Assembly: GCA_025786725.1 (NCBI GenBank)
Contig: JAHLTZ010000034.1
Coordinates: forward strand, 220,973 to 284,972
Direction of reading: 5' to 3'
DNA: 64,000 nucleotides
DNA from: Syncephalis fuscata
Lineage: Eukaryota > Zoopagomycota > Zoopagomycetes > Zoopagales > Piptocephalidaceae
Each line of letters begins with the position of its first letter. Within the stretch, counting starts at the first letter, position 1. The notes under the pieces are model-generated. The model saw nothing but the letters and a program-made list of their open reading frames with translations. It made no database searches and was not told the DNA's origin. Below, piece by piece: positions 1 to 64,000 of the stretch. A program made the position numbers and the translations under genes.

Positions 1-1603
1 TTAGCAAAACTCATGAGTCGTTCAGTAAGTATTACCTATTTGATATTAAACTAGTATTTATATGTCCTATTATTACTAGGACACCGATCCAGAGGTCAGA
101 AGCAAACTGTATGTAGCACTCACATCTTGGGCTGAACAGTTACGAGGTGAGCCTGGAATGGAAGCAATCCCTGCTTTATATGACAATCTTAATAGTAAGC
201 AATTCAATATGCAATATAAATTAAATCTAACAACACTATCTACTAGCAATTACTACGCTTACTCCATCTGATGATAATAACAATGATAACATGGTAAGAT
301 AGCGTTGATAATAACAAGTGGTTTTGATGATTTACACATCTCAATTAATAGCGTTCAAGTCATTTGGAAGCTATGTCGCCTGAGAAAGTAAGTCATTAGC
401 CATAAAGAATTGTCGATTTAGTAACTAATACAATGTAATATTAGATGCAAAAAGAAGTGCCACGTTTAGTAGAAATATGCCATAATTCAGTTGAAATGCT
501 GAGTGAATCATTGGTTTATACTGATCCAGATACTGAGGATATTCGTAAAAACGAATTTATTCAAGCAAGTATAATTAAATAATACGTTTAGCAATTAGAT
601 TAACCAATTATAAACACTAGGAATTTTACGTAAAATGCAAAAATCTGCAGACAGAAGTTGGTCGATTTATAGCATCGGCTCAAGATGAACAATTAATCGG
701 TAAATTGATTTATTATTGCTTGTTTATTAGTAATATTAACGAAATGTTGATTAGATCAATTACTAAAGGCAAATCAAGAACTCCTTGATGTATTCCAGCA
801 ATACGACGAGATTGTTGAACGACATGATATTGTCAGTGCAACCAATCGTTCAGCAGCCGATATGGCGCAATTCTCATCGGTAAGTAGATCTAGTATTGGC
901 ATTATTTAGTCTAATTACAAGTAAATCTAGGCGACATCATCTTCACCATCGACAAATCCTCCAAATAGCAATGGTCATGAGTAAGTGGAGTGTTTTAATA
1001 TTGCAAACTAGTGATAATGGATTACTAAAAACTACGGTTAAATTTATAGATATGCTAAACAATCCTCATCTAATCCATTTAATGATCAACATCACCAGCT
1101 GGCATTTCATCCACTGCTATGGGGTAAGTAATCATTCAACATTATCAATTATTAAGCATTAATGATTTGTATTTGTATTAGAAAACAACCTCAAGGTAAT
1201 AACACAAACACAATGAATTCAATTGTATTATTTACTAACATTTGTACATAATACGATGGTCATTATTATTGGCATTTTAGAGCAGCCTAGTATTAGTTTC
1301 CCAAGTGTTGAGCCTTATCGTGTGGCGCCACCACCACAGTCATTGCAAACAATGGGTTCACAAAACCCATTTGACGACATTTTAGCTTACAGTGATGCCA
1401 ATGCGGCAGAAGCACAGCTTAGTGCACCCATGGCACCTATGCTATCTATGCCAGCTGCACCATTATTGCCCACACCAGCCGAGACATCACCAATGGGCTG
1501 GCACATCAATGGCATGTCATCTGCCTCCACATCAAACCGTACAGAAACAACTGCGCCTATTGTGACCAGAGACGAGCATGGCAACCAGCATGCTATCATC
1601 TAA
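1..1603 (+). CDS. LSB5: LSB5-like VHS-GAT adaptor, 3' part
   Basis: The 5' end lies outside the window. Exons I can join in frame are 1-24, 80-194, 247-293, 352-387, 445-564, 621-699, 755-879, 931-980, 1050-1123, 1182-1195 and 1283-1603. The first two encode the end of a VHS-type helical domain (LAKLMSRS, then KLYVALTSWAEQL and ALYDNL). Exons 5-7 encode a GAT three-helix bundle (FYVKCKNLQTEVGRFIASAQ, then LLKANQELLDVFQQYDEIVE). The tail is low-complexity and contains NPFND and NPFDDI, which are NPF motifs of the type bound by EH domains. This order matches fungal Lsb5, a ubiquitin- and actin-linked adaptor in endocytosis and endosomal sorting; a GGA or TOM1 relative is the alternative. The intron at 565-620 has a GC donor. 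The last acceptor is uncertain: AG at 1281-1282 keeps frame, whereas AG at 1279-1280 does not. Confidence 0.75.
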
Positions 1604-1738
1604 TTGGCTTGCTTATTCGCGCTCGCTGTCGTGTAGGCAGAAGTTTTTATGTTTTATCTTCATTGTTAGCTGCTTCAAGTATTCAATTTTACAATGCACT
1701 ATTATTAACTAATAAATCTACATTAAAAACAATAATGT

Positions 1739-2524
1739 CTAATGCGCGCCAGCATATGAATTTACTCCTGTATTCGCACCTATTCTAGCACCATCTACAG
1801 GAACGATGTTTGCCGAATTGTCGCTAACATCGTGCAATAATCGTTCAACACGTTCACGCTTAAAAAAGAATTGGAACGTATACTGTTTGGCGTCTGGATC
1901 CCAATGGGTCCAGCATCGTTCTTCATTCCGGTCAATATCACGGCTTTGTATCTTGAATGCAACTGTCTCATACGGCTCTGCTGCAAACAACAAATACTGG
2001 TGCGCTTTGTTGGGTGCCTCTTGGTGCTGTTCATATGCACTCATAAACCGATAACGCGGCACAACCTCGTGTCCAATCTCTGGATACTGCACCTGGAATA
2101 GTAGGCCTAGCTGGCCCGCTACCGGATCGTGTATTTTGGTTACTTTGTAGCCTGGCCGGCCAATCTTTATCACATTCCGCTTTACAGCAACAGGAGCTGG
2201 CCGGCCTGCGCCCTCCATCATCGCACCAGCTGCATCTCCCGTTCCAAAAGTACGTGCCTCCTTAGCGGCACGACGTGCTAGATTCGTTTGATGCTTTTTG
2301 CCCTGAGTATGGGCCAAGTAGCTTCCTTCGTTGGTATGCAATGTAAGGCAAAGTTTACATTCGTATGTACCAAGATGATTCTTCATAAAATATGGATCCT
2401 TGGCCAGATCGATTGTTTCAAGCGCAAGTCTACGTAGACGTTCGCGTCGGTCGACATTAGACTCGGACCCGCCGGCCACACCGGCCGATCCGGGCTTAGA
2501 GCCGGCTCGATTTTGGAAATCCAT
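1739..2524 (-). CDS. SF3A2: Splicing factor 3A subunit 2 (SF3A2/Prp11)
   Basis: Single exon of 261 aa. I chose the ATG at 2524 because the protein then starts MDFQNRAGSKPGSAGV, as in animal SF3A2. The reading frame extends upstream, but the extra residues are hydrophobic and not conserved. The N-terminal half carries the conserved run RRERLRRLALETIDLAKDPY, a U1-like C2H2 zinc finger (YECKLCLTLH...SYLAHTQGKKH) and the NLARRAAKEA helix. The middle has KIGRPGYKVTK and the core PRYRFMSAYEQ, YLLFAAEPYETVAFK and WTHWD. The protein is part of the U2 snRNP SF3a complex and acts in branch-site recognition in the nucleus. It lacks the long Pro-rich tail of vertebrate SF3A2, so it is yeast-like in length. 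Its 3' end faces the LSB5-like gene (135 bp gap). Its start is only about 130 bp from the divergent MRPL22 start, so the two probably share a promoter region. Confidence 0.96.
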   Translation of the reverse strand: MDFQNRAGSKPGSAGVAGGSESNVDRRERLRRLALETIDLAKDPYFMKNHLGTYECKLCLTLHTNEGSYLAHTQGKKHQTNLARRAAKEARTFGTGDAAGAMMEGAGRPAPVAVKRNVIKIGRPGYKVTKIHDPVAGQLGLLFQVQYPEIGHEVVPRYRFMSAYEQHQEAPNKAHQYLLFAAEPYETVAFKIQSRDIDRNEERCWTHWDPDAKQYTFQFFFKRERVERLLHDVSDNSANIVPVDGARIGANTGVNSYAGAH

Positions 2525-2655
2525 TTTACAAGTGTAGTAGTTAGTAATAAAAAGTAAAACGGGAACTAATAAAAAAATCTCCAAACAACACTTTCAATCT
2601 TAAGCTGTATTTTACACGTTGTCAATTATTGCTGCTATTGCTATTGCTTATCAAT

Positions 2656-3547
2656 ATGCAGCATTCCACAATGGCAATGACCAGCTTGTGTAAGTTTTAT
2701 GCCTACAAGCATTGATCACGGCAAAATCTTACGTTTTTAATACTGAATAGTGGCGCGGTTTGGACGGCTTTCTCTTGCGCCCAGTGGACTGGCTGGTGCG
2801 CGTTTTTTACATTCAAGCACTTTATTAAGCCAAGAAGCAGCTTCAACTGAATTTGGACAGGCAGATCGTGATGTTTCTCCGTTGTTCCAACAGGCAATCA
2901 AGGAAACAGCCGAGAAATTACAGCAGACCAAGCCTACAGGAACTGGTCCCGCTGTGGATAGCTCGATAAAAGAGGTATTAAACGCTTTATCAGATTATAT
3001 AAGTACAATTTACTAATGATTACCAATTGTTTATCATTAGTTCTGTGGGTCAACATCGGATTTTAAGACTAGCACGCGCAAACTACGCTTTCTTGCAAAG
3101 CAGGTGGCTGGTCTAGATGTACAAGAGGCGATTCGTCAAATGGAGTTTTCTGCTAAAAAGTCATCAAAAAAGATTCTTGGCACGTTAGCATTAGCACGTA
3201 ATAATGCTCGTTTGCAAAAAGAAATGGATTCTGAAAAATTATACGTTGGTAAGTGTAAACTATAACCGGTTGGTTAATTATCTAATGAATTGTATGATAC
3301 AGCTCGTGCATGGGTGGGTAAAGGACGATACTTGAAGCGAGTTCGATATCATGGCCGTGGTCGATTTGGTACGATGCACCATCCATCGGCCCATTTAAAA
3401 TTTGCATTGCGTGAACGCGAGCCAGAGCCAATAGATTTGGGCCGTGGCCAACGTCGTGATATTCGCGGCTGGCATATGACTAAAAAGGTGTGGACAGCAC
3501 TTCAGGATAAGCCAATCTACAATCCTAAACCTTATTATAATTGGTAG
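2656..3547 (+). CDS. MRPL22: Mitochondrial large-subunit ribosomal protein uL22m
   Basis: Four exons: 2656-2689, 2751-2974, 3041-3248 and 3303-3547, giving 236 aa. No ATG opens the second exon; a stop lies just upstream of it. A short first exon with a GTAAGT donor supplies MQHSTMAMTSLL, and an alternative start at 2671 is in frame. Joined, the N-terminus (LLARFGRLSLAPSGLAGARF) is Arg/Ser/Leu-rich and looks like a mitochondrial presequence. The core has the L22 signature: FKTSTRKLRFLAKQVAGLDV, then QMEFSAKKSSKK, then ARAWVGKGRYLKRVRYHGRG. The family lines the exit tunnel of the mitochondrial ribosome. All introns are canonical and phases agree. Confidence 0.92.
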
Positions 3548-4875
3548 TTTGCATTACTACGAAATGCTAAAATAAACGAGCAATATTTAAGCTAGTTTGG
3601 GCATATGCTATTATATACATGTGTGTTATAACGTTAGATAGGTGAATTATGATTAAGATGTAATAATGATGTAAGATAATGTCTAACAATAATATAAATT
3701 ACAAAATTTACTATAATATTCAATGACTATAGATGAAAAATCATAGAAAGTATTTTAATAGTATTTTAATAGTCGGAATAAAGATCTAATGGTTCCAACA
3801 CCGTTATTAAACAACTAAATGATTATGAAAATTAATAATCAAATAATTAAATAATCGGAGTTATTATACATTAATCCCATTTTTATTTACTCGCTTCACT
3901 ACTTTTCTCTTAATACTTGGATACAATTAATATTAATCTTACATCACAGATATGCCCAGAATACAATAGTAAAATAATAAAAAATAGAAGAGACCATTTA
4001 GATGCAATAATCTATGTTGTACGTAAATGCAACAGCAACAAATGTGGAATGACATGGAATTGTGATTATATGGCTTTTATTAATATTCAATCAATCTTTC
4101 TACATATGACTAACAACAGCAATAATCAACTTCAAATGTTTCAATGAAATCAAATAGTATGTTACATTGTCTATTTAAATCAATTTATCAGCGACATTTT
4201 AATAGAAAGTAATAAAATTGTAATGTATTTAACAACAACATGACTTCAATTGGAACAAATTTACTTTGGAGACTCAAAATAGAGAGAGCAAAGTACAAAT
4301 CAATTAGATAAAGAGCTGCCATATATTGCATTTAAAACAACTATACAAAATGTAATAAATGTATCGATGGGTCAAATATTGAAACATAATAAGTTATTGA
4401 TGTATAGGCTAGAACTAACACTACAGCTACTTAGTAAAGTATACAAGGCAATAATACGAATAGTAGCATGTGTTAATTAATTATTAGTCAATAGTCCAGT
4501 GAAATAATGCTTTGGTTGTTATTAATAGCAAGTCAAATACCATTTGATACTGGTTTCAAGGTCATACAAAAAGGGGAATTTAGATATTTAAATTCATGTG
4601 CGTTTCACTCTGGCCCAAACAGCCAAGCGACAATCTAGTAAGCAAACGAAGGCAGCTGAGACAAGTTTGCGGCAAGTTTAGAAAATGTGACTTTTTGGTA
4701 GAGCACGCGGTGTTTAAAGGCGACACGTTTTAGGACGCCTTGTGGATTTTTTTTCTCTGCAACGCTTTCCATTTAAGTTACTATCCGCTTACTTGCTTTT
4801 ACTTCATTCATTACGCTTCTATTACTTCATTTACTTTACTTTACCTTACTTTACTTTACTTTTTAAACTTTCAGC
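3548..4875. other. Intergenic, AT-rich, holds one Fanzor-like relic
   Basis: No intact gene is visible. The stretch 3900-4290 belongs to a dispersed repeat described separately. The last 150 bp before 4876 are pyrimidine-rich (runs of CTTTA) and end in TTTCAG directly before the start codon of the next gene. They may be a promoter or a 5' UTR with an intron. Confidence 0.6.
3900..4290 (+). mobile_element. Relic of Fanzor/TnpB-like C-terminal zinc ribbon, copy 1
   Basis: A 76-codon open stretch at 3917-4147 reads LTSQICPEYNSKI, then DHLDAIIYVVRKCNSNKCGM, then TWNCDYMAFINIQSI. Three other loci in the window (23.9, 34.0 and 47.1 kb) carry the same sequence. The consensus of the four is TSQICPKCNSRI, then a CX4C pair followed by TWN-x-D and an xINI helix. 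This resembles the C-terminal zinc ribbon of eukaryotic Fanzor and bacterial TnpB proteins: TS..C..C, then C....C, then WNRD..A..NI. Homology extends beyond the coding part; nucleotides around 4240-4290 match 34268-34325. No RuvC core is intact here, so I call it a decayed fragment. Confidence 0.5.
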
Positions 4876-5196
4876 ATGGGCGAGAATACTGCTTTTTTCC
4901 AACAGCAACAAGCGCAGGGTGCCGTCCCTCACGCATATCCTGCTAATATGCAACAAAACTCGAACCTACCTCCACCACCACAAATGCAGTATCAAGCACA
5001 ACCACAAATGATCATGGTTCCAGCCGGCGTTGTGCCAGCTGGACAAGCTTGTATCGATGGAGCTGCTCACAACTGGGCAAAAGATTATACACTTTGCGGT
5101 ATCTGCTGGTTAATTTGGTGCTTCCCTTGCGGTCTTATTTGCTGCTATCTCAACGCAGACCAAAAGTGTACAAAATGCCAACAGGTTATTAGCTGA
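4876..5196 (+). CDS. Small BRI3-like membrane protein
   Basis: Single exon, 106 aa. Residues 1-56 are Gln/Pro-rich and disordered (PPPPQMQYQAQPQ). Residues 57-106 form a compact Cys-rich module: ACIDGAAHNWAKDY, then the hydrophobic hairpin CGICWLIWCFPCGLICCY, then a C-terminal CTKC pair. This pattern (short soluble lead, hydrophobic FP-C-G-x-x-CC segment, closing CxxC) resembles Brain protein I3 (BRI3) family proteins, which sit on lysosomal or endosomal membranes. LITAF- or CYSTM-type Cys-rich membrane modules are alternatives. The protein encoded at 6032-7345 ends in the same module, so the two are neighbours by duplication or domain capture. Function in this organism is unknown. Confidence 0.7.
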   Translation: MGENTAFFQQQQAQGAVPHAYPANMQQNSNLPPPPQMQYQAQPQMIMVPAGVVPAGQACIDGAAHNWAKDYTLCGICWLIWCFPCGLICCYLNADQKCTKCQQVIS

Positions 5197-6031
5197 GCTG
5201 TTTATGTCGATGCCAGTGTCGATGCTATTTTTTTCAACAAGCATGGCCGATGTGCATGGCGACTGAGCACCTCTTGCTTAACACAGCACATGCACGTATA
5301 CATTGTCGGCCAATGAATTTACCATTAGTCACGATAGTATAGTTTTACTTAATATTACCTCCTAATAAGATCGAACACATTGTTGCTCACTATTACCTTT
5401 TAATAATATAAATACATTGTTATTCATACTTACAAACATTTACCTAACTTTATTGTCCATTTTACAAAACGCACAACTGTACTACCATCGCAAGCATGTC
5501 TAATATACAACGACTGAGTCACATTCAGCTAGCATGTGTAGAGATAGAGAGTTGTTACAAACCCAAACATACGCCCTTAGCCCAACAATACAACTCTCAC
5601 GCATTTCATCACGTGGAATCTCAAAGTCGTGTTGGAAAGCGGATCCGCAAAAGGCAAGTATGCCGAAAGAAGCTGTTTGTGCGTTGTCAAGCAACATAAT
5701 CAACCAATCATACGATGAAAACTCTGTACCTTTCTATTTAGACAAAAGCGCTCAGCAGATATGCAGCAATTTGCCGAGGCAATAGGATGTGTAATGTGTC
5801 AGTGCCCAGATAGGCCGCATTAGCGGCTCAGCAATCCTATATAAGACACGATGATACTAAAATGGTACGGCGCCTATTACAATGATATAGGATTCGTGTC
5901 TTTTCTACATTTTGTCTTGTGCCTTTTTTGTTGCTTTAAGCCTTTGCATTTTATTTTGCTTTATTGCACGCGACAGGCGTATTTTTCTTTTGTTACAACT
6001 TAACGGCGATTATATTAAATTAGTATTTAAT
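5197..6031. other. Intergenic between the two BRI3-like genes
   Basis: I see no supportable gene. Short open frames on both strands at about 5490-5785 lack homology or codon signal. The last ~150 bp before 6032 contain a TATA-like CTATATAAG near 5838 and a T-rich leader, consistent with the promoter of the downstream gene. Confidence 0.5.
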
Positions 6032-7345
6032 ATGGATTTCTCAAACTTTGAATGCGGCGATTTTGGAGGTGCCACTGATTTTAGCGGTGGCATGGATTTT
6101 AGCGGTGGCATGGACTACAGCGGCAATGATTTTAATGATATGAATTATGGTGATATAAATTATGGCAGCACTGATTTTGGCGACATGGACGGCGGGGCCG
6201 TTGACTTTGGCGCTACTGATTTTGGTACCACGGATTTTGGTGCCACGGATTTTGGTGCCACGGATTTCAATAATACCGATTTTGATAACATTAATGATAA
6301 CGACTATGGCATTGATTACGGCGCTACTGACTTTGACACTACTGATTTCAATAATACTGATTTCGGCGCTACTGATTTCAATAATACTGACTTTGGCACT
6401 ACTGATTTTGGCGCTACTGATTTCAATAGTACTGATTTCAACAATACTGACTTTGGATCAGAAAATCATAGTGGCGAAAATGGATTAAGTTATACTACTA
6501 ATACAATTAACTCTGGTGGAAACAACCATGGGGCATGTGAAACAAACAATGTGCACTCAGGCCATTCTAATGCCAATAACGGTAATGGTAACGACAATAA
6601 TAACCAAGCAAGCGGAAATGCATTTTCCTTTATGCAAGGTGCAATAAATGAATTTCAGTCGTCGAACAAGCCAAATAAACCAAATAAACCAAACAAGCCG
6701 GACAAACCAAATAAACCGAACAAGCTTCCAGCGCAGCCTACGCCTGTAACATATACTACAAACACGGGGCAACCAACACCAGCCTATAGCTATCCTACCA
6801 CGACTAATGTACCACCACCTATTCCCGTTTACAACCAAATGCCAACTACCATGCCTAATATGCCACCACCTGCCCCCGTTTACAACCAAATGCCAACTAC
6901 CATGCCTAGTATGCCACCACCTGCTCCTGTAGGCAATCAAGTACCTATTACTACACAATCTCACATGACTGCTGTTCCTATGGTTTCTCAACCACCAATA
7001 ATATATCCAACTATAGTGCCTCAAACCATGGCACAGCCTGTCGTACCGGTTAATTCTTCTGGCTATAATGCTGGCGTCCAATATGGACCAGTACCGCCAA
7101 ACAAACCTACAGCTATACCGCAGCAAGCATATGGTATACATAAGCCAATGGTTAATGGCGTTAATCTGGCTATGAACAACCACACAAATCAACTTAGTTG
7201 TATGGATGGTATGCCGCACAGCTGGGTACAAGAATACACAATGGCCGGTATTCTATGGGCTGTCTGTCTGTTTCCCTGCGGCGTTATTTGCTGCCAGAAT
7301 TCAGCTTACAAACAGTGCATTCGCTGCAAACAAATTATGAAATAG
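6032..7345 (+). CDS. TDF-repeat protein with BRI3-like C-terminal module
   Basis: Single exon of 437 aa from the first ATG (MDFSNFECGDF). The frame is open further upstream but without an ATG. Layout: residues ~1-150 are a degenerate five-residue repeat, [GN]-[ANST]-T-D-F, with 16 TDF copies. Residues ~150-215 are Asn/Gly/Ser-rich. Next comes a run of about seven N/D-K-P triplets, then a long Pro/Met/Thr/Tyr-rich stretch with repeats of PPPAPVYNQMPTTMP. The last ~50 residues (SCMDGMPHSWVQEYTMAG, hydrophobic FPCGVICC, final CIRC) match the module of the gene at 4876-5196. The whole looks like a long disordered, strongly acidic N-terminal region tethered to a membrane by a short hydrophobic hairpin. 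Function is not known. Confidence 0.75.
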   Translation: MDFSNFECGDFGGATDFSGGMDFSGGMDYSGNDFNDMNYGDINYGSTDFGDMDGGAVDFGATDFGTTDFGATDFGATDFNNTDFDNINDNDYGIDYGATDFDTTDFNNTDFGATDFNNTDFGTTDFGATDFNSTDFNNTDFGSENHSGENGLSYTTNTINSGGNNHGACETNNVHSGHSNANNGNGNDNNNQASGNAFSFMQGAINEFQSSNKPNKPNKPNKPDKPNKPNKLPAQPTPVTYTTNTGQPTPAYSYPTTTNVPPPIPVYNQMPTTMPNMPPPAPVYNQMPTTMPSMPPPAPVGNQVPITTQSHMTAVPMVSQPPIIYPTIVPQTMAQPVVPVNSSGYNAGVQYGPVPPNKPTAIPQQAYGIHKPMVNGVNLAMNNHTNQLSCMDGMPHSWVQEYTMAGILWAVCLFPCGVICCQNSAYKQCIRCKQIMK

Positions 7346-7830
7346 TATTTATATAATACACATAATTTTGATGTTTCTGATATTATCTTTATATTGTTAT
7401 CATATCTTCTAGTCAGCATAAAATATTAATAATATAAAAAATAAATAATCAATATGTACAATAAATTTTTTTATGCTATGGCAATGATAAAAATGCCTGA
7501 ACTAATTTTACCAAATATTGCAAATTTTCATGATAAATATACCATTTATTAATAATTATTACTATATTTGTTTCGGTAACAGTTGGATAATGATGGCATA
7601 ACAATGTGTATAATTTAGCTTAATTATAACTAAATTATAACAGCTATAACTCATACCGACAACCAATAGTGGTACATTATTAGTAGTATAGCTGATTAAA
7701 TGATCACGATGTATACAAAGTGCTATTTATTTTCAATTTATAGTCTTTTCTCAGAAAATAATAGAATCCATTAGATTGTGAGTCTGTATATAAATTGCTA
7801 TCAGCTTTATCTAATTTGGGGCTAAACGAC
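7346..7830. other. Intergenic AT-rich stretch
   Basis: No gene, RNA or clear repeat recognised. The dispersed repeat element begins at about 7831. Confidence 0.5.
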
Positions 7831-9778
7831 CAAACTTGATCACTCGCGTAACTAAACTAATATTTCTTCTATTTAACACGGGAACGGGTGGTGCATTTTG
7901 TAAATAATAAATAATTCGATACATTGATTTGGTGATTAAATGACTAAACTTAATACTATTTGCATCAAAGTTCAAATACTTATCACGTAGATTTATTATC
8001 CAGTATGCATATATTCAATACACACATAGCACTCTATCCACCTATATCATTCCCATTCTATCCCACACTGGTGTATGCCACTGTATGACATATTGAATAC
8101 ATTCTATTGTTATATATTTTAATTACATGTAGTTTGCTAAATGAATGAGTTGAAATTAGTTGACGTCTATTAACAATAGCTCTATACCAAAAAAGACTAT
8201 AATAGCTAGCGCGTATTTATTAAACAATAAAACAATATACAATATAATGATTATACAATGTCGAGCACTGATTAGCAGTGTTGAAGTTAATAAACATATA
8301 TATATATGAACAAATGAGCGACATTAGTCGAAACTTATCAATAATAAAGCTAAAACAAAATAAAAACAGTTTCAAACAGAGTAAGGCTAAGTGAGTATAG
8401 AATGATATAGAATAGAATAGATATACAATAGAAAGTGTATGATAGTTAATATTACAGTTACATTGTATATAGCGTAATGAGTGGAATGAGGTTAAGGTCA
8501 AGCATTTGCGCTAAGCATTATGTGCCAGCATTTGTGCTAAGCATTATGTGCCAGCATTTGTGCTAAGCATTATGTGCCAGCATTTGCGCTAAGCATTATG
8601 TGCCATCATTTGTGCTAAGCATTATGTGCCAGCATTTGCGCTAAACCTCTTTCGTGCAACTAACTACATATCCGTTCTATTGAACATAAAACTGGTTGGT
8701 GAATGGTATTAGTAATCAGAATATTTATTATTGTATATTCATTATCTAGTACGCATATATCGTCATTGCAATACTATGTTGTTACTGTTTACACTGCTTT
8801 ATTTCTAGCTTTCTTCTCTATTTGCGTACTTATCAATCCATTGCGTCCTTATTTTGGTTGAACTTGTTATTACTGTGGATATTCATCAATTTGCTCTACT
8901 AGCATTAAAACCATAGCCAATTTGCATTAACTAGTTTATTTATCAGATAGTCACATTCCACATATATGCACGAGCAAGTAAACAAAATAATTTTAAAATT
9001 ATTAGTAATTAAACTAGCATCAAACAAAAACAGTTTCAAATAATGTATTGATATTATATAATAAAATGATATAGAATAGTATGAAAATTGGGGTTGAAGT
9101 TATAGTGTATATAACGCAATGAGTGGAGTGAGTAAAGTGTATTGGGACATATAAACAATAGAATGTGTTCGGTATAACATAGAACGATATACAGTAGTAT
9201 GGAACAGTATGAGAATGATATAGGTAAATAGTGGATATATGTATACTGGATAATGAATCTACAATGATGAGTATTTTGATTATTGATGTCACTCTCCATC
9301 CATCCTCATGTTCAGTAGATTGGATGTCATTGAATGGAGTCATTTGATCACAAAACAAACAGTATAATATGGTTATTTAATTATTTAATAAAACTCATCA
9401 TCGGCTTCATATTCAATAGAACAAGTGTGTACTTCAATTACGCAGATGTTATTAAATTTAGTTATTTGATCACCAAATCACATTAAATGACTAACAAATT
9501 GTTTAATATTACTGTAATAACAATGATATAAATAAAACAACTATATATAGTGCAACATAATTATCCTACACTAAGAAATGCACATGTATAACCTTGCATA
9601 TCATGCTGACTAGCACCAGTATTTGCTATTACAACACTATCATTACAATATAACATTGCTTAACTGCTATTTTGAAATGTTCAACAATAAAATAACGACA
9701 CTTCTATACAGGTTAAAGCATTAAATATTTGTTGAATAAATTATTTTATTTGTATAATTAAATATGTAGCATGTAAAT
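7831..9778 (-). repeat. 1.9 kb dispersed element, copy A
   Basis: The reverse complement of this interval is nearly identical to 43610-45476. The match starts at CAAACTTGATCACTCGCG (7831) and ends at GTAGCATGTAAAT (about 9778). Inside it, sequences near the two ends are themselves related in inverted orientation: GATTTGGTGATTAAATGAC at about 7930 against its complement near 9463, and TTATCCAGTATGCATATA at about 7998 against its complement near 9240. The element therefore has a partial fold-back design. Open frames on the minus strand (8220-8501, 9020-9358) are AT-rich, conserved only because the DNA is, and show no domain. The element is probably a non-autonomous transposon or a recently copied segment. 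No terminal target-site duplication was established. Confidence 0.75.
8499..8644. repeat. 26-bp minisatellite inside copy A
   Basis: Five full units plus a partial one of a 26-bp repeat beginning AGCATTTG[CT]GCTAAGC. The same array in copy B (about 44746-44812) has two full units plus a partial one. The three-unit difference (78 bp) explains nearly all of the length difference between the two elements. Confidence 0.85.
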
Positions 9779-10959
9779 TGTTTGTGTTTAATAAGTTTTT
9801 TATTTATAGAAAAAATAGTCTTAAATAAAGAATGCAGTAAATTGCTTGATAATACTTTTTGGTGCAAACAACGAAAGTATGCTTTAAATGTTATTACGAT
9901 ACCAAATTACAGTATTATGATCACATAATCATCTACCATGCGATTGATTCATGACATCCACCATGTAATTGAACAACTGTTAGCAATAACATGTGAATAG
10001 CCACAACAACAATATACTAAATACTTGCACTAACAATCATAAACAAACAGCTATCCAAGAACATAGTTAGTAAATACTTGTTGTTTACTGACATATGAGC
10101 AACCATATGAACAAGGCTCAAATTTCATTAACAATAGTATTTACTATACACTACTAGCTTTATTGAAACTATAATAAACATATCTATATTTCTAGTTTAT
10201 ATTATTTTTTATACTTTAGTTACAAATAACATTTAGTTGTTAAAAGCTTAACCGTGGTAATCAATAATTAAACAGAAAAATCACTTATTGTTTTTTTTAT
10301 AATAGCATTAGGTTCATGTTATATTAATATAAGCAATTAATTAGTATTTGCTAGCGCTTAGGTAATAGAAGTAATTGTATGCAAAACGGTAGCCATTAAG
10401 TTGCTAGTCGTTGCAGTAGTCTTTCCTTAACATAGTATCTATACCAGTACAATATCATATCATTATATGATAGTGATAGATTTGTTGCTATTTATGATAT
10501 ATCTACAAATAAGCACAGTTAATTTTATTGCCAATATACCTCACTACAGTATCCATATTTAACATTGATATATCTATATCAGCTTATGCTTATAGCTAAT
10601 ACAATATAACTGTACATGTATTTTGTTAATTTAACTATTTGATTAATAGTTAATCATTGAATACAGATAAAATATAATTATCTATATCGTAATTTGATTG
10701 TATATAGCTAAGATGAAATCTTAAGTTTATTACATGTTTGCACACTTGAATAGAAACAACTAGATGCAAGCTTGTTAGTAGTGTAGTAATTTTATTGGCC
10801 GGAGAGCGCATAAACCGGAGCATTGGCCAAAACTTGATATATAAATAGACTGGACGGTGTAGTTGTCAAATAGTCTTGCTTTTCACCAAATATATACCCA
10901 AAGTGTATCGGACTAGTGCTTCGATTGCGCTACCAATGCTAATGTCTTAAAACCATCAA

Positions 10960-11184
10960 TTATTTGCATTCTGTCGCGCATCTGCCAGGTCTGCTGCATT
11001 TTTCTTTAAGGATTCGGATCTGTTCAGGGTTCCGTCCAGGGTAAACTTCACATTCATTAATGCATCTGCTGCATTTAACTTGATCCTTAGCACGACGGAC
11101 TAAGGCTGGATTAGCATCCACCATGGTTGTAGCGGCTATCAAAGCCACAACGACGGTGCAAACGACAGCAATAGAAAGCTTCAT
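10960..11184 (-). CDS. Small secreted Cys-rich peptide, copy 1
   Basis: 74 aa. Residues 1-24 are a clear signal peptide (MKLSIAVVCTVVVALIAATT, then MVDA). A short propart ends in Arg-Arg at residues 30-31, a likely Kex2-type cleavage site. The mature ~40 residues hold six cysteines spaced C-x2-C-x3-C-x17-C-x5-C-x3-C and are Lys/Arg-rich, consistent with three disulfides. A TATA box lies about 145 bp upstream. The gene has a tandem paralogue at 13793-13999 with the same first 35 residues but a diverged mature part. I do not recognise the family. A secreted effector, antimicrobial or mating/signalling peptide would all fit. The role is inference only. Confidence 0.8.
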   Translation of the reverse strand: MKLSIAVVCTVVVALIAATTMVDANPALVRRAKDQVKCSRCINECEVYPGRNPEQIRILKEKCSRPGRCATECK

Positions 11185-11323
11185 GATAATGTTGATTTGT
11201 TAAGACAAACAAATAAAAGAGATCGTAGAGTGTGGTTGATATAAAGTGTATAGTAGTGTGTGTATAGCAAGAAGTAGAATGTGATGATGATATCGTAGTT
11301 GATGGTTGTATATATTTTGTAGG

Positions 11324-11332
11324 CTATTTATA
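11324..11332 (-). promoter_or_regulatory. TATA box of peptide gene copy 1
   Basis: The minus strand reads TATAAATAG about 140-148 bp before the start codon of the peptide at 10960-11184. The same box is at the same distance in the second copy. Confidence 0.6.
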
Positions 11333-13792
11333 CTTATGATTATGTTGAGCTGCCAGCATACTGTAGTATACGAGATATACCATTGGTATGTAGTATGCGC
11401 CAATAAAACAATCCAAACGATGGTTTGAAATGCGTATATACCAATAGATTTAGGTGTGATAGCATGCTTTTTAGTTTTGATTTCAACCTGCTCAGTCTTG
11501 ATTTAACCTGCCTGGTCTTGATTTTAACCTGCCCGGTCTTTACTTCAATCTGCTAGCCATTTGCCCGAATAATGCAAAAATGGTAATAATTTAATACATA
11601 TGCGATAGAGATAGGCATATTAGCTTGTATTTTTTGTTACACGGTCTAAATACTTGGTAAAAACAAGTGTATCGTTTGGCTTTGTAAAACGATAATGCTG
11701 TTTTTGCTGTCATTTCTACCGATTCAGTCCTCAATATCCGTTGCATACAGAATAGCACACAACACTGACGTAAAAACAAATATAATATATCAAACTGGTA
11801 TTTTATACATGTTTTTACTGCCATACATAAGTCAGCTGTAGTTCTTATTTTTATCAGTTTTTAGCTGTAAACTAAATTGCATCGGCTAAATTACACGCAA
11901 TACAATATGCGAACACCATACTAGACACAATAAAAAGTTCTAACACCAATTACTAGTAAATCCGAGTGCATAATGGCTGTGGATTGCATATCAACCGGTA
12001 ATCATCCAAGGCCTAAATGTTGTCCACATTCCTGAAACCACTTCTGACAGGTTAAGCAAGATAGAATGTAGAAAAAAAGCCAAGCTTGAAATTGATGGAA
12101 AACAATTGGCAGCTCAAGGGCTTACTGGTTTAGCTTATAGCAAATCATTATCGTCATACCATGTTAGACTGAGTTTATCAACGATCCAACTATTGATGAT
12201 GCAGCTAGAACAATAGCGCTAAACGAAAGTAACGCATGGAACAAAAACATTGTACATAGCATTTAATAAAACTGCAAAATATACACATGCTGTTATGCTT
12301 TGAATTGCATAAGGGGTAATTGAGGAGAGGACGAGCGAATGAGGAGAAATCAGACAATAGCGGATGATATTGTCAACAAATGTTTACTCATGAGGTTGTT
12401 GACCAGTTAAATGAGGATTAATATAGTTACATATCATAAGTAATGATTTTATGCTGTTGTAAGTTATTAAACAGGAGAAAAAAAATCCATCTATTAGATC
12501 AAAATGTGCACTTATAATTATTTATATCAGCCATTTGTTCCATAAAAGCATATACAACTAAAGTAAATAGTAAAATAGTATTAACACCATTTTCAACTAT
12601 AAAATATGTAGTTTATATTATTTGTAAGATTCAATATCAGATATTGTACTAATCATATATGAGTTTTATTATTATAATGTCGGTTCTCTGCTTAATTCAC
12701 TTGACAATAAAAATGACAGAATGTTATTACGATACCAAATTACAGTATTATGATCACATAATCATCTACCATGCGATTGATTCATGACATCCACCATGTA
12801 ATTGAACAACTGTTAGCAATAACATGTGAATAGCCACAACAACAATATACTAAATACTTGCACTAACAATCATAAACAAACAGCTATCCAAGAACATAGT
12901 TAGTAAATACTTGTTGTTTACTGACATATGAGCAACCATATGAACAAGGCTCAAATTTCATTAACAATAGTATTTACTATACACTACTAGCTTTATTGAA
13001 ACTATAATAAACATATCTATATTTCTAGTTTATATTATTTTTTATACTTTAGTTACAAATAACATTTAGTTGTTAAAAGCTTAACCGTGGTAATCAATAA
13101 TTAAACAGAAAAATCACTTATTGTTTTTTTTATAATAGCATTAGGTTCATGTTATATTAATATAAGCAATTAATTAGTATTTGCTAGCGCTTAGGTAATA
13201 GAAGTAATTGTATGCAAAACGGTAGCCATTAAGTTGCTAGTCGTTGCAGTAGTCTTTCCTTAACATAGTATCTATACCAGTACAATATCATATCATTATA
13301 TGATAGTGATAGATTTGTTGCTATTTATGATATATCTACAAATAAGCACAGTTAATTTTATTGCCAATATACCTCACTACAGTATCCATATTTAACATTG
13401 ATATATCTATATCAGCTTATGCTTATAGCTAATACAATATAACTGTACATGTATTTTGTTAATTTAACTATTTGATTAATAGTTAATCATTGAATACAGA
13501 TAAAATATAATTATCTATATCGTAATTTGATTGTATATAGCTAAGATGAAATCTTAAGTTTATTACATGTTTGCACACTTGAATAGAAACAACTAGATGC
13601 AAGCTTGTTAGTAGTGTAGTAATTTTATTGGCCGGAGAGTGCATAAACTGGAGCATTGACCAAAACTTGATATATAAATAGACTGGACGGTGTAGTTGTC
13701 AAATAGTCTTGCTTTTCACCAAATATATACCCAAAGTGTATCGGACTAGTGCTTCGATTGCGCTACCAATGCTAATGTCTTGAAACCATTGA

Positions 13793-13999
13793 TTATGCGC
13801 ATTCCGCCTTGCATCTGCCAGGTTTGTTGCATTTTTCTTTCGCATCAGGTTTAGGGACTCCTTCACATTCATTAATGCATCTGTTGCATTTAGCTTGATC
13901 CTTAGCACGACGGACTAAGGCTGGATTAGCATCCACCATGGTTGTAGCGGCTATCAAAGCCACAACGACGGTGCAAACGACAGCAATAGAAAGCTTCAT
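13793..13999 (-). CDS. Small secreted Cys-rich peptide, copy 2
   Basis: 68 aa. Residues 1-35 (signal peptide, propart and the RR site at 30-31) are identical to copy 1. The mature part keeps all six cysteines, but the middle loop is shorter: C-x2-C-x3-C-x11-C-x5-C-x3-C. Many residues are changed; CSRC becomes CNRC, the loop becomes GVPKPDAKEK, and the end becomes CKAECA. An 18-bp in-frame deletion relative to copy 1, or insertion in the other, explains the length. Regulation should match copy 1, since the upstream DNA is almost the same. Confidence 0.8.
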   Translation of the reverse strand: MKLSIAVVCTVVVALIAATTMVDANPALVRRAKDQAKCNRCINECEGVPKPDAKEKCNKPGRCKAECA

Positions 14000-14138
14000 G
14001 ATAATGTTGATTTGTTAAGACAAACAAATAAAAGAGATCGTAGAGTGTGGTTGATATAAAGTGTATAGTAGTGTGTGTATAGCAAGAAGTAGAATGTGAT
14101 GATGATGTCGTAGTTGATGGTTGTATATATTTTGTAGG

Positions 14139-14147
14139 CTATTTATA
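14139..14147 (-). promoter_or_regulatory. TATA box of peptide gene copy 2
   Basis: TATAAATAG on the minus strand, at the same relative position as in copy 1. Confidence 0.6.
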
Positions 14148-15506
14148 CTTATGATTATGTTGAGCTGCCAGCATACTGTAGTATACGAGATATACCATTG
14201 GTATGTAGTATGCGCCAATAAAACAATCCAAACGATGGTTTGAAATGCGTATATACCAATAGATTTAGGTGTGATAGCATGCTTTTTAGTTTTGATTTCA
14301 ACCTGCTCAGTCTTGATTTAACCTGCCTGGTCTTGATTTTAACCTGCCCGGTCTTTACTTCAATCTGCTAGCCATTTGCCCGAATAATGCAAAAATGGTA
14401 ATAATTTAATACATATGCGATAGAGATAGGCATATTAGCTTGTATTTTTTGTTACACGGTCTAAATACTTGGTAAAAACAAGTGTATCGTTTGGCTTTGT
14501 AAAACGATAATGCTGTTTTTGCTGTCATTTCTACCGATTCAGTCCTCAATATCCGTTGCATACAGAATAGCACACAACACTGACGTAAAAACAAATATAA
14601 TATATCAAACTGGTATTTTATACATGTTTTTACTGCCATACATAAGTCAGCTGTAGTTCTTTATTTTTATCAGTTTTTAGCTGTAAACTAAATTGCATCG
14701 GCTAAATTACACGCAATACAATATGCGAACACCATACTAGACACAATAAAAAGTTCTAACACCAATTACTAGTAAATCCGAGTGCATAATGGCTGTGGAT
14801 TGCATATCAACCGGTAATCATCCAAGGCCTAAATGTTGTCCACATTCCTGAAACCACTTCTGACAGGTTAAGCAAGATAGAATGTAGAAAAAAAGCCAAG
14901 CTTGAAATTGATGGAAAACAATTGGCAGCTCAAGGGCTTACTGGTTTAGCTTATAGCAAATCATTATCGTCATACCATGTTAGACTGAGTTTATCAACGA
15001 TCCAACTATTGATGATGCAGCTAGAACAATAGCGCTAAACGAAAGTAACGCATGGAACAAAAACATTGTACATAGCATTTAATAAAACTGCAAAATATAC
15101 ACATGCTGTTATGCTTTGAATTGCATAAGGGGTAATTGAGGAGAGGACGAGCGAATGAGGAGAAATCAGACAATAGCGGATGATATTGTCAACAAATGTT
15201 TACTCATGAGGTTGTTGACCAGTTAAATGAGGATTAATATAGTTACATATCATAAGTAATGATTTCATGCTGTTGTAAGTTATTAAACAGAAGAAAAAAA
15301 ATCCATCTATTAGATCAAAATATGCACTTATAATTATTTATATCAGCCATTTGTTCCATAAAAGCATATACAACTAAAGTAAATAGTAAAATAGTATTAG
15401 CACCATTTTCAACTATAAAATATGTAGTTTATATTATTTGTAAATGCGTAGTGATTCAATATCAGATATTGTACTAATCATACATGAGTTTTATTGTTAT
15501 AATGTC

Positions 15507-15878
15507 AGCCATCTGTTTTATTTGACTGTATATAACTTGTTCAATCATAGGAATAAGACTTTAAAACAGTTATAATCATTAAGATGATCAAAATAAGTGC
15601 AATGGTGATAAAAATGAGTTAGATTGATATTAATTAAAACTACTCAATATGGTAATTATAATAATACATTAATTAAATTGTTTATTAATGGTAATAGCAA
15701 CAGCATGAATGGGCACAGCGTCTTACCATAATCATATTTTATTATATCCAATTGCATAAATACAATTTAGAAGTATTGTTTATTTATACTAGATACCTAA
15801 AATTTTATTTAAACAAACTTTTTTGTAAAATTTTCCAGTAAGCATATAGTCTGTATGCAGCGCAAAATTTTTGCAAAA
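15507..15878. other. Intergenic AT-rich stretch
   Basis: No gene recognised between the tandem duplication and the tRNA. Confidence 0.5.
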
Positions 15879-15951
15879 GCTTCCTTGGCTCAGTTGGTAG
15901 AGCGTCAGTCTCATAATCTGAAGGTCGCCAGTTCGAGCCTGGCAGGGAGCA
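15879..15951 (+). tRNA. tRNA-Met (CAU)
   Basis: 73 nt including the discriminator A. Acceptor GCTTCCT pairs with AGGGAGC. The D arm has TGGCTCAGTTGGTAGAGC. The anticodon loop CTCATAA gives CAU, and the T arm contains the B-box GTTCGAGCC. No intron. The TA-rich anticodon stem and absence of initiator-type features fit an elongator tRNA-Met, though I did not check all identity bases. A T5 run at 15991-15995 could be the Pol III terminator. Confidence 0.92.
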
Positions 15952-16731
15952 ATGTAGCCGCGCATAGCCATGTAGCTACGCATCCATATATTTTTGCAAC
16001 ATGTACTGTTTATTTTGTTAAAAATATAGCCATCTATACTGTAAAGCGCCAATTTTTATTAATTTTTAGTCATTTTACCCAACAGACATTGATTAATATA
16101 GGTTTGCATCAATAAATTAGCAAACTATTGTTTATGAAATGTGTTTAGATAAACGACAACATAGTATTGTAAATTATTTACTTGGTAGAGCTATCATTTG
16201 TCTATATAGCTTGTAAACATGTAAATTAACAACAAATTAATAAAATGCTATAATGTATTAGATATATTAAGCAATATGATATCGTATTTTATTTATATTA
16301 TCATCATAGCAATCAGATTATATAATAATGCCGGTCTATCCAAGCTATCAAACAAATAAATGAACTACATTTGGCGTAGCTCATATCTAACGTTTATTCT
16401 TTAATTACAAATAGTTATTATTAAAATACGTACTAACTATAGTACTGCCAATTGAGAATACTAAATAATACACTACATGTTATAATAATTAGCCTATAGA
16501 ATACACTTATTAATTATGATATGTTTAATAAAATGGACTGTATTTTATTTATTATATATTCAAGTATTACTAACATATACATATATATAATAAATTCATT
16601 GATGTTTGATGTAATTTCTTACACAATACTACTACAACTTATTATAAATATACTACTTTAATAATAATAATAATTAAATGGTTTAAATCGAGTTAAATTA
16701 TAGCAATCTATATAATATAATAAAATAAACT
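15952..16731. other. Intergenic AT-rich stretch
   Basis: Very AT-rich, with many short A/T runs. No gene seen apart from the likely tRNA terminator and the 3' UTR of the ATAD2-like gene. Confidence 0.5.
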
Positions 16732-19700
16732 TTATTCAGAATCACTGTCAAAAATATTAGTGTTTTTTGTAGATAAATCCAAGCTATTATCCAGATCCTA
16801 TTATTATTATTTACAACAAATATTAGCGAATTATTTCATTATACATTAATAACTTACCGTTATAAGATGCGAACGATCCCATGTATGACTATATGATTTA
16901 ATAATAGTATGTAGACTAACACGCACTCTATCCAGAGCATCAACAGAGTAGCCATCGCTAATGGCCACCATTCGGTCGGTCCATTGTTCTAACTGTGCTT
17001 CATCTATAGTCACTTGTCTTGATATTGTTTCCACGAGTGTTGTAGATTCAACTTCGGCGACAATAGAAGGTGCGGCTTCTTCAGATGGCAATAATAGCAG
17101 CGGCGGCTGTTGTTGTTGTTTTTGTTCTTCTTCTATTGTGTCAACTGTCATAGCCGCAATAGGATCATGACTCAAATCTACTTTTTATTAATAATGATAT
17201 ACACGTAGTACTATTATAATTACCTTGCAATAAAGTGTTATCATCATCATCATTATTATTACTATTATTATGCTCAACTAATAATGTACTAGTTGGTGGT
17301 GTGTTGATCGGATTATCAATTGCTAGAGTAGCCATTGACTCATGAACTGATTGCTGCGAGTCCATAACTTCTTCACTATAATTGGGTTCCATTTTTACTT
17401 GCTGTTCCTCTTGAGGCGCTGTAGTTGTAGATAGATCATCAATAGCTGGCGTATCAATAACCATATTCATTGTATCATCTGTCTCCATGTCTTTCGATGT
17501 CGATACAACAGGCAGTGACGGCTCAATCTCCATCGATCCAGTGTTACTTGTAATAGTTGTAGTCAATGGTGCTGTAGCTGGAACACTTGTATCAGGTAGA
17601 CTGCCTTGTAATCGACGACTTCTTCGGTGTGGTGTCATCATCGTTGCTGGATCAGGTTGACCACCTATAATATTATTAGTTACTACTTATATATATATAT
17701 TATCTAGCTACTTACTTTCTTGTTGCCATGCTTCTTCTCGAAGTTTCAATCGTTCATGTCGATCTGCAATTTCATCAATTCGCTCTTCTAGCTGATAGTT
17801 CCAAGAACGAACACTAGTGGCCACTTCATCCAACATCAATGCGCCTAATAGATATTTGTTAAATAAACGCCGATGATAGATGCAACACTTACAATAGAGT
17901 GATATGGACGATGTTCTTCAGTATTGGCCCAACTCATAATGCTAATATTCTCTGCCCAATATTCAAGATCGCTGAAGAATTCACTTGTCCGTTGATAACC
18001 TTGTTTACGACGGGCCGTCTTGTCCCAAATAGCTATTAAATCCAGCGGTGAATCTGTATCTACAGGCAATTGTGTTGCTATATCAATCGGTTGTAGCTAT
18101 TACCAATTAAGCGTTAGTAGGCCATTATTAATACTAAGTGCAATAAATAACTTACTCGCTCATTGAACAGCTCTTTAAAATCTTTACGTAATTTCTGCAC
18201 CGAGGACATAGTATTGTATAGCTGCAATCTAAATACACCCATCCAAAATCTATCATAATGATAATCATTGTAAGCTGTTGAACTACATGCTCAATAATAT
18301 ACCGACTCGTCATAATCTCGCTGCTCCTTGCTAACCAGTTGACTAGGTGGACGTGTTGGTGGTGGAGGCGCCAATGGCAGTGTTGGCAATGTTGAACCTT
18401 CTTTGCCATCACTTGATCCATCCATTGTAGTAGATACGGTTTCCGGTTCTGATGTCGGTGGACAATAAATATCTTTGTGCAATGACGTAAAAAATTGACG
18501 CCGTGCCATCTATTGATATCATTAGTTAGTCTATTCAATATACATACTAGTCGTTGTAATACTTACCGCATCCGGCAAGGTTGGCTGCACAACATGGCAC
18601 TGTCCTCCCTTAAACCACTCCTTAATACTGGCCGGTAGCTCTTTTGGCCGACATTCACAGGTAGCCAATAATAGGATGGGATCGTAGGGATTTAGACTGC
18701 GTAGTAAGCTGCTAAATGTTGATATTACTAGCTCTGACAATGGGCCACACCAATGATCCAACTGTGGAATATATAATACACTTGGCCGGTGCCGTTTGGC
18801 CTCAACAAACAGTTGAACACAGGCTGCTTCTGGTGTCTATAAATATCATTTATAGGTCAAATAAATATGATAGCAATATGTTAATTGTCACTTACTCGTG
18901 TTGTTTCCGACATCAATGAACCCAAATCAAATGAACATACTTGACAGCCTTCTAGTATTTGTAGAACAGCTTGTCCTAATGCTAATTGGCCCATACCGGG
19001 CTCACCAGCAATTAAAAGACGAGGCCGGAATACATTGGATGGTGCCGTGCCTATATAATAAACAATTAATAAAATAGTATGGTATATTGTATTAATTAAC
19101 ATTGCTTGCCATCACTATTAAACTGATCTAGGCTGGGGTGGCTTAAATCGGTTGGTGCCGATACAGATGTCTTTTTAACGCCATCAGGTAAAAGAGAATT
19201 TAACGATTTCTGTACTTGTTGCCATGCTGCTTCAAGTAACGGAGCAATACTTGAAGGTAGTGGTGCAGCGACAGCCGCTACAGACCGATAAGAAGATGGT
19301 ACCATATCTAATATATATATATATGTGTGTGTGTGAATAAGTGGTTATTCATTAAATAAATATGGCAATTTACCTTTCATAGCAGCTACAAAATCTATCT
19401 CGGTTACATTAACAGATCGTGGATCTAATAGTAGCTTATGTTGACTATTATAGATTTGTGGATACCGACGTCTAATTGCTCTTAGTGCCGCTTCCGTTGA
19501 TAATGCCTAGTAATTATGAGTATTAATTAATATCAATAGTACAAATGGCTATTACCTTAATATCAGCACCACCATATCCTTTAGTTGCCGCAGCTAATCG
19601 ATCTTTAAAAATATCGGTAATAGGTGGCTGCCAGTGCTGTGTATTAATATCTATAATACGGCGACGGGCAAGTTCATTAGGTAGACCAAAGTAGAATTCA

Positions 19701-20407
19701 CGATCAAAACGGCCGGGTCGACGTAGAGCTGGATCAATAGCATCTACACGATTAGTTGCACCAATCACTACTACTTGGCCTATTAACAACAAGAATAATA
19801 GTAATAAGATTAGTTAATATAATGTTATATTATATTATAATTACCTCTATGATCTAGTCCATCCATTAAGGCGAGTAAAGTTGAAACAATAGATGCGTGA
19901 ATTTGATCCTGTCGACTAGAACGTACTGGTGCCAATCCTGATTAAACCAATTAAAATTAAACAATTTATTATAAAAATAACATTACGTACCATCAATTTC
20001 ATCAAAAAATATAATACTTGGTTGCCATTCCTTGGCGGCATCAAATAACAAACGTAATTGCCGTTCTGCCTCACCCACCCATTTACTAAGACAATCAGCA
20101 CCTTTACGCATAAAGAAGGCTATTTTACGTAATTGTTAATATCTAGTCATTACATAGTTTATTAAACTACTTACCAACAGGTGGTTGGTCGTTGTACAGC
20201 TATTGGCCAAAGCACGAGCCATTAATGTTTTACCCGTACCCGGGGACCTGATAAAAGACATTAAGACATTAAACACTTAAATGCTTAAATGCTTACCATG
20301 AAAGATTACACCTCTGGGAGGAATAATTCGCTTTTCTGTAAATAATTCCGGATAAAGTAATGGCAATACAACCATTTCTTTTAATGCTCGAATATCTATT
20401 AATAAAA

Positions 20408-20451
<44 letters not shown>

Positions 20452-22947
20452 TAATAGTGGCTATATCATATAACTTACGCTCATCTAATCCACCAATAGC
20501 GTTAAAATCAACACCACGCGATACACCCAATGGATCAGTATCGGCCAACACCATATCTATACATCATGTATATATATATATTACTATATTAATATACTAA
20601 TATTACTATTAATCATATTATTAATTACCTTTCTTACGTAGTCCAGGTGGACCTCGATCATCAGGCAATTCAGCAATATTAAATGGCAGTACTGGTTGAG
20701 CACCTGATCCGCCATTCATTACATTGTTGCCGCCACCACCTGCTGCTGCCTTGCCACCATCACTATCACTATCTGAACCTGGTCTATATAACATCATTAT
20801 ATTAAGTATAATCAGTTAATCAATTGATACGTTATATTAATACACATTGCCTACCTAAACATAAAGGCATGTCCACCACGTGGTACGCGTCGTCGGTTTG
20901 GATTGGCAAAGTTTAAAGAGGCAGCATTATTCATATCACGTGCAGCATTGGGTCCACTAGCACCACCGCGTCGGCCATTGGCATTCTGTTCAGCCTTGCG
21001 CATATTCGACTCAAGCATAGAATTGAAATAACTAACTTCATCGTAGTTCTTTGGTGCGGCCCGTGTTCGTAAACGGTATTTACGCGGTGTGCCATTCAGT
21101 CCATCTTCATCTTCATCCTCTTCATGGCCCTCGGTATCTTCTAAATGACCGTGCAAATGGTGGTGGTGATGTGCTTGGGCACTGACTGAGGGTGGCACTG
21201 GCTGTCCATTATCTAATCGCTGATAATTAACACGATTACGTTGCCGTAGACCGGCCCGGCCCGTTGGCACATATTTCTCTACGTTCTTCATATCAACGCC
21301 GTCTTCATCTTCATCAAAGGAATTAGTCATTCCAGCTGTTTCTCTCAACCGGTCAAGGAATCCTCGTTTAGTTGATCGAGCTGGAAGATTACGGCCCCGT
21401 CCACCGGTTGCTACTGTCTTTGACGCGGTTGGTGGATTAGTATTTGATGCAGTAGTAGAATTGGAACGACGTGTTCGTAACTCCATGGTAGAATGTCTTA
21501 CTTGAGTAGTTTTGCCACCTGTGGACATAGTGGCACTTGTAGCAGCGTAATTGGCACGGGCTGAACTACGACGGCGTGGCCTGCCATAGTCACCATCGTC
21601 ATCGTCATCGTCATCGTGGTCGTCCCCGTCTTCATCGTCGTCTTCATCATGCTCTACATTCAGTTCCGTTCCATGATTATCCTCGCTGTTGTGATCTTCA
21701 TCCATTGGAACGTAGTTATCGTCATCATCGCTATGAATAGACTGTCGCTGTCGTTGTAATCGACTACTACGGCGTGTTTGAGCTGTATCATGATCATGAT
21801 CAGCGTTAATAGCTGCTTCTGTATTGCTGTTATTTATACTGGTCGATTGGTGATTACGTAGTGATAGTCTCGATTGCCGTAATGTTCCTCTATGTCTTAA
21901 ACTGCTTGATGTATTGTCATTCATATAATCGTCTTGGTTATTATCGTCTTCATCGTGGGCATCAAGTGCGTAGGATAGACCATTATTACGACGTCGATTA
22001 TGTAAATGGTCCTGTAACTTTGTATTTGATTCATCTTCATTGATGACATCATCACTAACTAGTGCTGCTTCTAAATCGGCTTCACTTGGTTCTGCATATG
22101 ATCGTCGATTACGAATACGTAAAGACCGACCCGTTGATACCTCTGGCTCTCCTTCTTCCCCTTCTTCTTCGTGTGTTGCTGCTTTCAATGCTGCTGGATA
22201 TCGAATACGAAGTTTAATACCATTTCCGCTAATTTCAGTTCCAGTAATTGATGGTAATCCACTTGTAACTGGCGTAACACTAGGTAAGTTAGTATTTGTA
22301 TTGTTTAAAAGCTGTCCTGTAATTGCTTCAGTAGTAGCAGTAAGTGTTGCTGTAGTTGAAGTTATACTATAACTGTTTGAGCCATCTCCTAGATTTTGGC
22401 TATTAATTGTTGTAGTAGATGCCATTCGTCGCCGTTTAACACCAATGACTCGACCGTCAGTATCATCTTCTTCGTCATTGCCGTTATCTTCATCTTGATT
22501 AGTATAGCCACTATGGACATGTTCATTGTTGTTGTTGTTGCTGTTATTGTTACCGATAATAGTATTATTGCTATTGGTGCCAACAATATTATCCAATGTT
22601 ACTACACCTTGAAGTGATAACTCTTCATCTACTGGTTCTTCATCAGATAGTGCAACAACATTACGCCCACGACGTAAACGACGTCCAAGAGGTGCTGCAG
22701 TGGATAGATCGTCGTTACTATTGTCGCTCATATTGCCACTAAATGTGTTGACACTCGTTTGTTGTTCAACGGCAATATCACCACTCATGTTAAATAAACT
22801 TTGATCTGGTAGTATCATAGGCCCCTCAAAACCTGGTGGCATAAAATTCATAGGCTGACCACCATTATTTGCTGCGGCGGCGGCTGCGGCGGCTGCAACT
22901 TGCATCAAAAACTGCTCCTCTTCTTTTGAAAATAAAGTAGGCTGCAT
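16732..22947 (-). CDS. YTA7: ATAD2/Yta7/Abo1-type chromatin AAA+ ATPase
   Basis: Nineteen exons, about 1711 aa: 22947-20855, 20783-20629, 20556-20479, 20395-20297, 20247-20175, 20119-19991, 19937-19845, 19779-19556, 19506-19374, 19307-19110, 19050-18896, 18836-18567, 18509-18303, 18221-18156, 18096-17893, 17844-17716, 17664-17224, 17177-16858 and 16797-16732. Exon 1 is a ~697-residue acidic, Asn/Arg-rich disordered region with a poly-Ala run. AAA1 follows: GVDFNAIGGLDEHIRALKEM, Walker A TGKTLMARAL, KWVGEAERQLRLLF, Walker B IIFFDEIDGLAP and VVVIGATNRVDAIDPALRRP. AAA2 is degenerate (GEPGMGQ). A bromodomain-like region (PLDLIAIWDKT) lacks a clear acetyl-lysine Asn. The family remodels H3-H4 and nucleosome density. 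Three junctions miss one base (see findings). One intron, 19051-19109, is GC-AG. The start ATG begins MQPTLFSKEEEQFLMQ. Confidence 0.95.
20404..20450. repeat. ATT microsatellite in an ATAD2-gene intron
   Basis: About 14 ATT units within the intron between exons 3 and 4. Confidence 0.9.
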
Positions 22948-23937
22948 GGCTTAATCGCCAAGGCAGAGTCTAGTATATCCCTTTATTTGTAAACACACTA
23001 TCGCCTAGACACCAGCAGTGCCTCAATGCACAGTTAGGATGTATACACACGTAGGTGCAACGGGATATACACTGATTCTATTATACTGGGTATAGGCCTA
23101 CAAGCTGATCTTAAGAATCACTTGTTGGCAATCTCACTGGAAACGCCTCAATCGTTACCAATACCCGTAGACAAACACAAGATGAATGGTATTCGACAGG
23201 TAAGAAGCTACTAGAAAACAGTTACAGCAAGTCAGAGTAAGAAACAATGCCTGGTAGTGGTGGCATTAATAGAAATATAAACACACCATAGTGCTCAAAT
23301 GGTGCATAATAAAAACTGTACTAGAAAGTATCCATGCACACTTGTTCACACAAAAATATGCACACATAGACACACACACACAGAGAGAGAGAAAGGAGAG
23401 GAATAAGCTTTAACTTACCAAATTTTAAGGTCAAGAATTTAAATAAAACGCGTGTTGTAGTGCTGGCACTAGACGCACCACACTTGGTAGATATTGCGTA
23501 CCGCAGTAGTAGTCGGTATAATAAGAAAAATTATATTCTTGTTCAATCTATTAGTCTTAGTAAATGTATATAGTAGGTACATACACGGCTAAAGCGTAAC
23601 CTGAGGCCAAGGTACCCTGATGACTATAGACGACACGAACAAAGCGTGAAGAGTATAAGGTGGTTGATTTTGATACAAAAAGGTGAAGTGGTTCATGTGT
23701 CAACACTGTGTAGCTGAATTTTACTGACTCCACAGTCTTTATTTGCCTATTTCATTTCCTTTTTCTTAATACTTTTGAATACAATTGACCATTCACTCAT
23801 CACTATAACATGTATAATATTCTATTCAACATTAATTGATTCATGTGTAATTATCAATACAATAATGTAATTAATTAGTTATCTTTATTACTGCTTTAAT
23901 ATATGTATATTGTCATTTATGATATTAATTGTTTAAA
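22948..23937. other. Upstream region of the ATAD2-like gene
   Basis: No coding signal. It includes a short CA/GA-rich tract at about 23370-23395 and is less AT-rich close to the gene, consistent with promoter and 5' UTR sequence. Confidence 0.45.
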
Positions 23938-24420
23938 ATGTCATTTATTTAGTCAGATTGGTTATAAGGAAATTGCTGTTTAATAAACGACTTTTATACT
24001 AATTATATTAATCTTGATCTTACATCACAAATATGTCCAAAATGCAATAGTAGAATATTAGACAATAGAATAGACCATTCAGATGCAACAACAACAAATG
24101 CGAATGACATGAAATTGCAATCATATGGCTTCTATTAATATTTGATTAATCTTTTTACACATGGCCAACAACAACAATGATCAATTTCAAATGTTCCAAA
24201 GAACTCAAATGGTATTTTACATTATTTATTTAAATGTTTAAAATAGCAGCTACTGATACAACATTTTGTTACATTTAATCAGTTTTATTTTATGGAAATG
24301 ATCATTATATTACGTTCATGTTTATTATGAGTGATGATTTAAACACAAATCAATCTAATCAAACTATTACAATTGATTGCGTAAAATGATTTATTACGCT
24401 AAATGAAATTAAATAATGTC
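23938..24420 (+). mobile_element. Fanzor-like zinc-ribbon relic, copy 2
   Basis: About 480 bp aligned by eye with 47101-47600, starting from ATGTCATTTATTTAGTCAG. It encodes LDLTSQICPKCNSRI with both Cys of the first CxxC. It has lost about 18 bp (roughly VVHRCN) in front of the second CX4C motif and has stops. It is non-coding now. Confidence 0.5.
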
Positions 24421-24825
24421 GATTGTTAGCATAATAATAATAGCTATTAGTCATTAAGCTTTTGTGCTTTGATTTAGATGTGCGGATACAATATGACATG
24501 TATTTGTTTTTGACAGTCATTATGTAGTGCTTATATACCGCACGCTATATTTTATTAACTTATAATAATTACACCTTTATTATAACTAGCTGAACAAAAC
24601 TAAATAGTATTAAACAGGTGTTCAACATACACATTAAACAAGTATTTGGCGACAGTTATAGTACAGCACAACATAGCAGCTTTAATTATAATCATTTGAT
24701 GCTCAAATGTGATGGCAACATGAACTATTCATTAATAAAGCGGTATTAAACCATTGCTGTAATAATGACAGCCGTAAAAGCATCTGGGGTGTAGCAAAGT
24801 TATGGAACATTGATGAATGAAATGA
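24421..24825. other. Intergenic AT-rich stretch
   Basis: Nothing recognised between the transposon relic and the B12D-like gene. Confidence 0.45.
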
Positions 24826-25104
24826 TTAGCGGAAGAGCTTGAATTGGCCAGTAGGTGTACGGCGAAGATGGGCATCGGTGGTCAACTTCCAGCCCATGTA
24901 AGAGAAGGCACCTATAGAGGTAGCATTGGTTAGTGGATTGAGCTAGTAGTACTATCTAGTAATATGGCCACTAGTATACTGCCACTTACCGACGACACCG
25001 GTACCGCATACGGCGAGCAATACGACCAATTCAGGGCGGGTACGACGGACAGCTACTCGGTTAAAGGCAGCGGCGGCCTGGCGGGCAGCTGGTGATGGTT
25101 GCAT
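24826..25104 (-). CDS. B12D/NDUFA4-like small mitochondrial protein 1
   Basis: Two exons (25104-24990 and 24911-24826), 66 aa. A basic N-terminus (MQPSPAARQAAAAFNRVAVR) is followed by one hydrophobic segment (PELVVLLAVCGTGVVGAFSY) and a polar tail with KLTTDAHLRRTPTGQFKL. This single-pass layout (P-x-L-x-x-L, Gly-rich helix, x-L-x-x-D then P-T-G-Q) resembles the B12D/MLRQ family (NDUFA4-like), which associates with respiratory complexes in the inner membrane. The intron splits a Gly codon after the helix. The adjacent gene at 25642-25899 has its intron at the same place and a similar PTGQ tail, so the two are tandem paralogues. Confidence 0.65.
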
Positions 25105-25641
25105 GTTGATAACAGTATTTCAAAGGAACCACAAGTACACAGATGTTGCTAGGTGAGTAAAGAGAAAGATAGTAGAACAAGTTGGAAAGGGGCGTGTGGG
25201 TGTCGTAAGCACTGCAAATAAGTAGTGTTAGGGCGAGAACAGAGAGAGAGAGAGAACTGGAATGATGCTTGTTGGTTGGTTCGTTGAGCAGTTGTGTACA
25301 CAGGTGAGCAGTTAGTAATGATGGTAGGAGCTGCAGAATAGTATGCATCTTAGGCCAATGGCCCAATGTGACTTCGTGATGGTGGCACGAGCGTCGTTGT
25401 GGGGCAGTACTACCTCAATGGTGCCGGCTATTGGCCAGATTCCTACACTAGCACGTTATGCGTTGTTTATGGCAATTGTCAACGTTTGGTCGTTTTCTCG
25501 TAGCACATTTACACTGACGTAGATCTTTAAGCTTATAATTGTATAGGCATATAACATCACTGGGACTTTATTATGAGATATAACTAAACCAAAGATAAAA
25601 AGAAACAAAACTGGACTGAATAGCTGGATATAGCGCAGTGC
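25105..25641. other. Spacer between the two B12D-like genes
   Basis: Promoter and 5' leader of the downstream (minus-strand) gene, plus the 3' UTR of its neighbour. A GA-rich tract lies at 25240-25256. The open frame on the minus strand here is just the leader. Confidence 0.45.
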
Positions 25642-25899
25642 TTATTTGGAAGGCCGAGGCGAGTCACCACGAAGCGTATACTGGCCCGTTGGATGTAGAC
25701 GAAGGTTGCGGTCGTTGCGTAGCTTACGTACAGACATGACAATGGCACCTATAGTACTAAGGTTAGCCAAAGAGCTACTATACAAGCCAACTGGCCGTTA
25801 GAATGTGTACTTGCCTGTGCAGGCACCGCCTAGAATCACCAAGAGCGGTGTCACTTCAACTGGTGCTCGTGGCAGCAAGTTACGGAATAGAGGACCCAT
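25642..25899 (-). CDS. B12D/NDUFA4-like small mitochondrial protein 2
   Basis: Two exons (25899-25815 and 25748-25642), 63 aa, starting MGPLFRNLLPRAPVEVTPLL. One hydrophobic segment (TPLLVILGGACTGAIVMSV) is followed by a basic tail (RKLRNDRNLRLHPTGQYTL). The donor is GC (exon end ACAG, then GCAAGT), giving a GC-AG intron in the same codon position as in the tandem paralogue. The frame is open upstream of this Met, but the upstream residues are Tyr/Ser-rich and unlike the family, so I place the start here. Confidence 0.65.
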
Positions 25900-27507
25900 A
25901 GTGCAGCTGGTTTTGTAGTTGATTGAACCGATTATTGGCGAATGCAACAACAAAAAGATGTAATAATAGTGGTGGTAGTAGTACCGTAGTGATAATGATG
26001 AAACGAATAATGCTATGGCTGGTAACGAAGGATTAATTACTGATAGCTTAAATACTTGAAGATGAGACATGTTTCATGTCATACATCATAAGTTGTAATT
26101 CGGATTCATGCATTCTACGAAAACTATACTACAGATATTCCTGCGCTGCTCCGATGCATAACCGAAATACTAAATGGTGATGCTGCCGTTCTGGTGGCAT
26201 AAATCCGATAAAATGGACACAGCATGATTGCAGCAGTCCTAAAATGGTAACTGCGAAGTTGTTTGCATAATTATCCATGACAAAGATTATAGACACGCCA
26301 ATGAACACTACAGTGACTGTTTACTAGGCGGGAGAAGTGAGATGATTTGTAGTGATGGTTGTTCGCTGGGTGCTATATGATCTATGTAGTATATGGCATG
26401 GCAAGTTAAACTGTACTCAATTAAGATTAATAGTAATATATCCAATTTATTAACAATTTATTATCCAGTATGCATATATCTATGACATACATCATTCCCA
26501 TTTCATCCTACATCGCTATATATCATTACAACATACAATAATCATGCTCTACTCAAAACCGTTATTCTTTTGTCGTTAGCTCTACTTGCTGTAAATCGCA
26601 ACTCATTCCGTTCATTAGACTATATACACTGTAGACTTTGCACCCTTGTCTATACTTTGTCATTATATATTCATTATAACTGCTACTCACCTACTATTCA
26701 CGGTATTACTGCAGGTAGCTACACGCTATCTAACAAGCTAGTGCCAGTGCAATAATAATGGCCATAGTCATACTCATCACTATACAGTACAGACTATATG
26801 CACTATGCTTGTTCCTTTTCCCTTATTTTACGCCCACTGCACTCTTTCTATTTCTTATTTACAACTACTTGCATCTATATTCTTTATTCATTACAATCCA
26901 CATACAAGTATAATGGTAAGTAGATCCACTACATGCACGTCACACTTGAGTCAGCCTTTCCTTTCTTTCATATCATATTGCTTGTTTGCTTTGTTTTATT
27001 ATTCCAGTGAATACCATTTTGTTGGCTATAACATACAGCATGTATGTATGCTAGTCATCTACAATATATGCTTCCTTGTTATTGTTTATGTTTATCGTAT
27101 AATGCGCTACATTGCGCTGCCACCTACTACAGCTACTAGATAACAATATGCATATGCTAGTGAATGGTAATTATATTATATTACTGCACATATATATATA
27201 TATTGACCACACTACTCATATATGCTTTTGCTGTTATTTGCCGACTTGTTAATATGTTTCTTTATTGTATTGTGCTGGTAATGATAATAGCTATATTGTT
27301 AGATTACATGCATGTACTATTCTTGTCATTGCATAACTATTCCTTTATACGTGCTATGCTTTATTTGTTGTTGCTTCTGTGTGTACATGTTTATTTTATG
27401 TATGATGCAATCTTGGGTGTGTATATGCGTAATCAAATGATAAAACAGCCACGGTTTTACGTAAAACAGAAATTATGAATGGCATGCAAAAAACTGCCTA
27501 TATTACA
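25900..27507. other. Intergenic with a diverged dispersed-repeat copy
   Basis: From about 26455 the sequence is related to the 1.9 kb element (TTATTATCCAGTATGCATAT, CATCATTCCCATTTCATCC). It is diverged and rearranged. Plus-strand open frames at 26570-27478 are Tyr/Leu/Ile-rich, have no domain, and look like by-products of this AT-rich repeat, not genes. Confidence 0.5.
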
Positions 27508-27623
27508 ACTACGTTCATTGCGCCTAGAAAGCACCGGATCCCGTCCGATCTCCGAAGTTAAGTTAGGCCGCGCTTCTGTAGTACTGCGGTGGGGGACCAC
27601 GCGGGAATGAGAAGTAATGTAGT
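27508..27623 (+). rRNA. 5S ribosomal RNA
   Basis: About 116 nt. It contains the highly conserved 5S core GCACCGGATCCCGTCCGATC followed by TCCGAAGTTAAG, then GTAGTACTGCGGTGGGGGAC and CACGCGGGAAT. The ends ACTACGTT and AATGTAGT pair as helix I. It stands alone, not within a 45S repeat, eight bases before a tRNA-Ile gene. Confidence 0.95.
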
Positions 27624-27631
27624 TTCTATAA

Positions 27632-27706
27632 GCTCGCTTAGCTCAGTTGGTTTAGAGCGTGGTGCTAATAACGCCAAGGTCACAGGTTCGATCCCTGTAG
27701 TGAGCA
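27632..27706 (+). tRNA. tRNA-Ile (AAU)
   Basis: 75 nt. Acceptor GCTCGCT pairs with AGTGAGC. The A box is TAGCTCAGTTGG, the anticodon loop CTAATAA (anticodon AAU) and the B box GGTTCGATCCC. No intron. It is followed directly by TTTT, a Pol III terminator. Confidence 0.95.
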
Positions 27707-28600
27707 TTTTGCTGCGTTTTCAAGTGTACTGACGCTTTTTTTGCTAAAACATTCATCTAGCTGTCTAGACGCACTGTATATTTATTTTTGCAAAGCTAGA
27801 ACGGCTAAAATAAAGCTAAACCCATATGGGAGGCTGTCAAAGTTGCGGTGTTTACGCAAACTGATGATTTTATTGAACAAATATATTAATATTGCACATT
27901 TGAACTGCAACTATTTTATTCAGTTCTATCGATTGTTTTACTGTTAGAGCGTATAGTCTATATATCAATTAGTTATTGAACGTAATAATCATAGCAATAA
28001 CAGTAATCATAATCGTAATAATAATAGTGGAAACAATGGTTTATTTTGTTATATTCTATATAATTATTTATGTAATAACAACACATGCATATTGATAATT
28101 CAATTATTGTACTAGGCGATTTAAATTGTTGGTTAATACTTATCAGTTTGATAGTTTGTATTTGTAACGATAACAATAACGTGTGTGTTGTTTTAAATAT
28201 AAAAATACTAACTTTACTACCCAAGTGTAATAATGAGATTATTTATTGGTACCCACATTGGTATTAGCCATTGTAGTATACAGTAATAAAATTGTGATTG
28301 TTATTAGTATGTTAGTTGGATATATATCATTAGTAGTAATGTATAATGAAATAATATTAATTCAATTCAACAAACATTGCACACATGTAATAGTCTAATA
28401 GCCACACTAGAAATAGGTGCATTTCTCTCTATTAAGCACGTATAAAATAAAAACGAGCAAAAGAAAAATGCAAGAATAACATGCGGCCCATCAAGGTATC
28501 AACATAGAAAAGCCAATCGAAAGAATAATGACCAGCAGCTGCCATCATCCGTGCAGCAGCGGCAACTACAGTAGTGATCTTGATTATTATTATTGTACGT
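27707..28600. other. Intergenic AT-rich stretch
   Basis: No gene recognised. A loose CATAATNN-type low-complexity run lies at 27980-28035. Confidence 0.45.
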
Positions 28601-29712
28601 CTAGTACACTTCTTCTCCGCCTTCTTCGCCTTCAGGTGCATCAAATCCTTCCTGTATACATAATAAATAAAAAGCGTTAAAACAGTTATGCTATTATATG
28701 TATTACAACATACCTCAGTGCTGTAAAGGATGTTTTGAATCTCTGTAAGCACTTGTGCATTGGGATTTTCAGCATCCTCAGTCATGACCTCTTGTACTAG
28801 AAGCTCAATATCACGTAGTTTTTGGAAGTAAAAGTCGCGCTCTTTTTCTAAACCATCTACACTTAAACGAACTTCGTTTAGCTGCCGTGTCAAGTCTTGT
28901 ACCAATGCAGCATTGTGATCTGCAGGGCTGGCCCGTCCCGATGCAGCTGAAAGACGGCCTGATCGACTTGCTACGCTAGGTGCACGTGCTCCGGCCGCTA
29001 GTTCGATTCATGTTAACCTTATACTAAATTACATAGTTTGTATATGCTTACCGGAAGGTCCACGTCGTGCAGGTCCGCGAGAACCACTGCTGCTACTGCT
29101 CAGTGGGCCATCACCCTTTCGTCGCTTAACAGCGTCGTAGTGGCCGCCAGGGAAGTGTCCATCCCAATAGCGCTTGATCCATTGTGTGAACTCAAGATTA
29201 TCCTGCATTTTGCACTTAACCAGTCTTTCAACTGGAATCATCTATTTACAGACAATTAGACTGTAATACATGTTTAGCTCGACTTGGCTTACCTTGTCTA
29301 TCTTGTTACGGTCAAATGCGGTCTGAAGTACCTTGTAGTTGGCGACATATTCGTAGTCGGCTTTAGCATTGAATTTGACCTTTGGCATTTGAACATTGCC
29401 GTAGATGGAGTCCAGGATCTGACAGTAGACAGCACCTAGATCAATGTTAGTAAGGCACAATTAATAAACGGAGCGTAAGCAGTAGCCGCTAGCTATGTTT
29501 GTAAAATGCCAGAGTAGATCTGCAGAGACGTCTCTAGCTGCATCGCTACTCAATCAGCGCGCTTAAGCCGACAGGCATTGAGCTGAGAAACAGCAATGAC
29601 GCGTCTATTTTTGGTATTTATACGTACCGGTGCCTAGCTGTTCAATCTTGGTATAATTGACTTGTAGTAACTCGTTGACCCAGGCCAACAACTCGTTTCG
29701 GCTTTCACCCAT
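28601..29712 (-). CDS. BIM1: EB1/Bim1 microtubule plus-end protein
   Basis: Five exons (29712-29628, 29435-29293, 29241-29052, 28997-28714 and 28651-28601), 250 aa, all canonical GT-AG with consistent phase. Calponin-homology domain at residues ~1-120: [81 protein letters not shown] Ser/Arg/Gly-rich linker follows. The EB homology coiled coil at ~165-225 includes [20 protein letters not shown]. The acidic tail ends EEVY, close to the EEY/F motif that CAP-Gly proteins bind. EB proteins track growing microtubule ends and recruit +TIP partners. Confidence 0.96.
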
Positions 29713-31236
29713 GTTGAAGTATGCCGATGGCTTTTAATAATAGGCTTTTAACGAATAGAGCAATGTACACGAAAGTGCGCAAGTCAAAGACTAGTCGTGG
29801 GCAGTTAATAGTGAGGATGAGATGAGATGAAAGGAAATGAAAAGAATAGAAGGGCCGGACACGTGCACGCAGCTGCCAGATATCGGTCAAGGACGCAACA
29901 GGTGGTGGCTTAACGGCTATCGCTTCTCCATTTGTCGCGTGCAGCCTGTCTGCAGCCTTGCCATCATCGTTTTATCAATTAGCTAGACTATGAAGTCGAT
30001 GCTATCGTCTTTGGTACTATCAAGGCTGCGCTTATGATAGATTGCAGCGTTTACTACACGTCATTCTTGCGGTGAGCCAATTGCTGGCCAGTGTCTGAGA
30101 ACAATGATGCCTCAGCGTTCTGAGTTTTTAAATTACTTCTTTAATAAACAATACTCGTGCCAAAGCTATCTTAATCAATGCGTGGTGGATTTACGAACAA
30201 GTAAACTCTTGTACTGCGCTAAGTAAACAAAGTTAACACGCTGTGTATTGACAGATTCAAGCAAATATGGTTAATATTTAACGATTTACAGACTAATTTA
30301 TTAGCTGTTTAGTAATAGATGCGGTAGACAGCAAAGTATGTTATTATTGTAATAAAGCTGTTTAGTTCTTTATGTGTAAATACTAGTTAATAACAATTTG
30401 TTAATTGTTTATTAGACAGTCGACATAATGGCAAGTTAAAATAATTCATTTAGTAGCAATAACAACCTACTAAGTATTCAATTTATTATGACGATGGCAA
30501 AAGTATTCAAGTTGGTAGATTTTAATTAATTACAAAGCATTGTCAAAACAAAGTATATTGATTTGCTGATTCATAATAAACTAATATCTGAAATCTACGG
30601 TTTATAATTATGTTGTTAATATCGACTATTAGCTATTAAAATCTCTATGATTTGTTACTTCAAATGTAAATGCATTTTTATTTCGTGTATTTTATATAAT
30701 AAATCGGCTAGTTTATGCTTAAACAAATATAATTGGCAATGGATATACGTAAAATATTTACTATATTTTATTATGATACCTTATTGCTTGGTAGTGGTAG
30801 TAGTATTTATACGATAAGTATATATAATAGCCATCAAATTATATCTATTATTGCTAGTAATGTAGCTTTTTAAATTATTTTCACTTTAATAGCATTTTAT
30901 AGTTTCCAGGCATATGGAATGACAGTCTAGACTGCCTTTTATTTTCGCCTAACTAGCCTAGTTAAAGTCGTGTAAAAATAAAATAGTGGATGTGTTGCTG
31001 ATTTTGCATTACTTGCTGTACTAGCAATACATAGATAGGTTAAGAGGCATTAAAAGACTATTTGATGTTGCTGAGGCTATTAAAAATTGTGTAAATTAGC
31101 ACGCAAAATTATAATAGAGATAAAATAGATAAAATTTGCTACACAACTGTTGATTTTACTTAACAAATAGTAGATGTTATTTACAAGCGTAGACGCTGCA
31201 AAACTTAAAAAGATCGTGTATTCACGAAGCAAAAGA
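29713..31236. other. Intergenic AT-rich stretch
   Basis: The first ~400 bp upstream of EB1 are less AT-rich and probably hold its promoter. The rest shows nothing recognisable. Confidence 0.45.
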
Positions 31237-31307
31237 ACGCTCGTCCAGATTTGAACTGGAAAACTGATTTCTTTCAGTGAAAAGGTTACGGTTTGCTTAC
31301 CGAGCGC
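31237..31307 (-). tRNA. tRNA-like sequence, type unresolved
   Basis: On the minus strand, a 7-bp acceptor stem (GCGCTCG with CGAGCGT) and a T arm (TCCAG, loop TTCAAAT, CTGGA) with a good B box are clear, and the spacing (71 nt) fits a tRNA. The D arm lacks the GG of a normal D loop, and no 5-bp anticodon stem can be formed. The best guess loop is CTGAAAG (GAA, Phe), with a poor stem. This could be a decayed tRNA, a tRNA-derived repeat or an organellar tRNA insertion. Confidence 0.35.
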
Positions 31308-31978
31308 TGAAATATAGATTACTCATAGTGTATATAAAGGCATTTTTTGTGTAACCAAAAGGGTAAGTTGCATTCTATTCTGCCTTTGCAATTAGTATAC
31401 TTACCATTAGACAACTATATTATTTATTCTATCTATTCATCTATCACATTTGCCACCAAAAACTGGCATAGCTTTAATTAAGCGAATTTTTAATAACATA
31501 GCAATAACGATGCACTTAATATTACAGATATCGTTTATTTTCAAATACACAATGATAAATAAGACCATTTGCCAATTATTGATCCGTTTACTAATATATC
31601 GAGGTGCAAGCAGTACTTTTGATTTATGTTGTTTCCAAGTATGTTATTCAGTTTTATTAATAATATAAATACGCTTAATCTTATTCCGTTAACTATCCAA
31701 GTTTAATGCGGTATACATATTAGATCCAACAAAACATAGCTCTATGTTAATACACTGCAGTACTAGCTAAATTTAACCAATATATAGCTGATTACGACTG
31801 CTAACGATCGTTTGCTTTATTTCAATTACAAGCTATTAGTTATTGAGTAATTTGATCCAGCAACGCTTACTGCTTTTATTATAGTGATAAATCTTGGCAC
31901 TGGTGTAACCGAACAGCCACCCCATGACCACGTATTTTCTTGTCACTTATTTCATCCCTTATCTTTTTATTTCTCACC
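31308..31978. other. Intergenic AT-rich stretch
   Basis: No gene recognised. It contains the promoter region of the F-box-like gene. Confidence 0.45.
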
Positions 31979-33472
31979 ATGGCTATTTCACTATTTGAGC
32001 ATTTTTTAACAATACTACCAAGTGCTGACAAAGACGGTTTTCTTAAACAACTAGGTGACGAGGATATACTTGAGCTATATTTCTCCAGCCACGCCACTAG
32101 GAACGCAGTAACACAATCAGATCAATACTGGCGTTGCCTTTACGGACACCATTTTCAATGGAGATATGCTGAAAATGAACTGCGATTTTTAATACAATAT
32201 CGTAATAAAGTATGGACTACTTACGGCCGACCTGATGGTTCAACTGTAGATGTACTTGAAGGCCGACTTGAGCATTGCGCATTTTTAGGCATGAATTGGC
32301 AATCCGCCTACCAATATCATATTGCGGTAGAAAAGAATTGGCGCAAAGGAGTGTATCAGCACTCGAACTACACGTCTTACTCAAACAAATACATCGAGTA
32401 CTCTTTAAACAATTCAATAGGAACTTCAAATGTATCGTCACGTTTTCGAAACTTACTAAATAATAGCTATTTAGTTTTTACTACAGATAAATCGTCCAGC
32501 CATAATATTAGTTCTAGAAACGATGATTTGCTACCATCTGCCGTTTCGTTGGATATAAATCAAATCCCACCCAAGCTAATATCCCCACAAATCAGTAATG
32601 ATTACTATGCTGTTGTGAAATACCAAGATGAGTTTTTTATTCAGCCTACATATACGACTAATCAATGGAGACTTCTTGCTCCACCAAGTTCCAATGAATC
32701 TTTAAACTTTTTATCACGATTGGATTTTGGCCGTTGGGCTATTCTTATGAAGAATGCATCACCAACTAATTTCTGGCTTGTCAATCTTGCTACTGGACAA
32801 CACTGTGAAATTACTACGGAAATACGCACGGCAAGATATGTAGAAACAGCTGATGAAAATGGCGTAGTATTTGGCAAATACTGTCAAGTCAACGGAAAGG
32901 ATCAATTGGCTTGGTCCTACTCCTACTACAAGATGACCGGAGGTGGATTAGAAGTCGAGACTGTGCGTTGTGGCACTTTCTTTCTTGAATCCAAAGCTGC
33001 ATTAATGAAAGTTGAGCGACTAGGACCTGGCTATGTTTACCTGAATTATGGACTTAACAATATCAACGTTGCTGCCATTTTCCCTAATAGCGAGTCCACT
33101 GATCAACAGGCCGTTCGCTATTTTGACGGCGGTAAATCAGCATATCGCATAAACCGTAAAGATGCCGTTGTTTTATTATATAGTAGTTATGCAGTTATAG
33201 AATTATCGAGCGGAAACATATTACAATACATAGAAAGCGATGTCAACTTTGACTTGCATCCTATCATAGGATCACTTTATTTGAGCAAGAAATATTCTAG
33301 CAGTCAGGATATAGTAGATATTTATGCCGGCAAGACCATAATGACATTGGACATTTCCAAGGACATTGCCGGAAATGTTTTTTGTTTATGTTCTACATTT
33401 TTTGCAAATATGGTCGACAAAACAGCCATTGTCGACATTTTCGATTTCTCAAATCCTGTGCGTATCAACTAA
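31979..33472 (+). CDS. F-box-like protein
   Basis: Single exon of 497 aa. The ATG at 31979 (CACCATGG context) starts MAISLFEHFLTILPSAD; upstream open codons have no ATG. Residues ~12-65 resemble an F-box: LP..., FLKQLGDEDILELYFSSHAT, then DQYWRCLYGHHF with the typical Trp-Arg end. The following ~430 residues contain no motif I can name. They alternate short beta-like segments (for example FGRWAILM, FWLVNLATGQ, GYVYLNYGLN) and may form a propeller-like substrate-binding domain. F-box proteins are substrate adaptors of SCF ubiquitin ligases via Skp1. This assignment rests on the N-terminal pattern only. Confidence 0.6.
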   Translation: MAISLFEHFLTILPSADKDGFLKQLGDEDILELYFSSHATRNAVTQSDQYWRCLYGHHFQWRYAENELRFLIQYRNKVWTTYGRPDGSTVDVLEGRLEHCAFLGMNWQSAYQYHIAVEKNWRKGVYQHSNYTSYSNKYIEYSLNNSIGTSNVSSRFRNLLNNSYLVFTTDKSSSHNISSRNDDLLPSAVSLDINQIPPKLISPQISNDYYAVVKYQDEFFIQPTYTTNQWRLLAPPSSNESLNFLSRLDFGRWAILMKNASPTNFWLVNLATGQHCEITTEIRTARYVETADENGVVFGKYCQVNGKDQLAWSYSYYKMTGGGLEVETVRCGTFFLESKAALMKVERLGPGYVYLNYGLNNINVAAIFPNSESTDQQAVRYFDGGKSAYRINRKDAVVLLYSSYAVIELSSGNILQYIESDVNFDLHPIIGSLYLSKKYSSSQDIVDIYAGKTIMTLDISKDIAGNVFCLCSTFFANMVDKTAIVDIFDFSNPVRIN

Positions 33473-34391
33473 TTATAATAAAGCCAAGTGATATTTTATC
33501 ATATAACTGTAATAATAACAAATAACAACAATAATAAATATTAATAGCAATAAAGTAATAATAATAAAGTAATAAGTAAATATTTATTATGCCTCCAGTA
33601 GCTACTGTACTTTGAGTTCCAAATTATTTACTTATTTCACGTTTTTTTCTTATTACTATCCTATTGTTTTATTCAGCAATATATTATATAATAATACCGA
33701 ATATAACATATAAATAGGATGTGTATTTGAACAGCAATAAAAAACACTATTCAATCACTAGTCTTTATTTCTTTTATTTACATTAACACCTGTTCAAGTA
33801 GTCTCAACGGCATGCCATATATTCTGGTTACAACTGTCGTCACAAGATCTTCCTGGCGAAGACACTCGAGCTATCATTATTGCATATGGTGGATGCCATT
33901 TGCTTTATCAATGGTCGGCAAATAAACTGCGCCTACCAATTTAATACCAAGTATACTCAAGAGAATGGCGAACATCAGAAACGCTAGTCTTTTTACCTTC
34001 TTGTCACCATAGACGAGCATATTACATTGCAAATATGCCCAAAATGCAACAGTAGAATATTAAAAGATAGAAAAGACCATTTAGATGCAATAATCCACAC
34101 TGTACGTAGTAACAGCAACAACAACTGCGGAACGATATGGGATTGCAATCAATGGCTTTTATTAATATTCTATCAATCTTTCTATACATGGCCAACAACA
34201 ACAATTGGCCTTGTGAATTGCAAAGTAATCAAATGAAAACATTATACTTGTGTTTGTTGTGCATAACAGTACGACTTGAATTGGAACGGATTTTGCCTTG
34301 AAGACTTCAAATGTGGGAGTCAAAGTAAAATAAAACTAGTTGAAACGAATTAAGTGTGTTTTATTATACTTTATCTTCATTTATTGGAATA
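33473..34391. other. Intergenic with a Fanzor-like relic
   Basis: AT-rich. From about 33790 a less AT-rich stretch leads into the zinc-ribbon relic. A 50-codon open piece at about 33790-33943 (including RAIIIAYGGCHLLYQ) may be a remnant of the same element, but I cannot show it. Confidence 0.4.
33985..34335 (+). mobile_element. Fanzor-like zinc-ribbon relic, copy 3
   Basis: After a stop at 33985-33987 the frame reads SFYLLVTIDEHITLQICPKC, then NSRILKDRKDHLDAIIHTVR, then C-G-T-I-W-D-C. The DE-x-x-T-x-x-x-C-x-x-C pattern is what precedes and opens the TnpB/Fanzor zinc ribbon (DEyrTS..C..C), with the conserved acidic pair intact in this copy. The distal CX4C has lost its first Cys. Downstream nucleotides match 4240-4290 of copy 1. 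Confidence 0.5.
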
Positions 34392-34945
34392 ATGCAATCA
34401 CAAAAGACTACTGCTGCAATTGAGGAATCCGAGCCAATAGTCAAACTGAAGAGCAAGGTAAGCGGTGTTTCGCTGTATATACTCGACACTATAGTAATAC
34501 CGAGATAGCTTCAAGAGTTGGTTGTACTAGATGGCGAACTATGGACACTACCAAAAGACAGGGTAAACTCAACATAACAAGAGATAGTAAAACAGCCTAG
34601 TTATTTATTAAACATCGCTTTATTTTGTATTGTTGTTGCTATTATTCTTAATAGACAGTTTATGAACAACAATTTCCGGGAAAAGTATTATTTCGTGTAG
34701 CAAATCGTGATGCTATTGAAAAGCGTATTCGTGGTATGTATACCTACTACACTTGTGCGCTTTAGTTAACATGTCGATGCCAATTAGACGAACGACGTGA
34801 TATGCAGCATCAGTTAGAGAAAGAGCGCGCCTCGCTATTAGGCGATGCAACCATGGCCAATGCATTAGAAGACGAGCAAGAAGTACGGTCGGGTGGCATT
34901 CTCGGTGAGACAGTGACACGCCCTTTCGTTGGTAATTCTAAATAA
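34392..34945 (+). CDS. Prefoldin-like protein (ASDURF-like)
   Basis: Four exons (34392-34457, 34509-34562, 34655-34733 and 34788-34945), 118 aa, phases consistent. Residues ~15-80 (KLKSKLQELVVLDGELWTLP, DRTVYEQQFPGKVLFRVANR, AIEKRIRDERRDMQHQLE) form two helices around a short hairpin. This resembles human ASDURF, the prefoldin-like PAQosome subunit: K-x-K-x-x-x-LVVLDEL, then R-x-VY-x-Q, then FF/LF-x-x-NR. The tail is acidic and then basic. Another beta-class prefoldin relative is possible. It sits head-on with DPM2 (160-bp gap between stop codons). Confidence 0.5.
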
Positions 34946-35105
34946 ATGGCACGGATTCATTGTAATTCATTGTAAATTAATATTGCTACATTTGTAACGT
35001 CAAATATCTTTTAATCAAAGAGCAAAACAACAATTACGCTCAAGAATATAGCAAATGGCCAACTAGGCTATCCATCAATGATGTGCCAACCAATTCACAG
35101 AACAT

Positions 35106-35522
35106 CTAGCTAGTCTTCTGCTTCTTCTTGCCCGATCGAATCATCACCGAGGCTAGGAACGTGAATACGCCCGTTAAACCAACGAGTAGAAGCGCGACAG
35201 GGATTTTGATAGCATATTCATGGGCCGGGAAGAAGTCATGGAGTGGATGGCCGACGTCAACAAATGGCTAGCGTTGGCCAAATATCCATTCAGTTAGATT
35301 ACGTGTACTATGCCAATAGCCGTATATGTTGCTTGCTAATAGCACATAAACTTACCATCACGAGTGTCCATAGCGTGTAGTAGGAAAACACGGCGATGCT
35401 TATAAGCAAAAGTAGCCCGCCCACTGCTTTATCCTGTCCGGTAGCCTGATCAATTCTAACGCGTTAGTAAAAGAATATAAAATTATACTGCTTATGCCCA
35501 GCATCCCACGTCTACTTACCAT
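35106..35522 (-). CDS. DPM2: Dolichol-phosphate mannosyltransferase subunit 2
   Basis: Three exons (35522-35520, 35445-35356 and 35267-35106), 84 aa, the same length as human DPM2. The first coding exon is only the ATG, followed at once by GTAAGT. Joined, the protein starts MATGQDKAVGGLLLLISIAV, has a first membrane span, FSYYTLWTLVMPFVDVGHPL, HDFFPAHEYAIKIPV, a second span (ALLLVGLTGVFTFLASVM) and a Lys-rich end. DPM2 stabilises the ER-membrane DPM synthase that makes dolichol-P-mannose for N-glycans, GPI anchors and O-mannosylation. Confidence 0.93.
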
Positions 35523-35681
35523 ATGCCCAGTTCTGAAGTGTACAAAAGATTGCAGCAGTTGGTTGGTTTAAAAAGAACGAAATCAGAAAGTGTGGCAGTG
35601 ATGGCGGCCATCGTCATTTGTGGTGCCTTTTCTTCACGTTATCCACGTTGTAGTTCCAACAAGCTTTAAACTGTTGAAGCT

Positions 35682-37326
35682 ATGGATGCCGGTGAACGCC
35701 TTCAAGTAATTATTCAGTACTACATGTAGCAATAGACTAACACAGCAATAGTGGGAGATATTCTGGCGAACAGTAACGCCGTTTCCCGATAAAGATTTGT
35801 AAGCCAGTGTAGCTATAGCGCGTATACTGCTATTGACTAATGAGTATTTGAATTACAGCGCAGATTGTCTTAATAATCCCAACTCTATAGCATTGTCTGT
35901 AGATCAGATTAATAAGCAAATTAACCGAGCAAAGGTTTATCAACATGCAGCACAGATGGAATTGTTAGAGATACAGCGTAGACGTTTACAAAAACATCAT
36001 GACGAATTTGCAGCTGGTTGGGAAGATAGTTGGCCGTATGATGATATGGAGCCATTAGATATACGTGGGCATCGTAATGGTCATGAGATCGACGAACTGG
36101 TAGGCTCGCAAGAGCAAATAGCAGGCAATAATGCTTATAAGCCAGCCATGACAGAAAGTGAGTCTTTACCATCTAGTAATAGTGATCATCAGTCTAATGA
36201 AGCAAATAAATATCATATTTGAACAAAAGATGAACACCAAGTATTAAAGCAAAAGAAGCGCAAACGAGAATTATATGATACCATCAATGTAAGTGTATTT
36301 ATTTGTAAATGTTGTATTATATTAATTGGTTAATTAAATCAGGATGTGTATATACAATCACGGCGAGAATTAAGACAAACACAGCAAATGACATTTTTAA
36401 TGCTGCGAAGTATACAACAAGAGGAAATGTTTACTATGTGGAGACAACGAGCAGCAGCTGAATTGACTTGGTCGCATGTTGTTTGGCATGGTTTGCTTAC
36501 TAAAGGACGCGATTCTTTTCGTGTTCGTGCGTTAACTAGAGATAATGTACCATTACCAACATTGTAGGTATACTATTACTTAGCTAGTAATGGCTAATAA
36601 TACAATGATAATTAGGCCTGATAATCTACTATTGACACAGCGATGCCAGTTAGCAGAAGCAGCGTTATTGCTTACCCATCCTAAATTACGACTATTCTTA
36701 ATTCAAGCTGAAACACCACCATCATCGACACCAGTAACTGGCGATGATGCAACTTCAACTGATGCCCAAGCAGCATCAAGCAAATCAACGGAAATAACTG
36801 ATTCCAATAGCGTAGAATTTAGTGACCAGATTGTTCATTTTCTTCACCAGCATCACTATGTAAGTTAGTGTAGAGGACATAGTAGTAATGATTGTATTAA
36901 GTATTTGTTTAATAGGCGGCCATTGTTCCATTATCTAATAATAGCAAATTACATTTATTACCGGTCACTAAACTGCATGTACCCGGCAGTGTACCGCCTA
37001 ATCTTTTACAGCATTTAAAAGAAACAGGCACCATGACACTTTTAGCCATTCTTGCGCCTGCACCATCGACACCAGCTATAGATCTGGATAAAATGGATGA
37101 CAATACAGATCAAGCGCTAGCCCCGCTGCTTGGTAATATCGACCGTTTCACAGTGAACCCGCGAGGAGTTTGGCCTGTAGCGCAAGGAACAGCGTCAGCA
37201 TCTCAAAGCAGATCCAAGGCGGCAAGTGCCAATGAATTAACACGACGTTTATTTCAAAATGCCTTGGCCGATACGCGTTGGCTACATACCAACGCATCCT
37301 CTTCTACTAATCTTCCATGGGAATAG
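35682..37326 (+). CDS. Unrecognised 434-aa protein
   Basis: Seven exons (35682-35705, 35752-35798, 35859-36157, 36230-36288, 36343-36563, 36616-36859 and 36916-37326) join without a break. An in-frame TGA at 36221-36223 is avoided by a canonical intron 36158-36229 (GTGAGT...AAAAG). The N-terminus reads MDAGERLQWEIFWRTVTPFP. Next come helical charged segments (NKQINRAKVYQHAAQMELLE), an acidic/polar linker, a basic patch (KQKKRKRELYDTI), a helix QTQQMTFLMLRSIQQEEMFT, a segment rich in Trp/His (LTWSHVVWHGLLTKGRDSFR) and a C-terminal region ending in a poorly structured tail. No domain is recognised. The basic patch and helices suggest a nuclear or complex-scaffold protein, which is inference. 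Its start is ~160 bp from the divergent DPM2 start. Confidence 0.7.
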
Positions 37327-37451
37327 AGTTATATAATATAAACGATGCGTGCTTACATAATATTATGTTTAAATCAATAGACTATTAACACAGTGTAGTA
37401 GTATTGGACAATTGAATAAATATATAGTAATAAAATGAACATAATTTATTA

Positions 37452-40355
37452 TTAAGCTAAGTAATAATGTTAGATGTGAGCTATTTGTAATATTACAGAT
37501 ACTTACCAGCCTTGACCATGGCAATATCAACCTTTGCATCATTCATTTGAAGATGTTCCATGGCCTATAAATGAATTGGTTATTGATAACGTTATATTGA
37601 GTATTCATAAACTTACTTGATCCTTCGTTCCTGTCAAACATAAAGTAGTAGTGAAGTGGCGCTTGTCACTCGTATAAGTCGAATGGTGAATACCAATAAA
37701 TTGGTTTGTACTTGTTTCTTCAAGTGTCATTTCTTTCACTGTATTCTTCTCCTTCTCGTCTTCTTCCTCTTCTTCATCGATTGAATGATTGGTTTTAAGA
37801 ACAATCGTATCATCTTTTGACTTTGCATCAAATGATTGACCTTCATCAACGGATCTATACCTAACAGTGGTGGTTTGTTTAGGTCGTCGACCATCGACGG
37901 CCAGATCAATATGTACATCAATGTACATTGGCTGAGTACCCGCCTTCTTGAAACGTAACAATAGTGCATGTCTTTGATCTTCTGGGGGATAGCTAATGGT
38001 ATAGTGTGTAGTGGCACTTGGATTCATCATATTGCCTTCCATACCACTGGTTGTGACCGCTCCTGTTGATACAAAATCAACCCATTCGACATCCGTGTCC
38101 AATAGTTTGTTTGTAATTATAACAGTCAATTGATAAGGAGTGGCACTTTTTGGTTCTATTAAAATAGTATTTGGCTAATTAGTTTTACATTAATCCATTG
38201 AAATAAAGCTTACTTTCACACTTTTCATACTGGTCCTTGTAAAGTGCCTATTGAAGCAAGTGATTAATTAATTAAAGATGATATTACTTGAATTATACAT
38301 TAGATGGTTACCTCTGTATCAAACGGATCTTGTAATGAAATAGAGAATAGCTGCGGTGACTTGATCATCTCGTAAGTCATAAGATTTGCGGTACTTTTAC
38401 AAGGTAGGGTAATAGTGCGCTCCATAAGATGCGTCACTTCATAGGTATTCTCCATAATAGTGTTGGATATTACTCCACCTATGTTCTTTCTGAGATTAGC
38501 TTGTTTTAAAAAGTAGCTAGCAAGCTTGTTAATCTGTTCTCCTGAACGTTTGTCACGACGTGTATAGATCACTGCAGTGATGTAATTATTAGTACCCCAG
38601 GATACTACTAGCAGACAGCGGTGTGGTGAAGTCTTTACACCTTTCTTCGATGTAATCGCGTAAATTTGCTGGATATAATTGCGCTCTGTCGGTATTGGCC
38701 GTCGATGCAAACAATAGCCATGCTGTAATAACAGACCATCGTCGCACTCGCAAATAAACCTTTCGTCTCTTTCGCCGTGGGCGGGATATATCGGCTCAAT
38801 TAGCATACCGGAAGAACTATTGTTGTCAACAAGTACTAGGCCTGGCCCAGTAATTGATTTCTTTTTTAAATAATCATTGACATCGCCCATTACACTATGT
38901 GTAGGAAGTCTATTAGTTATGTAAATTACGTAATGATAAAAGTTAGTCATTTATCCTATTATTAAATGTTTTGTAAATAATAGTAAACTACCTATAATAA
39001 TCTGTTGATAAAAATGACGGAATACCATGCAAGTTTGACCGTAAAGACTTTCTAAGCATAATGTCGAGTACTGCATGTGGCTCCATACGGAATGCAACCT
39101 TCATTTGAAGACCCAATTCATCAAGTCGCCATTCGGCCGGGTGTCCAACCGACACCATGTAATGACTAAGCATATCGTTATGCGCATTGATAAGCGAGTC
39201 ATTTGATCGCGGAAATATTCCATCCTTTACAGTTAACATCTTAATGCTTGCTTTACGCTTGCTAGCATCGTGTGGCACCACAAGCGCATCAATGGCCAAA
39301 AACGTACGTCTTCCCCATAGTAAAGGCTGGTCGCTATTATAGCGTGTAAGCTCAAAAACAAGACATCCACTTGTTCGTGCAAACATAACACCGGCCGATT
39401 TAAACTTGATAATTGTATTATCATACGGACCCACAATGAGTGACGGCTTCATGGATTGTTTTCCTTCAAAAGGAGTAGGTTCAAAATTGCACAATAATAG
39501 TTCATCGCACTCATTGCGAATAATGATTTTGCAACTACTACTAATAAGACTAATCTTTGAATTGGTACTACTTGATGCTATGTTAATAACAATAGCAATA
39601 ACAATAATAAGTTATAGTAATAAACGTTTTGCACAAATAGTAATACTTACTACCATCGTCCCACGAAGAAGGCAATTCAATACTAATGGCCATAACATTA
39701 ATAAAACATTTTGTAGTGTATTATTAGTTCAACTTACTTATTTGTCTTTATAAGATAGGGCCGGATAGATTTCTTGCGATGGCCCGCTTTTCAAGAACAA
39801 CATTCATTGTACTAAGACGTGTATCGGTCATACTTACACTAACGGTGAAATCGTTGATTGTATCATGATCAATTGACCATGTACGTGTAAGTGTATTTGA
39901 TGCATCTTCAAACTGACCAAGAACGTAGTTTTTATAGTGATCTTTTAACTGCTTTTCATTCCAAGAAAAAGCATTTCGATCATTTTCAATCAGATCCATT
40001 ACAACATGGAGCGACCATTAACTTGGATCTTCCAACCCAGTAAGAGGTATAGATTCTTCATACTGGTTTCTTGACCATCACGCCGATTAATACCGTAGAT
40101 AAGACATCCATGTAGTTTAAGACTTGATGTATTTGCCTTAAATTTGGCCACCGTCTCTTTCATCGGCTTTATTTCAAAGGTTGGCACTCCATGACATTCG
40201 CCGGACGAGCAATAGCGCACAAAGTGTCGAAATACTAAATTCGAGTGCTGGTTCGAGACATTAATATCAAGAGTAGTCCGAGTATTTTCCCATATAAAGT
40301 AGCCGGCCTTGCCTAGCAGTTCAGCCGCTTTTACCACTTCTCCGACGCCAGCCAT
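37452..40355 (-). CDS. Multi-module protein, paralogue of 48151 gene, two frame breaks
   Basis: About 865 aa if read through two apparent one-base gaps. It starts MAGVGEVVKAAELLGKAGYF (40355) and consists of at least four related ~170-230-residue beta-rich modules, each with a hydrophobic strand such as LYLLLGWKI or CLLVVSWG. The last exons encode an acidic insertion (EEEEEDEKEK) and a short terminal helix. The 816-aa gene on the plus strand at 48151-51189 has the same module order, so they are paralogues. The modules faintly recall the actinoporin-type beta-sandwich (strand, turn, G-x-x-x-Y, then a Tyr/Trp-rich strand), but this is a weak impression and no function is assigned. Frame breaks: around 39999-40005 (TAA, with ATG overlapping) and around 39760-39790. 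Each needs one extra base, so this is either an assembly error or a decaying copy. Confidence 0.6.
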
Positions 40356-40732
40356 TGAACTAGATAACAATACAGTATGGTAGTAAAGCCGTTTAGCAGT
40401 ATTTTAAGCAATAATATAAACAAAGTTTAACTAGAGATGAGCGAGTTGAAAGAGCCGTGATTGCGTGCATAAGTGCACGGTGTCTGCCATTGTTGTACCT
40501 ATATGGATACCACAATGGGCGCCCTGAAATATACTTGTTTCTAAGCATTTGTGTTACACAGTAATAACATATTGTACAATTTATAGCATAGTAAACTTCA
40601 TTATTATAAAATATTATTTATGTATTAAATCCATTTATTATTATTATTATTATTATTATTTATTGACTAATTATTAATTTAAACTCAAATACTAACGCAT
40701 CATTTCTTAGTACTAATTTTTGTCGACATAAT
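40356..40732. other. Intergenic, includes an ATT microsatellite
   Basis: Promoter side of the 37.4-40.4 kb gene and 3' UTR of the Mdv1-like gene. A pure ATT run of about nine units lies near 40636-40662. Confidence 0.6.
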
Positions 40733-43309
40733 CTATGTTCGCCAAACTTTGACAACATCATCATTACCGCCGGTAACTACTCGACGGCCTGCAAATCGTA
40801 CACACGACACTGGCTCACGATGAGCGCGGAATGCCGATCGTTGGAAATTGGCTCGATGATAAATCTATAATAAATAAATTGATAAATACTACTATATTAA
40901 AGCGCTTTAAAAATAGTTTACCTTAACTTCGCTATCGCCAGCTGTACAAAGTACTTTTGCATCGTCAAATTGCAGCGATGTTACTGGTCGTTCAAAATTA
41001 ACAGTATCAAACACTTCACCGGTTCGCAGGTCCCATATCTTAATTGTACCGTCTTGACCGCCGCTTACTACACTACGCTGATCAAACTGCAAGCAGTTAA
41101 CGGGGCCAGCATGACCGGATAGCGTACGATGTGTCTGGCCAGTTCGCAGATCCCACATGCGAATAATACCGTCAGCTGTACCGCTACATAACGCATACTG
41201 CCAGAACTGTAATGCACCAACAAAGCTATCACTTGAAGAGGCATATGCATTCGAAGGAGGTGGTCGTGCACCATGAGCTGCCCACCAGGCATCCATATGT
41301 AAAACACAGGTACCTGTGGCCAGATCCCATTGACGCAGTGTACGATCAGCCGAGCCAGAAACCTATTTTATTATTACGTATTAATGATATCTCTTTAAAT
41401 GGCTATTATATTGACCTACCAAGCAGTTAGCATCGAAATGCAGACAAGTAACGGCATCTGTATGGCCGGTAAGTGTATTGACAAGGCAAGAATCGTTAGC
41501 AGGCTCCTCGGCTAATAATGTATCCTGAATAATTTTATTTTTACGATGTCGTCGATGAGATTTACCATCAGCTACATTATCGTTTGCCATTTGTTCTTCC
41601 GTATCATTAGCATTTGCATTATCTGCTGCTACTGCCTCTGTATCTTCTTGTTCTTCTGTCTCTAGCTGTGTTGTATCTGTCTCTTTAGTGCCACGTCTAC
41701 TGCGTCGATGTGATGATCGCTCATTTTTGGCATTTAGTTTTGATAAATCCCATTGACGAATAGTACGATCTTGAGAACCAGTAATTAATTGTTCACCCTC
41801 CAGTTGTAAGCAATAAATTGATCCTAATTATTTAGTACAGATTAACAAATAATAGTTATATTTATATTAATGTTATTACATATTATTATCTCTTTACTTA
41901 CCTGAGTGATCTGATAATATGTGTTCACATTCACCGATATTACCATCCCATACACGTACAGTTCGATCTGATGAACCAGAAACAACACGCCCAGTTGTAA
42001 AATCAAGATCAATACAAGTGACAATACCATCGTGGCCTGTGAGTGTATGACGACAAGTAGGGACAGTTTCAGAGGAGGTGCGTTGGCGACGACGTGTTGT
42101 TTTAGCTGACGATCGTGCATCTTCAGACGACGATAGCGAATGGCCTTGCAATTGATCCATAGGAAGACCGCGAGGCAAGCCTGGTTCACTGGCTACAACA
42201 CTGGCAGTGGCTGGTGGTGTATCATCGTCATCCAAATTCTCTAATCTATCAAGTAATCGATCACGTCGACGTTCTAATGAGGCAATACGGCGCTCGACAT
42301 CACCAAGTGCTTCCTTTACACGTCTCTAATAAATCATGGCTAAATAATTAATCTGTTATTTTTATAAATACTTACCCGTTGTTCTTTAAAATCCACTGTA
42401 TCATCTACTCAGTCTATTAGCTATTTGTATCAAATAATATAATATAATTTAACAATTACCATCAAGAAACTCATCATTACTATCACTATCGCCATCTTTT
42501 CCATCTAATGCAACACGAGCGGCCCGTCGATGTGCATAGCGAAAGCCATCATATAATGAATTGGGTCCAATTTGATTATCATCTTCTGCTTGGGTCGAGG
42601 GAAGGCGGCGCTGAGCAAGTAGCCGCATACGCTGTGGTCCAATCATGCTGACTACCGACAATGGGTGCCAAAAGAATACAGATGCTGACGCAGCCAGCAT
42701 TGTAGTAAATGGCCGTACAATGTAGGACAGGACCGACGTTGACTGTGGTTCTGGAAGTTTTAGCATTTCTCGATCGGCGGTTGATTTTTTAGGCGATGCT
42801 GCTGCCGTTGCCGTCTTTGTAACTGCTCTTACTACGGTCTTTGACGACATTGGTGATAAGGGCCTTTTATCAACTGTTTCAGTACCTTTTGTTTCAAAAC
42901 TGTTAGATCCAGTTGTTGTATTTGTATTCTTTTCACCAATCAGATCAGATGACACAGGGTGACTATTTAATAATGGGGCGGTAAGCTGTACGTTGGCCAA
43001 ATCTCTATCGTGAGTAGACGATGAGGACGATAATTGCAGAGAAGATGGAAGCTCGTTGGCAGATGTGGAATCAGTACAGGCGAGAATTGCGCGGGCCTCC
43101 GCGATCTGTCGCTGGTCGCTTTCGTCACTACTTTCCGCGCTATCGGCTGGAGAAGCAGCAACAGCAGCAGCAGTAGAAAAAGCAAATGGACCTTTTTGTT
43201 CCGCTGAACGAAAAGTAGTATTGCTGCTATTGCGACGACGACGACGACGTGGACTAGACGGAGAAGAAGAACGACGGGTAACGTCAGCAGTGTTTGCCGA
43301 CTGTGACAT
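40733..43309 (-). CDS. MDV1: Mdv1/Caf4-type mitochondrial fission WD40 protein
   Basis: Six exons (43309-42460, 42395-42376, 42325-41902, 41823-41420, 41362-40922 and 40864-40733), 756 aa, all in phase. The N-terminal ~280 residues are Ser/Arg-rich and include PFTTMLAASASVFFWHPLSV. A short coiled coil follows (RRRVKEALGDVERRIASLER, RRDRLLDRLENL). The C-terminal half has about seven WD40 blades: HTLTGHDGIVTCIDLDFTTG, SGSSDRTVRVWD, CLQLEGEQLITGSQDRTIRQ, LTGHTDAVTCLHFDANCLVS, and so on, ending DDVVKVWRT. LQFD and WDLRTG signatures are typical of fungal Mdv1/Caf4, the Fis1-bound adaptor that nucleates dynamin Dnm1 on mitochondria and peroxisomes. A low-complexity linker interrupts blades 2-3. Confidence 0.88.
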
Positions 43310-43609
43310 GCGCAGAGAACGAATTCAAGCTTGTCAGATAATGAACAAAGAAAAGTATGTAACTAGTAGGTGAAAAGACAGTAGTATACACGCAAATCAA
43401 GCCTTCTAAATGAAGATAGCGGCGACCATAGAAGAAGCCGAATGGCGTGGAGAAGAAGAATGAGAAAACTCAAAGCGCAAATAGATTTGTGTTACAATCA
43501 AACATGAATGCTCTACACCAATCATTAATTACGATGACGTTGGTTACAGCTGAGTAGCAATAATAGCAATAATAGATAATTCATAACAATGGAACGTATA
43601 ATAAAAATG
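43310..43609. other. Upstream region of the Mdv1-like gene
   Basis: Probable promoter. No gene seen. Confidence 0.45.
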
Positions 43610-45476
43610 ATTTACATGCTACATATTTAATTATACAAATAAAATAATTTATTCAACAAATATTTAATGCTTTAACCTGTATAGAAATGTCGTTATTTTA
43701 TTGTTGAACATTTCAAAATAGCAGTTAAGCAATGTTATATTGTAATGATAGTGTTGTAATAGCAAATACTGGTGCTAGTCAGCATGATATGCAAGGTTAT
43801 ACATGTGCATTTCTTAGTGTAGGATAATTATGTTGCACTATATATAGTTGTTTTATTTATATCATTGTTATTACAGTAATATTAAACAATTTGTTAGTCA
43901 TTTAATGTGATTTGGTGATCAAATAACTAAATTTAATAACATCTGCGTAATTGAAGTACACACTTGTTCTATTGAATATGAAGCCGATGATAAGTTTTAT
44001 TAAATAATTAAATAACCATATTATACTGTTTGTTTTGTGATCAAATGACTCCATTCAATGACATCCAATCTACTGAACATGAGGATGGATGGAGAGTGAC
44101 ATCAATAATCAAAATACTCATCATTGTAGATTCATTATCCAGTACACATATATCCACTATTTACCTATATCATTCTCATACTGTTCCATACTACTGTATA
44201 TCGTTCTATGTTATACCGAACACATTCTATTGTTTATATGTCCCAATACACTTTACTCACTCCACTCATTGCGTTATATAGACTATAACCTCAACCCCAA
44301 TATTCATACTATTCTATATCATTTTATTATATAATATCAACACATTATTTGAAACTGTTTTTGTTTGATGCTAGTTTAATTACTAATAATTTTAAAATTA
44401 TTTTGTTTACTTGCTCGTGCATATATGTGGAATGTAACTATCTGATAAATAAACTAGTTAATGCAAATTGGCTATGGTTTTAATGCTAGTAGAGCAAATT
44501 GATGAATATCCACAGTAATAACAAGTTCAACCAAAATAAGGACGCAATGGATTGATAAGTACGCAAATAGAGAAGAAAGCTAGAAATAAAACAGTGTAAA
44601 CAGTAACAACATAGTATTGCAATGACGATATATGCGTACTAGATAATGAATATACAATAATAAATATTTAATTACTGATACCATTCACCAACCAGTTTTA
44701 TGTTCAATAGAACGGATATGTAGTTAGTTGCACGAAAGAGGTTTAGCGCAAATGCTGGCACATAATGCTTAGCACAAATGCTGGCACATAATGCTTAGCG
44801 CAAATGCTTGACCTTAACCTCATTCCACTCATTACGCTATATACAATGTAACTGTAATACCAACTATCATACACTTTCTATTGCATATCTATTCTATTCT
44901 ATATCATTCTATACTCACTTAGCCTTACTCTGTTTGAAACTGTTTTTATTTTGTTTTAGCTTTATTATTGATAAGTTTCGACTAATGTCGCTCATTTGTT
45001 CATATATATATGCTTATTAACTTCAACACTGCTAATCAGTGCTCGACATTGTATAATCATTATATTGTATATTGTTTTATTGTTTAATAAATACGCGCTA
45101 GCTATTACAGTCTTTTTTGGTATAGAGCTATTGTTAATAGACGTCAACTAATTTCAACTCATTCATTTAGCAAACTACATGTAATTAAAATATATAACAA
45201 TAGAATGTATTCAATATGTCATACAGTGGCATACACCAGTGTGGGATAGAATGGGAATGATATAGGTGGATAGAGTGCTATGTGTGTATTGAATATATGC
45301 ATACTGGATAATAAATCTACGTGATAAGTATTTGAACTTTGATGCAAATAGTATTAAGTTTAGTCATTTAATCACCAAATCAATGTATCGAATTATTTAT
45401 TATTTACAAAATGCGCCACCCGTTCCCGTGTTAAATAGAAGAAATATTAGTTTAGTTACGCGAGTGATCAAGTTTG
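43610..45476 (+). repeat. 1.9 kb dispersed element, copy B
   Basis: Reverse complement of 7831-9778, nearly identical over its whole length apart from the shorter 26-bp minisatellite. Being 34 kb apart in opposite orientation, the two copies could support inversion by recombination. Confidence 0.9.
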
Positions 45477-48150
45477 ATAATTTAATTTTCATTCATCTTA
45501 AATATAGCTATAACAAACTTAAAATAAATAAATGACTAACTAGATTATTAGCTAGTATTGCTAAGATAGATAGTGTGATGTAGCTGTATTGAACGTAGCT
45601 ACTTGTAATACATTAATGTTTGCGAGAAGAAAAAACCATATTTGTTTAATAGAAGAACTACCTGAATATTAATACGATAATATGAGCCAAATAAATAAAC
45701 AAAATTTTGCGGCTCTATGCTTGCTGAATTTGAGGTGTTCCTAAATATATATCTATTGAAGACAAAATAAGTAAATTGTATGCGTAAATCAGCTATAGCA
45801 ATGCTGCTTGTCACGTAGCCCATTGGTAAACACTCGAAGCGGCTGTTATACGTAATCAAAAACCGCAATGATGCTGTTGCGCAGATTGATTACAGAATGA
45901 TGGTAACTGCATTGTAAATCAGCATGGCCAGAGACAGAAATAACGGCTTTATAATTATTCAACTAACCGACTGTTCACTAATCTTAGCCTGCATATTCAT
46001 GGAGGCAGTTTGTATACGTTTTACCGTATAAATCCTATGCATTTCTATGCAGTGTCCCAATAGCAACCGTTGGATATACAACGCACAATTTTATCCTTCA
46101 TTTAAATCAACTAACATACAGATGATTTTTAAAAAATCCGTTGTCTATACACTCTAAATGCTTGTCAGTGTGACTACATAACAAACACATAGCGAACGCC
46201 ATGTTTATTAAACAGAAGTTCAACTGATTATGTGTATTCTAACATCGTTTGCAGCATGTTGGGGTGCATGTTGCAAAATCATACAGCGTCTAGTTGCCTG
46301 TATATCCAGCAATGCTCACATAATCAAAGGCACGACTGTATTGCGCTACACGTGCCAGTTTGCTTAATATGCTAAACGGTAAGCAGTGGTAATCTTGTAA
46401 TCTTCAAGTAATTTACGGGCGTAAGATAAGCTGAATAACAAATAACAACAAAAGTAGCGTAAGTATATTGGACAAAAAGGAATGGTAAGAGAAGATAAAA
46501 AACGTAGTGTTTGGTTTGGAAAAGCGATAAAGCCAACTTGTATTAGGGCAATGGCGAGATTCCGCAATGAAACATGACATCTAAGACCGCTTAAGGACGA
46601 CGAACTACGTATTATTGCCAGTCTTCAGTAAAAGCAACTATTGGTGCGGTATTCAATAACCGTTTGTCTTTTTGTACATTTATTGCTATTTCACATATTG
46701 ACTGAGCATTAATACGGGCAATATATTTAAAATATGATAAACTGATGGATTAAATCTACGTTACACGATTCAACCGATCAAGCGTAAAATGATCTATGCT
46801 AAATTTGTGTGAATGACATAGTAAAAAGTTTTATTTGTTTAGTCATGTTATTATGCCTTTATTTTAAGCAGTGCTGATCATTTAGCCAACACTCAGAGCA
46901 ACCAAATTAAACCAGACTTAGGCCAATAGGTATAATATATATTATTGGCTTATATGCTGAGTACTAATGTAACCTATTTAAAATATCTTTAAAGCAAATT
47001 GTTTTTGGCTGAGCTTATTCGACACAATTAAAAGCAATAATAAAGTGGGCAACACTATCTATAATCATATCGTAGATACGTCTATACTTTGTCTTTATGT
47101 TCAAATGCCATTTATTTAGTCAGGTTGGCTATAGGAAAGTGGCTGTTTAATAAACAACTTTATAATAAGTATATTAATCTTGATCTTACATCACAAATAT
47201 ACCCAAAATATAATAGTAGAATATTAGAAAATAGAAGAGACCATTCAGATGCAATAATCCATGTTGTACATAGATGCAACAACAACAAATGCGAAATAAC
47301 ATAAATTGCAATTATATGGCTTCTATTAATATTCAGTCAATAGCTCTACACATGGACAGTAACAACAATAATCGGCCTTAAATGTTTCAAAGAACTCAAA
47401 TAGTATGTTACATTGTTTATTAAAATGTTTAAAATAGCAGCTACTAATACAGTCTTTTGTTATATTTAATCAATTCTATTTTATGGAAATGCTAATGGAT
47501 AATAATATTAAATTAATTTTTATTGTGAGTGATGATTTAAACACTAATCAATCTAATCAACTCATTATCGTCGATTGCGTAAAAAGATTTACTGCACTAA
47601 AGTAGGGGACGCAAAGTAAATGTCAGCATAAATGTTAAATCACTATGACGATATTATGGCTAGATACGTTTACAGAGTTCGATCAACTGACTCTGTTGGT
47701 CATCTATTAATAGATAGCGTATCGTATACTGAAATGGCCAGCTGATATTTGCCATTCAATAATATTTTATTGTATATATACACGATTAATTGCCACATGC
47801 TTTACTAAGCATTGATGAGTCAATTGCACACAAATAAAAACTGGATTCCGAATAGGGCTTGGCCATTATATTTTATCCGTTTGATCATCTGTCTTTCTTA
47901 TCCGTTAATCCGCCACTTAAAACATCGCTTTGAATCAATAGTAGTCCATAGCAATATGCTTTTATGTATAAAAAAGTAGTTTTCACTTTTTTCTTCTTCT
48001 TAAAGCAGGCAGTTTTACTTCCTTTGGTCACTATTTCACTCTACGTTTATTTCACTCCTATTTACGTTTCTCAGTGCATCTGACTTTGAATATCTTACAA
48101 GACGCTATTGATTGATATTGGCATTTATAGGTGTGCATTCTATTGTAAAT
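45477..48150. other. Intergenic with one Fanzor-like relic
   Basis: No gene supportable at 45477-47090. The relic lies at 47101-47600. Just before the 48151 gene there is a TATA-like TATAAAAAAG at about 47968 and a T/C-rich leader. Confidence 0.45.
47101..47600 (+). mobile_element. Fanzor-like zinc-ribbon relic, copy 4
   Basis: Reads NLDLTSQIYPKYNSRI, then DHSDAIIHVVHRCNNNKCEI, then a stop. Both Cys of the first CxxC are now Tyr, while the CX4C pair survives. Nucleotide similarity with copy 2 spans about 500 bp, including the 3' flank to GATTGCGTAAAA. Confidence 0.5.
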
Positions 48151-51100
48151 ATGTTGGCAACAGCCACTACAGCAACCAGTGCAACACTGCACGTTTGCAA
48201 TCAGTCCAAAGCGTATAGATTTGACCAAAGAATCTTTTACAGCAATGATGGTAGTCGTAATGAACAGGCCATGCCTATTGTTTATGGCGAAGAATATTTA
48301 GAAACGCTGAAAGGCGTTGAAGGCACGCTACTCTACAATGTCCATGCCGAGACAGGGGAAAGTGGGTTATTAAAGCTGTACATCCTAGTAGGATGGGACT
48401 GGGCGTCTAGCACTTTTTATCTAGGCTTGGTAGAATGTGAAAAAGGGGATACGGCTGTGTGGCGTACACCGCGTGAATTCCATACATGGTTTAACCGTGC
48501 ATCAAGTAAACTACTCGTCAACGACCAACACAATATCGTTTGCTGGTCTGTTTTCAACGCCGATCGATTTGCCTTAAGCGCTGCCTTCAATGGCGAGACA
48601 TCAACCATTGATGTCATTATACAAAACACTACACAACAAATCACATCCCGTCCATTAGAGCCGTAAGTTATTTTATAAATGTCATCACAATAGACTGATG
48701 TCACTAACTGTTGAATTAATTAATGGCGATCATTACATTTTATTTATAGAATCGCGGCTATGCAACGAAGCAAGACAGCTAGCGAAGGTAAGTGTCACCA
48801 TAGTGTTCCTTTGTCTTCTTTTCTGCTTTCTTTATTGCTATATATATGTTTAAATAGTACATAAATAAGGGGGAGTAGAAGCGTTGGCACTTTATTATCA
48901 CTGCTATCGCCATTGCGTGTATTAACCAATGGCATTTCTATCTTTTTTAGTCGTATATTCTGAGGCCTCATCGAAGATGAAAAAAATAGTACCGGCCATT
49001 CGAAAAACTATGCGTGGTATAGCCGTCAATATTGAAATTACACATCCAGATATTGCTCTATGTCATCCAGTGGCCTATCCAAATTTTGTTCCAGAAGCAC
49101 TGGTATCGAAGGACATTGTTCGTATGGGCCGTCCCTACTATGCTAACTTTCAAGGCTCTCCTTTATCGACGATGCGTGGCTTTTTAATGTATCGTTTGGT
49201 AAAGCGGATTCTGACCGATGATCAAGGCTACGACTTTGGTCAGGCTGCACTATTAGGCAGTACGCATATCTATTTAGTAATTGGTTGGAAAATACCCGCA
49301 CTAAAGGCAAAAAAAACTTGTGCGTTTATGGTACAATTTGAAGATAATACAGTGCCAACCAGCGATGAGGCGAAAGAGCAGTTTTTAAATGGATTTATCA
49401 ATGCCATGCTTGGGTCGGAACATGAAACAAATGCCTATGCGCTAGATCATGGTGTACGATTTCAGATGCTAGCTAAGGCAAGTAGCCAGTTGAAGTTTAC
49501 CATTTCTGTAGAACTTGCACCACTTGGCAAGTCGTTAGGCACAGCGAATATTACAGATGACAATTTTGAGTCATTTGCCGGTTTTGTATCTTATTATCCA
49601 AAAGATGGGTTTATGTAAGTGTAAATTACTGATATTAGTATATGTGGCTTATTATTTATTTAATATTTATCAGGTGTTCAATGAAGGATGCACGTAAAAA
49701 GATCGTTGACGAGTTGAAGAACATTAAAAAGACGTCACCACTTTGTTTGCTGCATTTAGTAGAAAACAGAAGTAGTCATCTACAACTAAAGTTTGTAAAC
49801 TCAGATGAAAATAAGCATGTATCTGGATCCAAGATAATATTAGGCCAAGGGGAGTTCGACTATAATCATACACTTGTGGCCGATGAAAAACACTTGATTC
49901 ATCGAGTATTTGAAGTGATATCGGATTTTAGTCAAAATACGAATAATATGGATAGTGATAACGAGCAGCAAACGTTTTTGGTTATTGGAAATGAGGCATT
50001 TACCTCAACAATGGCCATTGTATTCTGCTGGTCGGCACAAGAGAAAAATATTAGTGGCACACAGATACGGCACTTTGTAGAAGAGGTTGAAGCGATGCAT
50101 CTATTTATTGCAGGCAGTTTACAAGTGCAATCCTTTATCGATTACAATTTTGAAAAGTTTTCGATCATTGGTTATAAAACACTTTCTACACCACAAGTCA
50201 TGACGGTGGCTTTGGATGATAAGGTTTACAGTGGGGTAAGTGGCATTTTATGAAATAACACGAAGCTAACCAATATACGTATCATTTATCGTTTATCATC
50301 AAATTATAGAAACAAAGTAAGTGATAATACTCATTTCTAGTAACTTTTACTAATAATATCATTTATAAATTTAGTTTGTGAATCCAAATTGCCACGCTGT
50401 CTCGAACTAACCATTGAGAATCGACATCCATCGGTAACATTTGTTGAACCTCACATCATGAGTATTGGATGTAAATTCATTAAGGATATGTCGGTAACAC
50501 ATATTACGCCTAATGGCCGTGTTTCCTGTCTATTCAGCGCACTTCCACTTGAAGGTTGTTTGGGTCGTGGTATGCGTATTAGCTATGCACTTGAGTACCA
50601 CAATGACCATAAATCGCTGACAACGGGCGAGAAACACGAGAAACAGGTACAAATTACCTGGAAGGCCGATCTAGATGGCACCAATAGACATAACGAATCG
50701 TACGAATCATATATACATTTTTCTTCCCCTGAAAACACTTATAAACGAGAAGAGACAAGCGAGACGATTTATTCGAGGCGTGGTTTTAACGATACAGCAC
50801 CCGATTCGGCGGTGATTGAGACTTATGTGCATGGATCTACTCGATGCTATGTGGCATTGATTCTTTTACCAGGTAACCGATCGGCTGCTTCTCGACTTTA
50901 TATTCTGGCTACCGCCTCACTTAACGATGTAAGTAATGATGATGATAATGATTAGTTGATCAGTATATTTTGATAGAGTTATGTTACTAATCTTACATTC
51001 ATTATTAGATTAAAAAATATACTGCAGATCTTAATCAAACGCCTGGCCATGCATCAGATGGCGATGATGACGACGATGACGACGATGATAACGCAGGTAA

Positions 51101-51189
51101 GCAGATATAAAGTGGCAAAAATGCTGTAACTCATATTTGTATTATTTTCATTGATTTATCTAGAACTTAATCGTGTCTGGGGCGCCTAG
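48151..51189 (+). CDS. Multi-module beta-rich protein, intact copy
   Basis: Eight exons (48151-48662, 48750-48787, 48951-49614, 49674-50235, 50310-50316, 50375-50928, 51009-51096 and 51164-51189), 816 aa. All phases agree, including a seven-base exon. The N-terminus is MLATATTATSATLHVCNQS. There is no signal peptide or membrane segment. Four modules each begin with a strand like TLHVCNQSKAYRF or LELTIENRHPSVTF and contain a central hydrophobic strand, such as LLKLYILVGWDWA, HIYLVIGWKI or TFLVIGNEAF. The C-terminus has an acidic Asp run and ends ELNRVWGA. It is the intact paralogue of the broken minus-strand gene at 37452-40355. The fold might be actinoporin-like or lectin-like, but this is a low-confidence impression. 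Role unknown. Confidence 0.7.
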
Positions 51190-52308
51190 CCAATTAATGG
51201 TCACTTTGACCCATGTTTATACATAGATTAACTACACCATCCACTATACAACGACCGTTTTCTTTGTAGCATTTCTTTCTTTATAATTTAGTACATCTTT
51301 ATTACAATGATACAGTAACATGTAGTCACCTGACTTGTATCAGCATATTATCATATATGCTATTTTTTATTAATTAAATAGCAATGACCTTTTTTGCAAA
51401 TATGATCTATTAAGTCAGTCGTATAGAAATAACTACACACCCACCATTCAGTTTATTAATAATAGCTGTAATTGAATGTGCTACATTGTGGCTATTCAAC
51501 ATTTTGTTACTCATTTAATATGAATAGTGTTAATTGGCTCCACTTAATAATATTTCTTTTTATTACTTGATATTTTAGTGTATCGTTATGGTATAGCTGT
51601 TATTTGCGAGCTCATAATAGACTAATCAAATATTAGTTTTTGTTCGCTTTTTACTTTACTCTTTTTAATAATCTACAGTATTGTTTTGCGCATTTATTTC
51701 ACATGTATTTACTATCTAGAAAGCTGTTATTCCATACTTATTGTAAATGTCGCCACATTGTTACATTCTCACAGTATTGCAATATTGCTACTTATGTTGT
51801 CTATTTTTTTTAACTTTCTTTAATTTCATATAAATCTATTTGATATAAACTAGTTCAGCAATCATTAGTCATAAATAATTAATCAAGTGTATATTTTTAA
51901 TAAAACACTAGGTTTGTGCACACCTATATTACTTGTTTTATCCATATATATATATATATATATATATACGACTCAATAAACAAAGTTAGTCAAAGTGTAT
52001 TGATAATTGAACTAGAGACAAATGGGCAGCAGTTATTAATAATACGTGGCTACTACAAATAAATGAAATAGTATGAATAGCTATATTGAATTTATAATGC
52101 GTAAAACCTTACCATCGATGCATAATATCTATAAACATTGTAAAATAATAATAATTGTTATTTTGAATACATAGGACCATTGTAAAAATGCAATATGTTT
52201 GTTTCCAATAGCTATAATTATAATAAAATACTTTAAAATGCCAATAAAGTGCCATTCTACAAATTTAATCGTGAAAGTATTGCGTTAATGTTACAATAAT
52301 ATTTAGCA
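51190..52308. other. Intergenic AT-rich stretch
   Basis: No gene recognised. A TA dinucleotide run of about 11 units lies at 51945-51967. Confidence 0.55.
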
Positions 52309-53950
52309 GTATTAAAAAGCTATTTTAGTGCAATTAGGTGCTAAAAGGTAATAAAAACAATAATGGTAGTTTAGTTAATAAAACGTTACTAAAATTATTT
52401 ATAATTTTATGTAAAATGAAGCAAATTGTATGATATTTTGCACAAGTATGCGTATAACATGTAAGTAGCTATTGGCAAAATATACTGCTATTGTATTGTG
52501 TGATGGTGTAGTACTTATGATAATACGCTAATAAATGTACAAAAATAGCAGTTTTTTTGCCAATTATGGCTCGTATAAACAAAATACAGCAAAATGATTG
52601 CCGGATTCGAGTTCTCCATGCCTAGTTATACAGATTGGCATAAGAAATAAAGCAACGATTTTTGCAACAAAAGTTAGTCAAAAATGTAATTTACGTATTT
52701 GTAATATATCTAATAAATTGTTGCTAAAATACGTATAACTTAACGTATGATAAAGCAAATTGTCTGATATTTTGCACAAGTATGCATATAATATGTAAGT
52801 AGCCATTGGCAAAGTATACCGCTATTGTATTGTGTGATGGTGTAGTACTTATGATAATACGCTAATAAATGTACAAAAATAACAGTTTTTTTGCCAATTA
52901 TGACTCGTATAAACAAAATACAGAAAAATGATTGCCGGGTTCGAGTTCTCCATACTTAGATAATTAGATTAGCATAAGAAATAAAACATTAATTTTTGCA
53001 GCAAAAGCTAGTCAAAAATGCAATTTATGCGTAAATAGTTAACAGTGTTTTATATTGTATGTAAATGTATGGCATAAATTGTTAATTTACATCAGTATTT
53101 CTGTATACTAAATTGCTATTACGATTGCCTTAGTACTTTAGAGAACTTAAGTCTTCCTTGAACTAAATATATTTTTACTATTTATTTTCCAAAATCATAA
53201 ATTTTTATCATTTTTTCAATAAATATTTACATGTAAATTGCATTTTTGGCTAACTTTTGCTGCAAAAATTAATGTTCTATTTCTTATGCTAATCTAATTA
53301 TTTAAGTATGGAGAACTCGAATCCGGCAATCATTTTGCTGTAGTTTACTTATACAAGCCATAATCCGTAAAAAACTGCTATTTTTACACATTTATTAGCG
53401 TATTATTATAAATACTACACCATCACACAATACAATAGCGGTATACTTTGCCAATGGCTACTTACATATTATATGCATACTTGTGCAAAATATCAGACAA
53501 TTTGCTTTATCATACGTTAAGTTATACGTATTTTAGCAACAATTTATTAGATATATTACAAATACGTAAATTACATTTTTGACTAACTTTTGTTGCAAAA
53601 ATCGTTGCTTTATTTCTTATGCCAATCTGTATAACTAGGCATGGAGAACTCGAATCCGGCAATCATTTTGCTGTATTTTGTTTATACGAGCCATAATTGG
53701 CAAAAAAACTGCTATTTTTGTACATTTATTAGCGTATTATCATAAGTACTACACCATCACACAATACAATAGCAGTATATTTTGCCAATAGCTACTTACA
53801 TGTTATACGCATACTTGTGCAAAATATCATACAATTTGCTTCATTTTACATAAAATTATAAATAATTTTAGTAACGTTTTATTAACTAAACTACCATTAT
53901 TGTTTTTATTACCTTTTAGCACCTAATTGCACTAAAATAGCTTTTAATAC
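52309..53950. repeat. Large imperfect palindrome with nested direct repeats
   Basis: Left arm 52309-53027 and right arm 53234-53950 are reverse complements with few mismatches, around a 206-bp unique spacer. Each arm holds two direct units of about 334 bp. In the left arm GCAAATTGTNTGATATTTTG begins at 52421 and again at 52755, and both units end in TTCGAGTTCTCCATNC. No coding potential. The design is that of a fold-back transposon or a hairpin-RNA locus. Confidence 0.88.
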
Positions 53951-54732
53951 GGCCACAGCTAGTGTAAATTGATATTCACTATTAATTGTATAACATAACG
54001 ACAACCAATAACACTTCCAATTTCGTCTTCAATGACTATAGAGCTTTATAGTATATAATAGCCATCTTGCATAATTATACAATTTATCAATGATGTTGTT
54101 TATGTTTAATATACACAATCATTAATATTAATAAAACACCCGATACACATAAATAGCACATTATTCTTAACATATGTAATCTTATTTTTATTCCCGTATA
54201 GTGAATATGCATTAGTACATGCTTTTATGTATTTAAAAAATCGTGGAAAATTGCTTAAAGTAGAAAGTCGATATTAACACCAAAAAATAGCATTTAAATC
54301 ACTTTTTAGCTGTTAACACTGTCGTTCAAATTCGTATCGCTATACCTTGCTTCAAATAATAAAGCTCTAGAGAAAGAGAGATGAGTTTTACTAATACATT
54401 TTTTATTATAATAACGATATTAGTATTACATTTGATTATCTTTAGATATTATTTACTATTTATAGCTTACACATGTTATCATACCATTATTGGAAAACTG
54501 GCTATGTTTTGACCCTTGTGCGGACCCATTTAACTAACACACGTGAATTTATCTCTAAATTGATCTGTACTGCCGTTTATATTTGTGTATTTCATGGACT
54601 GCTCAATAAAAAATATTAGCCGACTTGTTGTTCGTTAAATAGCATGGGATTTTTAGATACAGTCTTAAAATATCTTTCCCTTTTACTTTTTATCAGTTGA
54701 AAATCATTTATGTCAAATTTGACGAGCAAATA
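53951..54732. other. Intergenic, upstream of the subtilase gene
   Basis: AT-rich, nothing recognised beyond the likely promoter of the downstream gene. Confidence 0.45.
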
Positions 54733-56814
54733 ATGATATTATTTATAATTGCGACATTGCTATTAACTTCGATTACTCGCTATGTAGCGGCATATGCTAC
54801 TCCGGTGTTATTAAAATCAAATTCAATTCAGTCATTTACAGCTAATAAGCGCATATTATCAGCTTACTCGCAAAAAAATTACAAAAACGATGCTTACCAA
54901 GTGCCATTTATATTATCTAAAAAATTACGTAAACGTGCAAGTAATGCTGCAGCAACAATACAGGCCCAAATACCCCTAGGACCGGATTTAAGTGTTGCAG
55001 CACAGCGCCTTAATGTCAAAATAGCCGATCCACATCTAACTACTCATGTCAAGACTCTTCATAAACAAGGACACTTTGGACAAGGCATTAAAATCGCTGT
55101 ACTTGATTCTGGTATTGACTATACACATCCAGCACTTGGTGGTTGCTTTGGAGATGGCTGCAAAGTAGCTTATGGCTATGACTTTGTTGGCAATGACTTT
55201 GATGGTATTCGCGAGCCCGTGCCAGACAACGATCCAAAGGACGAATGTTCCGGCCATGGTACTGCTGTAGCGGGTATCATTGCTGCCAAAACAACAACAC
55301 TTGTTGGAGTTGTTCCTGAGGCTATACTGGGCGCTTATCGTATTGTAGGATGTAATGGTGAAACATGGTCGTCTCTTATAAAAAGCGCACTAGAAATGGC
55401 TTTGAAAGATGATATGAGTATTATTAATGTGTCGCTGTCATCAGTAGCCTATAAGAACAGCGATATAGTCATAGACATGGTTGAAAAGATGACTGAACAA
55501 GGTATCATTGTAGTTGCTGCAGCAGGTAATGATCGCGCAGGCTTAATGTGGCAAGCACGTAGTCCTGCCGTATCTCCATCGGTAATATCTGTTGCTGCAG
55601 CCCATGTTCCTACCAAAATGATGCGATCGTTTAGACTATTGGGAAGACATAGTGTAGATATTCCCTATGTCACTCCGTGTAGTGCTTTAGCAATACCAAC
55701 AGAAAAACACTTTATTGCCATGGTTACTGTAAAAGCTAAATGGTTTTCCTGCCTTATTGAAGGTAGTTTTCGCAATAAGCTGATGTTTGTAACATCAGGC
55801 CAATGCAAAATTGAACACCTACTAGATGCAGCCAAAAAGGGAGGCGCGCTTGGCATTATCACATCAATCTCGGCCCCAGATTCGACACAGTGTAGCGTAC
55901 CGCTATATATAATATCGAAAGAGTACAGCAAGTTAGTAATGCGAAAACTAACACATGAGCCTTTAAGCCATTTGAAATTTGCTACCAAGTCTGGACAATT
56001 CGAACTATTGGACGATATTTGCATCGATAATTCTTCTAATTGGGGACCAACACCATGGCTTACATCTAATTCAGACATTAGCGCACCTGGAATAAAAATA
56101 ATGACAACATCGATCTCTACGACCAGCCGATACGAATACAAAGATGGCACATCAATGGCAACAGGCTACGTTGCCGGTGCAGTAGCGCTGTATTTGGAAG
56201 TGCACAAACAAACCAAAGCTGACGTGGCCGCACTAAAGATGGCATTTCAAAGCACAGCGACACCTGTTGTAGCTAGTGACAGTGCGCTTTTGGGATCAAT
56301 AGCCCACCAAGGGGCCGGCTTTATTAATGTAGAACGGGCCATCTACGATAAGTCACGTGTAATGCCACCGGTGATAGAACTCAAAGATACGGAATCACGA
56401 GGTAAACAACACCGTAATGTGGTAGAACGGCAAATACACATTATCAATGGTAGTAAGCAGGCCAAGACTTACACAATATCGCACCAACCTTCAGCATCAA
56501 TCCGTGGATACAATTGGGCTAATATGCCCAACTTTCCACCTGAACACAGTGACGGATTTGCTGATGTTTATATACCAATCAAAAAGATATCTATACCGCC
56601 TGAAAGTACGCGTACTATCACCGTGAGTATTGGTCAACCATATTCGCTACTTTACAAAGAAAATTGGGTTTATTCCGGCTATATTGTTGCTGATCCTGGA
56701 TCTTTTGATCCAAATAATATTTCCCGTGAAGCAGTACGTGTCCCTTATTTTGGTTTAAAAGGTGATATAAAACAGGTTATTCCATTAATCTGTAGGTATA
56801 CAAGCAGATTCTGA
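54733..56814 (+). CDS. Secreted subtilisin-like serine protease (S8A)
   Basis: Single exon of 693 aa from the ATG that opens a signal peptide (MILFIIATLLLTSITRYVAA). Upstream in-frame codons lack an ATG. A propeptide-like stretch follows. Catalytic motifs are complete: Asp in IKIAVLDSGIDYTHPALGG, His in DECSGHGTAVAGIIAA, oxyanion Asn in VVAAAGNDRAG and Ser in DGTSMATGYVAGAVAL. Between oxyanion Asn and Ser there is a PA-like insertion (FVTSGQCKIEHLLDAAKKGG, ALGIIT). The C-terminal ~150 residues resemble the Fn3-like domain of Vpr/minor extracellular protease relatives. The protein stops about where this domain's VPYFGLKGD motif lies, shorter than many relatives of ~850-900 aa. Likely extracellular protein degradation. 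Confidence 0.92.
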   Translation: MILFIIATLLLTSITRYVAAYATPVLLKSNSIQSFTANKRILSAYSQKNYKNDAYQVPFILSKKLRKRASNAAATIQAQIPLGPDLSVAAQRLNVKIADPHLTTHVKTLHKQGHFGQGIKIAVLDSGIDYTHPALGGCFGDGCKVAYGYDFVGNDFDGIREPVPDNDPKDECSGHGTAVAGIIAAKTTTLVGVVPEAILGAYRIVGCNGETWSSLIKSALEMALKDDMSIINVSLSSVAYKNSDIVIDMVEKMTEQGIIVVAAAGNDRAGLMWQARSPAVSPSVISVAAAHVPTKMMRSFRLLGRHSVDIPYVTPCSALAIPTEKHFIAMVTVKAKWFSCLIEGSFRNKLMFVTSGQCKIEHLLDAAKKGGALGIITSISAPDSTQCSVPLYIISKEYSKLVMRKLTHEPLSHLKFATKSGQFELLDDICIDNSSNWGPTPWLTSNSDISAPGIKIMTTSISTTSRYEYKDGTSMATGYVAGAVALYLEVHKQTKADVAALKMAFQSTATPVVASDSALLGSIAHQGAGFINVERAIYDKSRVMPPVIELKDTESRGKQHRNVVERQIHIINGSKQAKTYTISHQPSASIRGYNWANMPNFPPEHSDGFADVYIPIKKISIPPESTRTITVSIGQPYSLLYKENWVYSGYIVADPGSFDPNNISREAVRVPYFGLKGDIKQVIPLICRYTSRF

Positions 56815-57970
56815 TTCTGATTTTTGTTAATTATTTAATTTAATACAAGTATTTATGCTTTTCTTTATTATTTTTGTGTAATGTGCCGTCTAATCGTTAC
56901 TTATGCTAAATTATCAGCAATCTCTATTACTGGAATGTACAATTTGTTGGTACGATGCTGTGTCGACTCCGTTTAAGTTAAGCAAATACTAAGCCATGCC
57001 ATACCATTTTTAATATCTATTATAGTAGGTGGCTGTCTATTCAAACATATTGTATTTATAACGAATATACTCACATTGCTTACAATAAGATATTATATTG
57101 TATATAACTATACCGAATTGCTAGAAATGAATTTATCAAACGCATATTTATTTATGCAAGCTAATGGATTGTCACTTTATCTATTATGGGACGCCGGCGT
57201 ACTTTATTGATTTATCAATAACGTATTTATGATGAAGAGATTTAGTGTAAAAGTAAAATTCAATTTAATTATGTATTTACCGATAAACCAATGATAGACA
57301 TATCATTACAATTGTCTTTGCTTTCAAATGATATCCATTATTTTATTACATTCATTACTTTAATAAATTCATTATGTTTTGTAAGCACAAGAAATATCGT
57401 AAATGGCCATGTGTGTTCTTATCGTTATTTGCCTAATAGTAGCACAGACAGCTAATTTTAGGCTAAACTGTCATACAATAACCATGTATTCTTTTTTATC
57501 TTAGTTTGCTATTGTTTAGCAAATACTTTTATGGCTGTTTTAGTGTAGAAAATTAAATACAAAATATTAATATTATTGTCTGTATCTATAGTAATATACT
57601 TTGCTATGTCTATTGTAAAATTATTATTAATTTGATAGTATTTGATTAATTCGGTTTTCCAAATTGTAATCAGTGGCAATTCGCTAATAAGTTACCATGA
57701 AATACTATATCAAAGCTTTGATAATACCAGTTCTCTTTAAATAAACGTAAAATTCACATTTTTAACATTAATTCGATCACATGTTTGTTTGCAAATATAA
57801 ATAATATCAAACGAGTTGAATGCCTTTATGCATAATAGACACATATTGGTATCCGAGCAAACATTGCAGCAGAAAACAAATGACATTGGACGCGATAGGC
57901 CATAAAGGTCGTGTAAATCTGCCAGAATGCCAATAGTATTGCCGCAGTGCATCGCCAGTGCAATTGTTGT
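56815..57970. other. Intergenic AT-rich stretch
   Basis: No continuation of the subtilase C-terminus that I can support, and no other gene. Confidence 0.5.
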
Positions 57971-59124
57971 TTAGCGGTAGCGACGGAGGGACAAGGTGTT
58001 GTTGCGGCGCCAAGCGGCACGACGACTGCCACCGATGAACTTGTTGAATCCGTGACCTTTGCCAACACCACGGTTCTTGCGACCGATGGAGGTAAGACCA
58101 CGAGCTTCGCGGTGCTTGTGGACAGAGTTGACGATCCAGTTGATGCGTGGGTCAGAGCGGATGACCTTGTGGCTTGGGTCGACAAGAATGACCTCAAAGT
58201 ACTTGTAGGTCGAGTCTTGGTTGACCCAGTAGCTGTTAAGAACGCGCAAGTTGGGGCAACGACGGCCGATACGGTTCTCGGCAGTGTAGCGGTGGGAGTG
58301 CTGGTACTTGAGCTCGTTGATACCCATGGAGTGGGGCTTACCAAAAGTGGCACCCTTAGCAACTGGGCGCTTGCGACCACCACGACGAACGCGAATGCGG
58401 TAGATCACGTAGCCTTGTTTGGCCTAAATTAATATAGCAATTAATAAATATATAATTATTTGGCAGTAGCATATATAATAATTTACCTTATAGCCAAGGC
58501 GACGTGCCTTGTCTGGGCGGGATGGGCGAGAGGCACGGTGAATAACATTCAACTGGCTAATGATTGTGCCGCAAATTAAATCCATATAGAAGCGCCATTT
58601 AAATATAGCAAGACCCGCCAAAATCGAACATAAACAAGCAGCAAAAAAAAAGAAAAAGTAAGCGACTATTCGTCAAATGATCATTGGCGTTTGTGCACGC
58701 TCGAGGGTTGCAGCCACAAACTGCTTCATAAGAAACAGTATGCGCATTATTGACTTGTTGTCGTTAAACAACATTATCAATAATGACGACCAGGCAGGTC
58801 GACGCCATGCAGCACGCTCGACGGACCGCCTAAGACGAACCGCCACAAGGAAATACACACGCTGTCCAAAATCAATATTATAGCCTATTCAAAAGAGCGC
58901 AATATTACTTTTGAACAGCGCGTGCTCGCATTTTTTCTGTCTATCTGCCTGCCTTGGTTAGCAAAAGATAGACAAGACAGCCAGGTAGGCAGAAAATATA
59001 CAAGTGTTTATATTATACGCTCAATTGCTTACCGGTACTCCCAGCAGCGGACACGCAGCAAAAAGCGAAGCACATCCGACTGCTTCTTCTTGTAAAGCTC
59101 CTCAATGTACTTGTAAGCACCCAT
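57971..59124 (-). CDS. RPL15: 60S ribosomal protein L15 (eL15)
   Basis: Three exons (59124-59033, 58556-58487 and 58423-57971), 204 aa, the standard eL15 length. [20 protein letters not shown], then [80 protein letters not shown]. It is part of the large cytosolic subunit. GC content of the coding exons is clearly above that of the surroundings, as expected for a highly expressed gene. Intron 1 (58557-59032, 476 bp) is much longer than others here and contains structured, GC-richer sequence. A 5' UTR intron may lie upstream, from a GTAAGC donor near 59515 to an acceptor near 59148. Confidence 0.97.
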
Positions 59125-61908
59125 GACGTAAATTCAATCGAACGGCTACAAACAAATATATGGTTAGTATACATAATAAATATCAGTATTTTCACGGCTA
59201 TAAACACTATAAATAATCCCCTTTGTATATCCATCCATCCATCTATGTATCTATCCGGTCGCTTATAAATTTATCGACTGATTCAATAAATGATTGATAG
59301 ACATTATTGCTATCGAGTATGTAGCAATCCATATATCCATCCATCCGCGCTATTACTGCTTAATAGTATATACTCCAGTATATCCATGTATTTACAAACA
59401 GTATTATATTTATCAATTCATTCATCCATATATCCATCCATCCATATATTTATATAAATATTTATAGATATATCATCATCGACATGTACGCAAGTCTATA
59501 ATCAATGCCGCTTACCTACCGCCTGCAGATGGGAGCACGTTGAGACAGAGTGGAAAGAGGCAGACCCAATTGCGGGTGGTGGTGGTGGATTCGTCCTAGT
59601 TGTTTCTCGCATTTGGCAGTTTCCATTTTCACACATAATCACAATAATTACACTAGATCAGTAGTAACTAATTAATTAACAGCAGTCTTTATCATAGATT
59701 TATTATTCAGTATACATGTATATAGCATTACTATTATATTCCATACCATTATATATCACTATATAATATATTAGACACATTTTATTGTTATATGTTTTAA
59801 TAAACTTCATTCAGTCCATTCATTGTTTTATATACATATCTTAACAACTTGTTTGTGCCTTTCTAACGTATACTTGTCCCATTGTATATCATTAATCATC
59901 TAACAACAACGCTTTATTTAAATCCAGATTTCTTATTTAAAAATTGCAACTTACTTTTGCTCATTTGTTCATGCATATATACATACGCTATAATATTAAT
60001 ATTACTATTCATAAACATTGTTTTTTCTATTTTGTTCTACCTGCACTATTGCATATTTTAGTAACCACGTTTTATTTTCAAAATTTGCCTGTTTTCACTA
60101 ATTGTATTTGTTTGAAAACTTGACTTAGATCACTTTTATTGCTCATTACGCATATACACGGCAACTTCCTCGCTAATATTCTGATCTTTTCATTGCTTAC
60201 TAATACTAATATAGTGTAACACTATACACCAGACCAAAAATCAACTTATATCCATTATTAGTTAAAGAAAACCTTACTATCACAAGGTGGATATTGGTTA
60301 AAAATGTTATAAACATTGTTTATTATAAGAGAATTATGATGTGGTTTATAGTTACTTAAGTATAAAAACAAACTATAACATAATAGCAAGATAATAATCA
60401 ATAACAACGGCCATGATACGGCATATCTATTAAATTTATAACATTACGGTAAACAACTAAATACACATTTACATAATATCATACTATAAATAAAATATCA
60501 AACATATGCTGGTTAGGATACAATATTAACGTTGGGAATATTAAAGCAAGTTGACAATTTGATATAGTATCTATCAATCAATCCAAATATCAGCACAGTC
60601 AAGCAATTGAATCATTAATACGCCAATAAGTTACTGATAGCCAAACAACGCATAACCGATGCCACAACGCTTTAAACAAATAGAACAATACTAATACTAA
60701 TATTGAGTGCAAGTATTTGTATATACCTCATTATTCTGCCAAGTATTTCTTCAATCTCATATCTAGTATATTAAATAAACTACAACCATACCCACCGACT
60801 ACATTAATATATACAAACATACCATAGCTCTTATAACATAAAATAACGAATATTGATGTTGCCAAACGATGAAGCCATTACAGGCCGACTTAACAATAAA
60901 GTGACTACAATAAGCTACCTAACGTGTATCTACATCAATAACAATACCATACGCTAATTACAGTATACTTATTAAAAAGGTACTTTTGAAGCCAAGTTTC
61001 AGTATGAATTTTGTTGTATAAACCATTAAGATTACTTATGACTGTTAAATATACTGGAATGGCAATCAACCAAATGAATAAGCAAAACAATAGTACAAAT
61101 AGTTTATATAAATATCACTTATATTATTACAGCTGGATGTATTGTTTAAATGGTCTGTTGTTGTTTCAGTCGATACGCGTTATTAATGCGCGATAATCAT
61201 GGTGGTGGTGGTGGTGTTTTTATGAAAAGTAAACACAACATCACGTGTTGTGCGCTATTTGCTGTTGTGATCACGCCATCCAGTTCATCGGACTATTTAC
61301 CGGTTTAGCAAGGTGTACACGGACCATTTGATATTCATGTCCGATGCAGGCCTGTTTTGGCTAGTGAAATCGTATTGAGCTGCACAAGACGATAGCGATA
61401 CTACAAATTGTATATACAAGCGCTTTATTACAAATAAATAACAATGCAAACTACTACTAGTGTGTGTGTGTGTGTGGTGTGTAAATAATTGAGTGAATTC
61501 GTAAGTGGCTATTTACTGTGTAAAAGTCGCGCAAGAATAATTTGTAGAGCTTTATAACGCTTCTACTTTGTTTGTTTTTATTACTCTGCCTTCTCCATCC
61601 ACTACATCATTGTAGTTTTTTGTCTTAACAAATCGTTATAAAGGTAAGCAAGTGCTGCGTTTGCGTTTGTCTGTGGATAGTGTTATGACTGCTGCGCCAG
61701 GTTGTCTTGTCGCGTAACACTTTGCGTTGCGTCTGTGTTTGCTTTGTTTAACCGCGCAGTGCGTCCTTGGTGTTTGCTTAAAACTATCAATCCGTTTAAA
61801 CTGAATGGCTTGTTTGGTTATGCTGTGTTTGAATCTGCAGTATACATGCTATTTACACGATGTTAATTGTATGTTTTTGCGTGTTGCTATAGTGTAAAAT
61901 AGTCAACG
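59125..61908. other. Intergenic with repeats
   Basis: 59220-59500 is rich in ATCCATCC-type low-complexity repeats. 59690-60180 is a diverged member of the 1.9 kb element family (TTATTCAGTATACATGTATA, then CTCATTTGTTCATGCATATA). 60180-61190 is plain AT-rich. From about 61190 the composition becomes less AT-rich, with a GGTGGTGGTGG tract and a GTGTGTGT run at 61461. Confidence 0.5.
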
Positions 61909-62471
61909 ATGACTACAACAATCGTTTTTACCCGTAGTATTATTTATGCTACAATGCCGCCACCTGTTGTTCAGAAACGCCTGTTTTCTGAGACAGACAT
62001 GGAGGTGGGCGGCAATCCAGCCTTGAAGAAGGCCAAGTTGCTAGAGCTTGTGTCGGTTGCACACAAGCTCTATTGCCGCCACAAATCCGCTGCGTAGGTA
62101 CGCAAGCGAAGGCTGCTACGCGCAGCGTTGGTGTTCAAACTGAAAAGGTCTTGAGCAGCAACAAAACCACAGGCACTGCGACTGCCATGTTTGGGTTTAC
62201 ATTCAGTAGTAATTACTACTCTCCCTCCTCCTCCTCCAACCAAGCAACACCTATGGAGGGAGTGGAGTTTACCGGTGCCCTCGAATTGGCATCGGTACAA
62301 CAAGCTGAGGCTACTGTCGCCCACGACAGTATGTCTTCTAACGCGGGAAGTGTCGATAACACTTCTCGCACAATTCCGCGGGATGAGGAGCCTCGCCGAA
62401 TTGCGGTTCCAAGACCGCGCCGTCGCACGGCCGTGCACGACGCCAACAATCAGGAGCGCTCGCGCCATTAG
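61909..62471 (+). CDS. GC-rich orphan gene, structure uncertain
   Basis: Two overlapping frames with coding-like composition, markedly richer in GC than surrounding DNA. Frame one, 61909-62097, encodes MTTTIVFTRS, then MPPPVVQKRLFSETDMEVGG, then PALKKAKLLELVSVAHKLY. Frame two, about 62090-62471, encodes GTQAKAATRSVGVQTEKVLS, then SSNYYSPSSSSNQATPMEGV, then a basic end EEPRRIAVPRPRRRTAVHD, and stops at 62469-62471. They could be one protein of about 180 aa joined through a short intron at ~62057-62099 (GTTGCA...GTAG). The phase is off by one with that pair, so a frameshift or another donor is needed. KKAK and RPRRR suggest a nuclear protein. I recognise no family. Start could also be at 61954. 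Confidence 0.4.
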
Positions 62472-64000
62472 ACGCAAGTGATTCTATCTTGTATATCATG
62501 GCAAGTTAATGTAAAACCAACTGCAACAGTACTAACTTTATTTTAGGCACTTTTACACCAGGCGGGACCGCTAAAGCAGGTAACGCTATACACCGGGCTC
62601 TGCCGTCCCAATATGGAACTGGGCAGGGACTGGAAACAGCAGTTACTTGCTTTTAATGGGCTAGCCATACTTGCCGTATTATTAGTTTTTGTATTTGTCT
62701 ATGTTTTGTTACAATAAATTTATTTTATAATTATTAGCAATTAGCACAATTTAGTACAAATACTGATCTTTAAACAGCATGATATTTTATTAATAAAATA
62801 AATAATAGCTTTTCTTTCTTACTTTAATATTCCTATTATACTAATAAGCGTGCGCTGTGTATCATCTCACAATTATTATATATTTGATATTTTGTTAACC
62901 AATTATCACATTCATTGTGATTTAGGTGTAAATGATTATATTTGATAACATTTGGATTCAAATTTATTAGCTTGAGACAACGGTCCGTAGGACCTAACCG
63001 CGCATTTGCAGCATTTGCCTGCCACCCCTGATTATATTTGATAACATTCAATCTGTTGAACATAATGATGGGTGGTAAGTAGTATTAAAGTTTAAAATAC
63101 TCATTATCGTAGATTTATTATCCAGTATGCATGTACCATTTCATGCTATATTGAATACATTATATTGTTATAAGTTTCAATCAAATATAGTTTAATAAAT
63201 GGCTGAGTTGAATAAGTTGACATCTATTAATAATAAAGTTAGAACTAAAAAAACAACTGCAATAGCTAGCGCGTATTTATTAAACAATATAACAGTATAC
63301 AATATAATGAATATACAATATTGAGTACTGATTAGTAGTGTTGGCGTTAATGAGTATATATACATGGGCAGTTGAGCGACATTAGTCAACATTTATTAAT
63401 AATAAAGCTAAAGCAAAAATACAACCAGTTTCGAATAAAGCAAGACTAAACAGGTATAGAATGATATAGAATAGTATGAATATTGGTGTTGAAGTTATAG
63501 TGTATATAACGCAATGAGTGGAGTGAGTAAAGTGTATTGGGACATATAAACAATAGAATGTGTTCAGTATAACATAGAACGATATACAGTAGTATGGAAC
63601 AGTATGAGAATGATATAGGTAAATAGTGGATATATGTATACTGGATAATGAATCTACAATGATGAGTATTTAATGATTGATGTCACTCACCACTCATCAT
63701 CATGGTCAATAGATTAAATGTTTAATTTAAATGTGTAAATAATCAGTATAGTTATTTGGTCACGAAATCACACTAAATCAATATTATTATTTATTGCAAT
63801 TGTAAGCTATCCACTATACAATTACATATGTAATTTGTCATATACTATTATAATATAGATTCAACAAAGCAACGTATAAACATTTGTATCATTTTATCGA
63901 TCTTTATATACTTAATTACTAGACTTTAATTCATAATGATATAAAATTTATACACTATTCGATTGGTAAAAGCATTATCCTTTATTTTTATATTCTATAA
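62472..64000. other. Intergenic ending in a dispersed-repeat copy
   Basis: 62530-62680 is a less AT-rich tail of the orphan gene (probable 3' UTR). From about 62900 the sequence belongs to the 1.9 kb family (next entry). The remaining ~200 bp to the end show nothing. Confidence 0.5.
63090..63720 (-). repeat. 1.9 kb family, diverged shortened copy
   Basis: Shares with copy A, in the same orientation, the runs TAGATTTATTATCCAGTATG, ATAGCTAGCGCGTATTTATT and the ~200-bp block from GTGTATATAACGCAATGAGT to GGATAATGAATCTACAATGA. It lacks the minisatellite and most of the middle. The last block is almost identical to 9108-9265. Confidence 0.8.

Follow-up and report, generated by a model that had tools for sequence, protein, structure and literature searches.

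The two tandem copies in this 64,000-nt stretch of Syncephalis fuscata DNA (the window) raise the question of how two predicted secreted peptides came to share a leader and near-identical surroundings and to differ in their mature parts. The 2.8-kb copies were 97.8% identical across 2,821 aligned bases by self-BLAST. With the gene block (10949-11078) and the frayed right end set aside, the copy flanks (~2.6 kb) differed by 8 substitutions and two indels, of 1 and 9 bp; the final 70 bp of copy 1 (12628-12697) contained 8 further substitutions. An earlier sequence-only reading had reported few differences outside the genes, and these counts bear it out. An assembly artefact, or two alleles placed end to end, is a most improbable source of the tandem copy: the copies are parted by 22 other bases (12698-12719), their borders are frayed and non-identical, and the peptide family occurs on many contigs, against which stand the use of a single genome and short contigs bearing family members that could be haplotigs.

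Table 1. Features of the tandem copies and of genes A and B in the window.
Feature	Positions	Strand	Basis
Duplicated segment, copy 1	9887..12697	.	Self-BLAST, 97.8% to copy 2
Duplicated segment, copy 2	12720..15522	.	Self-BLAST
Gene A, 74-aa prepropeptide, intronless	10960..11184	-	Translation; homologues in own genome
Leader of A, predicted signal peptide and pro-part to RR site, codons 1-31	11092..11184	-	Start matches 255 genome places
Mature core of A, six Cys	10963..11091	-	Translation, core comparison
Gene B, 68-aa prepropeptide, intronless	13793..13999	-	Translation
Leader of B, identical to A leader	13907..13999	-	Codon comparison
Mature core of B, six Cys	13796..13906	-	Closest to C236 paralogue (L009) among those compared
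Family-conserved promoter and 5' UTR region of A	11185..11484	-	Alignment of 23 leader spans, <=300 nt upstream
Family-conserved promoter and 5' UTR region of B (TATAAATAG at 14147)	14000..14299	-	Leader-span alignment; TATA position
Family-conserved 3' UTR region of A	10810..10959	-	Own-genome DNA search, 40 scored matches of 208 candidates
Family-conserved 3' UTR region of B	13643..13792	-	97% to that of A

Genes A and B probably encode secreted peptides with Kex2-type cleavage, judging by eye from a hydrophobic N-terminus that ends in VDA and is followed by RR. The six cysteines were spaced C-2-C-3-C-17-C-5-C-3-C in A, with 11 in place of 17 in B. The alpha-hairpinin fold is defined by CX3C...CX3C, with two helices joined by two disulfides. 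Upstream of gene A, TATAAATAG was located at 11332 (TATA position), 148 nt before the ATG. The Pfam search gave no family above the cut-off: the best for A was Fer4_10 (16.3 bits vs. 25.5), a relation dropped on that score, and there was none for B. A PDB relation, searched with A only, was dropped at a best E of 0.55. No relatives outside S. fuscata were found in two protein searches of limited sensitivity (4 and 13 matches).

Codons 1-35 contained zero A/B differences; codons 36 onward contained 22 base differences and an 18-bp indel, and all six core cysteines were retained in both genes. The ~20 core substitutions, the 18-bp indel and the unchanged leader and pro-part of the earlier reading were thus recovered, and its frozen leader with a hypervariable, Cys-framed core held throughout the family. 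It had named diversifying selection or homogenised flanks as the cause, and the second is the better fit. By NG86, five changes in codons 36 onward were synonymous and 17 non-synonymous, and the resulting dN/dS of 0.77 is no demonstration of diversifying selection in this pair. Core dS was 0.32 and the flanks differed by ~0.3%, clearly not equal to the mature region, and three non-coding differences, unmentioned in the earlier reading, fell within 11 bases past the stop codon (10949, 10957, and 10958). On this comparison the whole core block, including silent and nearby 3' non-coding sites, is older than its flanks, so flank homogenisation or a swapped core is a better account than selection alone. 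Diversifying point selection after a recent tandem duplication would suit the 17 of 22 non-synonymous changes, the near-identical flanks and the retained cysteines, but is unlikely in view of that core dS, the changes just after the stop, and the affinity of the B core to a third gene (87.6% to L009 vs. 79.4% to A), when B upstream is 99.8% identical to A. Most likely, the sequences suggest, the A/B core difference reflects core replacement from a paralogue or flank homogenisation, not point mutation under selection alone.

The leader-start pattern had 255 matches in the 29-Mb genome and 0 in the reversed control, so the likeness of A and B is no chance resemblance. The two genes probably belong to a large family of secreted, cysteine-rich peptides in S. 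fuscata that are probably cut by Kex2. Loci were chosen from the strongest matches, not at random, in this one species. The 20 short spans, minus L024, L026, and L028 (cut views of trains, described below), gave 17 intronless members (L015 is broken), and the 37 long spans, minus L022, L023, and L025 (cut views of L049, L029, and L051) and L066 (no train), gave 33 trains. The stretches read for L052 and L061 contained no 3' UTR, and L069-L071 were outside the decoded set. The 3' UTR region was conserved in the family and common to intronless genes and trains. Leader-only copies had been taken as truncated genes, a candidate that was dropped once the 3' UTR turned up ~1-4 kb further downstream.

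In the 33 decoded trains, a leader exon was followed by ~1-4 kb of tandem ~81-base units, each comprised of a ~78-nt intron (GTAAGT...TTAATATTAATAG) and three bases. The decoder contained no frame term, allowed exons of 1-60 nt with a small penalty above 15 nt, limited donors to GT or GC and acceptors to AG, and favoured consensus sites. As decoded, 874 of the 921 internal exons were 3 nt, 39 were 6 nt and eight were of other lengths, i.e., 913 were symmetric multiples of three. The 954 introns had a median of 78 nt, and 902 were 70-85 nt. L067 was decoded with 36 introns for a 68-residue protein. The trains ended in a last exon whose stop and 3' UTR region matched those of the intronless genes. 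An Rfam scan of L063 for its tRNA-like insert gave no match. In most members read, nearly every mature-peptide residue appears to have its own three-base exon; the A/B pair is the least unusual part of the locus family, and by this decoding its genes are intronless versions of the train design.

Twenty-four of the 33 trains were in frame as decoded and two more with another AG choice (26 of 33); spliced in leader phase, these mostly gave cores and stops resembling the window genes. The frame was lost as decoded in seven (L036, L037, L040, L049, L051, L054, and L065), so pseudogenes or sequence errors may be present among the copies. The first exon of all 24 clean trains was 94, 97, or 112 nt, a length of 1 modulo 3, and their introns cut codons after base 1, with Cys read across the intron as T-GC or T-GT. 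Across these 24 trains, the phase set by the leader had a single stop among 680 codons, with 122 Cys, and the other phases contained 10/704 and 60/680 stops and 3 and 25 Cys. Shuffling exon order 1,000 times never gave fewer than 30 stops or more than 78 Cys. No stop fell within the train in 23 of 24 clean trains, compared with at most 10 in any shuffle; a crude stop test flagged six of the 24, five stopping one codon early (C-stop-stop) and L041 inside the train.

Genome-wide, TWATAG-NNN-GTAAGT occurred 1,901 times, with 0 in the reversed control. Counts for other spacings (control in brackets) were 7 (3) for 2 nt, 3 (1) for 4 nt, 4 (0) for 5 nt and 4 (1) for 6 nt, the last of which understates 6-nt exons because these mostly follow ...ATTAG, not ...AATAG. 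Ten close pairs, picked by eye, were aligned, and the six without large exon-bearing gaps were pooled. Splice hexamers were changed in 11/2,008 vs. 403/13,450 for intron interiors (p ~1e-13), a comparison biased by the decoder's limits on donors and acceptors and its preference for consensus sites. Triplets had a GC content of 45.2% vs. 23.6% for introns. A non-coding minisatellite resembling introns, with intronless members such as A and B as the only real genes, would match units that are tandem, AT-rich and mutually similar, and the 13 annotated family proteins found, no more. It is extremely unlikely, however, given joined triplets that are open only in leader phase with about twice the Cys of shuffled order, the shared stop and 3' UTR region, the constrained hexamers and the difference in GC between triplets and introns. 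Another rival has the whole array removed as one long intron, with the leader exon spliced directly to the last exon to leave a near-empty propeptide and the trains as decaying relics of coding genes; in its favour are the donor and acceptor in every unit, which make skipping conceivable, and the seven trains that lose frame. The 26 in-frame trains, the near absence of stops within clean trains relative to shuffles and the conservation of splice sites relative to intron interiors make this quite improbable.

Taken together, the sequence comparisons suggest that A and B are very probably intronless members of a family in which most genes read here are built as trains of one-codon exons, with cores replaced or flanks homogenised. 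A typical member would run from the leader exon through ~9-38 mostly one-codon micro-exons, separated by ~78-nt kindred introns and presumably all spliced in series, to a last exon with the stop and 3' UTR. Intron-intron identity was 0.737-0.769 vs. 0.670 for shuffled interiors and dropped with distance within the array. Near-identical neighbour introns had a common triplet in 8/33 cases vs. 34/824. Because each ~81-bp unit pairs one intron with three coding bases, recombination would add or remove whole residues with the frame unshifted. Residue diversity may thus arise as units are copied, lost or exchanged when the repeated introns recombine, with leader, promoter and 3' UTR staying uniform as units change.

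Comparison of paralogues revealed that L059 and L065 had 0/499 differences upstream and differing trains, including an 81-bp gap carrying one codon. Some paralogue gaps equalled the size of a one-codon unit and others were not unit-sized. Intron divergence between L031 and L055 was 0.192 and upstream divergence 0.016; core introns that are far more diverged than flanks, as in some train pairs, also speak against point selection as the source of the A/B difference. Selection on train cores was not detected over five pairs (NG86 pN/pS 0.80, p 0.63). Pooled exon vs. intron changes were 31/508 vs. 403/13,450 (p 0.0004), an excess mainly from one pair; without L039/L045 they were 14/406 vs. 272/10,844 (p 0.26). 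Train and intronless forms were intermixed on the trees of upstream and downstream sequence, which required 7 and 8 switches of form, with nodes partly weak and with gene conversion able to mislead both trees. Train-intronless neighbours in the upstream tree were not recovered in the downstream tree. Intronless members may have arisen recurrently via cDNA with their flanks kept.

In conotoxin-type and nematode HYP-type families, as here, leader and flanks are conserved and the mature part between them is hypervariable; we know of no one-codon exon trains in either. Schistosome micro-exon genes (MEGs) are marked by alternative splicing of their micro-exons, among other features. Aphid bicycle genes have exons larger than one codon and encode proteins unrelated to the Syncephalis peptides. 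In Hormaphis cornu and other aphids these are described, in the available part of the source, as putative effectors that evolve fast and have numerous small internal exons, all in one phase, a likeness to the trains, although the phase is 2 there and 1 here, and that part contains no mention of repeated-unit introns (PMC9168663). Schistosoma MEGs, as far as the available text details them, comprise 35 genes with exons of 6-81 bp (3-81 in the abstract), mostly 15 bp, and introns of 0.1-5 kb (PMC10526429). Similarities include many short exons, mostly multiples of three, after a conserved signal peptide, and variable secreted parasite proteins that are difficult for automatic annotation, secretion being predicted here; unlike MEGs, the Syncephalis trains have mostly 3-nt internal exons, mutually homologous ~78-nt introns and, in most cases, Cys-framed cores (PMC10526429). 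Introner-like elements are known in fungi (PMC4457414; PMC9860276), and the Syncephalis introns likewise form one sequence family, with kinship beyond splice signals. According to the part of the source available, introners are found inserted in numerous genes genome-wide (PMC9860276), whereas the Syncephalis introns stand in regular tandem, interrupting the coding sequence every three bases, in a single gene family.

Among the literature matches listed, as far as their text was available, there was no description of trains of 3-nt exons or of Syncephalis peptides. If splicing of the trains follows the decoding, a eukaryote assembles secreted peptides out of dozens of one-codon exons in a row, which challenges views of how small serially used exons can be and provides a natural system in which to test intron definition. 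Gene architecture would then be tied to diversification, with an ~81-bp, one-residue repeat letting recombination add, drop or swap residues in frame. Syncephalis is a mycoparasitic genus that parasitises other fungi, and the family likely represents diversifying secreted peptides of a mycoparasite, which may serve in attacking or handling host fungi; the family gives a sequence handle on secreted peptides of a Syncephalis. Since 3-nt exons can be skipped without a frame shift and units may recombine via similar introns, one locus could yield many variants. A train that acts as a codon-by-codon repertoire gene, through splicing plus somatic or population unit exchange, is a doubtful extension; if true, a fungal parasite would diversify its weapons combinatorially, much like immune receptors. 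Standard annotation can miss such families: within the annotated proteins found, P0001 corresponded to the L009 ORF and at least one, P0002, read on into intron-like sequence.

The two 2.8-kb tandem copies that hold the intronless genes A and B were 97.8% identical in a self-alignment of the window. Their flanks (~2.6 kb, excluding the gene block and the frayed right-hand border) differed by eight substitutions and two indels, upholding the near-identity noted in the sequence-only reading. The frozen leader ahead of a varied mature region was likewise recovered: codons 1–35 contained zero differences, and codons 36 onward contained 17 non-synonymous and five synonymous changes (22 base changes) plus one 18-bp indel. 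For the comparison proposed in that reading, these later codons gave dN 0.25 and dS 0.32 (ratio 0.77; NG86), set against the flank count. Because silent core sites and three positions no more than 11 bases past the stop codon had also changed, the core block is, judged from the alignment, older than the flanks. Of the two causes originally offered, flank conversion stood, as the difference fits either conversion that replaced the core or homogenisation of the flanks; diversifying selection acting through point changes alone does not fit the dS and the post-stop changes. The B core was 87.6% identical to that of L009, the closest locus among the paralogues compared, and 79.4% to that of A, while the regions upstream of B and A were 99.8% identical. 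Another locus, L015, was a near copy of A with a broken frame (upstream 99.8%, core about 95%).

Features located in the window
Feature	Positions	Strand	Description
First 2.8-kb copy	9887-12697		contains gene A
Gene A	11184-10960	minus	74 aa, one in the copy
Second 2.8-kb copy	12720-15522		contains gene B
Gene B	13999-13793	minus	68 aa, one in the copy
Inverted repeat	7823-9778 and 43610-45484		1.9 kb, 94.8%
Tandem repeat	8466-8670		26-bp spacing
tRNA-Met gene	15879-15951		about 360 bp past the end of the second copy
ORF run	37605-39611	one strand	three neighbouring ORFs; possibly, with the next run, a tandem gene family
ORF run	48112-50955	one strand	four neighbouring ORFs; ORFs of both runs about 184-230 aa
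Self-inverted repeat	52306-53953		1.6 kb
Gene with apparently ordinary introns	57971-59124	minus	presumably ribosomal protein L15; GTAAAT...TTTAG intron of about 63 nt, by eye

A search of 5.8 billion proteins returned four relatives, each from Syncephalis fuscata (order Zoopagales). The annotated protein P0001 had the same sequence as the ORF in L009. Searching the genome at the protein level yielded 301 candidates; of the best 150 of these, which were scored, most aligned over the first 30–50 residues only. The start-codon pattern matched the genome 255 times at up to three mismatches (reversed control 0), and places were listed for the first 100 of the 255. Much upstream sequence was common to 23 aligned leader spans (up to 300 nt upstream each), as was the 3′ UTR to the family (genome search, best 40 of 208 candidates scored). 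The cores of intronless members were quite different from each other; a C-2-C-3-C opening, shared by A and B, with at least three more Cys behind it, was present in 12 of the 16 that could be read among the retrieved loci. Four annotated proteins, P0008, P0009 (111 aa, without a Cys core), P0010 and P0012, had the same kind of leader ahead of quite different bodies, so in gene models the leader also fronts other proteins.

In other copies, the leader was followed by stop codons and about 1–4 kb of tandem units, then the same 3′ UTR. A typical unit read GTAAGT ... TTAATATTAATAG, three bases, then the next GTAAGT. Such trains of predicted micro-exons were decoded by chaining introns with donor and acceptor weight matrices, seeded from the loci and retrained on them. 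The decoder had no frame term; exons could measure 1–60 nt, with a slight penalty beyond 15, donors were restricted to GT or GC, and acceptors to AG. The final version comprised 33 trains, 954 introns and 921 internal exons. The introns had a median of 78 nt (902 at 70–85 nt; 935 GT-AG, 19 GC-AG), and the internal exons were of 3 nt (874), 6 nt (39) or another length (8). The 6-nt exons mostly followed introns ending three bases earlier (usually 77 nt, with ATTAG in place of AATAG), so unit length was kept. The train core nearest to those of A and B, AKDPAKCNQCMSQCYGNYPYPSQAINDCPKRCAKQCK, was encoded by L067 across 36 introns. The NCBI model P0002 contained the family leader and continued into intron-like sequence. 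At L069, L070 and L071, units followed diverged or broken leader-like starts, so the 255 leader matches probably underestimate the family.

The leader exon ended at codon position 1, setting the phase of the train. Read in this phase, the 24 trains clean as decoded contained one stop among 680 codons along with 122 Cys, against 10/704 and 60/680 stops, with 3 and 25 Cys, in the two alternative phases. Across 1,000 shuffles of exon order, stops averaged 44.0 (minimum 30) and Cys averaged 60.6 (maximum 78); no shuffle had more than 10 stop-free genes, vs. 23 observed. The lone internal stop was in L041, which encodes a short peptide. L030 and L033 were in frame once one exon started from the upstream of two AGs, for a total of 26 of 33 trains. 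At least six core Cys were encoded by 19 of these 26, with the C-2-C-3-C opening in 18 of the 19 (counted by hand); three others had four Cys, and four short ones had one or two. The stop closed the train immediately 5′ of the common 3′ UTR, an arrangement also seen in intronless members; it came one codon early in five of the 24 clean trains and earlier still in L041. Short trains (10–14 introns) in L043, L038, L041 and L048 encoded short cores such as SCKYWWDCV and DPCDPFHPCTS, possibly small disulfide rings; L038 had one of the two Cys only.

Genome-wide, the strict pattern TWATAG-N3-GTAAGTNRYAT matched 1,901 times (reversed control 0). With 2, 4, 5 and 6 bases between, it matched 7, 3, 4 and 4 times (controls 3, 1, 0 and 1); the 6-base count is too low for the 6-nt exons because their acceptor is mostly without TWATAG. 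Since the pattern recovered 473 of the 874 3-nt exons that were decoded, there may be, as a rough figure, about 3,500 of them genome-wide. When the 64-kb window was scanned more loosely, six isolated matches were listed, none forming tandem units. The presumed L15 gene appears to have conventional introns, which makes short GT-AG introns plausible here.

Nearest in kind, in the portions of the publications available, were schistosome micro-exon genes and aphid bicycle genes, both fast evolving and encoding secreted or putative effector proteins with many in-phase small exons. The differences described there lie in exon size (at least 6 bp in the main text on schistosomes), phase or intron length, and for neither is a tandem array of homologous units, each an intron plus a codon, described. 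Trains of one-codon exons were not found among the matches listed in the literature searched, a coverage mostly without subscription papers. Read in this way, the train design would be a new gene architecture, although micro-exon effector genes as a general concept are known. The peptides are predicted to be secreted, cut at RR in Kex2 fashion and stabilised by disulfides in their cores. In the text available from one source, S. pseudoplumigaleata is placed among uncultured mycoparasites and the genus is cited as mycoparasitic (PMC6784888); S. fuscata would by its genus share this life. Given such a lifestyle, action on host hyphae or rival microbes is judged the likeliest role, at about even odds; mating or self-signalling is possible.

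Train and intronless genes were intermixed on upstream and downstream flank trees of 52 sequences, at 7 and 8 parsimony changes respectively. In the upstream tree, L018 stood next to L067 (support 0.90), L012 next to L050/L051 (0.91) and L047 next to L038/L043 (0.92), groupings absent from the downstream tree. Most simply, intronless members would have arisen by recombination with cDNA, losing some 30 introns at once and keeping promoter and flanks; the reverse direction is also possible.

Mean intron identity was 0.769 between neighbours, 0.740 further apart, 0.737 between genes and 0.670 for shuffled interiors; by this measure, the train introns are one family. Copying of whole units would fit, since identity dropped with array distance (from 0.764 at lag 1 to 0.733 at lag 12) and neighbours that were nearly identical had the same coding triplet in 8 of 33 instances vs. 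34 of 824. Paralogue gaps of 79–89 bp with exactly three exon bases were found in L031/L055 (two), L059/L065 (one) and L062/L065 (one). Gaps without exon bases spanned 24–136 bp, plus one of 416 bp in L040/L068; a further gap of 82 bp fell in a badly decoded part of L065. L059 and L065 differed at 0 of 499 upstream bases, yet their trains differed.

Across six of ten aligned pairs, changed sites numbered 11/2,008 in splice hexamers, 403/13,450 in intron interiors and 31/508 in micro-exons. Splice sites look constrained (p about 1e-13), in a comparison biased by the decoder's preference for consensus sites. The micro-exon excess over introns (p 0.0004) fell to p 0.26 without one pair, and five pairs gave pN/pS 0.80 (NG86, p 0.63), so diversifying selection on the cores is unproven.

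Single long introns of 466–502 nt occurred in L050, L063, L068, L041, L045, L039, L055, L065, L030, L033 and L036. All carried a related insert near the same place in the unit, though at unit indices from 1 to 26, with a tRNA-like A-box in 9 of 11. The insert resembles a tRNA-SINE in reverse orientation; an Rfam scan of L063 returned no named match. The second introns of L030, L033, L032 and L057 (885–903 nt, 78–98% alike) contained a second kind of long insert.
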